IMG/VR virus record: IMGVR_UViG_3300036859_000203
Location: 1 to 42,134 of that record
Origin: a virus
Direction: 5' to 3' (one strand)
Length of the DNA stretch: 42,134 bases
Under the pieces are notes generated by a model that saw only the letters and a list, made by a program, of their open reading frames with translations, was not told the origin of the DNA and did no database searches. This document shows, piece by piece, positions 1 through 42,134 of the stretch (position 1 is the stretch's first letter; each line of letters opens with the position of its first letter). The position numbers and the translations under genes were made by a program.

Positions 1-139
1 TACTAAGTTTGAACTTGAAACCCCATCATCACGAAATGCAACCGTACCCGTACCGCTGGCAGCCGAGACTCGGCATCGCAATGCTGAAACTGTGTAGGCA
101 ACATAGAATTTGGCTTGACGGTATGCCTCAGTGAGGGAG
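1..139. repeat. Terminal direct repeat, left copy
   Basis: Bases 1-139 match bases 41996-42134 with a single difference (T at 91, A at 42086). The difference falls in the third position of a Thr codon (ACA versus ACT, minus strand) of the fibre gene that reads through it. This is what circular assembly of a phage population gives. It is not a convincing physical terminal repeat, because the reading frame continues unbroken across the join. Confidence 0.95.
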
Positions 140-231
140 TTATTAATGGCATTCCCAAACGGGGCACTAAAGTTTGAAGTGTTCTGGGCCGCATTATTAG
201 AGCCACCAGCAAAGAAACGCCATTGGGTCAT
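1..231 (-). CDS. Repeat-containing tail fibre/appendage protein, N-terminal part (continues at window end)
   Basis: This is the first 77 codons of the gene whose remainder lies at 39494-41995. The ATG at 229-231 begins MTQWRFFAGG, two bases after the TGA of the preceding gene (234-236). Reading leftward through base 1 and into the right-hand copy of the terminal repeat keeps the frame. The joined product is about 910 residues. The N-terminal segment is polar, rich in Asn, Ser and Ala, and has no signal peptide, as expected for a virion protein. Its role is inferred from tail context and from the repeats in the rest of the protein; see the entry at 39494. Confidence 0.85.
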   Translation of the reverse strand, partial: MTQWRFFAGGSNNAAQNTSNFSAPFGNAINNSLTEAYRQAKFYVAYTVSALRCRVSAASGTGTVAFRDDGVSSSNLV

Positions 232-233
232 TC

Positions 234-839
234 TCAGACCTCAATCGTTACGTGGCCGACCCCATGCTGGATATCCATAATCGCAGCTACGCGTTGGCGG
301 ACTTGCTCGTTGATCTGGCCGCCACTACTCACAATCAACTTGCGGCTTTCTCCCTTACCCGACCACTTAGCTACCACCTTGTCACGATCAAAACCCTGCA
401 TTTCGGATTCCATTGCATCTATGGCCTGAGCCTTGCGCATGTTGTCGCGTTGATTCCAGCCCCAAGCTTTGACCATGCCGTCATGTTTGGCTCGTGCTGG
501 CGCTGGCAGGCTCCCTGTAGTGACAGGCTCAGAAGTGAATCCCCTGATGGTTTCTGGCATCTGCTCGTCAGGATTCTTTTCTAGCCACTCAACATGATTG
601 AGGCGACGGAACCAGGCACGTTGGTACTCGATGTATTCCTTGAGCGGTTTCCAGTTGCCATCCCACCAGAGCAGCATTCCTACTGGCATATCAACCTGAT
701 GCGCCGGACAGACGCGCTCAAAAGCAGCGATCCGGTGCTCGCGCTGGTCAACGGGAGCCTCAACATCCCATATGGTCAGGATGCGACAACCTGGAGATTC
801 GCAGGTATCTGGCTCCCATGCTTGAACCTTTATCTTCAC
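234..839 (-). CDS. Uncharacterised protein, about 201 aa, in the tail/cargo module
   Basis: The GTG start at 839 overlaps the TGA of the upstream methyltransferase gene as GTGA, which supports this start and translational coupling. The stop lies two bases before the ATG of the fibre gene. The N-terminal third has two CxxxxC/CxxH-like features (CESPGC near residue 13 and a later VCPAH). The middle is Trp-rich (LLWWDGNW, RAWFRRL) and the C-terminus is a basic/acidic mix. There is no signal peptide or membrane segment. I do not recognise the family. Its place immediately before the fibre suggests a fibre chaperone, a fibre-associated protein or part of the same mobile cassette, but nothing in the sequence proves it. 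Confidence 0.75.
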   Translation of the reverse strand: MKIKVQAWEPDTCESPGCRILTIWDVEAPVDQREHRIAAFERVCPAHQVDMPVGMLLWWDGNWKPLKEYIEYQRAWFRRLNHVEWLEKNPDEQMPETIRGFTSEPVTTGSLPAPARAKHDGMVKAWGWNQRDNMRKAQAIDAMESEMQGFDRDKVVAKWSGKGESRKLIVSSGGQINEQVRQRVAAIMDIQHGVGHVTIEV

Positions 840-1270
840 CAGCGCATCACCTCATACCCTTCGGTGCCTATGCCGTGAGTACTGCGCTTACTGATTTGAC
901 CGAGCAGGTATGCATCCCCAATGTTGGCAAGAATGAAGTCGTAGGTACCACCGTCATCCTCAAGGGGCGGCAGATCATTTGCCTCGATTGTTTTTTTGGC
1001 GTGCTCCCAGAGGGCGGGTATTTTCTCGGCATAAGCGACTTCACGTGCGCCAAGACTAGACGCGGCCAAACCAAGAATCGGCGCGGCGCCACAACCAAAG
1101 TCAAGCACGCGCTTGCCCTTAACATCAGCCTCAGTCAAGGCTTCAAGACAGCGCCGCGTGCTGATGTGCCACCACGGATGTGCCGAGTAAGTTAGCTCGT
1201 TCGCCAGCAGCAGGATGCCATCGCCCTTTTCGTGCTCGCCACGAATCTTGAAGCCGCAGAAGTCCAGCAT
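836..1270 (-). CDS. PrmA-like class I SAM-dependent methyltransferase, short form
   Basis: About 144 residues form a Rossmann-type SAM-binding core. Residues about 27-45 (ANELTYSAHPWW then TRRCLEAL) resemble the pre-core segment of ribosomal protein L11 methyltransferases. Motif I is VLDFGCGAAPILGLAA near residue 53, with an acidic residue after the next strand (AYAEK). Motif IV-like FILANI lies near residue 111. The ATG at 1270 overlaps the TGA of the metalloprotease-like gene (TGATG); a TTG three bases upstream is possible. At half the usual PrmA length it lacks the N-terminal substrate-recognition domain, so the target is unknown. It may modify a virion or host protein. Class I methyltransferase: confident; PrmA relation: moderate. 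Confidence 0.82.
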   Translation of the reverse strand: MLDFCGFKIRGEHEKGDGILLLANELTYSAHPWWHISTRRCLEALTEADVKGKRVLDFGCGAAPILGLAASSLGAREVAYAEKIPALWEHAKKTIEANDLPPLEDDGGTYDFILANIGDAYLLGQISKRSTHGIGTEGYEVMRW

Positions 1271-1776
1271 CAATAGATGATCTCCAGCTCCTCGAAGTCA
1301 TGAGCATTCGGATACAACGCACCCCAATTAGTCCCCATACAGGAATCGCTGGCGTCCTGATGATCTAATCCGAGAGCGTGACCTAACTCCTGACAGATCG
1401 CGTGCTGGTCGGGGTTGGGCAGATAGTAGGTGTTGACGACAATCAGGACGGCGGTGTAGCTGTTGCCTCTCTGCCCCCAGGTTGTCAGCGCTGCGTAGAA
1501 GGTTGGACCGTCGTTGCGCGCACAGATAACGACTGCACCAGAAACGACGGTGCAGTTCTCCGCCCCATCCTCTTTCACATAATCAATTGCTGTAGACAGA
1601 CTCCATGAATCTGCTGCGGCCGTAACTGCGCCATCCCAACTCGCCGGAGTCTTGTCGACTAGGCGTACAGTGACCGGCGCGTGGCCCTTCCATTTGATGC
1701 CGTAGTAATGACTGGCGTATGCGGTGCCAAGGCCAAGGGCAGTAACAATGGCCGCGACTATAAACAAAATCTTCAT
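1270..1776 (-). CDS. Exported metalloprotease-like (matrixin/metzincin-type) protein with Gln at the first zinc-ligand position
   Basis: 168 residues. The start has a Sec-type signal (Lys, then a hydrophobic stretch to about residue 20). Near residues 125-141 is a metzincin-like core, HAICQELGHALGLDHQD: relative to HExxHxxGxxH, the first His is Gln (codon CAG) while Glu130, His133, Gly136 and His139 are kept. A Met-turn-like CMG follows at 146-148 and the protein ends PNAHDFEELEIIY. I recall predicted bacterial proteases with the same QE..GH..GL.H core and PN.HD..L..IY ending, so the Gln may be a family trait. It is coupled to the next gene by TGATG. Possible roles are envelope penetration, fibre or host-surface processing, or lysogenic conversion; activity is untested. 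Confidence 0.8.
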   Translation of the reverse strand: MKILFIVAAIVTALGLGTAYASHYYGIKWKGHAPVTVRLVDKTPASWDGAVTAAADSWSLSTAIDYVKEDGAENCTVVSGAVVICARNDGPTFYAALTTWGQRGNSYTAVLIVVNTYYLPNPDQHAICQELGHALGLDHQDASDSCMGTNWGALYPNAHDFEELEIIY

Positions 1777-1790
1777 GCCGCAATCTTTCG

Positions 1791-2198
1791 TTACCCAGCT
1801 TCGGTCATCGTCACCTTACCGTTTTCGTCAACGGTCTTGACCCACTTGTTCGGGGCGCCAACTGAGGCGTATTTGTACTGAAACTCGACGACGTCTTCTG
1901 GCCACACCCATTCGTACATACCCTGATGCGTGTCGGGGTTAGTGCCGCTGAGCCCTTCGCCCAATTCATTGACGGTGTAAGGTACACGGACAAACTCAAC
2001 TCCATCGAGAATGAGGTTGCTTTCATTGCCCGGAGGCAAACCCCAGACCTTGCCGGACATACCAGTAGCGGTCAGCGGGTCGAATCGCGCCCAGCCGCCG
2101 TCTACCTTCTGCCACACCTGCGTATCGGCAGCGCGGAAGAAAATCCCCGGCTGAATCTCGTCGTAGTTGTACTTCTTCAGCACATCTTCAGCACTCAT
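1791..2198 (-). CDS. Uncharacterised tail-module protein, 135 aa
   Basis: Starts ATG at 2198 with a good AAGGAG eight bases upstream. The protein is acidic and Trp/Tyr-rich (QVWQKVDGGWARFDP, MYEWVWPEDVVEFQYKY) with no membrane segment or cysteine motif. It ends 14 bases before the metalloprotease-like gene. The composition, with short beta-forming segments and aromatic residues, fits a small structural or carbohydrate-contacting domain, but I do not recognise a family. Its position between a fibre-like protein and the metalloprotease-like gene makes a minor tail component or cargo protein the leading guess. Confidence 0.75.
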   Translation of the reverse strand: MSAEDVLKKYNYDEIQPGIFFRAADTQVWQKVDGGWARFDPLTATGMSGKVWGLPPGNESNLILDGVEFVRVPYTVNELGEGLSGTNPDTHQGMYEWVWPEDVVEFQYKYASVGAPNKWVKTVDENGKVTMTEAG

Positions 2199-2219
2199 TA
2201 TCTATTCTCCTTGCCGAAA

Positions 2220-2651
2220 CTAAGCCAGCGTTACACTGAACGCGGCAGCGTTGAACTGGAAGATGTCGCCGACGCCTACCGTCTTACTCGCCGTCAACGC
2301 ACCGTGGAACAAGCTGTTACCAGCGCCCCACGTCGCGCTATCGACAAGTGCGCAATGGCTGACCGTGCCCCATGTGGCCGTCGTGCAAGTCGGGAACGTA
2401 ATCGCGGCGACGTTCGCTGAGAGGCCACCCGTTGTGTCTGGAGCCGACCAGTTCGCGTCTAACGGGTTAGGTCCCGTACGCGCATACGCGTTAGCGTTCG
2501 TGACCTCCGTGATTGTCGCGCCTGTCTGCGCATCAGTCGTCGCCGCCGTAGCAAGCGCCACGCGCAGCGTCGCTGTCTTCGCGAAGCCCGCGCCCGTACG
2601 GAAAATGAGGGTGCGGAGTGCATCTTCCATGTAGTCCGACATAGCGCTCAT
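2220..2651 (-). CDS. Small tail fibre-like structural protein
   Basis: 143 residues. The pattern is typical of a widespread small phage tail family: an N-terminal helix (MSDYMEDALRTLIFR), then TLRVALATAATTD, a central ITFPTCTTATWGTVSHCALVD, and a terminal SLFHGALTASKTVGVGDIFQF with a final beta strand. Members are usually annotated as tail fibre or virion proteins; this assignment is from memory of the family pattern. The ATG at 2651 overlaps the previous stop as ATGA (2648-2651). It lies in the tail operon, two genes after the tail tube. Confidence 0.8.
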   Translation of the reverse strand: MSAMSDYMEDALRTLIFRTGAGFAKTATLRVALATAATTDAQTGATITEVTNANAYARTGPNPLDANWSAPDTTGGLSANVAAITFPTCTTATWGTVSHCALVDSATWGAGNSLFHGALTASKTVGVGDIFQFNAAAFSVTLA

Positions 2652-3064
2652 AGATCAATCCTTTCGGGCAGATATGGCCTCTGCCTGCGGAGCTCTTTGC
2701 TCGGTGCGATCCACGCGAGCTTCGCTTTGATAATGTTGCCGTAAACCGGTTTACCGCCGGGTTTTACTGTGATCTCGATGCCGGCCGCTTCACTCCCGCC
2801 GATAATTCTGTACTGCAGAGACAGGCTCGGCAGCGCCGCGTCGGTTACTTGCTTTGTCTTCTTCGCCAGGTCGTAGAGTGCATCGTAGAGCGGGTCTTTA
2901 CGTGGCCAGACAGGCGACGGAGGAACCTGCAAAACGACGCCTGGTGGAGCCGTCTGGATCATGACCTGCTGATGCGGGATCGAGAGCGCGTCCTTGGCGA
3001 CGTTTCGCAGAGCGGTGGCCAAGTCAGTCAAGAGCTCCATGCTGATCTCGTGGCTGATGTTCAT
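2648..3064 (-). CDS. Uncharacterised protein following the tail tube gene
   Basis: About 138 residues from the ATG at 3064 (MNISHEISMELL); a GTG at 3073 inside the tail tube stop region is an alternative. The N-terminal third looks helical. A Pro-rich middle (VLQVPPSPVWPRKDP) is followed by a helix, then alternating beta strands (LSLQYRIIGG, GIEITVKPGGKPVYG) and a basic end. The family was not recognised. The position directly after the tube and ATGA coupling to the next gene suggest a minor tail or neck component. The start is uncertain because neither candidate has a strong ribosome-binding site. Confidence 0.7.
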   Translation of the reverse strand: MNISHEISMELLTDLATALRNVAKDALSIPHQQVMIQTAPPGVVLQVPPSPVWPRKDPLYDALYDLAKKTKQVTDAALPSLSLQYRIIGGSEAAGIEITVKPGGKPVYGNIIKAKLAWIAPSKELRRQRPYLPERIDL

Positions 3065-3065
3065 G

Positions 3066-4070
3066 TTATGCACCGCCTAGAACGGCAGTGTTATTTGAGA
3101 GCACTGCGCTAAATAGATTCGTTCCATCCGTCGCCGACTCCAGCTCGAGTACGACGGTGTTTTGTCCGTTCTCCGAACCGACGAGCAGAATGTCCGGCTT
3201 CGTGTATTTGTAAAGTCCGTCGAGCTTGAGGTCGCGTGAGCTGGACCCCGAGACCTGCAGCCGAATCGCGCGCAGAGTGCCGGCGACCGCGGCGGCCTTT
3301 TCGGTTGCGAACCTGGTCGTGTCGAGCAGGCAGGTGAGCTTAAGCGTTGTCCAGACCTCGTCGGGATTAAGAATGTAGGTCGTGAAGTCGAGATCCGTGC
3401 GTCCGTCCGCCGTCATCTGCGGCATAAGGCCAGTGTTGAAGATCAGCTCGGCGCCGATGATCTGAGCCGTGAGCTGCGTGCCACCGAGGGCGCCCCACGA
3501 CGTATCGAGGTAGGCCTTCATGAGCGCCGACGGCGCGATCTCTGGCGTCGGGATCGAGAGCGCTGGCGTGAACGTGGACGCCTGTTGCCGGCGCCCGAAG
3601 AGCTGCGCGTTGAATCGCAGCGGTTCGCCCTCGACGTACTTGAAGCCGATCTGAGAGGCCATGACGTAGCCCCACTCATGGTCGACCTGGGCGGCGATGT
3701 CGTTAAGGCGACGCTCAAAGGTCCAGCTCTGCGGCGTCGGGTCGGCGGTCAGCGAACGGGTATACGTCCAGACCGTTGGGGCGACGCCGACGCCGGTGAC
3801 GCCACCAACGACGCTCATGCTGAGCCATGCTTGGAGTTGTTCATAATTGAGCGGCGTGTCCGGGAGCGTGATCAGCGTGCCGCGCTGTGTCGGCGTCTCA
3901 TTGCCGCGATTGCGGAGCAGCAGCCCCTTGGCGAGCGCCGGCCGGAACATAAGGCCGGTCTCGTCGAAATCAATGTGTTCACAGATGATCCCGTGCGTCG
4001 CGGCGACGAGTGTGCCGTGGACGGTCTCGACTCCGAACTGGTAGCGTTCTAGCGCCTGTAGAGCTGGCAT
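3066..4070 (-). CDS. Major tail tube protein
   Basis: 334 residues, starting ATG at 4070 with GAGG eight bases upstream. The opening MPALQALERYQFGVETVHGT and the later beta-rich layout (GYVMASQIGFKYVEGEPLRF, then AELIFNTGLMPQMTADGR, then RAIRLQVSG) match the long tail-tube family of siphoviruses. In that family an ELQYG/ETT-like start is followed by sandwich domains with an inserted domain. The genes before it are the head-tail completion genes, in the usual order. Tail tube proteins polymerise around the tape measure. An assembly chaperone normally follows closely, but here about 5.7 kb of circular genome separates the two. Confidence 0.85.
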   Translation of the reverse strand: MPALQALERYQFGVETVHGTLVAATHGIICEHIDFDETGLMFRPALAKGLLLRNRGNETPTQRGTLITLPDTPLNYEQLQAWLSMSVVGGVTGVGVAPTVWTYTRSLTADPTPQSWTFERRLNDIAAQVDHEWGYVMASQIGFKYVEGEPLRFNAQLFGRRQQASTFTPALSIPTPEIAPSALMKAYLDTSWGALGGTQLTAQIIGAELIFNTGLMPQMTADGRTDLDFTTYILNPDEVWTTLKLTCLLDTTRFATEKAAAVAGTLRAIRLQVSGSSSRDLKLDGLYKYTKPDILLVGSENGQNTVVLELESATDGTNLFSAVLSNNTAVLGGA

Positions 4071-4073
4071 CGC

Positions 4074-4283
4074 TTAGTCCTCTCCCGCGGCCGCTGCCGG
4101 TTTCGATTTCTTCTCTGTCGTTGATTCAAACAGGCCGCTCTCGGCGAGGGCATTCTTGTCGCAATTATTAGCAGCCGCGTAGTCTTCCGAGGCAGCCTCG
4201 AATTCCGCGTCGCTCATTTCCTGCCACGGCACGCCCGGCAGCGGCTCCGAGGCTTCACCCTTTATTGTCAGTTTCCAGGTCAT
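4074..4283 (-). CDS. Small acidic protein, 69 aa, between neck and tail tube genes
   Basis: The ATG at 4283 has AGGA seven bases upstream and follows the previous TAG directly. The protein opens with a beta segment (MTWKLTIKGEASEPLPGVPW), then a helical acidic segment (MSDAEFEAASEDYAAANN), and ends in a Lys/Ala-rich tail. No cysteine motif or membrane segment is present. It is conserved in position rather than in any family I recognise; a short accessory tail protein is plausible. Confidence 0.7.
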   Translation of the reverse strand: MTWKLTIKGEASEPLPGVPWQEMSDAEFEAASEDYAAANNCDKNALAESGLFESTTEKKSKPAAAAGED

Positions 4284-4284
4284 G

Positions 4285-4752
4285 CTAGGGTCCTATCTCG
4301 ATCGCGTCGACGAGCTCGACGTCGAGCTCGTGATCGCAGCCTATATATCGCTTCGCTCCATACTCGACTGGCCCGATTGTTGGATCGGCGCCGCGCCACT
4401 CGCTGATGTTCGTGACGGTCTGCTCCAGCGTGACATTGCGCGCCAGCATTTCCAGCATCGGCGTCTCGAAGGCCGAGGCCATTTCTGCTGCCACGTCGAG
4501 GTCGGCATCGTAAATCAAGAGCCGTGTCCGAAACGTATAGCTTCGGCGTGTCAACGCCGAGCCGAAGGCCACGGGACCCGCGACCCACTCGTTGAGAAAA
4601 CACGGCGTATCGGTGATCTCCGTACGCCCCGACGGATACCAGAGCCAGACTTTCTCGATCTTGAGATCGGAACCGTCTTTCCATGGCGCCACGAGCTGCG
4701 CCTCGAGCTCGGCGAGTTTCAGCCAGGCGTCGCGGATGTCTTTTGTCGCCAT
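4285..4752 (-). CDS. Tail terminator/neck-like protein, 155 aa
   Basis: It lies between the HK97 gp10-like gene and the tail tube gene, where the tail terminator usually sits; the size fits. The ATG at 4752 immediately follows the TAG of the gp10-like gene. The sequence begins with a long helix (ATKDIRDAWLKLAELEAQLV), has a strand pair (RRSYTFRTRLLIYDADLDVAAEMA) and ends with beta strands (KRYIGCDHELDVELVDAIEI). This alpha/beta pattern matches tail-terminator-like folds, which form a hexameric ring at the head-proximal tail end. Assignment is from order and pattern, not from a conserved motif. Confidence 0.65.
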   Translation of the reverse strand: MATKDIRDAWLKLAELEAQLVAPWKDGSDLKIEKVWLWYPSGRTEITDTPCFLNEWVAGPVAFGSALTRRSYTFRTRLLIYDADLDVAAEMASAFETPMLEMLARNVTLEQTVTNISEWRGADPTIGPVEYGAKRYIGCDHELDVELVDAIEIGP

Positions 4753-5091
4753 CTAATCTGACCACGTTTCCTCTATCCGTCTGATCGCCGCCTTGATGAC
4801 GTTTGGCGCCATGCCCTTGACAATCGCCTCATTCTTTCGCTGCCACGACGAGCCGACCTGGCGCGGGTTGTGCAGCGTCGAGCTGAACGTGACCGCGAGC
4901 GGCTTATTGAAGCGCGATACCGTGTTGCGCCTTATGCCAAGACCAGCCTTTTTGACCGGGCGCTCGATGCGATCGCCGAATTTGTTGACAACCTCGTCGA
5001 TGGAAGGATCCAGGAGGACGCTGTAGCCCAACTTTCGCTCCAGCTCGTCGAGGCCGAGGATCTTGACGTTCTTGTTTACTGTCGCCGGCAT
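4753..5091 (-). CDS. HK97 gp10-like head-tail joining protein
   Basis: The true start is the ATG at 5091 (MPATVNKNVKILGLDELERKL), overlapping the upstream stop as TGATG; a longer open frame to 5316 has unnatural composition. The 112 residues include the family hallmarks: an early LGLDELERKL, a central helix with DRIERPVKKAGLGIRRN, and a C-terminal WQRKNEAIVKGMAPNVI. Gp10-like proteins act at the head-tail interface or in tail completion. Order (connector, gp10-like, terminator, tube) agrees. Confidence 0.75.
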   Translation of the reverse strand: MPATVNKNVKILGLDELERKLGYSVLLDPSIDEVVNKFGDRIERPVKKAGLGIRRNTVSRFNKPLAVTFSSTLHNPRQVGSSWQRKNEAIVKGMAPNVIKAAIRRIEETWSD

Positions 5092-5759
5092 CAGAATCTC
5101 GTTCCTGCGTGGTAGTCGGTCATGAGCCCCTGGAGGATTGCGCGCGCCTGCGGTGAGGCTTCGATCACGGCGTCCATTTCTGTAATCCGGCCCGTCGCAA
5201 ACGGCGACTTGAGCTGGATGATCGAGGTGAGGATGATCGTCGCGCTCTTGATCGCCGCCGGAACGGCAGGCCAGCCGTGAACCGCCGTGACCTTGACGCG
5301 CTGCCGCGGCGCCCATGCTCTCTGACTACCCCATTCCGTGAGGCCGATCTGTGAGTACGGCTTGACCTCGGGGCCGACGGCAGCGTTGCGTGGCAGCAGT
5401 TCGTAATCGTTCGCGACGAGTGTCTGCGAATAGGTCCCGTCCATACCCTGATCAATCTCGATTGACGTGAGAGTAACGATGTCCTGGACGTCGAGGACAC
5501 GGCTCAGGCCGCCATATTTCCAGGGATTTTCGGACTCAGCCCAATCGTCCCTTAGCGGCCTGCCACTGCTTTTAGGCATATAGATGCGGGCGGTCGCCGC
5601 CGCGTCCTTGTTAAAGCCGGAGGGACGGTCCAGTTTGTGATCTATGTAGCGCGAGACCGCAAGCAGGTCACGAGCGATGGCGACGCTATCGCTGCCGGAC
5701 GACTGCGTGATTGCAGTCCGATATTCTTCATCCGTTGCGTAGGCGTCCGCGATTGGCAC
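5091..5759 (-). CDS. Head-tail connector (gp6/gp15-like) protein
   Basis: 222 residues, starting ATG at 5759. Helical N-terminal segments (ADAYATDEEYRTAITQ, DSVAIARDLLAVSRYIDHKL) are followed by a beta-rich middle with VLDVQDIVTLTSIEI and YSQTLVANDYELLPRNA, then RVKVTAVHGWPAVPAAIKSATIIL. The last pattern (VTAxxGWpavPxxIk.A) is the typical signature of phage connector proteins of the gp6-like family, which stack beneath the portal. It overlaps the next gene by one base. Confidence 0.82.
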   Translation of the reverse strand: MPIADAYATDEEYRTAITQSSGSDSVAIARDLLAVSRYIDHKLDRPSGFNKDAAATARIYMPKSSGRPLRDDWAESENPWKYGGLSRVLDVQDIVTLTSIEIDQGMDGTYSQTLVANDYELLPRNAAVGPEVKPYSQIGLTEWGSQRAWAPRQRVKVTAVHGWPAVPAAIKSATIILTSIIQLKSPFATGRITEMDAVIEASPQARAILQGLMTDYHAGTRF

Positions 5760-5768
5760 TTCATCCCC

Positions 5769-6287
5769 TTATTCGATGTAGAGCGTTATGGTCATCGCCA
5801 TGCCAGCTGACTCGTTCGTCTCGGCCAGCGTGATTTGCAGAATGCCGTAGAGGTCGCGCGTGTCTGAGTGCACGAGTAGTGGCGCCGCCGGCGTCACGCT
5901 CGAAACCTTAAAGGAGAACGCGCCGACATCAACAAGCGCCGGGAAATCAATCTGGCCGAGATACTGGACGTTGTCTGCGGCAGCCAATGAAAAGGCCACG
6001 TTGTCCCGCATTTCCGAAGTCGTCGGAGCCGATGAGAACAGGTGCAGGCTGAACGTTGCGACGACGAGGCCACTGGTCGCGCCGCAAGCGAGCGAAGCGC
6101 CAACGAGCTTGCCTACGCCTCCAGTTTTCCGCAGCGCGTTGACAAATTGGATCGGTGCACCAACCGTGGCACTGCTAAAAACGACATCGTTCTGGGCATA
6201 GTTGCCAACCGCGGCCGCCGCAAACGCCGCCTGAACCGAGGAGATCGGCGAAAGCAGTTTGGCTGCAGTTTCGTATTCGGTGGTCAT
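5769..6287 (-). CDS. Uncharacterised probable virion protein, 172 aa
   Basis: The ATG at 6287 overlaps the previous stop (ATGA). The sequence is Ala/Val/Ser-rich, almost all predicted beta, with NYAQNDVVFSSA, RKTGGVGKLVGASLAC, VATFSLHLFSS and a last strand MAMTITLYIE. I recognise the general type as a small beta-sandwich structural protein often seen in phage head regions, but no family name. Between a zinc-ribbon protein and the connector, it may be a minor capsid or surface decoration protein. Confidence 0.72.
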   Translation of the reverse strand: MTTEYETAAKLLSPISSVQAAFAAAAVGNYAQNDVVFSSATVGAPIQFVNALRKTGGVGKLVGASLACGATSGLVVATFSLHLFSSAPTTSEMRDNVAFSLAAADNVQYLGQIDFPALVDVGAFSFKVSSVTPAAPLLVHSDTRDLYGILQITLAETNESAGMAMTITLYIE

Positions 6288-6547
6288 GCCTTATTCCTCG
6301 CCGGACGGCCGCGCCGTGGCGTCGTCGTCGTCGTAATAGTCTCGTCGTCGTCTGACTCCACCTCTTGCTTCGGCACCGCCATTTCCTCCGCCGCTATTTC
6401 GGCGAGAGCACAGACTGGCGTCCCGGGACGGGAGGTCGTGCCGTCGGCGAGGAAGCAACACCCGCAGACATAACAATGCAGCGCGCCTTCTTTGGCGCCG
6501 CCGCCCTCGTGAGGGGTGAGTCGAGAATCGCAATGTGGGCAATTCAT
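6284..6547 (-). CDS. Zinc-ribbon protein with an AT-hook-like C-terminus
   Basis: 87 residues. Two CxxC-type pairs (MNCPHCDSR at the start and HCYVCGCCF near residue 30) form a probable zinc ribbon. An acidic Asp/Glu/Thr linker follows, encoded by GTC/GTA triplet runs. The end is PRRGRPARNK, which contains the RGRP core of AT-hook minor-groove binders. It is coupled by ATGA to both neighbours: the glycosyltransferase-FkbM fusion upstream and the beta-rich protein downstream. A role binding DNA or regulating the local transcript is possible, as is a structural zinc protein; the AT-hook reading is an inference from one short motif. Confidence 0.72.
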   Translation of the reverse strand: MNCPHCDSRLTPHEGGGAKEGALHCYVCGCCFLADGTTSRPGTPVCALAEIAAEEMAVPKQEVESDDDETITTTTTPRRGRPARNKA

Positions 6548-7956
6548 TCTTTAACTCCCAACCAGTCGGAGTAAGTCGGCCGTCGGGCGATTTCCACTAA
6601 GCGGAAGCCGGCGGCTTCAAGTAGGCCCTTTAGCTCGGCAGCGCCAACGCCGGAATTGCGGCGCAGATGATGCTCGCAGACTTCACAGATGACGACCTGC
6701 GCGTGTTCGAGCAGCTCCGGACAAGATTCGAGAACCCGATATTCGTCGCCCTCTATGTCAAGCTTGACCATTTCCGGCCAAACGCCAGCGAGAATGTCCG
6801 GGAGTGAGCGCGCCTCGATCGAAAACGTTGGTTCATCCGTTTCGTGCTCGAGGCGATGCGCAGCGCCCGTATTTCCCGCGACGGCTTGCATGATCGCTTC
6901 GCCAGATGAGGGAGCGACGACGCACTGCTCTAGACGAATGTTCAGAGCTGACTCATTTAGGCCTACGCTCTTTCGCAAAAGGCCGGCTGCCCGGGGCATA
7001 GGCTCAACCGCGATAACCGGGTTTCCACGCGAAGCGGCGAGCAGCGAGTAATAACCGATGTGCGCGCCAAGATCGAGGAATGTCCAGCCAGGCTTGAGAT
7101 AATCAACGATCGCGTCGCGCGTGCCTTTGTCCCAATAACCCGATTGCCGCAGCGCCTGACAAATGAAATCGTCACGTGGATCAAGCGCGAGTTTGAAACC
7201 GTCGCCCGTCGTAATGACCTCCTCGGGCGGATTGTCGGCCTCCTCAGGACGTTCGAAATGGCGAGCCGTCGGCATGTTATGGACGTTGTACGGATAACCG
7301 CCGAGGTGGTAAAGGATGACACTTGGGTCGAGCCAGACTTTGAACCCAAGCCGTCGAGCACGTTCGCCGAATGCGTAGTCCTCAGAGAGATACTCGGTGT
7401 CGTTCTCGGTCTCGATCCAGAACGTGTCAAAAAATGGGTAGAGCGCATGCAGTGGATTCTCGGCGTTGCGACCACAGAGCGGCAGATCCCTAGTCATCGC
7501 GTCGAGGACATCGCGGTGGACGGCCATAAAACCCGTCGCCGGCCACTGAATCTCGACTGGCGGCCGGCTGTCGCCAAAAATGATCTCCTGGCCGGGAAAG
7601 CCGCGGCACGCCAGATGGCCGCCGTCCCGGACCGGGTAGGCGCCGACTGCAATCGACCGTTTCTCACGCGCAAGCGCGACAACACTCTCGGCCCCTTCAG
7701 CCGGGAAGACGATGTCATCGTCGATCATGAGGAATACGTCCTCGTTTGTGTTGCGGTACCACTGAGTCACGACACGAGAACGCACTCGCTGGATCAATGC
7801 GTCGCCGCGGCCGATCTGATAAGACCAGCCGCGGTTACGCATGACATCGAGGCATTCGGCCGTTTCGACGGTCAGGGAGCGATAGGCACAGAGCAGAATC
7901 GTTGTTGCGATTGCTGCCTGCGCCTCCTCTACCCCTGCTCGTTCCGCAACAACCAT
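6544..7956 (-). CDS. Bifunctional glycosyltransferase (GT-A) - FkbM-family methyltransferase
   Basis: About 470 residues from the ATG at 7956 (AGGGG five bases upstream). Residues about 18-225 form a GT-A glycosyltransferase: a short beta start (TTILLCAYRSLT), a DDD metal/nucleotide-sugar motif (FLMIDDDIVFP, about 79-81), an acceptor-side acidic motif SEDYAFGERA near 191, and VWLDPSVILYHLG. Residues about 255-445 form an FkbM-type SAM methyltransferase: FLDLGAHIGYYSLLAA near 293, AVEPMP near 317, and KLDIEGDEYRVLE near 397. The likely activity is transfer of a sugar and O-methylation of a glycan. It sits between the decoration-like protein and the connector genes, so capsid or tail glycan modification is an attractive but unproven role. 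Confidence 0.88.
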   Translation of the reverse strand: MVVAERAGVEEAQAAIATTILLCAYRSLTVETAECLDVMRNRGWSYQIGRGDALIQRVRSRVVTQWYRNTNEDVFLMIDDDIVFPAEGAESVVALAREKRSIAVGAYPVRDGGHLACRGFPGQEIIFGDSRPPVEIQWPATGFMAVHRDVLDAMTRDLPLCGRNAENPLHALYPFFDTFWIETENDTEYLSEDYAFGERARRLGFKVWLDPSVILYHLGGYPYNVHNMPTARHFERPEEADNPPEEVITTGDGFKLALDPRDDFICQALRQSGYWDKGTRDAIVDYLKPGWTFLDLGAHIGYYSLLAASRGNPVIAVEPMPRAAGLLRKSVGLNESALNIRLEQCVVAPSSGEAIMQAVAGNTGAAHRLEHETDEPTFSIEARSLPDILAGVWPEMVKLDIEGDEYRVLESCPELLEHAQVVICEVCEHHLRRNSGVGAAELKGLLEAAGFRLVEIARRPTYSDWLGVKE

Positions 7957-7965
7957 TGCGGCCCC

Positions 7966-8400
7966 TTAATTCGCGTTGACGCTGACGTATTGGGCCGCTG
8001 GCGACGTGGGCGGCACGACACCGGTGCCACGGAAGCGCTCGGCGAGGATACTCGCGAGCGTGACGTTGGCCGTGCCAGCGTTGGCAACCACGCCGACGTA
8101 ACGCTTGGCCGGCCGATAGACGTCGATAACAAACACGTTGTTGTTCGACGTGTTTGCAATCTGAACGACGGCTGCACCGCTGATATTCGTGCCGTTGCCG
8201 AGGTTTGATTCCGCCGACTCCTGCACCCAGGCATCGAGGGTCGCACCGCTGACCATCGCTCCCACCTGGATCATGAATCTGACCCGGTCATAACCCACCA
8301 TATCAACGGCTGCGCTGACGGCGTTGGCCACTGATTCGTCCACAAGCGCCGGAGCGCGGACGACGGTGATGATGCTTTGTGCGCCTGCGTGTCCTGACAT
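7966..8400 (-). CDS. Head decoration-like protein, 144 aa
   Basis: The start ATG at 8400 has GGGAGG nine bases upstream. The protein is beta-rich and lacks charged helices. Its layout (SIITVVRAPALVDESVAN, DRVRFMIQVGAMVSGATLD, VVQIANTSNNNVFVIDVYRP, KRYVGVVANAG) is common in small proteins encoded right after the major capsid protein, usually described as capsid decoration or hypothetical virion proteins. No catalytic motif. The call rests on order and fold pattern. Confidence 0.72.
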   Translation of the reverse strand: MSGHAGAQSIITVVRAPALVDESVANAVSAAVDMVGYDRVRFMIQVGAMVSGATLDAWVQESAESNLGNGTNISGAAVVQIANTSNNNVFVIDVYRPAKRYVGVVANAGTANVTLASILAERFRGTGVVPPTSPAAQYVSVNAN

Positions 8401-8466
8401 TGTTCTAAACCTCCCGGCCTATAGATGGCCCGTTACTGTTCCTGCGGCCGCCTCGCGGCCTACTTA

Positions 8467-9969
8467 TTAGGCTGCGATGACTCCAGTCCGAATCGCATCG
8501 TAGTTCCAGAGGCCGCCGCCGACCCGGACGAACAGGAAGAGGCCCGTCTGGTCCGTGTCGCCGAAGCGCTCTGTCAACACGCGGACGCTGATCTGGGCGC
8601 GGTCGATGATGTAGTAGGCAGAAATGTCGCCGAAGATCAGCGGCGTCGTCGCTGGTGTGGTGCTAACTGAACCGTCGGCGCCGACAAACTCGGAGTTCTC
8701 AACCGGGAAGCCCTCGATCAGCATTTGGGGGCGAGCAAAGCCGCTATCGAGGTATGAGTTCCAGAACGGTCGGCCGTTCGCGTCTACCAGGCCGGCGATC
8801 GCGCCCTGAATGCTGCGGCGCATGATCCAGGAGGCGTTTGCGGCGTACTGCGAAGGTAGCTGGTAGACCAGCTGCTTGATTTTCGGCGCCGAGCCGGGGT
8901 CAGCGACCGTGTTACTGATTGTGTTCGAAGTTGTGCCTTCCACGTCGTAGGCCATGCCGGCTGAGGCCACGACCGTCAACGCGAGCGAATGACTGAGGAT
9001 GCCCGTCGGCTCCAGCGCCGGGGAGGCGCCGGTTGGCCCCGCGATAAACGCTTGATCTTCCTTCAGCGCGATCGAGCGGCCGCCGCGGCTGGACAGGTCT
9101 GAGATCAGATTTCCTACCGAGTCGGCGATGAGATCGTTGCTGAGCAGCGTGTAAGCGCGCAGCTTCTTGATACCGATCTCGAACTGCTGGAACACGACAT
9201 CGATGCTGGACTGTGACGGCGTCTCGCCGACCCAGGCGGCGACGAAGTCGTCCGCGTAGATATTGCGGGTCGCGGCCGTTGAGTTTGGCGCGACCATTGG
9301 CTGAATCCAGCGATCGCGGACGGTCGTGCGGACGGTCGCAAGCCGCCGCATGATGCTCGTCTGGTCGCGCCGACCGCCGATCTCAGCCTGGATGTCGGGC
9401 GGAACTGTGAATCCGCCGGCGCCGTCCGATCCCTCGGAGAGCGCCTTCTGCTCGGCGGACGAAAGCATGGCCAGCGCCATCGCCTGCCCCTGAGGCGCAG
9501 CGCGATACCACTTGATCCAGGCTTCGCGATACTCAGGCTGGATAATCGCGCGCGTCTGCTTCACGTACTGCGCCGAGGACGCCTCTTCAGGCAGCGGCCC
9601 GAAGAGAACCTCGTTCGGATACATGGGCACCGACTTGCCGGTTGAGATCGGCGCGTGCCACATGCCACCCTTGAGCTCCCAGCCGATGCGCTGGAGGCTC
9701 TTCTCCTCGCCGTCATCCGAGTTGATCGGGTGCGGGACGTGGTGCACCGGCTCGTCCAAATAGGCCTTGTGGCGATCGGTATCGGCGTCAGCGAGGCGCT
9801 GCTTTTCCTTCTCGATCTCCTGGACGATCTTTTCGCCGCGCTTTGTCAGCGTCTCGAATTCCGTCCGGCTGTCCTCGGGCATAACGGCGCCCGGGTTCTT
9901 TTCGCGCAGCGTCGTCCGCCTGGCGATGTTCTGTTCCAGTTCCTCATTGAGCGCCGTTAGCATTTCCAT
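8467..9969 (-). CDS. HK97-type major capsid protein
   Basis: 500 residues, start ATG at 9969 with AGGAG six bases upstream. Residues 1 to about 65 are a coiled-coil scaffold-like delta domain (EELEQNIARRT, EFETLTKRGEKIVQEIEKEKQRL). A linker rich in Asp/His follows, then the capsid fold with GGFTVPPDIQAEI near 185, ISDLSSRGGRSIALKEDQAF, NASWIMRRSIQGAI and a final strand segment ISVRVLTERFGDTDQTGLF. The family is cleaved by the protease encoded next door to remove the delta domain. Confidence 0.93.
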   Translation of the reverse strand: MEMLTALNEELEQNIARRTTLREKNPGAVMPEDSRTEFETLTKRGEKIVQEIEKEKQRLADADTDRHKAYLDEPVHHVPHPINSDDGEEKSLQRIGWELKGGMWHAPISTGKSVPMYPNEVLFGPLPEEASSAQYVKQTRAIIQPEYREAWIKWYRAAPQGQAMALAMLSSAEQKALSEGSDGAGGFTVPPDIQAEIGGRRDQTSIMRRLATVRTTVRDRWIQPMVAPNSTAATRNIYADDFVAAWVGETPSQSSIDVVFQQFEIGIKKLRAYTLLSNDLIADSVGNLISDLSSRGGRSIALKEDQAFIAGPTGASPALEPTGILSHSLALTVVASAGMAYDVEGTTSNTISNTVADPGSAPKIKQLVYQLPSQYAANASWIMRRSIQGAIAGLVDANGRPFWNSYLDSGFARPQMLIEGFPVENSEFVGADGSVSTTPATTPLIFGDISAYYIIDRAQISVRVLTERFGDTDQTGLFLFVRVGGGLWNYDAIRTGVIAA

Positions 9970-9978
9970 CTCTTTCTC

Positions 9979-11046
9979 CTAATCGAGTTTGGCTGCGCCT
10001 GCGGTTAGGGGCCGGAAGCCCAAAACCGATTGAAGCTTGCGCAATTGAGCTTTCCGTTCGTCCTTAACCGAAAATCCGTCATCGTCATCGTCATCGTCGT
10101 CGTCCGGCTTTGAAGCCTTCATTCCCACCATCGGGCAGCCCTCGCCGCCGTCACAATTCGAGGCGTCGTGCAGCGCCATCGCAGCGCTCAAGATGGTGTG
10201 CAGCTTCGTGAGGTTAGCCTCGCTCAGCGTGGCGCCAGCCTTCTGCTCTTCGAGGTGGTCGAGCTCCACCAGAATTGTCGCGAGCGCTTTGCCGGCGCTG
10301 TCTGTTCCGACGCCCTCAGCCTCAGCGTGTCGCTGGAGGTGCGCCTTCGCCCGGGCGTGCTGCGCCTCGGTGAGATCGGCCTGCGGCTCGCGCGAGAGCG
10401 CGTTGCGGAGGTGAGGCACGTCGACCGTACCCTCGGCGCTGTGATGCGGCAGCTTCCGCAGATCCCGCGGCACCGTCTTGCCCTCGTCGTCCTTTTCGCC
10501 GCCAGGCAGGACAATTGCGAACGCCGAGTCGGGTAGATTGTTGATGTAGGCGGCATCCCACTCGGCCTTGCTCTCAATACCCTTGACGGCCAGGGTGCGC
10601 GTGCCGTAGGCGGCGCCAACGAGGACAGGAGAACATTCGAAGAGCTCCAGGTCCCGGATCGTCCGGACGTACATCTGCGAGCCTTTGCCGTCGTCCTTGT
10701 ATTCCCAGATCTGATCGAGGACGCGGAACCCAATCGAGTATTGCTGGAGTTCAGCCATCGCCTTGACGGTCTTGTAGGCTTCCTCGCCGCGCTGCGTGTC
10801 AAGGAAGAACTGGCCGTTGAAGATCGCTTCGCTGGAAGTAACTTCGATCGTGCCGGCGCCGACGGGATGATCCCAATCGTGAGACCAGACAAGCGGGACC
10901 TTTTTGCCCCTGCTGCTGGCGAAAGATTCCGGCGCCATGATGTCGCCGTCGCGGTCAAGCTGGTTGAAGGTGGAGACAATCGCCGAGAGTTCGCCCTGAG
11001 CGCCAAGCTCTTTTAGGGTTATGAACTTCGTTTCGCGTTCGTCCAT
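9979..11046 (-). CDS. HK97-type prohead protease with C-terminal extension
   Basis: Read from the ATG at 11046 (MDERETKFITL), about 355 residues. The S78 protease core is present: a His-containing VPLVWSHDWDHPVG near 50-62, the nucleophile Ser in LQQYSIGF near 104, and an acidic residue in DLELFECSPV near 137. The region after about residue 155 adds a separate segment (FAIVLPGGEKDDEGKTVPRDLRKLP, HLRNALSRE) found in several phage proteins, then an Asp run encoded by GTC/ATC triplets. An ATG at 11079 in the same frame would translate the hairpin just upstream. The SD-like GAGGG of the 11046 start lies in that hairpin, so initiation may be regulated. Confidence 0.9.
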   Translation of the reverse strand: MDERETKFITLKELGAQGELSAIVSTFNQLDRDGDIMAPESFASSRGKKVPLVWSHDWDHPVGAGTIEVTSSEAIFNGQFFLDTQRGEEAYKTVKAMAELQQYSIGFRVLDQIWEYKDDGKGSQMYVRTIRDLELFECSPVLVGAAYGTRTLAVKGIESKAEWDAAYINNLPDSAFAIVLPGGEKDDEGKTVPRDLRKLPHHSAEGTVDVPHLRNALSREPQADLTEAQHARAKAHLQRHAEAEGVGTDSAGKALATILVELDHLEEQKAGATLSEANLTKLHTILSAAMALHDASNCDGGEGCPMVGMKASKPDDDDDDDDDGFSVKDERKAQLRKLQSVLGFRPLTAGAAKLD

Positions 11047-11074
11047 AAAAAACGGCCCTCGTTGAAGAGGGCCG
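11047..11074 (-). terminator. Hairpin plus U-tract abutting the prohead protease start
   Basis: On the minus strand CGGCCCTC, a six-base loop TTCAAC, and GAGGGCCG form a perfect 8-bp stem followed at once by six T residues, the form of an intrinsic terminator. The U-tract touches the ATG of the prohead protease, and the only SD-like GAGGG is in the 3' arm. It could be an attenuator for the capsid transcript, a translational switch, or both. Confidence 0.7.
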
Positions 11075-11132
11075 CGCATGGTCTCGCGATGGAGGGGCCG
11101 CTAAAACCCGCTTATGCGTTTTGTCAGATGCA

Positions 11133-11162
11133 GTTTAAGCACGCAATAATGGCGATTGTCAA
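11133..11162 (-). promoter_or_regulatory. Candidate promoter upstream of the protease-capsid genes
   Basis: The minus strand has a perfect TTGACA (11162-11157) and, 18 bases on, TTAAAC (11138-11133), only half matching the -10 consensus. It lies in the 87-base gap between the Com-like gene and the hairpin. If used, it would give a leader of roughly 50-80 bases ending in the hairpin. The good -35 and weak -10 would suit an activated late promoter. Inference only. Confidence 0.4.
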
Positions 11163-11166
11163 GTGC

Positions 11167-11343
11167 CTAAATCGATTTTGTTTCGACTTTTTCCCGAAAA
11201 CTCGGCGTTGCACCGTTAGCCGTAACCTCTAAACGATTCGCCGCTCGACAATGATTGCAGTAGACGACGACCTTAATCCGCCCGTCGACGTCGTCGACGT
11301 TAAGGCGTTTATTGCAGCGCCAGCAGCGATATTCCCTCGCCAT
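11167..11343 (-). CDS. Com-like zinc-ribbon protein, 58 aa
   Basis: Translated from the sequence: MAREYRCWRCNKRL, a short acidic/basic turn, then VVVYCNHCRAANRLEV. The two CxxC pairs (Cys7/Cys10 and Cys29/Cys32) match the layout of phage Mu Com-like zinc ribbons, which have RCxxCNKLL followed by IKCPRCxxxN. Mu Com is an RNA-binding translational activator of mom. The ATG at 11343 overlaps the portal TAA (TAATG). It precedes the candidate promoter and hairpin leader of the protease gene, so a role acting on that leader is a testable idea. A simple structural zinc protein is the alternative. Confidence 0.75.
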   Translation of the reverse strand: MAREYRCWRCNKRLNVDDVDGRIKVVVYCNHCRAANRLEVTANGATPSFREKVETKSI

Positions 11344-12647
11344 TAGGGTGTCGTTCCGTTTCCGTTGCTCGCCACGACAGGCTCAGGCGGCGGCGGATTC
11401 TCGGGTGGTGCCGACTCTTCGACTGGCACAAGTAGCCTGGCCGGCGTCGGAATCAGGTTCGCCGGCACCAGATAGACATCATCGCCAGGCGGGTTCTCTG
11501 GTTTACCGGTCTCGCGCCGGCCTTCTTCGACCGTCCAGACGCCGGACATTACAAGTTTGGCAGCGCGTTCGGCGATCGCCGTCTGATCCGGCTGGAGTGC
11601 CCAGACGTCCGTGAGATCGAAGGCGACCTCGTCGACGCCGCTAAATTCCGGCACCAGGCGCAAATTGAGCGGTCCGGCGAGCTCTTTGTAGAGCGGCGTC
11701 AGCGTACCCGTCCAGAAATCCTGTGATTCGGCGCGTTTGTTAGCGTAGCCGCCGTTCTGGTAGCTGGTCCGGGTCCCGATCAGGCTCTGTGGCACGCCAA
11801 ATACCATCGGTATGCGCGCCTCTTCGATCTCGTCCAGCTCCGGAATCACGAGGCCACGAGCACCGAGCGACATTGACATCGGCGTGTAGGTCGACTCGGC
11901 ATTGTCGAGGATCAGGAGCTCATGCCAGCCGGAGGGGCCGGCAAAATTGTTACGGAAGCGGTTTTTGATCGCCTCTTTCTGCTCCTCCGAGACCTTTTGT
12001 TTGACGGAGAGTACGGCGCCGGGCATACCGCCATTTTGGAACGCCGCTTTGACGAAATCCTTCATGTAGTTATCGATGTCGGTCCGGCCGGACGCCGGCA
12101 TGAGCGGCGGCATGCCATACCAGTCGTCGAGCGGGTTGCGATTCTTGAAGTGAATCACGTCGCGCGGCGCTATCTCGTAGACCTGACCGACGCCGGCGTT
12201 GTAGATATAGCGATCGATGTAGGTGGTCTGTGAAGGCACGATCCGAACGCGATCAGGCCGCATCAGCCACAACTCGACGACCTTTTGCGACGCCGAACGC
12301 ACCTTGAGGGCGTAGGCATTGCCGGCGAGCGAGCGGTGCATGATGATCGTCGCCCAAAACTCGAAGTAGCTGAGGAACGGATTGGGGCGATTCAGCAGCG
12401 AGAGTATCGGCGAGACTCGCGACCATTGCTCGCCGTAGCGCGCCTGCATTTTCGGCTCCGCCGCGGAGGTCGAGAGCTCTTCGATGCAGGCGTAGATCAG
12501 CTCGTTCTTCGAATAACCTTCGCGTGCGTAGGTCTCATAGCGGTTGTTGGGGAGTTGCGCGCGCCCGGCCTGCCAGACTGGTACGGTCGCGGCGAAGTTT
12601 TGAACCCGCGGGATCGTTGCTTTTAATGTCTGCGCAAATAGACCCAT
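11343..12647 (-). CDS. Portal protein (HK97-like)
   Basis: 434 residues, ATG at 12647 (MGLFAQTLKATIPRVQ). Family features include an early YSKNELIYACIEELSTSAAEPK, then LLNRPNPFLSYFEFWATIIMHRSLAGNAY, DVIHFKNRNPLDDWYGMPPL near 170 and YQNGGYANKRAESQDFWTGTLTPL near 310. These are the wing and clip region signatures of siphovirus portals. The C-terminus is Pro/Glu-rich and variable. The portal forms the dodecameric DNA channel at one capsid vertex. It sits between terL and the protease as expected. Confidence 0.92.
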   Translation of the reverse strand: MGLFAQTLKATIPRVQNFAATVPVWQAGRAQLPNNRYETYAREGYSKNELIYACIEELSTSAAEPKMQARYGEQWSRVSPILSLLNRPNPFLSYFEFWATIIMHRSLAGNAYALKVRSASQKVVELWLMRPDRVRIVPSQTTYIDRYIYNAGVGQVYEIAPRDVIHFKNRNPLDDWYGMPPLMPASGRTDIDNYMKDFVKAAFQNGGMPGAVLSVKQKVSEEQKEAIKNRFRNNFAGPSGWHELLILDNAESTYTPMSMSLGARGLVIPELDEIEEARIPMVFGVPQSLIGTRTSYQNGGYANKRAESQDFWTGTLTPLYKELAGPLNLRLVPEFSGVDEVAFDLTDVWALQPDQTAIAERAAKLVMSGVWTVEEGRRETGKPENPPGDDVYLVPANLIPTPARLLVPVEESAPPENPPPPEPVVASNGNGTTP

Positions 12648-12657
12648 GTGACGCCTC

Positions 12658-12834
12658 TCATCCTGACGCGAACTCGAAGAGCCGCACCGCTAGGCCAAGT
12701 GTAAACGCCGCGACGAGGATTGTCCCGACAACGGACGTCACGATGATCACAATTTGCGCGAGCAAGTGCCGATCTTCCTCATCGAGCACCGCGCCAACTA
12801 TATGCGCCATTTTCTTTAACTTGCTCACGATCAT
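12658..12834 (-). CDS. Small membrane protein between terL and portal
   Basis: 58 residues from the ATG at 12834 (MIVSKLKKMAHIVGAV), which overlaps the terL stop as ATGA. It has an acidic-helical segment (LDEEDRHLLAQ) then a hydrophobic stretch of about 25 residues (IVIIVTSVVGTILVAAFTLG) and a short polar end. One transmembrane segment, probably N-in. The function is unknown. A membrane protein here is unusual but sometimes seen in actinophages. A longer upstream frame has Arg-rich composition and is not real. Confidence 0.7.
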   Translation of the reverse strand: MIVSKLKKMAHIVGAVLDEEDRHLLAQIVIIVTSVVGTILVAAFTLGLAVRLFEFASG

Positions 12835-14468
12835 GCGAAGAATACTCCCACAACCTGCGGCTCGCCGGCGCCAGCCGCGACCGCATCGAGCCGCGCCTGC
12901 CATGAGAGGCAGCCAGCCATCGCCGCATCAATCTTGTTAGGCGAGCCCGGGCGGTCTTTCTGAATTAACCAGAGTGGTGCTCCGTCGTCATCGCGGAAGT
13001 TGAGCGGATTTTTCTGAGCGTTGCCGATATGGCGCGTAAAGGTGGGGTCGCCGTTGTGCGTCGCCTCGCCGGCCTCGATCGCGTTCGCATAGGCGCGCAG
13101 TGCGACCGCCATTTTGCGATAGAGAGTTGTCGACCAGGCGACGACGCGCTTGGCTTCATATTTGCCCGCCCAAATTGCCAGCCAGGTATCCCATTTTGAC
13201 GGGTCGGCGTACATGCGCCAGATGTCGAAATCGGTGAACGCTTGATCCACGGCCGCATCAACCTCGCCCTTTGGCACTTGCCAGGCGTCGCGATCGGTTA
13301 AGTGTTCCGGTCGCGCCCAGATGCCGATTGGCCATTGAAAACCCGTGAGGACGTTAGTCGCAATCAGCGCCGTCGTGTCTTCGTTAATCGAGCCGTCAAA
13401 GCCGAGCGTAATCACGGCGCCCGGGACGATCAGCTCGGAGCGCTCGTTGCGCTCCCACTGCGTGACATTGAACGCCTGGGCTGCCGTGGCGATCGGGCGA
13501 TTGAGAAAGACACGCTCCAGGTAAGGCTTATCGGTCGTAGGATCTTGCCATTGTTCAGTTATCCCGTTGATGTCTTTCCACGCTGCCGTCGGCCCAGCCG
13601 CCTCGACGATCGCCGCGCGGAGCTGCTCGGGGTCTGTGAGGTCATAACCGTCTCGCGCCTGGCGGTGAAAGAAGAAGAGCCGCGGGTCCTGGATCTTGCC
13701 GTCAGCAACGTCCTTCGCGTAGCTCGCCGTCTGTTCAGCGACGCTGTTCTCGCCGGGAACATAGGCCGTCGTTGTCTCAAGTTCCCATGGCTCCGCCATT
13801 GGACGCTTTGTCAAATTAGCGATCGTGGTCCGATGCGCCCGAATTAGGCGAGGCAGATTCCAGCGATGGGTCTCGTCTTTGTGAGAAAAAGTGGTGCGCG
13901 CACCATCACGCGCATCAGGTGCGCCGGCGAGCGCGACCGCCTTACCATCGCCCATCGCGCGGATGATCCGCTCCATGCCAATGTCGAAGTCGCCAGAGAT
14001 CGGACTCAGTTCGAGGATCGCCTTGAGCGCCGCATAGGCGAGGTCGTCGGCCTGCTCTTCGGTATAGGCCATCATCGGGATATACGGGTCGACGACCGGC
14101 CGGCCGACGGGGTTGCCGCTCGCGTCGAAGCCATCGCAGCGCACCGGACCCTCGGGGTGGAGCTCGACCGCAGCGATCCATGCGGCGAGCTCCGTTTTTG
14201 CACTACCCTTTTGAAGTGACAGCGCAACGCGGCGGAAGCGCCGGCGACCCTCGATTGGCTTGCCGTTGCCGTCGCGTGTGCCGCGCGGATAGACCTCATA
14301 CATCCGGTAGATCAGGGCGCGCTTTTCATCGTCCAGTTTGGCGCGCAGTCCACGCAAGTCGCCTGGACCGAAGACAAGGTTTTGCTCAATAAACGCGCAG
14401 ACCTGTGAACCCAGGCTCGGCCATTCCTCACCATCGGGCTCGAACGGCGGGACAGCGAGGACGGTCAT
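12831..14468 (-). CDS. terL: Terminase large subunit
   Basis: 545 residues. The ATPase domain has a divergent Walker A, SLQKGSAKTELAAW near 85-98, followed by the segment PYIPMMAYTEEQADDLAYAAL that carries the Walker-B region. The nuclease domain shows VITLGFDGSINEDTTALIA near 345 (first catalytic Asp) and IDAAMAGCLSW near 515 (last Asp). The GSAKTE-type Walker A and the ELHPEGPVRCDGF segment are, to my knowledge, typical of actinobacteriophage terminases. ATGA overlap with terS. TerL translocates DNA into the prohead and cuts it. Confidence 0.93.
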   Translation of the reverse strand: MTVLAVPPFEPDGEEWPSLGSQVCAFIEQNLVFGPGDLRGLRAKLDDEKRALIYRMYEVYPRGTRDGNGKPIEGRRRFRRVALSLQKGSAKTELAAWIAAVELHPEGPVRCDGFDASGNPVGRPVVDPYIPMMAYTEEQADDLAYAALKAILELSPISGDFDIGMERIIRAMGDGKAVALAGAPDARDGARTTFSHKDETHRWNLPRLIRAHRTTIANLTKRPMAEPWELETTTAYVPGENSVAEQTASYAKDVADGKIQDPRLFFFHRQARDGYDLTDPEQLRAAIVEAAGPTAAWKDINGITEQWQDPTTDKPYLERVFLNRPIATAAQAFNVTQWERNERSELIVPGAVITLGFDGSINEDTTALIATNVLTGFQWPIGIWARPEHLTDRDAWQVPKGEVDAAVDQAFTDFDIWRMYADPSKWDTWLAIWAGKYEAKRVVAWSTTLYRKMAVALRAYANAIEAGEATHNGDPTFTRHIGNAQKNPLNFRDDDGAPLWLIQKDRPGSPNKIDAAMAGCLSWQARLDAVAAGAGEPQVVGVFFA

Positions 14469-14953
14469 AGCGCCCTCAAGAAGCGTCGCGGATCGCTACC
14501 CGCGCCCTCTAATGTTGATTGCTGTTCTGCTGCCTCTAGCAGAGGTTTGTGGGGGCGCGGGCCTGGCGTGACGCGACTGCGGGAGCTTGGCGACATGCCG
14601 AACTCGACGAGGATGCGCGTCATTTGCTCCATTGCCTTGTTGGCGATTGCCAGGTACGGAGACTGCACCGGGAAGCTTGAAGGTGTCATGATGACCGTCC
14701 CATATTTGGCGAGCTGCTCCTCGGCCTCGAGCCAGCGAGCCCAGGCTTGGCAGTAGATCGCCAGCGCCGTCTTGTCGATGTCCGTGAGTAAGCCTGCGTC
14801 ACGTAGCCGTCGCCCCAGCCGACTCCATTCCTTACGCGCCTCGCCCTGCAGGTGAGGAGGGCGGGTGGGCAGGTGCGCATCTAATCCAGAAAGGCTGATG
14901 CGCTCAGGCCGACGAGTACTCATGCCCTGAGGTTTTGGTTTGCGACCCCTCAC
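14465..14953 (-). CDS. terS: Terminase small subunit (P27-like)
   Basis: 162 residues, starting GTG at 14953 with AGGAG seven bases upstream. The pattern RGRKPKPQ, then RPPHLQGEARKEWSRLGRRLRDAGLLTDIDKTALAIYCQAWARW, then YGTVIMTPSSFPVQSPYLAIANKA matches the P27-type small terminase family (GRKP start, LTxxD.aaL..yc..w, NP.l....a). These proteins recognise the packaging site and bind TerL. It is immediately before terL. Confidence 0.92.
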   Translation of the reverse strand: MRGRKPKPQGMSTRRPERISLSGLDAHLPTRPPHLQGEARKEWSRLGRRLRDAGLLTDIDKTALAIYCQAWARWLEAEEQLAKYGTVIMTPSSFPVQSPYLAIANKAMEQMTRILVEFGMSPSSRSRVTPGPRPHKPLLEAAEQQSTLEGAGSDPRRFLRAL

Positions 14954-14975
14954 GTCGCGTCTCCTAAATACAACG

Positions 14976-15001
14976 AGGCAGGCCCCCGAAGGGACCTACC
15001 T
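14976..15001 (-). terminator. UUCG-loop hairpin before the terminase genes
   Basis: On the minus strand an 11-bp stem (two G-U pairs) closes a TTCG tetraloop and is followed by CGTTGTATTT, a weak U-rich tract. UUCG loops are common in intrinsic terminators. It lies in the 67-base gap between the RAMA-like gene and terS, the junction of early/modification genes and virion genes. Confidence 0.6.
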
Positions 15002-15020
15002 CGGCTTCGTGGTGTGGAGG

Positions 15021-15470
15021 TTAATCGACCGCCAGCGGTACCTCTCCTTGATAGGGAAGTGGCTCGCCGTTCGCGTCGCGGATCGGCTTGCCATCGCTGT
15101 CGATCAGGTAGTCCTCGTCTTCCAACGTGGGCGCCTGTGCGGCCTCTGGTGGCGCCTTCTTCGAGCGGGTGCGCGTACCAGGCACCTTGCCCTTCTTCGG
15201 CGCTACGTTGGGCGCGTCGTCGGCCTCGTCGGCCAGCGACCAGAAGCGCCAGCCGTTGCAGGCGATGCCGCCCATGACGGCGGAACCGGCGGCAGATGGG
15301 CTCTTGAAGGCACGGCCTTTGAAATCCTCCGGGCCGGTGAAAATGAACGGTTCGTACTTGGCGCCTGGTGCCATCAGGTATGTGGGCTGATAGAGCAACT
15401 CGTATTGTTGGCCCTTGTACTTCGCCACGAGGTGAGCGCCTTCCGGTAGGTTCCGATCCGTGATTGCCAT
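15021..15470 (-). CDS. RAMA-domain-like protein paired with the ParB-methyltransferase
   Basis: 149 residues from the ATG at 15470, preceded by AGGAGG at ideal spacing; the frame opens upstream at 15500 but that start has no such site. Residues about 10-75 show the RAMA pattern: LPEGAHLVAKYKGQQYELLY, then FKSPSAAGSAVMGG and NGWRFWSL. RAMA domains are known as partners or fusions of DNA adenine methyltransferases and restriction enzymes, thought to bind modified DNA. The rest is a Lys-rich linker (KKGKVPGTRTRSKK) and an acidic tail. It directly follows the ParB-methyltransferase gene. Confidence 0.7.
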   Translation of the reverse strand: MAITDRNLPEGAHLVAKYKGQQYELLYQPTYLMAPGAKYEPFIFTGPEDFKGRAFKSPSAAGSAVMGGIACNGWRFWSLADEADDAPNVAPKKGKVPGTRTRSKKAPPEAAQAPTLEDEDYLIDSDGKPIRDANGEPLPYQGEVPLAVD

Positions 15471-15524
15471 GCTTACCTCCTGAGTATTTGGTAAGCACAC
15501 AACTCACTCTGAAGCCGAGCACAG

Positions 15525-16775
15525 TCAACGGGTCACCGGCGCTTTCTCGCTCTCTGAGACGGTTCTGACACACTCGGCCTGGCGACCGGTGTACTCCTCC
15601 CAGCGCCTCACCGCCACGTCAACGTAGCGAGGCTCGATCTCCATCGCGTAGCAACGGCGCCCGAGGCGCTCGGCAGCGATGATGGTGGTCCCTGAACCAG
15701 AAAAGGGCTCGTAGCAGAGGCCGCCTAACGGCGTGTGGTACTCGATCGGGCGCGCGCTGATCTCGACTGGCTTCTGCGTCGGGTGGATGCCGTCAGATTC
15801 GCCTTGCTGATTAATTTGCCAGACGGAATGCGCATTCGCGGGCGGCTTCCGTTTAGGTTGATTACCTTTGAGCCAGCCGTACAACGCTGGCTCATGCTGC
15901 CACATGTAGTGCGAACGCGTCAGAACGGGTCGGGCCTTAACCCAAATAATCACTTGGTGGAGATGGAGTCCGGCCCTCGCCCAAGATGCCTCAACAATCG
16001 ATTGGCGCAGGTTGGCATGCCACTGATACACGGCGGCATCGGGCAGCAAATGGGGAAGCGCCGCATCGATGAAGGCGAAGAAAAAATCGCCTGCTTGATC
16101 TGGATCGCGGTAATCGTCCCAGTGCTTGTCTCTGACGCTCGGTTTGTTGTGCCAGGACTGCGGATGATTGTCGCCCTGGTAATCCACTAAATAGGGCGGG
16201 TCGGTCGCCATCAACGCAGCGTTCTGGCCGTTCATCAAGCGCGTCACGTCCTCTGCGTTGGTCGAGTCGCCGCATAGCAGCCGGTGCTCACCCAGGAGCC
16301 ATAGATCACCATGCTTCGTCCGTGTTGGCACATCGGTGGGTATGGCGTCCGGGTCGGTCAGCCCATCGTGGGGCATCGATCGGAAATGTCCAAGAACCCC
16401 AATAAGGCGAGTCTGATTGCTTAGTTCGGCGAACAGGGCGTCCAACTTCGCCTTGTCGGTAAGCGCCATCCCGGAAAGCGGATCGAACGTGGCGAGTATT
16501 AGCGCCTCTTCTTCGTCACTCAGGTCGACGTAGACCACAGGCACCGAGGGTTCGGCGCGCTCAAGGGCAAGTTCGATCCGGGCATGACCGTCGAGAATGT
16601 GGCCGGTCAGCTTATTGACGATTACGTCCTGTACCCAGCCAACCTCTGACAATACTGCAGCCAATGCTTCGGTTTGGGCCTTGGGGTGTTTGCGCCAATT
16701 CTTCGGGTTGGCGGTTAAGTTAGAGGGTGAGACGTTGGCCCGGCCGATTATGCGAGAGCGCCACTGTTCAGACAC
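15525..16775 (-). CDS. ParB-like domain fused to a DNA methyltransferase
   Basis: 416 residues from the GTG at 16775, which has GGAGGGG upstream; a GTG at 16790 is in frame. Residues about 15-95 are a ParB/Srx-like domain (LTANPKNWRKHP, VIVNKLTGHILDGHARIELALE). The methyltransferase follows with motif IV DPPY near 190 before motif I-type EPFSGSGTTIIAAERLGR near 375, and IHPTQKPVEI between; this order is the beta class, N6-adenine or N4-cytosine. ParB-methyltransferase fusions are frequent in phages and may protect phage DNA from host restriction. It pairs with the RAMA-like gene downstream. Confidence 0.9.
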   Translation of the reverse strand: MSEQWRSRIIGRANVSPSNLTANPKNWRKHPKAQTEALAAVLSEVGWVQDVIVNKLTGHILDGHARIELALERAEPSVPVVYVDLSDEEEALILATFDPLSGMALTDKAKLDALFAELSNQTRLIGVLGHFRSMPHDGLTDPDAIPTDVPTRTKHGDLWLLGEHRLLCGDSTNAEDVTRLMNGQNAALMATDPPYLVDYQGDNHPQSWHNKPSVRDKHWDDYRDPDQAGDFFFAFIDAALPHLLPDAAVYQWHANLRQSIVEASWARAGLHLHQVIIWVKARPVLTRSHYMWQHEPALYGWLKGNQPKRKPPANAHSVWQINQQGESDGIHPTQKPVEISARPIEYHTPLGGLCYEPFSGSGTTIIAAERLGRRCYAMEIEPRYVDVAVRRWEEYTGRQAECVRTVSESEKAPVTR

Positions 16776-16861
16776 GAGGACCCCCTCCACAATTCCGCAG
16801 ACACAAAAAAGTTGGTACGCGAGCGCCTCCGGGGCAAAACGAACCCAAAATTTTTGATCCC

Positions 16862-17197
16862 CTACCCATGGGCGTGATCTCGCGCCTGAATGCGCCGTCT
16901 AGCCTCGTTGCAGGCTCTACATGCGGCTCTGAGGTTTGTTTCCTCATCTAAGCCACCGTCGCGCGGGCTGACGATATGGTCGGCCGTCGTCGCGACCAGC
17001 GTGCAGCCCTGGAGACGTAGCTGGCAGACACCCCCATCCCTCTCGATGACACGCTGCCGACGCCGTTGCCAAACATAACCCCGGGTCGTATTAGCCGGAC
17101 GTAAGCGGCTAGAAGTAAACGGGCGGCGAGCATGAATCGAACACGGCTTCAGGTTTATGCAGCCGGGAGACGAGCAAGGCGATGACGGTCGCGTCAC
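16862..17197 (-). CDS. HNH endonuclease
   Basis: About 111 residues from the GTG at 17197, overlapping the previous stop as GTGA, with AAGG seven bases upstream. The HNH signature is clear: VWQRRRQRVIERDGGVCQLRLQGC, then ADHIVSPRDGG, then EETNLRAACRACNEARR. The His of ADHIV and the Asn of NLRAAC are the catalytic/metal residues and the CxxxxxC/CxxC Cys residues bind zinc. HNH proteins near terminase genes often assist DNA cleavage at packaging; here the modification genes separate it from terS. Confidence 0.88.
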   Translation of the reverse strand: MTRPSSPCSSPGCINLKPCSIHARRPFTSSRLRPANTTRGYVWQRRRQRVIERDGGVCQLRLQGCTLVATTADHIVSPRDGGLDEETNLRAACRACNEARRRIQARDHAHG

Positions 17198-17385
17198 GCC
17201 GGTACCTTCCTCGGCGCAGGACAAGCGGCGATGGCGCCATCTTTTGTCAGACGGTGCGTGTCAATCGGCTCTTCGCAACGCCTGCAGCGGCCGGTGAGAT
17301 TGTCGCGACGAGCATAGGTGTACCAGTTGTAGCAGCCCATGCACATGCAGCCTTCGAGGTGGCGTGTCGTGTTGTACAAAGCCAT
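17194..17385 (-). CDS. Small zinc-binding protein, 63 aa
   Basis: From the ATG at 17385 (MALYNTTRHLEGC), with GAGG eight bases upstream. It has CMCMGCYN and CRRCEE, two close Cys pairs forming a likely zinc ribbon, with a Tyr/Arg-rich link. It is coupled to the HNH gene by GTGA. An upstream in-frame ATG at 17409 is possible. Function not recognised. Confidence 0.65.
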   Translation of the reverse strand: MALYNTTRHLEGCMCMGCYNWYTYARRDNLTGRCRRCEEPIDTHRLTKDGAIAACPAPRKVPA

Positions 17386-17421
17386 TAAACGGCCCTCAGC
17401 TTCCCCCATTTATCCGCATCA

Positions 17422-17452
17422 GCGTGGCGGCGCTGGCTAAACGCCGCCACGC
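17422..17452. repeat. Perfect 11-bp inverted repeat with 9-base loop
   Basis: GCGTGGCGGCG and its exact complement flank nine bases in the 159-base gap between 17385 and 17545. There is no U-tract on either strand, so it is not a standard terminator. It could be an RNA structure, an anti-terminator target or a protein-binding site. The integrase gene is about 600 bases away, so an attP role should be considered but is unproven. Confidence 0.75.
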
Positions 17453-17544
17453 ATTACCGATCGCTATGGAGGAAACGGTCGGCGTCTCGAAGTGGCGTTG
17501 GTGGCGAGCACGATTTCTTCGAGACAGCGCTGCCGATGCGGGAT

Positions 17545-18066
17545 TCATGAACACGCCGCCTGAACTGACTTTACAAAGGCGATGAGCGCGTCGTACTTCT
17601 CAACCTGCGGCTGATTCCAGGCAATGACGCCCGCCGCTGACGGACCTCCCGCGGCCCAGGGCCAGTTGCCGCTCGCGTCGGGTCCGCCGTCAGGGTAGGG
17701 GTAGGCGATTAGTCCCTTCGCTGCAAGGACGTAGTTCTGGTGAGTCTGGCGGTCCCGGTAGGCCGCCGGCATGAAGCTGTCGGCCAGTGATAACCGGATC
17801 GCCTCACAAGCCTTGTCGATGTAGACGGTCGTCGGGCGGTCGACGTAGGTAATGATCGGGACCTCGACAGCCTTTTCGACCAACACTTCGACGCGCTTCT
17901 CGACCGGAACCTCGACAGTGCGCGTCTCAATGACCGGTGTCGATACCGCTGGTGCAGCAGTAACGATCTCTCCCGGCCCAGACGCCTTGCCAGCGCTGTA
18001 GCCGATCGCGACTGCTACAAGGATTACTACGATGTAGGTTAGTGGTTTTATGCGTCCACGCAGCAA
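17545..18066 (-). CDS. Membrane-anchored protein with charged repeats and exported C-terminal domain
   Basis: Start uncertain: a TTG at 18066 has GAGG eight bases upstream; an open frame to 18171 would overlap the integrase end. A transmembrane segment (LTYIVVILVAVAIGYSAG) is followed by a Val/Glu-repetitive stretch (VEVPVEKRVEVLVEKAVEVP), a form typical of coiled or extended linkers in phage membrane proteins. A C-terminal domain with ACEAIRLSLADSFMPAAYRDRQ and a Pro/Gly-rich segment follows. Function unknown; possibly an envelope-spanning or superinfection-related protein. Confidence 0.65.
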   Translation of the reverse strand: MLRGRIKPLTYIVVILVAVAIGYSAGKASGPGEIVTAAPAVSTPVIETRTVEVPVEKRVEVLVEKAVEVPIITYVDRPTTVYIDKACEAIRLSLADSFMPAAYRDRQTHQNYVLAAKGLIAYPYPDGGPDASGNWPWAAGGPSAAGVIAWNQPQVEKYDALIAFVKSVQAACS

Positions 18067-18094
18067 CAGGTCTACCTCGATTCCGAGTATACGT

Positions 18095-19582
18095 CTAAGC
18101 CGTAACGGTCTCCAGTATTCGGGCCAGCGCGCGCGCTTCCTGCGCCCAGATGATGTTGAGCGCTTTCCCATTGACCTCGATGCGCTCCGTGAACGCAGCG
18201 ATGATCTCGCGCCAATCCTCTTTCTCCAGATCAGACCAGTCGATACTCGCCGCGAGGCGCAGTGCGGCGCCGACGTCGGGTACGCGCACGTCCTGCAGGT
18301 CCTCCAGCTCGTGCCTTATCGATGCGGCGATGCCCTCAATCTCCAGCATCGTCGAGGTGTAGAGGCGCTCCGAGACGACGCCGCGGGCGAACTTGCGCGT
18401 GAGGCTGCGCTGATCGGCTTCCTGCCGGCGCAATGAGCGCTCGAGCTGCTGCTTGCGCTGGCCGAGGCCGTCTAGGTAGGTGTCCTGCTCGGCGCTAATG
18501 ATTTGCTCAGCCCGTCGGCGCTCGACAGTCGTCCCCAGGACGAAGGTCTCGGAGACCCGTCGCTTCACCTCGTTGTCCAGCATCCACGTCGCCACGGTAG
18601 GCTGCGCGCAGCCGGAACCGTCGTGCTTTCGAGGACATTTGTACGAGTGATAGACCTTATCCGGGTAGCGACTCGTCTTTCGCTGCTGGGCGTACATGGG
18701 CGCGCCGCAGGCGCTGCAGCGCAGACGCCCTATGAGCAGTTGACGCGCCTCAGTCGGCGGCCCCTGACGCTCCCTGTTGAAGCCGAGCATCCGCTGCACC
18801 GCGTCGAAGGTGGCCTGGTCAACTAGCGCCTCATGTTGACCGTCCGCCTCGTACCAGTCGCTGCGCTTGCGCTGCCTTGATTTGCGTGGCGCGAGCTTTT
18901 CGCGGCGGCCCCAGACGCTGCGGCCGAGGTAGGCAGGGTTGCGCAGCAGTCGCGAGAGCTGCGTGCGGTCGAGGCGCAGGTCTAGCATCAAAGCCTCACG
19001 TGAGAGAGCGCGCAGGCTGACTTTGCCCTCGGCGTAGACATCGAAGAGTCGCGTTATCTTCCATGCATCGGCGTTCAAGTGAAGTGTTCTGCCGCCGCCC
19101 TCGGCCGGGATGACGTCATAGCCGAGAGGGGCAACACCCACCCACTTGCCCTCGTTGATACGACGCAGCATCGCCGGGACCGTTCGCTGCCGAATACGCG
19201 CCGACTCGTCTTCGGCGAGCAAGGCGAGGATGCCAGCGACCAGGTTACTCTCGGTCGGCTCAGTGGCCGACTGTAGAACGACGCCGAGGCGCTTCAGACG
19301 CTTCGTTGCGTCGAGTAACTCCGCAGCGTCGCGACCGAAACGATCAAGGCGGTAGGCGACAACAACGTCGATGCTGCCCGCGAGCGCCAGCTCGAAGAGT
19401 TGCAGATAAGCCGGTCGCTCGGTATCGAGACCAGAACGGCCCTCGTCACGCAGCACGACAACGACTTCACCGCCGGCGCGAGCAACGTAAGCGCGACAGG
19501 TCTCTTCCTGGACGCTGAGAGAGACGTGATCGCCGCCCGTTTGACTGATCGTGCTAACCCGGAGGTAGATCGCCGCCCTCAC
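18095..19582 (-). CDS. int: Large serine recombinase (integrase)
   Basis: 495 residues from the GTG at 19582, with AGGAG five bases upstream; upstream open frame to 19873 is a shadow. Resolvase domain residues 1-140: YLRVST with the nucleophile Ser10, then VVAYRLDRFGRD, and ARIRQRT near 155. A recombinase domain follows (GYDVIPAEGGGRTLHLN, LLRNPAYLGR), then a zinc ribbon (LRCSACGAPMYAQQ with YKCPRKHDGSGC) and a coiled coil (EQDTYLDGLGQRKQQLERSLRRQEAD). This is the complete large serine integrase layout. It should integrate phage DNA at a host att site and implies a temperate life cycle. Confidence 0.95.
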   Translation of the reverse strand: MRAAIYLRVSTISQTGGDHVSLSVQEETCRAYVARAGGEVVVVLRDEGRSGLDTERPAYLQLFELALAGSIDVVVAYRLDRFGRDAAELLDATKRLKRLGVVLQSATEPTESNLVAGILALLAEDESARIRQRTVPAMLRRINEGKWVGVAPLGYDVIPAEGGGRTLHLNADAWKITRLFDVYAEGKVSLRALSREALMLDLRLDRTQLSRLLRNPAYLGRSVWGRREKLAPRKSRQRKRSDWYEADGQHEALVDQATFDAVQRMLGFNRERQGPPTEARQLLIGRLRCSACGAPMYAQQRKTSRYPDKVYHSYKCPRKHDGSGCAQPTVATWMLDNEVKRRVSETFVLGTTVERRRAEQIISAEQDTYLDGLGQRKQQLERSLRRQEADQRSLTRKFARGVVSERLYTSTMLEIEGIAASIRHELEDLQDVRVPDVGAALRLAASIDWSDLEKEDWREIIAAFTERIEVNGKALNIIWAQEARALARILETVTA

Positions 19583-19686
19583 CGCTTCTCCTGCGCCTTC
19601 CGCAGCGCCGCGCGCGCAATCACCCTCGCGATCGTGTCGCGAAGCGATTGCTGCGGCCGAGACGGGGCCCGGGCTGGACGCATCAT
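19579..19686 (-). CDS. Small basic peptide gene overlapping both neighbours
   Basis: A 35-codon frame from the ATG at 19686 (or 19683) to the TGA at 19579-19581. Its start overlaps the stop of the DUF5131 gene (ATGATG/TGA) and its stop overlaps the integrase GTG as GTGA. Both couplings are the norm in this phage, which supports real translation. The peptide starts MMRPARAPSRPQQS and ends in a basic amphipathic helix (RDTIARVIARAALRKAQEKR). It might serve only to couple integrase translation to upstream genes or act as a small DNA- or protein-binding peptide. Confidence 0.55.
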   Translation of the reverse strand: MMRPARAPSRPQQSLRDTIARVIARAALRKAQEKR

Positions 19687-20543
19687 GACGTGGATGGCGC
19701 CTCCTGGGCAAGCGGCCATTGGCGGACGCGCAGATCTTCGGGGAGGTCTTCGAGCTTATTTCCTGGTCGCGCTCCGCCGAGCTGCTTGACAAAGCAGGCG
19801 ACATTGCAGATGTCGCATTCGGCGACGAGGCGGCGCGCCCATTCGGCATCGAATGGCCGGTGCTTCGGGCCACTTTCGCCGCCGATGATTACCCAATCGA
19901 GGCCGGGGCTATCGAAATGGTCGCCGGCATCCTGGCTGTAGGTCTTGAGCCAAGAGAGAATGCCTACCTCGGTGTCATGGATCAGCGATACCGGCCCTAG
20001 CAGCGGTTCGGCACTGATGAAGCGCACCGCGGCCGGCGTGTCGAGCAGGATCGGGATGCGCTCATCTGCCCAGCGCTGATTCTCTACCGTACAACCCAAC
20101 CACATGTTGGGGAGAACCCAATAATTCCCATCCGCCTGCTGCAGATTCGCTCTGCAGAAGCGAGTAACAAGGTCACGCATCCGCTCGGGGCGCTTCGTCA
20201 GAACTTGGAAGATATGCTGCCGAGCCTGCTCCATAATGCAGAACACATCGAATACAAAATTGTCTGGTATCTGCTCGTGAAACAGATCACTCATCGAATC
20301 AACGAAAACCATGCGCGGCGTTTTCCAGCGCAGCGGCGCGTCTAGGCGCTCAGGGTGCAGGATGACGTTCTCGGCGGCGTTCGCCGGCGTCCACGGCTTG
20401 AACTCGGCAGGCCAGCCAGGCCTCCCGGCGTAGCGCGCCGTCAGCGTTTCGGCGTAGCAGTGTGCGCAGCCAGGCGAGACCTTCGAGCAGCCAGTAGTCG
20501 GGTTCCAGGTTTCCTCAGTCCATTCGATCTTCGATGGACTCAC
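19683..20543 (-). CDS. DUF5131 (phage Gp37/Gp68) three-Cys-motif protein
   Basis: 286 residues, GTG start at 20543 overlapping the previous stop (GTGA). It opens KIEWTEETWNPTTGCSKVSPGCAHCYAE: the CxxxxxxCxxC motif characteristic of the family. Later landmarks are MVFVDSMSDLFHEQIPD, FQVLTKRPERM, WLGCTVENQ, FISAEPLLGP, DWVIIGGESG and CFVKQLGG, in order and at full length. The cysteines resemble those of radical-SAM enzymes. Family function is unknown to me; a partner (TcmP) often adjacent elsewhere is not seen here. Cytoplasmic. Confidence 0.9.
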   Translation of the reverse strand: MSPSKIEWTEETWNPTTGCSKVSPGCAHCYAETLTARYAGRPGWPAEFKPWTPANAAENVILHPERLDAPLRWKTPRMVFVDSMSDLFHEQIPDNFVFDVFCIMEQARQHIFQVLTKRPERMRDLVTRFCRANLQQADGNYWVLPNMWLGCTVENQRWADERIPILLDTPAAVRFISAEPLLGPVSLIHDTEVGILSWLKTYSQDAGDHFDSPGLDWVIIGGESGPKHRPFDAEWARRLVAECDICNVACFVKQLGGARPGNKLEDLPEDLRVRQWPLAQEAPSTS

Positions 20544-20659
20544 GCCGACACCGCCCGGGCGTCCTTGATGCGTTGATAGGCATCGTTTAGTTCGCGCCGC
20601 GTGACGGTCTTCTGCCCAGCGATCAGTGCCGGCGTTGTCCAGCCAAACGAAATGATCAC
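20540..20659 (-). CDS. Short ASCH-like fragment, 39 aa
   Basis: Translated from the sequence: GTG at 20659 (overlapping the previous TGA as GTGA) to TGA at 20540-20542 (overlapping the DUF5131 GTG). It opens ISFGWTTPALIAGQKTVTRR, which matches the conserved beginning of small ASCH-like phage proteins (ISF.WTTPALLAGRKTVTRR), then continues ELNDAYQRIKDARAV and stops. The usual family is two to three times longer, so this appears to be a reduced or decayed version. Precise GTGA overlaps at both ends argue that it is still translated. Confidence 0.6.
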   Translation of the reverse strand: MIISFGWTTPALIAGQKTVTRRELNDAYQRIKDARAVSA

Positions 20660-21165
20660 CGCGCTGCGCCCTCCTGCTTGGTTAACGCGTCGCGAGCAAT
20701 AGCTATCGGACACTCGGCGCGGTGACGAAACTTGATGCCCGCTGCCGCCAAGTCGGCGAGGATACCCTTGTACTTCCTCGCCGACTTAGGCCAACCACCA
20801 CTGCAATAGCGGCACTCAGTGCCCTCTTTCCCTTCCGCTGAACCGTCAAGAGCAGCGTATGTCGCGCGAAGTGCCTTCTCGTATCGAGCCGCCTTGGCCT
20901 CCAGCGTGGCGCGGTCGTTGTGGTCGGCAATGATTACGTCCCGCTCTTTACGGGAGAAGCAGAGTGCTACTAGTTCGCCCTCTGCATTGATTACGACCCA
21001 CGGCGTCGTCCGCAATCGCGACCTCGCTGGGCGCCATGTCTCCGGCTGCGCATCAGGCGTCTTGGGGGTGCCGTGATACGGACAGGCTGGGTCTGGCAGG
21101 TCGCCTTGATAGACCGCGCAGGTGCAGGGCTTCTCCCTCTCGGCAGCGGGGCCGTTCTCAGTCAT
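20656..21165 (-). CDS. Uncharacterised early protein with Cys pairs, about 169 aa
   Basis: From the ATG at 21165 (MTENGPAAEREKP), with GGAG seven bases upstream; overlaps the previous gene by eight bases. Early CTCAVYQGDLPDPACPYHG is a possible zinc site. A middle domain has WVVINAEGELVALCFSRKERDVIIADHNDRA, then a helix, then CRYCSGG and a late HRAECPIAIARDAL. These segments resemble small phage early proteins that carry a zinc knuckle, but I do not recognise a named family. Confidence 0.7.
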   Translation of the reverse strand: MTENGPAAEREKPCTCAVYQGDLPDPACPYHGTPKTPDAQPETWRPARSRLRTTPWVVINAEGELVALCFSRKERDVIIADHNDRATLEAKAARYEKALRATYAALDGSAEGKEGTECRYCSGGWPKSARKYKGILADLAAAGIKFRHRAECPIAIARDALTKQEGAAR

Positions 21166-21391
21166 CGGTTGTCTCCTCGGCAATCCATTCGCGATATATT
21201 GCGAGCTTTTTAAGATCCGATAACTCAATCGCATAATCGTGCTCGCCCGTATGACCCTTTTCCTTTACGCATCTATAACCATCACCCCAAAATGTCTCGC
21301 CTTTCATGCATCGTTTGGGATTGCAGTGCTCACAAAGTCTATATATTGGTGATTTAGCCTTATGACATACACAAAAACACCAAGGCTGCAT
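21158..21391 (-). CDS. Cys-rich small protein with AT-rich coding sequence
   Basis: 77 residues, ATG at 21391 directly after the previous TAG. It opens MQPWCFCVCHKAKSP, continues RLCEHCNPKRCMKGE, YRCVKEKGHTGEHDY and ends in an acidic helix. The CxxC/CxxH spacing suggests one or two zinc sites; the RCVKEKGHTGEHDY part resembles a common actinobacterial and phage motif (CxxxxGHxGxH). Its codons are visibly AT-richer (AAA, ATA, TTA) than its neighbours, suggesting a recent origin from another genome. It overlaps the next gene by eight bases. Confidence 0.7.
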   Translation of the reverse strand: MQPWCFCVCHKAKSPIYRLCEHCNPKRCMKGETFWGDGYRCVKEKGHTGEHDYAIELSDLKKLAIYREWIAEETTDD

Positions 21392-21775
21392 CTACTTCTT
21401 CCTCGGTTCCCATGCTGCTAAGGCTGTACGAAGCGCCCAGCACTTCGCTTCGTGTGCCGCCTCTTCGTCGGACTCTATGGGAAAGTCGCACCAGCAGCGC
21501 ATCAACTTATGACGGCGTATTCCATAGCCCGCCTCGGCAAGCTGCTCTGCGTGACGTTCAGCTCTCATCGCGCGTTTGTACAGCGCAGTAGTCTCCTGCA
21601 GTAAGCTCTTGGTCAGCTCCTTAGCCTCGTCCCGCTCCTGTGTTACGGCTGAAAGCTTAGTGGCAGCAATCGTTTCACAACCCCGCAGAAGCCGAATCAC
21701 GGTCTCAATGCCAGCTTGCCGCAAATCATCGTCGGTCAGACTAGCTGGTCTCTCGTTCCCTGCCTGCTCGTTCAT
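21392..21775 (-). CDS. Coiled-coil early protein, 127 aa
   Basis: ATG at 21775, overlapping the previous stop by four bases (ATGA). Residues 1-20 are acidic, followed by a helix (RQAGIETVIRLLRGCETIAATKLSAV) and a coiled coil (QERDEAKELTKSLLQETTALYKRAMRAERHAEQL). A Cys/His-containing end has MRCWCDF and HEAKCWALR, a possible metal site. Function not recognised. Confidence 0.68.
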   Translation of the reverse strand: MNEQAGNERPASLTDDDLRQAGIETVIRLLRGCETIAATKLSAVTQERDEAKELTKSLLQETTALYKRAMRAERHAEQLAEAGYGIRRHKLMRCWCDFPIESDEEAAHEAKCWALRTALAAWEPRKK

Positions 21776-22116
21776 GGCTTGCCTTCCTCTTCGCTATTGG
21801 CGATTTGCAGTAACACCGCCGCGTGGCAGATGTCGTCGTTGGGGTACTTGGGGTCGAGGAGCGGGCACCAACACGCGAGGTTTTTGCCCTTCAACTCGGC
21901 GCGCGCCTCCGCAACGAGCTGCTCATTATTCGGCGCCACGCTGCGATAGAGGACAAACGCGTGACGCCTGTCTTGAACCTTGAGTCCGCCTGCCAGGTCG
22001 GCTACTTCACCGATCACAAACGGATTGCCCCACTTCGTTGTGCGGTCAACCTTCACCGTGTTCTCAGGCATTCGCCAACCCTTTGTGCGAGACAACCGAA
22101 TGCGGTGAAGGGTCAT
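21772..22116 (-). CDS. DUF4326 family protein
   Basis: 114 residues from the ATG at 22116. The family pattern is complete: RIRLSRTKGWRMPENTVKVDRTTKWGNPF at the start, an AFVLYRS helix, then ARAELKGKNLACWCPLLD and CHAAVLLQIAN at the end. The CWCP and CHA cysteines with TKWGNPF define the family. DUF4326 proteins are common in phages and mobile elements, sometimes near nucleic-acid modification or defence genes; the reaction is unknown to me. Cytoplasmic and small. Confidence 0.88.
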   Translation of the reverse strand: MTLHRIRLSRTKGWRMPENTVKVDRTTKWGNPFVIGEVADLAGGLKVQDRRHAFVLYRSVAPNNEQLVAEARAELKGKNLACWCPLLDPKYPNDDICHAAVLLQIANSEEEGKP

Positions 22117-22120
22117 CTCG

Positions 22121-22711
22121 TTATCCTCGAATCCAACACACCGGCCACTGTTCGCCCGGCACCGTTAACGACGCCCACCACGCGACCGCCCGCCCGACGA
22201 AGTAGGGATCGTCTGCTGCGGCTTCTTCGTTTGTGACGCCGAAGTGCGCGACGACTTTCGCCCACGTGTCGAGGCTGAATTGCGCCCGCGACCAGTAATC
22301 GTTCTCCCCGTGGTAGCCCGACCATTGTGAGCCTTCACAGGAGAGCGTCGAGACGAAGCGCTCAAGGAGAGAAGGATCACCGCCGCCGACAAGGAAGCCA
22401 GTCCGGAAAGCGTCCCATCCAGCCTCTCCAGAAGATCCTCGGTCAATGGCAGCAGTGGGTATGGGCGCGGCATCTACGAGGCCTCCTGCTCCCGCAAATC
22501 GTGGCGCTTTAAGCTCACCGCGTTCTGAAGCACCGGCCTCGCGTTGCAGCACGCTGTCCGCCGGAGCAGCGTCGTCTCCGTCCTGCGCTCCAGGATCTGC
22601 GACAACGGGACGATCTGCCTGCATCTGCTGCAGCTGTACTCCGGTTGAGTCTGGTTCATTCGCGCTTCCCTTCGTCACGAAAGCTAGCCCAATGAGTAGC
22701 GAAACAACCAA
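22121..22711 (-). CDS. Exported/anchored lysozyme-like (lytic transglycosylase-like) protein
   Basis: About 196 residues from a TTG at 22711; the start is uncertain because no classical ATG or SD is seen. An N-terminal hydrophobic segment (VVSLLIGLAFVT) acts as signal or anchor. A low-complexity linker runs to about residue 105. The C-terminal 75 residues resemble a lysozyme-like domain: STLSCEGSQWSGYHGENDYW with Glu in the CEG position of the catalytic CES, then QFSLDTWAKVVAHFG, DDPYFVGRAVAWWAS and a terminal GEQWPVCW. Peptidoglycan cleavage is therefore likely; it may be the endolysin of a phage that otherwise shows none. Confidence 0.65.
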   Translation of the reverse strand: MVVSLLIGLAFVTKGSANEPDSTGVQLQQMQADRPVVADPGAQDGDDAAPADSVLQREAGASERGELKAPRFAGAGGLVDAAPIPTAAIDRGSSGEAGWDAFRTGFLVGGGDPSLLERFVSTLSCEGSQWSGYHGENDYWSRAQFSLDTWAKVVAHFGVTNEEAAADDPYFVGRAVAWWASLTVPGEQWPVCWIRG

Positions 22712-22740
22712 AAACCCGCGCCACTCTTGGGTGAGCCACC

Positions 22741-22941
22741 TCAGACCACCGACCCTTTAACTTCCGGGTAATCAAGCCAGAGCGTGATTACCTTCTCGCC
22801 GGACTCTTCGTCTACTTCAAGCTTGACGTGTTTGATCGGCCAACTTGTCATCTCCTTTTCGTCGGGGCCATAAGCCATGACTTCAACCTCTCGGTTCTCG
22901 CCAAAATCCTCGACGTAGTTTTGGAGCGATTTCAAGCGCAT
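22741..22941 (-). CDS. Small acidic protein, 66 aa
   Basis: ATG at 22941 with GGGAG six bases upstream; a much longer open frame upstream is Ser/Arg-rich and not real. The product is an acidic alpha/beta protein: MRLKSLQNYVEDFG, EVEVMAYGPDEKEMTSWPI, KHVKLEVDEESGEKVITLWLD. It resembles small phage proteins of unknown function with an alternating beta pattern. No cysteine, signal or membrane segment. Confidence 0.7.
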   Translation of the reverse strand: MRLKSLQNYVEDFGENREVEVMAYGPDEKEMTSWPIKHVKLEVDEESGEKVITLWLDYPEVKGSVV

Positions 22942-22966
22942 TTTTGTCTCCCTTCCCTCGGTTGCC

Positions 22967-23614
22967 TTAATGCAGCCGTCCTTGCTTCGCTCGTTGCTTT
23001 TTCGCCGATTCGACGGGTTGACCAGAGCCAGCGCGTAACGCCGCGATTTCCTCTCGCGGCGTGCAGACCTTGCAGTAGGTCCAGACTTGCTCCCATGGCT
23101 TCGCAAATGGGTTTCGGTTCTCGGCGAGAACGCTGAGGTGGTAATCAACCTGCCTCTTCTTCGAACCACAACCGGAGCAGGCGTCCGTGTCGATTGCGGC
23201 ACCGAGGTGGTCGACGATGACGTTGCCGAGCTCGTACTTGCCGGCCCAGCGACCGTACTCGATAAACTTGGCGCCGAGGCGTAGCGCGAAGGCGTCGACG
23301 CGCGGGTTGTAGCCGCGCTCACCTGGCAGCTTGAGCGGCATGAGCGCTGTCGGGCGAATGACGACGCGCTTCCGGCCGCTGCCTTTGGCGTAGGTGCCGC
23401 CAGGCTGCGCCTCGAAACCCAGCGCGAGCAACCGGCGAACATGAGCGCGACGCGCAACTTCAAGCTCCGCATCAGTCCACCACAAACTCTCTGGTCTTGA
23501 GGGCCCCGACTCTGGCAAGTTCGGCTTCCTCGGCGGCAGTAAGTCCCCGAGGCGCACCGCTTCGCGCATTGGCGGTGGGTCCGACTCCGGTGGCGACGGT
23601 GCGTTTGGGATCAT
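22967..23614 (-). CDS. Uncharacterised protein with a CxxC zinc site, 215 aa
   Basis: The ATG at 23614 has GGGAGG six bases upstream but overlaps the replication gene by 143 bases; a later start near 23490 is possible. After a Pro-rich beginning the main domain starts at LWWTDAELEVARRAHVRRLLALGF. It contains RVDAFALRLGAKFIEYGRWAGKY, then DACSGCGSKKRQ and YCKVCTPREE, a CxxC...CxxC zinc pair. No catalytic motif recognised. Its place next to the replisome-organizer-like gene suggests a replication or recombination accessory protein, as an inference. Confidence 0.65.
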   Translation of the reverse strand: MIPNAPSPPESDPPPMREAVRLGDLLPPRKPNLPESGPSRPESLWWTDAELEVARRAHVRRLLALGFEAQPGGTYAKGSGRKRVVIRPTALMPLKLPGERGYNPRVDAFALRLGAKFIEYGRWAGKYELGNVIVDHLGAAIDTDACSGCGSKKRQVDYHLSVLAENRNPFAKPWEQVWTYCKVCTPREEIAALRAGSGQPVESAKKQRAKQGRLH

Positions 23615-24263
23615 TTAGAGCCTCCCTGAGATAATTCGGGTGTTTCTCCCAACCGTAGTCGCCAGCGATCTCGATGCAGCGCTCGGCGCCAAAGTCGCGC
23701 TCGAGCTGACGCGCTGCTGCGATCGCCGTTGGTGAGGGTGAGTTGGCAGCGTGAGTCTGCTGCCAATGGCGGATGTATTGGCCGGCGAAGGTTTCCGGAC
23801 CGAAGTCGCTATCGCCAGGAACCTCGCGCGCGCGCGCGTTACCGCTACCGCTACCGGATCTATTTACCGTTACCGGATCGGCAGGGCTAGACTGGTGCTT
23901 GTCTGGTTTCGAACTTGTGCTAGCACTATGCTGGCCTAGTGCTGGAGGGGGGATAATTGATTCTGGCTCGCGCACATGAGGCGTCTGATGTTTTTCAAAA
24001 GCGGTGATCGAGATATATTTATTTTCTCGTGTTTTGTAGCGAGTTATGAACGACCTGCGTGCAAGTTTGGTCAAGAGGCGATCAACATCGATGGCTTCGT
24101 GTGGGAAGATCTCACCCTTAATGACCATCGGGTCGTCCTTCAAGCGGCCTTTGCGATCGGCTAAAAGCCATAGTCCGGCGAAGAGTAGGCGCGCGTGCGG
24201 CTCCAAAGCTGTGAGCTTTGAGTTCTTGAAAAAGCCCGGTTTGAGCAGTCGCGCGCGAGCCAT
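23472..24263 (-). CDS. Replisome-organizer-like replication protein
   Basis: 263 residues from the ATG at 24263, overlapping the previous TAA (TAATG). The N-terminal domain is the winged-helix type of phage replisome organizers: ARARLLKPGFFKNSKLTALEPHARLLFAGLWLLADRKGRLKDDP, then FITRYKTRENKYISITAFEKHQTPH. A Ser/Pro-rich linker (about residues 110-150) leads to a second, helical domain (SPTAIAAARQLERDFGAERCIEIAGDYGWEKH, YLREALNDP). Such proteins bind the phage origin and recruit host helicase loaders. No phage polymerase or helicase is encoded, so replication would rely on the host. Confidence 0.82.
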   Translation of the reverse strand: MARARLLKPGFFKNSKLTALEPHARLLFAGLWLLADRKGRLKDDPMVIKGEIFPHEAIDVDRLLTKLARRSFITRYKTRENKYISITAFEKHQTPHVREPESIIPPPALGQHSASTSSKPDKHQSSPADPVTVNRSGSGSGNARAREVPGDSDFGPETFAGQYIRHWQQTHAANSPSPTAIAAARQLERDFGAERCIEIAGDYGWEKHPNYLREALNDPKRTVATGVGPTANARSGAPRGLTAAEEAELARVGALKTREFVVD

Positions 24264-24685
24264 TAACCCCACAGCTCCGCAATCTGGCCTGACATCGTGA
24301 AATGGTGCCCAACCTCACAGATGTAGCCTTCAGGGCCGATCTCTCTCCATTCACCCCGACACTTCGGGCAGCCTTGCCTGCTGGCAGGGATTGACGGCGC
24401 TGGCGGTTGAGACGAGTCGGGGCGCGGGAGGTCGTATTTTTCGGCTAATTTGCTGAAGGGTAGTGGCGGTGAAAAGCAGCAATCGAAAAGGAATCGACGA
24501 GGCATTCGTGCCGGGTCTTTTACATTGGGGTACTTCTCGATTTCGCAATCGATGATCCCTTGGATCATGTTGTACAGGTCCTCAAAGGCGACCAGCGATC
24601 CAGACGCCGGCGTTGTGACTCTCACCCACAACTTCCCATTGGAGCTTCTCTCCTTGTTAATCACCATGCGATTACGGGCTGTCAT
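24263..24685 (-). CDS. Uncharacterised early protein with C-terminal zinc ribbon, 140 aa
   Basis: ATG at 24685, overlapping the methyltransferase gene by 14 bases. The N-terminal half has LWVRVTTPASGSLVAFEDLYNMIQGIIDCEIEKYPNV, mixed alpha/beta. A Pro/Ser-rich linker leads to a C-terminal zinc ribbon (CPKCRGEWREIG with CEVGHHF). No family recognised. Coupled by TAATG to the replication gene, so a role in replication control is possible. Confidence 0.65.
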   Translation of the reverse strand: MTARNRMVINKERSSNGKLWVRVTTPASGSLVAFEDLYNMIQGIIDCEIEKYPNVKDPARMPRRFLFDCCFSPPLPFSKLAEKYDLPRPDSSQPPAPSIPASRQGCPKCRGEWREIGPEGYICEVGHHFTMSGQIAELWG

Positions 24686-25559
24686 CTTCTTTCCACGCCC
24701 AACAGAACATCGACGGCTCGATGGCGGGGCCGAAAATGATCACGCACGAGGGAAACGGTGCTGGTCCAGTGTTGCCCTCGTCGTCGATAAAGTGCTGTCT
24801 GCCGCGCAGAAAACGCACTTCGCCTAATTGCGCGTAGTTCCAAAACCAGCCAACGTCTGTGCGGGCCGGCACGACGCAAACCACAGTCGTGATCTCTCCC
24901 TCAGCCGCCGCTTTAGACATCCAGTTTTCGATGTCGCTGTAGGGTGGATTCATGAAGGCGATATCGCCTTCCCACGATTGATTCAGTCCGTCGATTTCCT
25001 TCGTGAAGAAACGCTTACCCTTAGCGTTCTGTGCGCTGGCGCAGACATCAAGCGTGAAATGGAATTCGTCGTCGAGGGCGCCGTACAAATCATCGGGGGT
25101 TGCCCACTCATCCTTCTCAGACGACAAATGAGCTGTTGAAGCCAGAAGGCTACCAATAACTGGCTCGATCTCGTCGTTCTCAGCCGCCCTGCACCACTGC
25201 TCGAATCGGTCGCTGCCGATCTTGGCAAGCTCCTGCCAGCGGTCGGCAGTGCGGGTGGCAATACCGGCTTCGTCACAAGCCTGCGTAAAAGATCCGCCAC
25301 CGTGACGATTCTTTTTCCCGCGTCCGGGGCCACCGCTGCGTGGCACTTCCGCCAGCATTCCGCCGGCCTTCCGGGCAACCTTCGCGTAGGCCACGGTCGC
25401 CCGATTCGTAAATGCACGGTTCTTGAGTGCGGTCCTGGCAACGTCGCGGAGGGCCAGCGTGTCGCGGGCAAGCTGCCCGAGGTCTTCAAGGGACTCTGCT
25501 AACGCAAGGCGTTGATCAAACGAACCTAGGATGTCGAGGGATGTAGACTCTGCTTGCAT
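24672..25559 (-). CDS. Phage DNA N-6-adenine methyltransferase (Dam type)
   Basis: 295 residues. The N-terminal 110 residues form a helical adaptor common ahead of phage methyltransferases (LARDTLALRDVARTAL, RATVAYAKVARKAGGML, then GRGKKNRHGGG). The methyltransferase starts near 145: KDEWATPDDLYGALDDEFHFTLDVCASAQNAK, then FMNPPYSDIENWMSKAA near 205, with NPPY as the catalytic motif of N6-adenine enzymes. It ends with VVPARTDVGWFW and RFLRGRQHF. It likely modifies phage DNA against host restriction; a second, unrelated methyltransferase gene is at 15525. Confidence 0.9.
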   Translation of the reverse strand: MQAESTSLDILGSFDQRLALAESLEDLGQLARDTLALRDVARTALKNRAFTNRATVAYAKVARKAGGMLAEVPRSGGPGRGKKNRHGGGSFTQACDEAGIATRTADRWQELAKIGSDRFEQWCRAAENDEIEPVIGSLLASTAHLSSEKDEWATPDDLYGALDDEFHFTLDVCASAQNAKGKRFFTKEIDGLNQSWEGDIAFMNPPYSDIENWMSKAAAEGEITTVVCVVPARTDVGWFWNYAQLGEVRFLRGRQHFIDDEGNTGPAPFPSCVIIFGPAIEPSMFCWAWKEDDSP

Positions 25560-25596
25560 TACGGGGATTGGTCCTACCCTTCCTCTGTGGTGCTAA

Positions 25597-25627
25597 GCGG
25601 GCCGGCCGTGTCAGCGGCTAGGCCCGC
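25597..25627. repeat. Inverted repeat between the RusA and Dam genes
   Basis: GCGGGCC and GGCCCGC (7-bp arms, 17-base loop) in a 76-base gap. Neither strand has a following U-tract. It may be a structured RNA or operator, or simply chance in GC-rich DNA. Confidence 0.55.
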
Positions 25628-25635
25628 ACAAATCT

Positions 25636-26151
25636 TCACTCGTCCTCCGGCAGCAGCGGCAGAGAAGCACCAAGCGTGATCACTTCGATGCGCACGCCGG
25701 CGCGCTCCCCGGCCGCTACGTCCGCGTAGTGCTTCAGCGCCCGCAGGTCGGCCACCTGCGCGTCGTCCTCAAATACGGCCGCCGAGGTCATTGCATCGAG
25801 ACAAGCCCGGGCGAGCTTGTCGGCGTCGTCCTTGCCCTTTGCGAACGCCCAGGGGACGAGCCGCTGCGCCCGCATGTGCGACGCCGGCCGGTCGAAGAAG
25901 AACGTCAGCGTCACCTTCACCGGCCCCGTAAACGGCATCTCCTGTCGCATCGCTCGTTTCGCTGCAGTCGCGACCAGGGCGCGCCATTCTTCAAGGCGGT
26001 CGCCGCGCGCCTCGCGCATGAAGAAGCTGCACATCGACTTACCGCCAACCATCGGTCCCCAGCGGTGCACCGGGATCTTTGAGCCCTGCGTCTGCGCATG
26101 GCCCGATACGAAGAAGGCAACCGCGGTTGTGCTCTGTTCAGCATCTACCAC
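25636..26151 (-). CDS. rusA: RusA-family Holliday junction resolvase
   Basis: About 171 residues from the GTG at 26151, with AAGGG five bases upstream; a longer frame to 26277 overlaps the previous gene. RusA features are VSGHAQTQGSKIPVH at the start, TGPVKVTLTFFFDRPASH, then the signature WAFAKGKDDADKLARACLDAMTSAAVFEDDAQV carrying the catalytic Asp residues (DDADK and DDAQV). RusA resolves branched DNA in phage recombination and replication. It is clustered with Bet, giving an annealing and resolution set. Confidence 0.88.
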   Translation of the reverse strand: MVDAEQSTTAVAFFVSGHAQTQGSKIPVHRWGPMVGGKSMCSFFMREARGDRLEEWRALVATAAKRAMRQEMPFTGPVKVTLTFFFDRPASHMRAQRLVPWAFAKGKDDADKLARACLDAMTSAAVFEDDAQVADLRALKHYADVAAGERAGVRIEVITLGASLPLLPEDE

Positions 26152-26161
26152 GTCGGCCCTT

Positions 26162-26461
26162 CTACGTTTTCGCGACCGAGAATACGACGCGCTTGTTGGA
26201 CGCGCGCTCAAACTCGATATGCTTCTCTTCAGCCTCTTTGATCGAGACGACGAAGCGTCCGCAACGATACGTGCCATCGGGAAGGCCGAGATTCTCGACG
26301 TGCTCCTTCGCCGAAGCGTGGACGGTGTTGTAGGCCTTGCGAACTGGCTTCAGTTTCTCGCGCGCCTCGTGACGCTTCTCTAGCAGATCGGCGAGGGCCT
26401 TGTCCTCCAGCGGCGCTTCGTCGAATGAGGTCTGAGGTTGATCCTGTACTCCGGTTGTCAT
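26162..26461 (-). CDS. Small charged protein between Bet and RusA genes, 99 aa
   Basis: The ATG at 26461 has AAGGAG about 14 bases upstream. The protein is helical (LADLLEKRHEAREKLKPVRKAYNTVHASAKEHVENLGL), then a beta hairpin (GTYRCGRFVVSIKEA), then a basic segment ending in SNKRVVFSV. It resembles small proteins found beside phage recombination genes, which may bind single-stranded DNA or the annealing protein, but I cannot assign a family. Confidence 0.68.
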   Translation of the reverse strand: MTTGVQDQPQTSFDEAPLEDKALADLLEKRHEAREKLKPVRKAYNTVHASAKEHVENLGLPDGTYRCGRFVVSIKEAEEKHIEFERASNKRVVFSVAKT

Positions 26462-26492
26462 GGCGGAATAATTCTCCTTTCGTGTTGGTGCC

Positions 26493-26524
26493 CCGGCGTC
26501 CCGGTGGCGCTAGCAGGGCGCCGG
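26493..26524. repeat. Inverted repeat in the 194-base gap after the Bet gene
   Basis: Nine-base arms (one G-U pair) around a 14-base loop lie near the left end of the longest non-coding stretch (26462-26655). A second short palindrome (GTAGA...TCTAC) lies at about 26580-26593. I see no start, RNA gene or clear terminator in the gap. It could be an origin or a regulatory leader for the 99-residue gene, but this is unproven. Confidence 0.5.
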
Positions 26525-26655
26525 AGCGGTGTTAGGACAGGCAGTTTGAGTTAACCCCTTTGCCGCCACGCCTTGCCCCGTAGAAGAATCTACGAGGCAG
26601 GCCGCGACGGGCGTAACGGTGGGCGTCCCGGCGCACCGCTACGCCACGCGCTGCT

Positions 26656-27900
26656 CTATGTGGTCCCGAGGGTCGCCTGCGTTCCCACGGGCGGGTTATC
26701 GTGCCATTCCTTCAGAAACGCGATGTGTGCGCCTGCGTCCTCCGTAGTCAGGCGCGCTGAATAAAAACGGTTGGCTTCGACGGCGTAGGGATACCTCTCC
26801 TTCGCCTTTTTGGTCACGTCGCCGAGGGCCTTGTCGCCGAGGTTCTGCTTGATGACCTCATGCCACTCGGCGATCGCCGCCTTCTGCTCATCCGTGGCGA
26901 GCGGCACGTCCTCGACGACCTGCGCGCTGGCGTCGATCACGTCGGCGAGTTCTTCGCTGGACTCTTCCGGCAGACGCTCGACGGAGGCCGCCTGCATCTC
27001 GACGTCGGATTCAACGTCGTAGTCACTGCCGACAGCGGCCGCGAGCCCGCTCATTTCGGCAGGAAAGGCGCGCCGGAGCGCGAGCGACTCGGCACACTTA
27101 CCGAGCATGACGTCCGGCATTTTCGACCACATGGAGCCGAGCTTTTGATCAGCGCCGAAGTATTGAGCGTAGCTGCTCCAGCGGGCGATCGCCGTTGACT
27201 TGTGTGAGGGCCAGTCCTTGCGGTAAACAGCGCAACGAGCAGCGACAGGGTAGGGATACTCCTTTGTCGGCCCCGTCCAGACCTCACTCCACGTCCCGTC
27301 TCCGTCCAGCCACTCGATCGGGTCCTGCCCGGCGTAGCGGTCGGTGCGTTCGGCAATCAGACGCAGGCCATCGATGCCGACCTGGATTGCCATCACGTCG
27401 CGCTTCTCCTTCGAGTCGTAGCGCTTGACCGCGTAGATTTGCTTCAGGAAGGGGTCAAGGCCCGTCCGCCGACAGGTCGCGACGAATAGCTGCAGCTCAG
27501 TGTCGGTCGCACCCTTCGCGATGGTGCTCTTGATTACTTCAAGCTGCTCTGCGTTGAAGTCGATCGCTACCGGCGACATTGCCGACGACGTCGTTGCTAG
27601 TTCTCGTGTTGTGGTCATGCTGTACTCCTTCGAATGCCAACAGCCGGTCGGGCCGTTGAATACTTCGCCCTCGCAGCCGCCGCCGAAATGAACGGCGATG
27701 CCCTCGGGGGTGCATACCATTGGATAAGCGGTGTTGAGGCGTGAATGCGAGCGGACGATAAAGTCGGCGCCAGCCGGCATTAATGGTGCAGGGTCATTGA
27801 AGAGGTTGGGCTGGCCCAACTCCTGCGCGAGGTCATGCGACTTCTCGACGAGCGCCTTCGCGCGCTCTGTGTCGCGCATCAGGTCGTAGATCGTCGTCAT
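26656..27900 (-). CDS. bet: Bet/RecT-type ssDNA annealing protein with N-terminal extension
   Basis: 414 residues read from the ATG at 27900, overlapping the previous stop as ATGA. Residues about 95-320 form the Bet annealing domain: LEVIKSTIAKGATDTELQLFVATCRRTGLDPFLKQIYAVKRYD, IQVGIDGLRLIAERTDRYAGQDP, WSKMPDVMLGKCAESLALRRAFP. A Glu-rich linker and a C-terminal domain follow. The first 94 residues, with IVRSHSRLNTAYPMV and HFGGGCEGEVFNGPTGCW, are extra and unrecognised. An internal ATG at 27618 with perfect AAGGAG starts a normal 320-residue Bet, so two products are possible. The protein promotes strand annealing with RusA downstream. Confidence 0.9.
   Translation of the reverse strand: MTTIYDLMRDTERAKALVEKSHDLAQELGQPNLFNDPAPLMPAGADFIVRSHSRLNTAYPMVCTPEGIAVHFGGGCEGEVFNGPTGCWHSKEYSMTTTRELATTSSAMSPVAIDFNAEQLEVIKSTIAKGATDTELQLFVATCRRTGLDPFLKQIYAVKRYDSKEKRDVMAIQVGIDGLRLIAERTDRYAGQDPIEWLDGDGTWSEVWTGPTKEYPYPVAARCAVYRKDWPSHKSTAIARWSSYAQYFGADQKLGSMWSKMPDVMLGKCAESLALRRAFPAEMSGLAAAVGSDYDVESDVEMQAASVERLPEESSEELADVIDASAQVVEDVPLATDEQKAAIAEWHEVIKQNLGDKALGDVTKKAKERYPYAVEANRFYSARLTTEDAGAHIAFLKEWHDNPPVGTQATLGTT
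27616..27630 (-). promoter_or_regulatory. Internal ribosome-binding site and start inside the bet frame
   Basis: AAGGAG (27630-27625), six bases, then ATG (27618-27616), reading MTTTRELATTSS. It is the strongest ribosome-binding site in this part of the early region and falls exactly at the end of the extra N-terminal segment, so the standard-length annealing protein is probably made from here. Confidence 0.7.
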
Positions 27901-28082
27901 CGCAGCGCTCCCGCGACGAGGACGATTGCGATCACAACGAAGGCGGTGGCAGCGCACCAGGCGTTCAGCCGAAGCCAGGCGCGCCACTGCGTCTCGTCGA
28001 AGTCGTAGCGGCGGCCGAATGGCTGCGACAGCCGGTGATGCGGCGTCCGGTGCTGAAGTTCTGAGTGCTGACGTTCGGTCAT
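27897..28082 (-). CDS. Small membrane protein, 61 aa
   Basis: ATG at 28082, overlapping the previous gene's stop by four bases. A His/Arg-rich N-terminal half (QHRTPHHRLSQPFGRRYDF) precedes a helix (ETQWRAWLRLNAWC) and one transmembrane segment (AATAFVVIAIVLVAGAL). Function unknown; small early membrane proteins of this kind are common in temperate actinophages. It is coupled to the Bet gene by ATGA. Confidence 0.68.
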   Translation of the reverse strand: MTERQHSELQHRTPHHRLSQPFGRRYDFDETQWRAWLRLNAWCAATAFVVIAIVLVAGALR

Positions 28083-28435
28083 CGGTGCTCGCCTCGTACT
28101 TTCGCGATTGCGGCCTCAGTTAACGAGGCGACGTGATCCATTGCGCGGTCGAGGTAGGCGACAATCTCAGCGTCGCTCTTGTGGCTAAGGATCATGTTGT
28201 TAAAGGTCGCGTGAACCTTTAGAAGCTCGTCAGCGGCCTTGTCGTAATCAGGCGCGGCGGCGATCAGGCGGGCGTTGGCTTCGACCTCAGCATGATCCAG
28301 ACCGTTTACGTAGATAAGGGCTAATGCCCGGCCAAACCGATCTCGCTGATAGACGAACCAGTCCTTGAGCTTGCCCTGTTCGGCGACCCACGGCGGCGGC
28401 GTGTAGGTTGCTTTCGTCTCGTTAGTCATCGCCAT
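28079..28435 (-). CDS. Early protein with the ANARLIAAAPD motif, 118 aa
   Basis: ATG at 28435 with AGAGG five bases upstream. It opens with TPPPWVAEQ, has a beta segment (WFVYQRDRFGRALALIYVN) and the widespread phage motif EVEANARLIAAAPDYDKAADELLKV, then a helical end. The family is abundant in phages and prophages, usually annotated hypothetical; the motif is diagnostic of it but the function is unknown. It overlaps neighbours slightly on both sides. Confidence 0.75.
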   Translation of the reverse strand: MAMTNETKATYTPPPWVAEQGKLKDWFVYQRDRFGRALALIYVNGLDHAEVEANARLIAAAPDYDKAADELLKVHATFNNMILSHKSDAEIVAYLDRAMDHVASLTEAAIAKVRGEHR

Positions 28436-28920
28436 GTCTGCCTCTCTTGCTCGCGGTTGCGCCGCCGCATGCGCGCCGCCTTCTTCGCGCCGAAGCCCGA
28501 CGCGGAGCCGTCGCTACCCACCATCTCTTCCTGCGCCTTAAGCACCGCTTCAAAAGGATCAGGGCGCGGCCCCGGCTCCGGCAGGGACGGCAGCGGTTCG
28601 CCGGCCAGGAAGCGCAGCGCCTGCTCGCGGTCGTCGAAGTACTGGCTGCGCTCCCATGGACGCAGCGATGCGTCGATGCACTCGTAACGGAGGCCGAGGA
28701 CACGCCGCCCTTGGCGGCTGCGGCCATAGCTGATCAGCCGGACATCGAAGGCGCTGAACGTCGGGTGTACCCAGAGCGCCCGGGTGAAGGCCCAGGGCAC
28801 CTCGTACTTCGCTGCGGGCCCTGGGTCGATGACGTGCTCCGCAAGGTTGCGCGTCTCGCGTGCCGCGGCTTCGAGGTGAGACAGGATCGTCTCGCAGGCC
28901 TCAGCCGTAAGCGGCGTCAC
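28426..28920 (-). CDS. Uncharacterised early protein, 164 aa
   Basis: GTG at 28920 with GGAGG seven bases upstream. A helical N-terminus (CETILSHLEAAARETRNLAEH) is followed by PWAFTRALWVHPTFSAFDVRLISYGRSRQGRRVLGLRYEC and a DDREQALRFLAGEPL segment. It ends in a very basic tail (KKAARMRRRNREQERQ) that could bind nucleic acid. It is the first gene after the Cro-like gene in the leftward early transcript. No family recognised. Confidence 0.68.
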   Translation of the reverse strand: MTPLTAEACETILSHLEAAARETRNLAEHVIDPGPAAKYEVPWAFTRALWVHPTFSAFDVRLISYGRSRQGRRVLGLRYECIDASLRPWERSQYFDDREQALRFLAGEPLPSLPEPGPRPDPFEAVLKAQEEMVGSDGSASGFGAKKAARMRRRNREQERQTWR

Positions 28921-29029
28921 GGAAGCTCCTCCCGTCCCGTCGTGGGCGCTGAGAGCTGAGGGGCAGCGGTAGTTCTGGCCCCGCGTCCAAAGCCAGCGCC
29001 CCTCAACTCCCAGAGCCCGACCAGGCGCC

Positions 29030-29332
29030 TCACGAGGCCGCCCCCGCCGTAGGGGTCGGCTCCGCGCCGTTTCCGCCCAGATCGCCGCCGTGTGGGCTCG
29101 TGGGCCCTACGTCATTGGTGGTAGCTGCCTCTGAACCTAGTGATCTCTCAAAGAGTTCGGCTTCGGTACGACCGAGGATCGCCGCGATGGTCTTGCGAAA
29201 TCTCGGCCGGATGCGCTCAGGCTGGTTTTTAAGGGCTACGAGATATACCTCGCTGTACCCAGCTAGCCGTGCGAGGTCTTCGATGCTGTATTGCTCAAAA
29301 AGCGGAACGGCGGTTCTTAAGCTACTAGTCAT
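29030..29332 (-). CDS. Cro-like helix-turn-helix regulator, 100 aa
   Basis: ATG at 29332. Residues about 12-55 form a compact HTH: FEQYSIEDLARLAGYSEVYLVALKNQPERIRPRFRKTIAAIL, the XRE/Cro arrangement. The rest is an acidic, Gly/Pro-rich, probably disordered tail. It is divergent from the repressor gene at 29462, the classical Cro position. The near-consensus promoter of 29358-29386 lies 26 bases upstream of its start, so it should be the first protein of the lytic transcript. Identity as Cro is from HTH plus position. Confidence 0.8.
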   Translation of the reverse strand: MTSSLRTAVPLFEQYSIEDLARLAGYSEVYLVALKNQPERIRPRFRKTIAAILGRTEAELFERSLGSEAATTNDVGPTSPHGGDLGGNGAEPTPTAGAAS

Positions 29333-29357
29333 TCGTTCCCATCAATCTGGTAGGAGG

Positions 29358-29386
29358 AATGTACTAGGCTCTTAGGAACTTGTCAA
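29358..29386 (-). promoter_or_regulatory. Leftward early promoter (PR-like)
   Basis: The minus strand has TTGACA (29386-29381), 17 bases, and TACATT (29363-29358): a perfect -35 and a 4/6 -10. It points to the Cro-like gene and, since the next about 29 kb are co-directional, probably drives the early genes. The -35 box lies within the near-palindrome 29377-29392, so repressor binding there would shut it off. Confidence 0.72.
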
Positions 29387-29392
29387 CAACTT
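29377..29392. promoter_or_regulatory. Candidate repressor/Cro operator
   Basis: AACTTGTCAACAACTT: a 16-base imperfect palindrome with one mismatched pair, covering the leftward -35 box and next to the rightward one. A single copy is visible; phage switches usually have two or more, so other sites may be degenerate. Confidence 0.5.
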
Positions 29393-29393
29393 C

Positions 29394-29422
29394 TTGAGAA
29401 AATTCTGGATTTGGATTGAAAT
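29394..29422 (+). promoter_or_regulatory. Candidate rightward repressor promoter (PRM-like)
   Basis: TTGAGA (29394-29399), 17 bases, TGAAAT (29417-29422), matching 5/6 and 4/6 of the consensus, 40 bases before the repressor ATG. Its -35 directly adjoins the near-palindrome, as expected for a promoter controlled from that operator. Confidence 0.45.
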
Positions 29423-29461
29423 AGGGCAGGGCCAGCCCGCGTTTGAAAGCTAGGCGAAGGT

Positions 29462-29860
29462 ATGTCAGAAGAGCTTAGGCAATATCTACAGAAGGTCGTG
29501 AATGAGCGTTACGGCGGCCGGGCCCGAGCGTTGGCGGTGCGTGCCACCCTGAACCAGAACACCGTCGGAAATATCCTCACCTCCGGCAGCGGAGCCCCAG
29601 AATCCCTTATCAAGCTCGCCCCCCACGTTGGGAAGAGTCGTTTGGAGATGTTTGTCCTGGCGGGTTGGCTTAAGAGCGAGGATCTCGAGGGTGAGCTAAC
29701 TGGAGAGGAGGAGGAACTTCTCCGTTTGTATCGCGAAGGTCCACCAGCCCGGAAGCAATTCCTGCTCTTAGCAGCGCGAGAAAGTAAATACCTGGAAGAC
29801 CTGGCAACAGAAAATCGAGATTCCTCAAATAGGGAGGAAGAGAATCGTCGTCCAGCGTAA
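29462..29860 (+). CDS. Immunity-type HTH repressor, 132 aa, without autocleavage domain
   Basis: ATG at 29462 (AAGG close upstream). Residues about 5-75 form an HTH of the XRE type: LRQYLQKVVNERYGGRARALAVRATLNQNTVGNILTSG, then LAPHVGKSRLEMFVLAGWL. The C-terminal part is a helical dimerisation-like segment (GEEEELLRLYREGPPARKQFLLLAARESKYLEDL). It lacks the S24 peptidase domain of lambda CI and LexA, so RecA-triggered cleavage is not expected and another induction path is needed. It is divergent from the Cro-like gene, which makes it the lysogeny repressor candidate. Confidence 0.82.
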   Translation: MSEELRQYLQKVVNERYGGRARALAVRATLNQNTVGNILTSGSGAPESLIKLAPHVGKSRLEMFVLAGWLKSEDLEGELTGEEEELLRLYREGPPARKQFLLLAARESKYLEDLATENRDSSNREEENRRPA

Positions 29861-29968
29861 GAATGATTCGGGATCTTCTAGGGCGCAACGCTTCGGCTCC
29901 AAATACAAACCGTGGGTTTTTCCGAACAAGTGCGCTAATTATCGTCCTCGACGCGCTTTAGTCAAGAG

Positions 29969-30328
29969 GTGAATGACAACATGGCAAGAGGACCTCGGCC
30001 ACCGATCAACACACCGCCGTCCAGCCCGCAACCATCCACGCTGACGCCACCGAGCACCGTGACTAAGACCATGGAAGAACGGAAGTCCCTCCTAGCGCAG
30101 AACCTAGCCCTACAGATCAGCCAGGGCTATCGCATTGAGTCGCAGTCGGACACAATGGCCGTCATCGTCTATGGCCACCGAGTGAACCACATCCTGCACT
30201 TCATCGTCGGCATTTTTACGTTCGGCATCTGGTGGCTTGCCTGGATATTCATGTGCATCGTAGGCGGCGAGAAACGCAAGCTGCTCACCGTCGACGAATA
30301 CGGGAACGTCACGCTACAGAAGGCGTAA
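29969..30328 (+). CDS. Small membrane protein beside the repressor; superinfection-immunity candidate
   Basis: 119 residues from the ATG at 29969 (GAGG three bases upstream); an ATG at 29981 has wider spacing and is an alternative. A Pro/Thr-rich N-terminus precedes SQGYRIESQSDTMAVIVYGHRVNHILHF, one long hydrophobic region (IVGIFTFGIWWLAWIFMCIVGG), and a short EKRKLLTVDEYGNVTLQ end. The GYRIESQSDT...VNHILH...GGEKRK...VDEYGN layout is one I recall from actinobacterial and mycobacteriophage proteins of unknown function. Being the only other plus-strand gene, it is likely expressed in the lysogen, so superinfection exclusion is a reasonable guess. Confidence 0.75.
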   Translation: MNDNMARGPRPPINTPPSSPQPSTLTPPSTVTKTMEERKSLLAQNLALQISQGYRIESQSDTMAVIVYGHRVNHILHFIVGIFTFGIWWLAWIFMCIVGGEKRKLLTVDEYGNVTLQKA

Positions 30329-30386
30329 TCCGAAGCGGAACAAAGCGCTCGACTATGAGCCCTGCTCTTAGACTCGTCGGCTTACT

Positions 30387-30638
30387 TTACCCGATGCTGT
30401 CGATTGGAGACACCACCGCCTCGGCAGCCTTGCGAAGCGCCAGCACGAAAGCAGCGCGAGTCTTTTCGACCTCGGCAAGCACAACATCGAATGTCTTGTC
30501 GCCGACCGTGATTGCACCCTGCCCTGCGACGACCGCAGCGTCCTCAAGTGCAGCTACGGCCTCGATGGCCTTGGCCGTTGTGTTGTCAGCAACGTCGATA
30601 ATCTCATTGACCCCGGCGGATGCAATTCCCATTGCCAT
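30387..30638 (-). CDS. Small helical protein at the end of the late operon, 83 aa
   Basis: Start ATG at 30638, five bases after the stop of the small membrane protein gene. The product is Ala/Val-rich and amphipathic (NEIIDVADNTTAKAIEAVAALED, KTFDVVLAEVEKTRAAFVLALRKAAEAV). No cysteine, signal or clear membrane segment. It ends 58 bases from the convergent plus-strand gene. Function unknown; no terminator is obvious in the convergent gap. Confidence 0.6.
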   Translation of the reverse strand: MAMGIASAGVNEIIDVADNTTAKAIEAVAALEDAAVVAGQGAITVGDKTFDVVLAEVEKTRAAFVLALRKAAEAVVSPIDSIG

Positions 30639-30643
30639 TCTCC

Positions 30644-30841
30644 TTACTTTGATTTGCTAATAGATGCGCCCTGAGTAACTGCCCCACCCAGGACAGCAGC
30701 GCCACTAGTTGATCCAATGACGCCCCAGAATTCGGACGGAACCTTAGTGCCGTTTAAGAGTAGCACTGTCACACAGATCATACCGACGATCGCGATTGCA
30801 CCTGCGATTACTGTGATTGCAATGCTTTGATAGGTTTCCAT
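30644..30841 (-). CDS. Holin-like small membrane protein, 65 aa
   Basis: ATG at 30841 with AGGAG four bases upstream; a longer upstream frame is a shadow. It has a hydrophobic N-terminal stretch (ITVIAGAIAIVGMICVTVLLL), a short polar loop (NGTKVPSEFW), a second weaker hydrophobic region (GVIGSTSGAAVLGGAV) and a Ser/Lys tail. Two membrane segments with a short loop fit small holins. The gene follows the exported metalloprotease-like protein by seven bases. Confidence 0.65.
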   Translation of the reverse strand: METYQSIAITVIAGAIAIVGMICVTVLLLNGTKVPSEFWGVIGSTSGAAVLGGAVTQGASISKSK

Positions 30842-30848
30842 GTCACTC

Positions 30849-31817
30849 CTAAAGGCACCCGGCGAGCTGCCACGGCTGGTAGCTCGGCCATGAAACGAAG
30901 TTGCTCTGCAGCACCCAGACGCAGCGCCCGGGCGCGTACTGAATGACGAAGCCGCCGGCGGACGGGTCGGGGTAGGGATCACCAGTCGCCTTCGTGAAGC
31001 TCGCGACCCAATAGGCAGCGACGGCCGGGCTGTCCTGGTAGGCGATGCTCACCACACGCGCACGCCAGTCGAGGCCGATCCAGTAGACGCCGGGATAGCT
31101 CGGATCGAAGCCCACACACGGCACCGGCTCGCCGAGATTGCAACGGTTGAACGGCGGCACCAGGTAGACGCCGATGAAGGTGTCGATGTCGTACTGCACC
31201 GGATAGCGCGCCGCGAGGCCGCAGTCCATAAGCGTGTCCGGGTTGCCGGTGCACTGGAGTGGTAGGCCCTGCGTCGGCGGGCACCCACCGATGTACTCAT
31301 CGCAGGCGTGGGCAGTCGGATGATGCGTCTCGTGCTCAACAACAGCGTCCTGTCCAGTAGAAACGTAGGTCTGGAGCTTCGGCGCCGAAGCCCAAATATG
31401 AACGGGGAAGCTCTGCGAGATGATGTCGACGCAGGCGGTAGCAAAGGAGCCGCCGCACTTCGCGCTGACGTAGCCATTGTCATAGGCGCCAACATCGAGG
31501 ATCGGCGTCTCCCACGGATATGCTTCGCGGACGACGACGAAGGCCGCGAGGACGTTGCCGTAGCTGTACTGGTAGGAAGAGCCGGTGTTCAGGGCGCGAG
31601 CGACGATGTCATGCCATGCTGACCAGCCATAAGCGTCGGTTGCGCGCCAGGTAATCACGCCGGTGTCCTGCACGAGCGGGATCAGCCGATTGAAGTCCAA
31701 GTACGCGAAGTAACGGTCGTTGACGGGAGGGTAAGCTTCAGCCGGTGCCACCTGTCGAGGGATTGCTGATATTATCAGCAGCCCGATAACAAAGGCTGCG
31801 ACCAGTAGGCGGCGCAT
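30849..31817 (-). CDS. Exported zinc-metalloprotease-like protein (HETHH motif), 322 aa
   Basis: Sec signal peptide (RRLLVAAFVIGLLIISAIP, cleavage near residue 28). After a beta-rich Tyr/Trp domain (TDAYGWSAWHDIVARAL) comes VVEHETHHPTAHACDEY: H162-E163-T-H-H166 is an HExxH zinc site, with H170 and D173 as possible third ligands at non-standard spacing. An LMDCG Met-turn-like sequence follows near 196. Ten or more cysteines suggest disulphides. The C-terminal third (YPGVYWIGLDWRARVVSIAY, WVLQSNFVSW) may be a substrate-binding domain. It sits among membrane proteins in the lysis-like cassette, so a role in host envelope breakdown is plausible. Confidence 0.7.
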   Translation of the reverse strand: MRRLLVAAFVIGLLIISAIPRQVAPAEAYPPVNDRYFAYLDFNRLIPLVQDTGVITWRATDAYGWSAWHDIVARALNTGSSYQYSYGNVLAAFVVVREAYPWETPILDVGAYDNGYVSAKCGGSFATACVDIISQSFPVHIWASAPKLQTYVSTGQDAVVEHETHHPTAHACDEYIGGCPPTQGLPLQCTGNPDTLMDCGLAARYPVQYDIDTFIGVYLVPPFNRCNLGEPVPCVGFDPSYPGVYWIGLDWRARVVSIAYQDSPAVAAYWVASFTKATGDPYPDPSAGGFVIQYAPGRCVWVLQSNFVSWPSYQPWQLAGCL

Positions 31818-32347
31818 TAGTTGATCTCCTCCGGCGCCGGCGTCGCCTTCTTAACGAGGCACTGGCGCAGGCCATCCGTCAACGGCTCTGAACGATGGAC
31901 CGTAGTAAAACCGGCGCGCGTCTCATCGATCGCCACGCTCTCCGCCGTGCCGCCGACAGGGATCGTCAGGTCATAGATCACGTCGCGCTTGAGGCCAGTG
32001 GGGTTGTTGTTCGGGTCGAGCGCGTCCTCGGTCGTCTCCAGGTGGACGTCATAGCGCGGATTCCGCACGCCAGGGAGGCCTGCGTAGCGAACGACCTCAG
32101 CCTTATTGTCTTCGCAGACGTCGAAGGCGTTGCGCTGAATGCCTGGTGAGCCGGCGACTGGATTGACGATCGTCGTGTCGCCGCCGGTCACGTCGCCGGC
32201 GAGCGGCTGTCCGGCCTCGTTGTAGAGCCGCCAGACGGCGCCGCCGAGGACCACGATCGCGAGCAAGGCAACGATCCAGCCCCAACGCGAAATCGCACGC
32301 GGCCAGCCATCGAGCGCATTGAATAAAATTGTGGCGGGGGTTTTCAT
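31817..32347 (-). CDS. Membrane-anchored late protein, 176 aa
   Basis: ATG at 32347, just after the 25-residue peptide gene. One transmembrane segment near residues 20-42 (WGWIVALLAIVVLGGAVWRLYN) and a large, presumably external domain (DVCEDNKAEVVRYAGLPGVRNPRYDVHLETTEDALDP). A single Cys pair may form a disulphide. It overlaps the exported HETHH gene by one base and could be a spanin-like or anchoring partner of it. Family not recognised. Confidence 0.65.
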   Translation of the reverse strand: MKTPATILFNALDGWPRAISRWGWIVALLAIVVLGGAVWRLYNEAGQPLAGDVTGGDTTIVNPVAGSPGIQRNAFDVCEDNKAEVVRYAGLPGVRNPRYDVHLETTEDALDPNNNPTGLKRDVIYDLTIPVGGTAESVAIDETRAGFTTVHRSEPLTDGLRQCLVKKATPAPEEIN

Positions 32348-32353
32348 GGCGGA

Positions 32354-32431
32354 TTAGCCAACTCTCACGGTTATGCCGATCAACCAGAGAATGAGCAGGA
32401 TCAAGGCGATCGTCAGTAAGGTGTTGTTCAT
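32354..32431 (-). CDS. Short single-span membrane peptide, 25 aa
   Basis: The ATG at 32431 has a perfect AGGAGG seven bases upstream; TAA at 32354. The peptide is MNNTLLTIALILLILWLIGI plus a five-residue polar end. It resembles the N-terminal half of small Lmo0937-type membrane proteins (TIALILLILWLIG). The strong ribosome-binding site and position between a holin-like gene and an anchored protein argue it is translated, as a lysis regulator or pore-forming peptide. Confidence 0.6.
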   Translation of the reverse strand: MNNTLLTIALILLILWLIGITVRVG

Positions 32432-32434
32432 GAT

Positions 32435-32848
32435 TTAACCTCCTAGTCCTAAAAGAAATCGGGTGGCGATCGCGGCGATGCCGGTAACGACTGCGCCAGC
32501 GCCGGCACCGATCAGCGCCCACCAGCGGCGATTCACTGAGTCTACGAGCATCTTGTTGCGGTGCTCTACCTCAATGGCTTCGACGCGATTAGTGAGTTGT
32601 AGCTCTTCTTTCGCGATCAAAATGTCTTGCTCGTTGCGCCAGGCTGTCAATGTAGCAATCTGGCTGTTGCGCTCTCGCTCCCTTGATTCAAGGTCGCGCA
32701 TCCGCGCTTCCAGCTTCGATGTCTGCCCGAGGAGCAGGTTCTGGCCGATCGTTAACTCGTTAGATTTTTGATCCAGAGAATCGAAGCGCTCATCCAGCAC
32801 GACCGCAAGTCCGCCGAGGCTTTTGGGTAGGGAGCGTCGCTGCGTCAT
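32435..32848 (-). CDS. Coiled-coil protein with C-terminal membrane hairpin (holin-like), 137 aa
   Basis: ATG at 32848, overlapping the previous TAA (TAATG), AAGG seven bases upstream. A long coiled coil (residues about 15-100; RFDSLDQKSNELTIGQ, SKLEARMRDLESRERERNSQIATL) is followed by WWALIGAGAGAVVTGIAAIATRFLLG, one or two membrane segments at the very end. The arrangement matches XhlA-type or hemolysin-like holin accessory proteins. It begins the putative lysis cassette after the appendage genes. Confidence 0.72.
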   Translation of the reverse strand: MTQRRSLPKSLGGLAVVLDERFDSLDQKSNELTIGQNLLLGQTSKLEARMRDLESRERERNSQIATLTAWRNEQDILIAKEELQLTNRVEAIEVEHRNKMLVDSVNRRWWALIGAGAGAVVTGIAAIATRFLLGLGG

Positions 32849-33498
32849 TAGGCGACCTTCATTGCCCGCATGAACGAACCGCGACAGATAGTTATATAGC
32901 CGACAAAGGTCGGGTCGAAAGCACACCAGCGAGCGCGGAGGAATCCCGCATTGGGACCATTGCGAAAATAGAAGGGGAACAGGATTGGCGTCGCGACGTT
33001 CGCAGCCAAGAGATAGTCATCGCTAGTCCCCAGCCGGTTGCTAAAGGCCAGGATAGGGTCTGTCGCGCCGGTCTGCTCCTCACGATAAGAGCCGACGGCG
33101 AAGTCCATACCCGACGCGCCTTCCGGCGTACCGAACATGAAAAATAATCCGGTCGTAGCATTGTCGGCGCGGACGATGAAAAACATATCGCCAATCCAGA
33201 CTTCATTCGCGCCGACAGGAATCGCGAGCTCGCTGTCATCAACCGGATTGTTGTAGCTGCGCCGTTCCGCGGTTTCGTCAATCGTTTTCAATACATACAG
33301 TTCATTGCCGACGCCAGCATCGGTTATCCCTAGAGTGACCGGCGTTAGCGCGTTCGCCCCGGTCGCCCTGAAACGCTGAGCGGCCGCGGTTGCTTTTGTG
33401 GCTTCCTGTTCATTGAAGTTATCGCGGATCTGTTCGTTGAAATTAGCAGCCGTGGGCGTCGGCGCTGTCGTCCAGTCGATAGGTGCTGTCCACGCCAT
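32848..33498 (-). CDS. Tail appendage protein, paralogue of the upstream gene, 216 aa
   Basis: Opens MAWTAPIDWTTAPTPTAANFNEQIRDNFNEQ, matching the widespread W.TP..W..g..l.aa.lN..iRDN start of phage tail appendages. The upstream gene has the same opening and a similar order, so they are a diverged duplication. The rest is beta-rich with EVWIGDMFFIVRADN and DYLLAANVATPILFPFYFRN, ending RGSFMRAMKVA like its paralogue (QGSYLRAIKG). No membrane segment. Likely a baseplate or fibre-tip component. Confidence 0.75.
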   Translation of the reverse strand: MAWTAPIDWTTAPTPTAANFNEQIRDNFNEQEATKATAAAQRFRATGANALTPVTLGITDAGVGNELYVLKTIDETAERRSYNNPVDDSELAIPVGANEVWIGDMFFIVRADNATTGLFFMFGTPEGASGMDFAVGSYREEQTGATDPILAFSNRLGTSDDYLLAANVATPILFPFYFRNGPNAGFLRARWCAFDPTFVGYITICRGSFMRAMKVA

Positions 33499-33502
33499 CG
33501 GG

Positions 33503-34126
33503 TTAGCCCTTTATCGCCCGCAAGTATGAGCCCTGCTTAACCAGCGTCGCCGTCCCGGTGCTAGTGTTCTGCGCCCACCGAAGTTGAAGGTTGCCAGGCG
33601 TCGCGCCATTAATCACATACAGCCGTACGACGATAGGTAGATAAGTATTCGCGCCGACGAGAACCGCCGTTGCCGTTCCGAAGGCGCGTCCCTGGGCGAT
33701 AGTCGCGACTGCGGCCGTACTTGTGTACGTAACCGTATAAGCGCCAACGGCCCCCGCGGGAACGGTGAAATCAAACTTCAGGTTAGGCGTGGCTGATGTT
33801 GAAAAAGCGACGAAAAAGAATTCAACCGCCCAGATTTCGTTAGCCGCTAGTGCTAGTAAGAGATGGTCATCATTTTGTAGGGCGGCGCTGCTTGTCAGCG
33901 ACTCGTCTGCCGTCTTGATGATGTAGTAAGGGTTAGCAGCGCCGTTAGAAATGCTGCCCAACCCCAGCCGGGCGATTGCGTTCGCCCCGGTTGCTATGAC
34001 GATATCTCCCGCTGTCGTCATCTTCGCGGGCGCCGTTTCTAGCATGTTGTCGCGGACATGGGTGTTCAACAGCGACGCCGACACGACTTCGTTCGCCGCC
34101 CAGGTTTTCGGCAGCGTCCAGGCCAT
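33503..34126 (-). CDS. Tail appendage protein, 207 aa
   Basis: Opens MAWTLPKTWAANEVVSASLLNTHVRDNML, the same phage tail-appendage start as its downstream neighbour. Then TAGDIVIATGANAIARLGLG, a beta-rich core (EIWAVEFFFVAFSTSATPNLKFDF) and the shared end GSYLRAIKG. AGGGG precedes the ATG by nine bases. It follows the LamG tail protein. The two paralogues probably form part of the same baseplate or appendage. Confidence 0.78.
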   Translation of the reverse strand: MAWTLPKTWAANEVVSASLLNTHVRDNMLETAPAKMTTAGDIVIATGANAIARLGLGSISNGAANPYYIIKTADESLTSSAALQNDDHLLLALAANEIWAVEFFFVAFSTSATPNLKFDFTVPAGAVGAYTVTYTSTAAVATIAQGRAFGTATAVLVGANTYLPIVVRLYVINGATPGNLQLRWAQNTSTGTATLVKQGSYLRAIKG

Positions 34127-34169
34127 TAGACGAAACCCCTTTCAGCATTGTCGTGCCATAAATCGAGCA

Positions 34170-36374
34170 TTAGTAAGCCAACTTTGTCGACGTGCCGAGC
34201 ACGCTAACGTCAAGAATCCAGTAGCCGGGATCGGCATGGGCCTGCGAGAGCTGCCAGGTCGTCATCATCGGCTCGCCCGGCGCCCACCGATTCGCGACGG
34301 ACTCGATATAGAAATCCGTGTTGATACCGAGTTGGGTAAGCGGATTATTCGCGACGGCCGTGATCCGATCGGAAGGCTCGCGCTGGCTGGCGTGAGTAAA
34401 GAGGCCATCGTCGATCGTCGGCGAGATCGTGAGCGAAAGAATCGGCCGCGGGTCCTTTTGTCGATTGATGAAGTAGTCGGCGCTGCCCTCGGCAAAGGCG
34501 GCGTTGTGATACCACGGCGACGTGAGCGGAAACACGCGGCGACCATACGTCGAGATTGAGGTCGCGTCGGTCACGCGGACCTTGAACGGGTTAAGGCTGA
34601 GGACCGCGGTCCCGCGCGCCTGGAGCAGCGTGATCGTCATCGCCGTGCCCCCGTTGTTGGTCAGCGTAATGAACATGGTCCGGGCGGTCTTGGAGACGCT
34701 GACGGCGAGATTGCCGTCCGTGCCGCCGGTCTGTTTGACATCCGTGCCGACGACCGGCGTCGTCCAGGTCTCGACGTAGAGCTGATCGGACTGCCTGACG
34801 GTGGCAATGCGATTGATCGAGCCACCGGCCGGGATCGTCGGCGTCTCATTTTCGAGCGTCCAGAGCACGGCTATCTCTGTCAGCGCGGCCGGCTGAATCG
34901 TCGCCTCGATGTAGTTGAAGATCTCGCGCAGCGGGTCTTCCTGCGCGACGTCGATCATGTAGGGAAGCGTCGCCGCCGGCGCGTCGGAGAATGTCGCCTG
35001 AGATGTGAGACTGTAGATGTCGCGGTGATAACGCGCCTCATACCGCAGATCCCAATTCGTCCCCTCGAAGATGGCGCCAAACTCCGTGTCCTCTATTTCC
35101 TGCAGCAGATCGATCGCCTCTCTGTCCTCGACGTACCAGCGCCCGACAAAGACGTCACCGACGTCGATGTCGCGTGCGGCCGCCGGCCAGCCGTGCTCGT
35201 CGAGAATCGCGCCGACGATTGTGCCGGTCTGGACGTTGGCCTGGGCCGGTGGACTCTGGGCAGCGTTATCGCCGGCGAATTGTCCGAGGATGCCGGACGC
35301 CTCCAGCACGGCCGACGGTAGCGCTCCCGCCGACGCCAGGACGCGATCGAGCAAGCCGGTCCAGCGGCGCTCATAGACGAGCAGCGTGAGTCCGGTCGTC
35401 GAGGTGACGGTCGCGTTGTCGGCGAGAACCAGCCCCGCGACCTCGCCCGTCCGGGCGCCGCCGGTTTCGTCCATGCGCCACCACTCGACGAGCGTCGTTG
35501 GAATATTCGCGCCGTCCGTGTCGGCGATGCCTAGCTCGGAATAATCGCGTCCGGCACCGGCGTTATAGAGATACGTGAGCTGGGCGGCCGTGAGTAGCGT
35601 CGTCGCGTGTTTGAAGATCGCGAGCTGCGCTACCTGCCCGTTGAAGTAGGAGCCGCCGTCCTGACGGCCAACCTCGAAAGCGGCACCGCCGTCGCGAACG
35701 CCGCCGGTCGTTGCCTGCGTGTTGGCCGCGCCGTTGTTGACGGCGATGCCGATGATGTTTCCTGTCGGGTCGTGATAGGCGTGGATGAAGTACATCGTCG
35801 CCGTCGACGGCGTGCCAAACGTCGAAGCCGTGACGGTTGTGGTCGTTGTGTTCGCCGTGTCGCGCACGCGGAACATGAACCGGATCGTGCCAGCGGTGTT
35901 GTCGATGAAGAGGAGATATTCGAGGTCGCCGGTCGTCCACTTGCCGACGAGCCCCATCGTTGCGCCCGAGCCTGGCAGCGTCGTCGCCTTGACGAAGGTC
36001 ACGATCTCGAAGGCAACATCGCCGGCGGAAAGCTGCGTATTGTCCGCGAGGCTGAGGAATTCACTGTTTGCCGAGGTGAATAGAGCGGCGTTACGCGCGA
36101 GCAACTGGCCGCAGCTATAACGCACCTTACGCCCCGGCAGCAGGTTGCCGAAGAGCGGCGAGCTCGAGTTGAACGAGCTGTAGCGCCCGTCCCGGTTATC
36201 GAGCTTGGCGGTGAGTTTACCGGCGCGCGAGCGGCCGATCAGCGGCGAGGCGTACTCCTTGCCGCGAAAGTCCTCGTATGACTCGACGTCGCCGGTGATG
36301 TCCTCGCCGGACGCATTGAAGTCGTTATCGTTATCCCAGTCGACTTCGAGCAGATGGCGGATCAGGGTCGTCAT
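34170..36374 (-). CDS. Tail/baseplate protein with LamG-like insertion, 734 aa
   Basis: ATG at 36374, overlapping the tape measure TAA. Residues 1-80 resemble the N-terminus of distal tail proteins (EVDWDNDNDFNASGEDITGDVESYEDFRGKEY, LTAKLDNRDGRYSSFN). A LamG/concanavalin-like domain follows near 90-280 (FTSANSEFLSLADNTQLSAGDVAFEIVTFVKA, YFNGQVAQLAIFKHATTLLTAAQLTYLYNAG). The remainder has GWPAAARDIDVGDVFVGRWYVEDREAIDLLQEIEDTEFGAIFEG and ends in a baseplate-like domain. LamG domains bind carbohydrates or proteins, so host-surface binding is likely. It is the first gene after the tape measure. Confidence 0.85.
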   Translation of the reverse strand: MTTLIRHLLEVDWDNDNDFNASGEDITGDVESYEDFRGKEYASPLIGRSRAGKLTAKLDNRDGRYSSFNSSSPLFGNLLPGRKVRYSCGQLLARNAALFTSANSEFLSLADNTQLSAGDVAFEIVTFVKATTLPGSGATMGLVGKWTTGDLEYLLFIDNTAGTIRFMFRVRDTANTTTTTVTASTFGTPSTATMYFIHAYHDPTGNIIGIAVNNGAANTQATTGGVRDGGAAFEVGRQDGGSYFNGQVAQLAIFKHATTLLTAAQLTYLYNAGAGRDYSELGIADTDGANIPTTLVEWWRMDETGGARTGEVAGLVLADNATVTSTTGLTLLVYERRWTGLLDRVLASAGALPSAVLEASGILGQFAGDNAAQSPPAQANVQTGTIVGAILDEHGWPAAARDIDVGDVFVGRWYVEDREAIDLLQEIEDTEFGAIFEGTNWDLRYEARYHRDIYSLTSQATFSDAPAATLPYMIDVAQEDPLREIFNYIEATIQPAALTEIAVLWTLENETPTIPAGGSINRIATVRQSDQLYVETWTTPVVGTDVKQTGGTDGNLAVSVSKTARTMFITLTNNGGTAMTITLLQARGTAVLSLNPFKVRVTDATSISTYGRRVFPLTSPWYHNAAFAEGSADYFINRQKDPRPILSLTISPTIDDGLFTHASQREPSDRITAVANNPLTQLGINTDFYIESVANRWAPGEPMMTTWQLSQAHADPGYWILDVSVLGTSTKLAY

Positions 36375-38191
36375 TATGTGCTGCGTCCAAACTGCACGCC
36401 GCGGCCGCCGCCAGCGAGGCCCATATCGCGCACGGCGCGCTCGATCTCGCGCCGGCCGTCAATCAGAGAGCCGTAGACGTTAAAGATGATGTCGCCGCCT
36501 CCGCCGCCGCCGTTAAAAGGGTTCTGATTGGCCGGGATGACGGCCTCGCCTTTATGGAGCAGCGCGAGACCCGTGAACGGCACGAACGGCGTCCCTTTGG
36601 CGAAGCTGAAGGGGTAGATCGTCGTGCTGAAGCCAGGGAGGCTGCCGAGCGGCCCGAGGTCGACGCCGCCGATGTTGATGTCGATGTGAAAACCTGAGAG
36701 CGCTGCCTTAATGCCGTTGATCAGGCTCTTCGCAGCATCCCAGCCGGCATTCCAGAGAATGTCCGGGAGATTGCCGAACATCTGCTTGATGTTGCCAATT
36801 AGAACATCAATGATGCCTTCGGCGATCTGTTTTAGGTCTTCCCATGCCTGCGCCCACCGACCATGAATGACGTCGTCAACAAACTGCACAACGCCAGAAA
36901 CCACCTCAACCAAACCATGCAGAGTCTGGATCATGCCCTCGATTTTGGCTACCAGAAAGTCTGCAATAAACTGGAGCACAGGCCCGATCAGATTCCAATG
37001 ATCCTTTATTACCTGGACAACCGTAATCACGATGTCCATAAATGCCGTGATGGCCGGCTTGATCTCCGTTTCCCACGATTCTCTGACGGCTGTGCCGAGA
37101 TCCAGAAATGTCTTTTGCAAAGACGTCAATTCGCCGCCGGCGTTGCCGCCTTTAAGCGCTAGGAAGAAATAACCGACTGCGGCCCGCACGTCATTCCATG
37201 CCGGAATAAAATCTTCTCTGATGAATTGGCCAATCGAAAACATCGCCGATTCGAGAGCGGACAGCTCGCCACCAACCTGACCTCCACCAAGACCAAGCGA
37301 AAAGAGACGCTGCATAGTGCCTAAAACTTCAGTAGCCGCCTTAATCGCTGGGGTTAAGAGACTGCCTATTTGTCTTGCGACCTTTTCTATAACAGGCAGA
37401 GCACTAGCCAGGGCATTAACAACGGCTAGCTGTACTTCTTTGAATTTCTCCTGTATCGGAATCAGCTTTGCACCTATGTCTTCCTTTAATGCGTTCATCC
37501 GATCTCTATATTTTTCAGAGGCGCCAGCGGCATCTGACGCCGCTTTCGCCGACCCGCCAAACTCCTTGTTGAGCTCGTCGAGGATCAACGTCTGCGCGCC
37601 CGCTACGTCGCCGGCCTCGACCATCGCCGTGATCATTTCCTTTTGCTGTTCAGTGAAAGAGACGCCGACGCGCGACAGGGCGGTGATGCCGTTGATGGGA
37701 TCGTTGAGCGCCTTGCCGAGCTGGATCGCCGAGGACTTCATGTCTTGCCCGAGCGCCTGGCTCATGTCGACCATGGCCTGTGTTGCGCGCGGGAACACGT
37801 CTTTGCCAATGCCGGTAAACGTAAGTAAGAGATTTTCGCCCGAGAGCACAGCCTCGTCTTCGAAGAGCGAAGCTTTCTCGATCGACGACGCCAGATCCTT
37901 CGCCGCATCGGCCGTGACGCCGGCGGCGCCGCCGGTCGACTTGAGGACGGCCGCTAGCTGCGCGTCAACGGCGATCGATTCTCTGGCGGCTGCGACGGAA
38001 TCACCGATAAAGCCGGTGAGTTTCTGAACGCCGCCGGAAATGACGTTCGCGGCGAGGAAGCCAGCGGCAATCGTGCCGACTTGGCCGAGAACCTTGCCGA
38101 GTCCGGAGGCTTCATTGCCGACGCCCTTGAGGACCTTTGAAACTTCGTCCTTACCAGACAAAACAATGGTTAGCTCAGCAGCGCTAGGCAC
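36374..38191 (-). CDS. Tape measure protein
   Basis: GTG at 38191 (PSAAELTIVLSGKDEVSKVLKGVG), overlapping the end of the chaperone T frame. The 605 residues have the tape measure signatures: a long helical N-terminus, then SSIEKASLFEDEAVLSGENLLLTFTGIGKDVF and MVDMSQALGQDMKSSAIQLGKALNDP, and two hydrophobic clusters near the middle (DIVITVVQVIKDHWNLIGPVLQFIADFLVA). The end has GEAVIPANQNPFNGGGGGGDIIFNVYG. At about 1.5 angstrom per residue it predicts a tail near 90 nm, an inference. It sets tail length and enters the cell with DNA. Confidence 0.93.
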   Translation of the reverse strand: MPSAAELTIVLSGKDEVSKVLKGVGNEASGLGKVLGQVGTIAAGFLAANVISGGVQKLTGFIGDSVAAARESIAVDAQLAAVLKSTGGAAGVTADAAKDLASSIEKASLFEDEAVLSGENLLLTFTGIGKDVFPRATQAMVDMSQALGQDMKSSAIQLGKALNDPINGITALSRVGVSFTEQQKEMITAMVEAGDVAGAQTLILDELNKEFGGSAKAASDAAGASEKYRDRMNALKEDIGAKLIPIQEKFKEVQLAVVNALASALPVIEKVARQIGSLLTPAIKAATEVLGTMQRLFSLGLGGGQVGGELSALESAMFSIGQFIREDFIPAWNDVRAAVGYFFLALKGGNAGGELTSLQKTFLDLGTAVRESWETEIKPAITAFMDIVITVVQVIKDHWNLIGPVLQFIADFLVAKIEGMIQTLHGLVEVVSGVVQFVDDVIHGRWAQAWEDLKQIAEGIIDVLIGNIKQMFGNLPDILWNAGWDAAKSLINGIKAALSGFHIDINIGGVDLGPLGSLPGFSTTIYPFSFAKGTPFVPFTGLALLHKGEAVIPANQNPFNGGGGGGDIIFNVYGSLIDGRREIERAVRDMGLAGGGRGVQFGRST

Positions 38192-38414
38192 GAGTGCGCC
38201 TCATTTTCTGAGCCGCGGCCTCGGCCTCCATGACCAGGCGCGCGTCGAAGAGAACGCCGGCAGGCAGTCGCTCATAGTCGTCTAGCGACGCAATCAGACC
38301 ATGCTCGCGCAGCCAGCCCATTTCTAAGAGATACCCGAGCTCTGGAGGGAAGGCTCCATCGCCGGGTCCGACGTGGGCGAGGAGCCGTCGCCTAAAGATG
38401 CGAGTTGTTCTGGT
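38184..38414 (-). CDS. Tail assembly chaperone, -1 frame (T) continuation
   Basis: Overlapping the end of the G gene, the -1 frame is open from 38414 to the stop at 38184. It encodes a natural-looking protein: LLAHVGPGDGAFPPELGYLL, then MGWLREHGLIASLDDYERLP and LVMEAEAAAQKM. This is the usual G/GT arrangement of siphovirus tail chaperones. The shift must occur between 38414 and the G stop at 38324. I see no canonical X XXY YYZ heptamer; ATCTTTA at 38399-38393 is the nearest. Alternatively it starts from an internal ATG near 38321. Confidence 0.65.
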   Translation of the reverse strand, partial: TRTTRIFRRRLLAHVGPGDGAFPPELGYLLEMGWLREHGLIASLDDYERLPAGVLFDARLVMEAEAAAQKMRRTRA

Positions 38415-38689
38415 TCACGGATGTTGGACGCCGTTTTGATTTGACTAGCGAGCCAGAGGGTTGTATCGAGATCGAGCCGGTCGATGTTTTCGAGTGTGAG
38501 CGGCTCGGGATGACTCCATGCGATCAGGAGCTCTGCGAGCAGGTCAAGGCTGATGACAACCTCGCCCTTGTCCAGACCAAGTTTCTTTAGATCGCCGCCG
38601 GCGATCGGGCGCACCTTGTACCACGATTCGAGATCGTGCGGCGGCCTTATCGGCTCGTAGTCGTCGGGGTTTTTACTAATCAGGGCCAT
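38324..38689 (-). CDS. Tail assembly chaperone (G frame)
   Basis: 121 residues from the ATG at 38689 (MALISKNPDDYEPIRPP), GAGG seven bases upstream; the frame opens at a GTG (38701). WYKVRPIAGGDLKKLGLDKGEVVISLDLLAELLIAWSHPEP fits the helical tail-chaperone family, and the gene directly precedes the tape measure, with a -1 frame extension. Chaperones coat the tape measure and recruit tail tube subunits. Here the tube gene is not adjacent. Confidence 0.8.
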   Translation of the reverse strand: MALISKNPDDYEPIRPPHDLESWYKVRPIAGGDLKKLGLDKGEVVISLDLLAELLIAWSHPEPLTLENIDRLDLDTTLWLASQIKTASNIREPEQLASLGDGSSPTSDPAMEPSLQSSGIS

Positions 38690-38721
38690 CGTCAACCTCA
38701 CCCGGTTGCGTTGGCCCTGGC

Positions 38722-38931
38722 TCAGAGGCTCGCGGCTCTTACGCTTCTGGCGCCATTGTGCAAACGTCGCGGCCGCTTGTCAATGAGCGTCACGACGACA
38801 TGCTCGCCGTCGCTCGCGATATGCACCCTCCGCCGACACTTTGGATTAGGGCAGATGATGCGCGCCATACCATGGCAGGCAAACTCTCCAACTGCGGCAC
38901 CGCAGTGACAGTAGGCCGGCAGAAAGTCCAT
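38722..38931 (-). CDS. Small zinc-ribbon protein, 69 aa
   Basis: ATG at 38931, overlapping the previous TAA. It has CHCGAAVGEFACHGMARIICPNPKCRRRVHI, with CxC and CPxxxC pairs making a zinc ribbon, then a beta strand (DGEHVVVTLIDKRPRR) and a basic end. Its position between a virion protein and the chaperone is unexplained; it may regulate late expression or be structural. Confidence 0.68.
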   Translation of the reverse strand: MDFLPAYCHCGAAVGEFACHGMARIICPNPKCRRRVHIASDGEHVVVTLIDKRPRRLHNGARSVRAASL

Positions 38932-39494
38932 TAGCTGAGGAATCCCGCTTCGACGAGCTCAACCTCAAATTCAACGAGCGGTCGGCTCGTGCCGGCGTTG
39001 CGCCGCCATGCGGCGCCATAGTAATTACCAGCCGTGAGCGAGGTCGTGTCCGCCGCGACGACGCCGATCTGCACCTTGCCCCGGTCGTCGCCAGTCTGCG
39101 TCGCCAGCGTGATGTCAGCGCCCGTAAGCGAGATCAGCGGCGTCGCATCGCCACGGCGCGTGAGGATCTCCGCCTCAATCGTATAGCCGGTAAGGTCCTG
39201 GAGCTTGCGGCCGACGTCGCCGGAGCGCAGCGGTCCAGCGAGAGCCGAGACGGCGAGACTTGTAACCCCGGCTGCAGCGGCGCCGGTGAGTGTGACGACC
39301 GTATTCTCTCCGAACAGCAGCTTGTCGCCGCTAGCGAGTGCATCCGACAGCGGCAGCACGACCAGGCTCGTGGCGCCAGTGAGGGCATCGGCCGTGAGTC
39401 GCGCCGAAATCAGATCATCCTCGCGGCCGGCACCGGCAAGAACGCGAAGCTCGATGATCTGATCCTGAGACTTCGCCAGTCTAACCTTCTGCAT
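38931..39494 (-). CDS. Baseplate/appendage-like structural protein, 187 aa
   Basis: ATG at 39494, overlapping the fibre gene stop (TGATG). It begins MQKVRLAKSQDQIIELRVLAGAGREDDLIS, continues with beta-rich LTADALTGATSLVVLPL, GENTVVTLTGAAAAGVTSLAV and DVGRKLQDLTGYTIEAEIL, and ends GKVQIGVVAADTTSLTAGNYYGAAWRRNAGTSRPLVEFEVELV. The last segment fits the Ig-like N-terminal domain of baseplate upper proteins (dT..L..G.Y....). It may link the repeat fibre to the tail. Confidence 0.72.
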   Translation of the reverse strand: MQKVRLAKSQDQIIELRVLAGAGREDDLISARLTADALTGATSLVVLPLSDALASGDKLLFGENTVVTLTGAAAAGVTSLAVSALAGPLRSGDVGRKLQDLTGYTIEAEILTRRGDATPLISLTGADITLATQTGDDRGKVQIGVVAADTTSLTAGNYYGAAWRRNAGTSRPLVEFEVELVEAGFLS

Positions 39495-42134
39495 CAGTGT
39501 GATCCTTCCAGGCGCCGCAGTGCCGTGTCGATTCCGTCCGTTCTTGCCAGTGCTATATCATCGCCCTTCAGGTGTCGCAACGCCGCATCCATGCCTTCCG
39601 CCCTTGAGAGTACCGTGTCGATGCCAGCGATGGCCACCATAGCGACGTCAACGCCAAAAAGGAACGCCTGAATTATTCTAACGAGCGTAATAGTCGCATC
39701 AGGCGACAGCGTAGCAACGCCCACCAGCCCTGCTACAACCGCTAACTGCATCGTGCCGTCGGGTGTATAGGTTACAAAGGTAGAAAGCGTCAGCGTTGCG
39801 AGCAATGTCAGCTGAGGCACCGGCGTCAGCGAGGCAGAGCCGACTAGCGTTGTATCGACGCTAAATATGAGCATCCCATCGGGCGTAAACGTGGCGAAAG
39901 TCGATAGCGCCAGCGTCCCCGCATAAGTAACGGTGGCTGCGGGAGTGAGCGACGCCGCAGCAGTCAGCGCGTTTGCCCCGGCATATTGCGCCACAGCGTC
40001 GGCACCAAGCGAAGCGCTGCCGATTAGCACAGCTTCAGCTTCGTGTATGCCTGCCTGAAGGATCGTCGCATCGGCCGACAGCGTCGCCGTACCACTCTCC
40101 GTGTAGGCGGCGGCATACTGGGCCGTAGCACCTAGTGATTCGGTAGCCGCACCAACGAGGCTGGCGACCGCCGAGTATTGCATCGTGCCGTCCGGCCCAA
40201 GCGTGCCGACGGTAGACAGCGCAAGCGTTGCGCTTAGCGTTAGTTGAGCAGTCGCTGTTAGGGTCCCTGCGCTCGAAAGTTGGGTCTCGGCGCCATACGT
40301 AACCTGCGCGTTGGCTGCTAGGGTAGCTGTGCTCGTCAGAGAGACATCAGCGTTGTGGATGACTTGCGTGTCGGCCGATAGCGTTGCTGTCGCTGCGAAT
40401 GTGGCTTCGGCGTTATGCGTAACCTGCGCTTCCGCCGATAGCGTGCCGACGCCTGTTAGCGCTATGTCCGCCTCGTGCGTCACGCCGCCAGCAGAGACAG
40501 TCGCATCGGCTGACAAGGTAGCGGCGCCCGTCTCTGCAAACTGCGCGGCGTACTGCGCGATGGCGCCAAGCGAGATCTCCGCCGTCGCCTGTAGCGGCCC
40601 GGAGGCCGAATAGGTCACGGTGCCGTCAGGGCTGAACGTTCCTGAGCTTGCCAGCGGAGTCGATGCTGCATACTGCGCGACAGCGTTAGCGACAAGCGTG
40701 ACAGCTCCAGATAGCGCCGCTTCAGCAGGATGGCTTACCTGCGAGGGCGGGTTGAGCGTCGCCGTCCCGATTAGAGTCGCCGCTGCTGAATACTGAACAA
40801 TCGCATCAGAGGCGAGCGTGCCTGTACCAGATAGCGCCGAAATTGCGTTGTGAGTGACTTGGGCATCAGCCGCCAGCGTCGCCGTACCTGTAAGCTGCGC
40901 TTCGCCCGCCCTGACGAGGTTGGCGGCAGCGGCTAGTGTCGCTGAGGCGGCCAGTGGTGCTGTAGCAGGATGCGTTACTTGCGTTGACGGGTTAAGCGCC
41001 GCCGTGCCAGTCAATGCTGAGGCGGCGGCGTACTGTGTTCTTGCGCCTGGGGAAACTGTGGCGGTACCCGTTAACGCTGCTTCAGCGTGATGAGTTACGG
41101 TGCTGCTAATCCATGGAAACTCAAGCGCAACTCTTGAGACACCTACAGCCGTCGTCGCTGCCGCTACCGAGAAGCTAATGTTGTCGGTGTCTCCTACAGA
41201 GTCGCTACCGGTGACATCCTCGAAATAACCGGTGCCCGTTACCGAAATCGTCAGGTTCGTTGAATCTGCCGAGGCGATCCTGACTGTCACATCGCGAGTC
41301 CCCGAACCCGCAGTCGTTACATAGCATTGCCAGTTCTGGGCGGTTGCAGTCCCGATCCTACCGGTGTAGTTGTCATCGGCTGTCGTGATGTTTCTAATGG
41401 AGCCATCAAATCCTTCATACTCGCGTGTTGTGGCTGTCCAGTCGCTACTTGATGCATTTGCGCCAATGATCGCGCTATCTGTATCTAGCTGCACTTGTAC
41501 AAGTGATATCGTCCATGTGCTGGCTGTCCTGATGAAGCGGAAATTAGCGTCATCTTCTGCAGCGAAAGAATCCGAGCCAGTGACATCCTCAAACTCGCCA
41601 GTAGTAGTTGGGCTGATGGTTAAATTAGTGCTGCTAACTCCATTCTTACCTACAGCAGCCGTCAATCCCGAAGCACCACCGGCGACTATATAGATTCGTA
41701 GATTATTGATTACTACCGATTGCTTTATACGTGTTTTAGAAGCAGCTTCTGCAGCAAGGCTCGAACCGCCTGCACCGAACGCCATAAATCTATCTGCGCC
41801 AAAGGTGTCATTGGCATTCAGCCCAACCAGGGGAGCTTTAGTGGAAGCATGCTCATATGTCAGCATGTGGTTGGGAACGGTCATATTGTTGGAGTGGGAA
41901 CCACCACCTGTATCAACAAAGCAACAAAGAGAATCGGCGGCAGGAGTATCGCTTCCGGTTACATCTTCCCACCAGCCGGTTGCGTTCGGATTGACTACTA
42001 AGTTTGAACTTGAAACCCCATCATCACGAAATGCAACCGTACCCGTACCGCTGGCAGCCGAGACTCGGCATCGCAATGCTGAAACAGTGTAGGCAACATA
42101 GAATTTGGCTTGACGGTATGCCTCAGTGAGGGAG
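39494..42134 (-). CDS. Repeat-containing tail fibre/appendage protein, main part (starts at window position 231)
   Basis: The joined protein is about 910 residues. Residues about 60-360 contain three related beta modules, each with NLxxxPxxTGxxEDVTGSD followed by a short strand set (GVSSSNLVVNPNATGWWEDV, GVSSTNLTISPTTTGEFEDV, ADSTNLTISVTGTGYFEDV). Next are about 23 repeats of 20 residues, pattern LxGxATLxxxAxVTHxAxxA (window 39669-41075). The end carries four short GxDtALxRlxG-like repeats (residues about 870-910). This modular, repeat-rich, Ala/Thr/Ser composition, without a signal peptide, fits a long fibre or host-attachment protein. Gene crosses the window ends. Confidence 0.85.
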   Translation of the reverse strand, partial: SLTEAYRQAKFYVAYTVSALRCRVSAASGTGTVAFRDDGVSSSNLVVNPNATGWWEDVTGSDTPAADSLCCFVDTGGGSHSNNMTVPNHMLTYEHASTKAPLVGLNANDTFGADRFMAFGAGGSSLAAEAASKTRIKQSVVINNLRIYIVAGGASGLTAAVGKNGVSSTNLTISPTTTGEFEDVTGSDSFAAEDDANFRFIRTASTWTISLVQVQLDTDSAIIGANASSSDWTATTREYEGFDGSIRNITTADDNYTGRIGTATAQNWQCYVTTAGSGTRDVTVRIASADSTNLTISVTGTGYFEDVTGSDSVGDTDNISFSVAAATTAVGVSRVALEFPWISSTVTHHAEAALTGTATVSPGARTQYAAASALTGTAALNPSTQVTHPATAPLAASATLAAAANLVRAGEAQLTGTATLAADAQVTHNAISALSGTGTLASDAIVQYSAAATLIGTATLNPPSQVSHPAEAALSGAVTLVANAVAQYAASTPLASSGTFSPDGTVTYSASGPLQATAEISLGAIAQYAAQFAETGAATLSADATVSAGGVTHEADIALTGVGTLSAEAQVTHNAEATFAATATLSADTQVIHNADVSLTSTATLAANAQVTYGAETQLSSAGTLTATAQLTLSATLALSTVGTLGPDGTMQYSAVASLVGAATESLGATAQYAAAYTESGTATLSADATILQAGIHEAEAVLIGSASLGADAVAQYAGANALTAAASLTPAATVTYAGTLALSTFATFTPDGMLIFSVDTTLVGSASLTPVPQLTLLATLTLSTFVTYTPDGTMQLAVVAGLVGVATLSPDATITLVRIIQAFLFGVDVAMVAIAGIDTVLSRAEGMDAALRHLKGDDIALARTDGIDTALRRLEGSH
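39669..41075 (-). repeat. About 23 tandem 60-base (20-codon) repeats within the fibre gene
   Basis: The translated units align at a fixed 20-residue step, except two of 24-25 residues (each with an extra HEA segment, at TVSAGGVTHEAD and TILQAGIHEAEA). Conserved positions are a starting Leu, then G-x-A-T-L and a V-T-H/Y-x-A tail. DNA copies have diverged, so this is an old protein repeat, not a CRISPR array or recent slippage. Confidence 0.85.
41996..42134. repeat. Terminal direct repeat, right copy
   Basis: Same 139 bases as 1-139 with one silent difference (A at 42086 in place of T at 91). It shows that the contig closes into a circle of about 41,995 bp. Confidence 0.95.

Follow-up and report, generated by a model that had tools for sequence, protein, structure and literature searches.

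The DNA analysed here, called the window throughout, is the viral record IMGVR_UViG_3300036859_000203 at its full length of 42,134 nucleotides. Because it carries a direct terminal repeat of 139 bp (window positions 1-139 and 41996-42134, identical at 138 of 139 positions), the record probably represents a whole genome, either circularly permuted or circular. Its head genes follow one another on the minus strand in the order terS, terL, portal, prohead protease, major capsid protein (MCP), a decoration-like protein, a fusion of a glycosyltransferase (GT) with an FkbM-family methyltransferase, a zinc-ribbon protein, a 172-aa protein and the head-tail adaptor (Table 1). The annotation of the surrounding genes confirms that the fusion gene sits between the capsid and decoration genes on one side and the connector genes on the other, as had been read from the sequence. 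A relative of the 172-aa protein was found in a single locus of our comparison, L008. The terL product is about 49% identical to terL of Gordonia and Mycobacterium phages, a level of identity that suggests an actinobacterial host for this soil-type phage. Outside the head cluster, a serine-recombinase-type integrase is encoded at 18095-19873 (PHROG_95 and DNA-invertase matches). The gene at 15525-16790 on the minus strand joins a ParB-like domain to a DNA methyltransferase (PHROG_498, with ParB-type matches in the N-terminal half), a second DNA methyltransferase lies at 24672-25559, and the tail protein at 34170-36374 has a weak Laminin_G_3 match.

Table 1. Features of the head gene cluster and of the fusion gene, in window coordinates.
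Feature	Position	Strand	Basis or remark
terS	14465-14953	-	
terL	12831-14468	-	
Portal	11343..12647	-	PHROG_12
Prohead protease	9979..11079	-	PF04586
HK97-type major capsid protein (MCP)	8467..9969	-	PF05065, 168.8 bits; PHROG_10
Decoration/cement-like beta protein, 144 aa, candidate acceptor	7966..8400	-	Predicted fold and position
Codon of decoration residue N72	8185..8187	-	Comparison of relatives with and without the GT
GT-FkbM fusion gene	6544..7956	-	470 aa, uninterrupted single frame
GT-A glycosyltransferase domain, residues 1-238	7243..7956	-	Predicted fold and family alignments
DXD-type metal/sugar-nucleotide motif D79-D80-D81	7714..7722	-	Family alignments
SED motif S191-E192-D193 (within SEDYAF)	7378..7386	-	GT family alignments
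FkbM-family SAM methyltransferase domain, residues about 243-470	6547..7230	-	PF05050, TIGR01444, class I methyltransferase fold
DLGAHIGYYS, SAM-binding motif of the FkbM domain, from D295	7045..7074	-	FkbM domain comparison
KLDIEGDE motif of the FkbM domain, start residue 398	6742..6765	-	Comparison with L006 and L097
Zinc-ribbon protein, 87 aa	6284..6547	-	ATGA overlap with the fusion gene at 6544-6547
172-aa protein, function not assigned	5769..6287	-	Between zinc ribbon and adaptor
Head-tail adaptor	5091..5759	-	PHROG_442

Both the fusion gene and the zinc-ribbon gene are read from the minus strand, the plus-strand translation of 6284-7956 being full of stops. That a GT and an FkbM methyltransferase are encoded by a single gene, as the sequence-only reading proposed, is borne out by a frame without a stop and by an FkbM domain that scores above the curated cut-offs of both TIGR01444 (75.9 against 37.7 bits) and PF05050 (44.1 against 22.7 bits). 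In Pfam the GT half scores weakly, with 21.8 bits for PF13506 against a cut-off of 21.7. It stays below the gathering cut-off for GT family 2 (PF00535, 13.6 against 23.3 bits) and, at the profile level, bears only a distant resemblance to dolichol-phosphate mannose synthase (E 1.3e-5). In PHROGs, phrog_1574, annotated as of unknown function, covers the GT half and phrog_8156, a methyltransferase family, covers the FkbM half; the identity of the GT half, though weak in Pfam, is clear from PHROG_1574 and from the predicted fold. The motifs lie where the first reading had seen them, with KLDIEGDE beginning at residue 398. D79 and D81 are invariant in a GT alignment with 13 homologues (A3), and in a wider alignment of 22 rows (A6) D81 is still invariant while D79 is kept in at least 90%. 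D193 is likewise invariant in the wide alignment, and S191-E192-D193 is the likely catalytic region. In the methyltransferase half, DLGAHIGYYS is conserved with the FkbM domains of two other loci, L006 and L097, and across all three the K, the DIEG and the final E of KLDIEGDE are invariant.

The AlphaFold model of the fusion (mean pLDDT 82) is that of a soluble two-domain protein, and its pTM of 0.58 leaves the mutual placing of the two domains unsure. Most of the GT region is modelled at a pLDDT of 79-98. The C-terminal half is predicted to adopt the class I SAM methyltransferase fold, and the GT half has the GT-A fold, both in the model itself and by its match to A197 of the archaeal virus STIV (2c0n; Z 18.4, rmsd 2.6, 174 residues). 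This is the best solved-structure match of the GT domain among the matches listed, most structure-alignment rows for the fusion belonging to the methyltransferase half.

The place of the gene in the genome was compared across 50 contigs anchored on the MCP (about 38% MCP identity or more), which were chosen without regard to the GT. Six were not scorable; in 34 of the other 44 the decoration gene is followed by a GT, or by a methyltransferase that starts a GT gene, and in the remaining 10 it leads straight to the zinc ribbon or the adaptor. Five of the 34 were scored by the methyltransferase start alone, the contig end being reached there, the contig of L060 was scored as carrying the GT through its decoration-anchored locus L115, and the independent lineages are fewer than the contig count because some contigs are near-identical. 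Head modules had been said to carry such a gene rarely; in this clade a GT is the norm. The neighbour order on which that reading had called for a check holds up, since MCP, decoration protein, GT with or without a methyltransferase, zinc ribbon and adaptor follow one another in many viral contigs of the GT- and MCP-anchored scans by profile annotation. Additional genes occur near the slot; in L007 and L009, for example, they separate the zinc ribbon from the adaptor gene, and the one at L009:4260-5072 encodes a Laminin_G_3 (concanavalin-like lectin) protein.

The fusion itself is far less widespread than the slot. Among the loci tested in an FkbM-anchored scan, this GT was found only in L006 and L097, and the exact GT-FkbM arrangement, for which the sequence-only reading had proposed a search in other phages, is rare (L097). 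No full-length relative was found in viral contigs by a close search, none of 50,697 phages in the phage collection has a record covering 80% of the fusion, and genome contigs gave no full-length relative and one remote match (27%). The GT-FkbM fusion of L097 (L097:9689-11338) belongs to a remote GT branch; its contig has no recognisable head genes, and the neighbouring genes are unmatched save for a weak tape-measure match. Other phages were set aside: Rhodobacteraceae phage LS06, where the end of a GT gene is overlapped by a small gene, as in the window, but one that is not a zinc ribbon and has replication genes around it; the isolate ctOK67, with a somewhat related MCP, where no annotated GT lies beside the zinc-ribbon slot; and the isolate GAL1, with a somewhat related terL, whose head region is without an annotated GT.

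The zinc-ribbon gene is joined to the fusion gene by the ATGA that had been noticed in the sequence, a coupling that could place the small protein in the sugar system. This is not borne out: the zinc ribbon keeps its place in relatives that lack the GT (L025, L027, L030, L041, L046 and others), so that it belongs to the head module and stands outside the sugar system. Nor does the AT-hook assignment survive comparison, since RGRP occurs in the tail of the window's protein only, relatives carrying other tails behind a CPxC...HCxxCGCC ribbon core that is conserved across the family. The zinc-ribbon slot of ctOK67, between capsid and connector genes, holds a gene (L020:9489-9713) with the annotation 'at hook motif'. 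Two GTs carry CxxC zinc-knuckle-like ends, a C-terminal tail in L003:6405-7193 and an N-terminal head in L013:1172-2008, as though a ribbon had become part of the GT in these loci.

The methyltransferase that accompanies the GT varies in kind and in position. The first MCP relatives inspected already differ, L003 having the GT alone in the slot and L004 a different methyltransferase fused before it. In most GT genes of the relatives a Methyltransf_23-type domain (MT23) stands in front of the GT; L006 has an FkbM domain in front, the window and L097 have FkbM behind, L095/L096 have MT23 behind, in L064 the GT is followed by a separate overlapping methyltransferase gene, and in L003, L005 and L007 the GT stands alone, with no separate methyltransferase gene in the stretches read beside it. 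In the GT tree, L005, L003, L006 and L007 form a clade of five with the window (support 100/98), which thus holds GT-alone, FkbM-GT and GT-FkbM forms. Because the forms differ within this clade, FkbM seems to have joined the GT more than once; the FkbM domains of the window, L006 and L097 are 32-37% identical. Several separate joinings of this GT to methyltransferases are the parsimonious reading of these sequences, and their repetition is the main argument that the methyltransferase would act on the product of the GT. In L006 the MCP has diverged (44% identity) while the GT is close (62-63%), a contrast that suggests movement of the GT slot from one phage to another. Pairwise dN/dS values between related contigs are 0.03-0.34 for the GT and MT23 domains, the two domains covered since no FkbM pair was close enough, and lie within the range of the capsid genes; by these ratios both domains are under purifying selection in the relatives.

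If the enzyme acts on the virion, the protein encoded just upstream is a candidate acceptor. It is predicted to be an eight-stranded beta protein (AlphaFold pLDDT 74.5), whose top folds include the BPP-1 cement protein 3j4u_H (Z 10.0; Foldseek E 2.3e-3) and the Carin1 capsid chain 8cjz_A (Z 9.4; Foldseek E 1.4e-3), with unrelated beta proteins reaching equal Z. Position and predicted fold together are suggestive of a decoration protein. At residue 72 the protein has Asn in 26 of 27 genomes that carry the GT, the exception being L036 with Leu, and Asp, Pro or Thr in all eight relatives that lack the GT (Asn in 0/8). This is the best column of the decoration protein for separating the two groups, and no MCP column separates them as well; none of 1708 clade-matched random sets reached 0.95. 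A further exception is one contig (L042/L119) for which the alignment gives Pro at residue 72 and a methyltransferase gene still follows. For a decoration-anchored scan the prediction was written down beforehand: the sole new contig with the GT (L115) has Asn72, and of about 45 new relatives without it one (L139, poorly aligned) has Asn72 and about half have Asp. Because these new GT-less relatives are mostly distant, they mark Asp as the usual state and add no independent switches. The association amounts to about three state changes, with one independent pair on well supported branches. We regard Asn72 as a lead for the putative acceptor site of the GT. N-glycosylation sequons in the decoration proteins reach about twice the shuffled number, but they do so alike in genomes with and without the GT and are thus uninformative; residue 72 itself often lies outside a sequon.

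Several known viral systems combine the same activities. In the cassette of mycobacteriophage Corndog, genes for an O-methyltransferase and GTs lie between portal and protease (PMC4351075), and the region of Firecracker has the order portal, O-methyltransferase, GTs, protease and capsid (Corndog gp35-38, Firecracker gp33-36). The Corndog set is reported to modify capsid and tail tube (PMC11600133, citing Freeman et al. 2023). Like the window, this Corndog-type (Cluster O) cassette places a GT and an O-methyltransferase inside the head gene cluster; it differs in having separate genes, several GTs, an O-methyltransferase of the TylF type rather than FkbM, and a portal-protease slot rather than one after the decoration gene. 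The capsid of Che8 carries glycans (PMC11256854, citing Freeman 2023), and its gp108 (L099:16172-17347), annotated 'glycosyltransferase', is by Pfam a GT2 fused to a TylF/Methyltransf_24 O-methyltransferase. It therefore resembles the window's protein in joining the two functions in one chain, but gp108-110 lie at the far genome end, with gp108 beside two other GTs. The stand-alone O-methyltransferase gp33 of Firecracker belongs to the same Pfam families as the O-methyltransferase part of Che8 gp108. The window shares with Che8 and Corndog a GT and an O-methyltransferase in one gene set, yet profiles of the GT, FkbM and MT23 domains detect no sequence homology with the Che8 and Firecracker GTs and O-methyltransferases.

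Outside the phages, A064R of the chlorovirus PBCV-1 is a GT-GT-MT protein that builds the terminal sugar of the MCP glycan, a rhamnose, and 2-O-methylates it (PMC9614988). Compared by its literature description, it too unites GT and methyltransferase domains in one viral protein; it differs in having two GT domains and one methyltransferase, in belonging to a eukaryotic virus and in elongating an existing N-glycan, and its layout of two GTs followed by a methyltransferase is not that of the window's fusion, which has one domain of each kind. STIV A197 is an essential GT suspected to glycosylate the capsid protein, and the STIV MCP is glycosylated (PMC10551542). It shares the viral GT-A fold and is the best structural match among those listed, but it has no methyltransferase domain, is about 17% identical, and comes from an archaeal virus with another capsid fold. 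By analogy, the phage system resembles Che8, Corndog and A064R in its proposed action, and membership of their protein families is not indicated.

Taken together, the gene would encode an enzyme of the late operon whose target is the virion of the phage itself, and we consider it probable that it glycosylates a virion protein and then O-methylates the sugar. The N-terminal GT-A domain would take a sugar from a sugar nucleotide of the host and attach it to a protein of the virion; the decoration protein, whose gene lies just upstream, is the most likely recipient, or else the capsid protein. The C-terminal FkbM domain would use SAM to methylate a hydroxyl of the transferred sugar, and the fusion would keep the two steps together. 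In this scheme we infer that a virion protein is the substrate and that the newly attached sugar receives the methyl group, and likewise which sugar is donated and which residue accepts it. The MCP, a tail protein or a glycan of the cell surface would be equally good candidates for the acceptor. Neither sugar transfer nor methylation can be essential in the clade, because 10 contigs have no GT and three have a GT without a fused methyltransferase. A more specific version is tentative and on the whole doubtful: here the methylated sugar would be put directly on one residue of the decoration protein, gain of the GT would go together with a change from Asp to Asn at residue 72, and the methyltransferase would be swapped between families and between the ends of the GT, changing the virion coat.

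Two other targets for the enzyme have to be weighed, and both seem unlikely to us. In one, the enzyme would alter a glycan of the host cell wall or capsule during infection or lysogeny, masking the receptor or excluding superinfection, and its place among the head genes would be incidental. The serine-recombinase-type integrase indicates that the phage may be lysogenic, and serotype-converting GTs are carried by temperate phages (PMC5537653, PMC12619734); yet the position between decoration protein and zinc ribbon is kept throughout a deep clade, the PHROG matches of the scanned genes include no flippase or gtr-type gene, and the fusion is modelled as a soluble two-domain protein. The other, to which we give about the same low probability, would make the gene an accessory one (a moron), placed where the head operon happens to tolerate insertions and acting on a small molecule or another target outside the virion. 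Its absence from 10 of the 44 scorable relatives and the extra genes near the slot in L007 and L009 agree with this. Against it stand the persistence of one gene in one slot in 34 contigs whose MCPs go down to about 40% identity, the recurrent pairing with methyltransferases, and purifying selection.

DNA hypermodification is a very unlikely role. The GT would then glycosylate a modified base and the methyltransferase domain would methylate it, blocking restriction; glycosylation of DNA by phage GTs is well documented (PMC12619734) and the phage carries the two DNA methyltransferases described above. No base-hydroxymethylase-type gene, however, is found among the PHROG matches of the scanned genes, and the fusion gene lies in the head module. 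Moreover, the substrates known for FkbM proteins are small molecules and sugars. That two adjoining genes were wrongly joined by an assembly or frameshift error, which the sequence-only reading had named as grounds for abandoning the fusion, can be practically dismissed: the 470-aa frame is clean, fusions of the same domain kinds occur in two other viral contigs, one of them reversed (GT-FkbM in L097, FkbM-GT in L006), and many other contigs have MT23-GT fusions. Modification of the virion stays the reading that we prefer.

To our knowledge, virion glycosylation has been established experimentally in only a few phages. The present comparison adds uncultivated phages of one clade, where the GT as a rule neighbours the capsid and decoration genes and its methyltransferase partner is variously arranged. 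Modification of virions by phage GTs and O-methyltransferases has been reported before; what is new here are the independent enzymes, the new slot and the swapping of partners across the clade. The analysis also suggests a function for PHROG family 1574, which carries no annotation, points to one specific candidate acceptor and offers natural relatives with and without the GT for comparison. We speculate that methylated glycans on the shell could affect antibody recognition, lectin binding or the stability of the phage.
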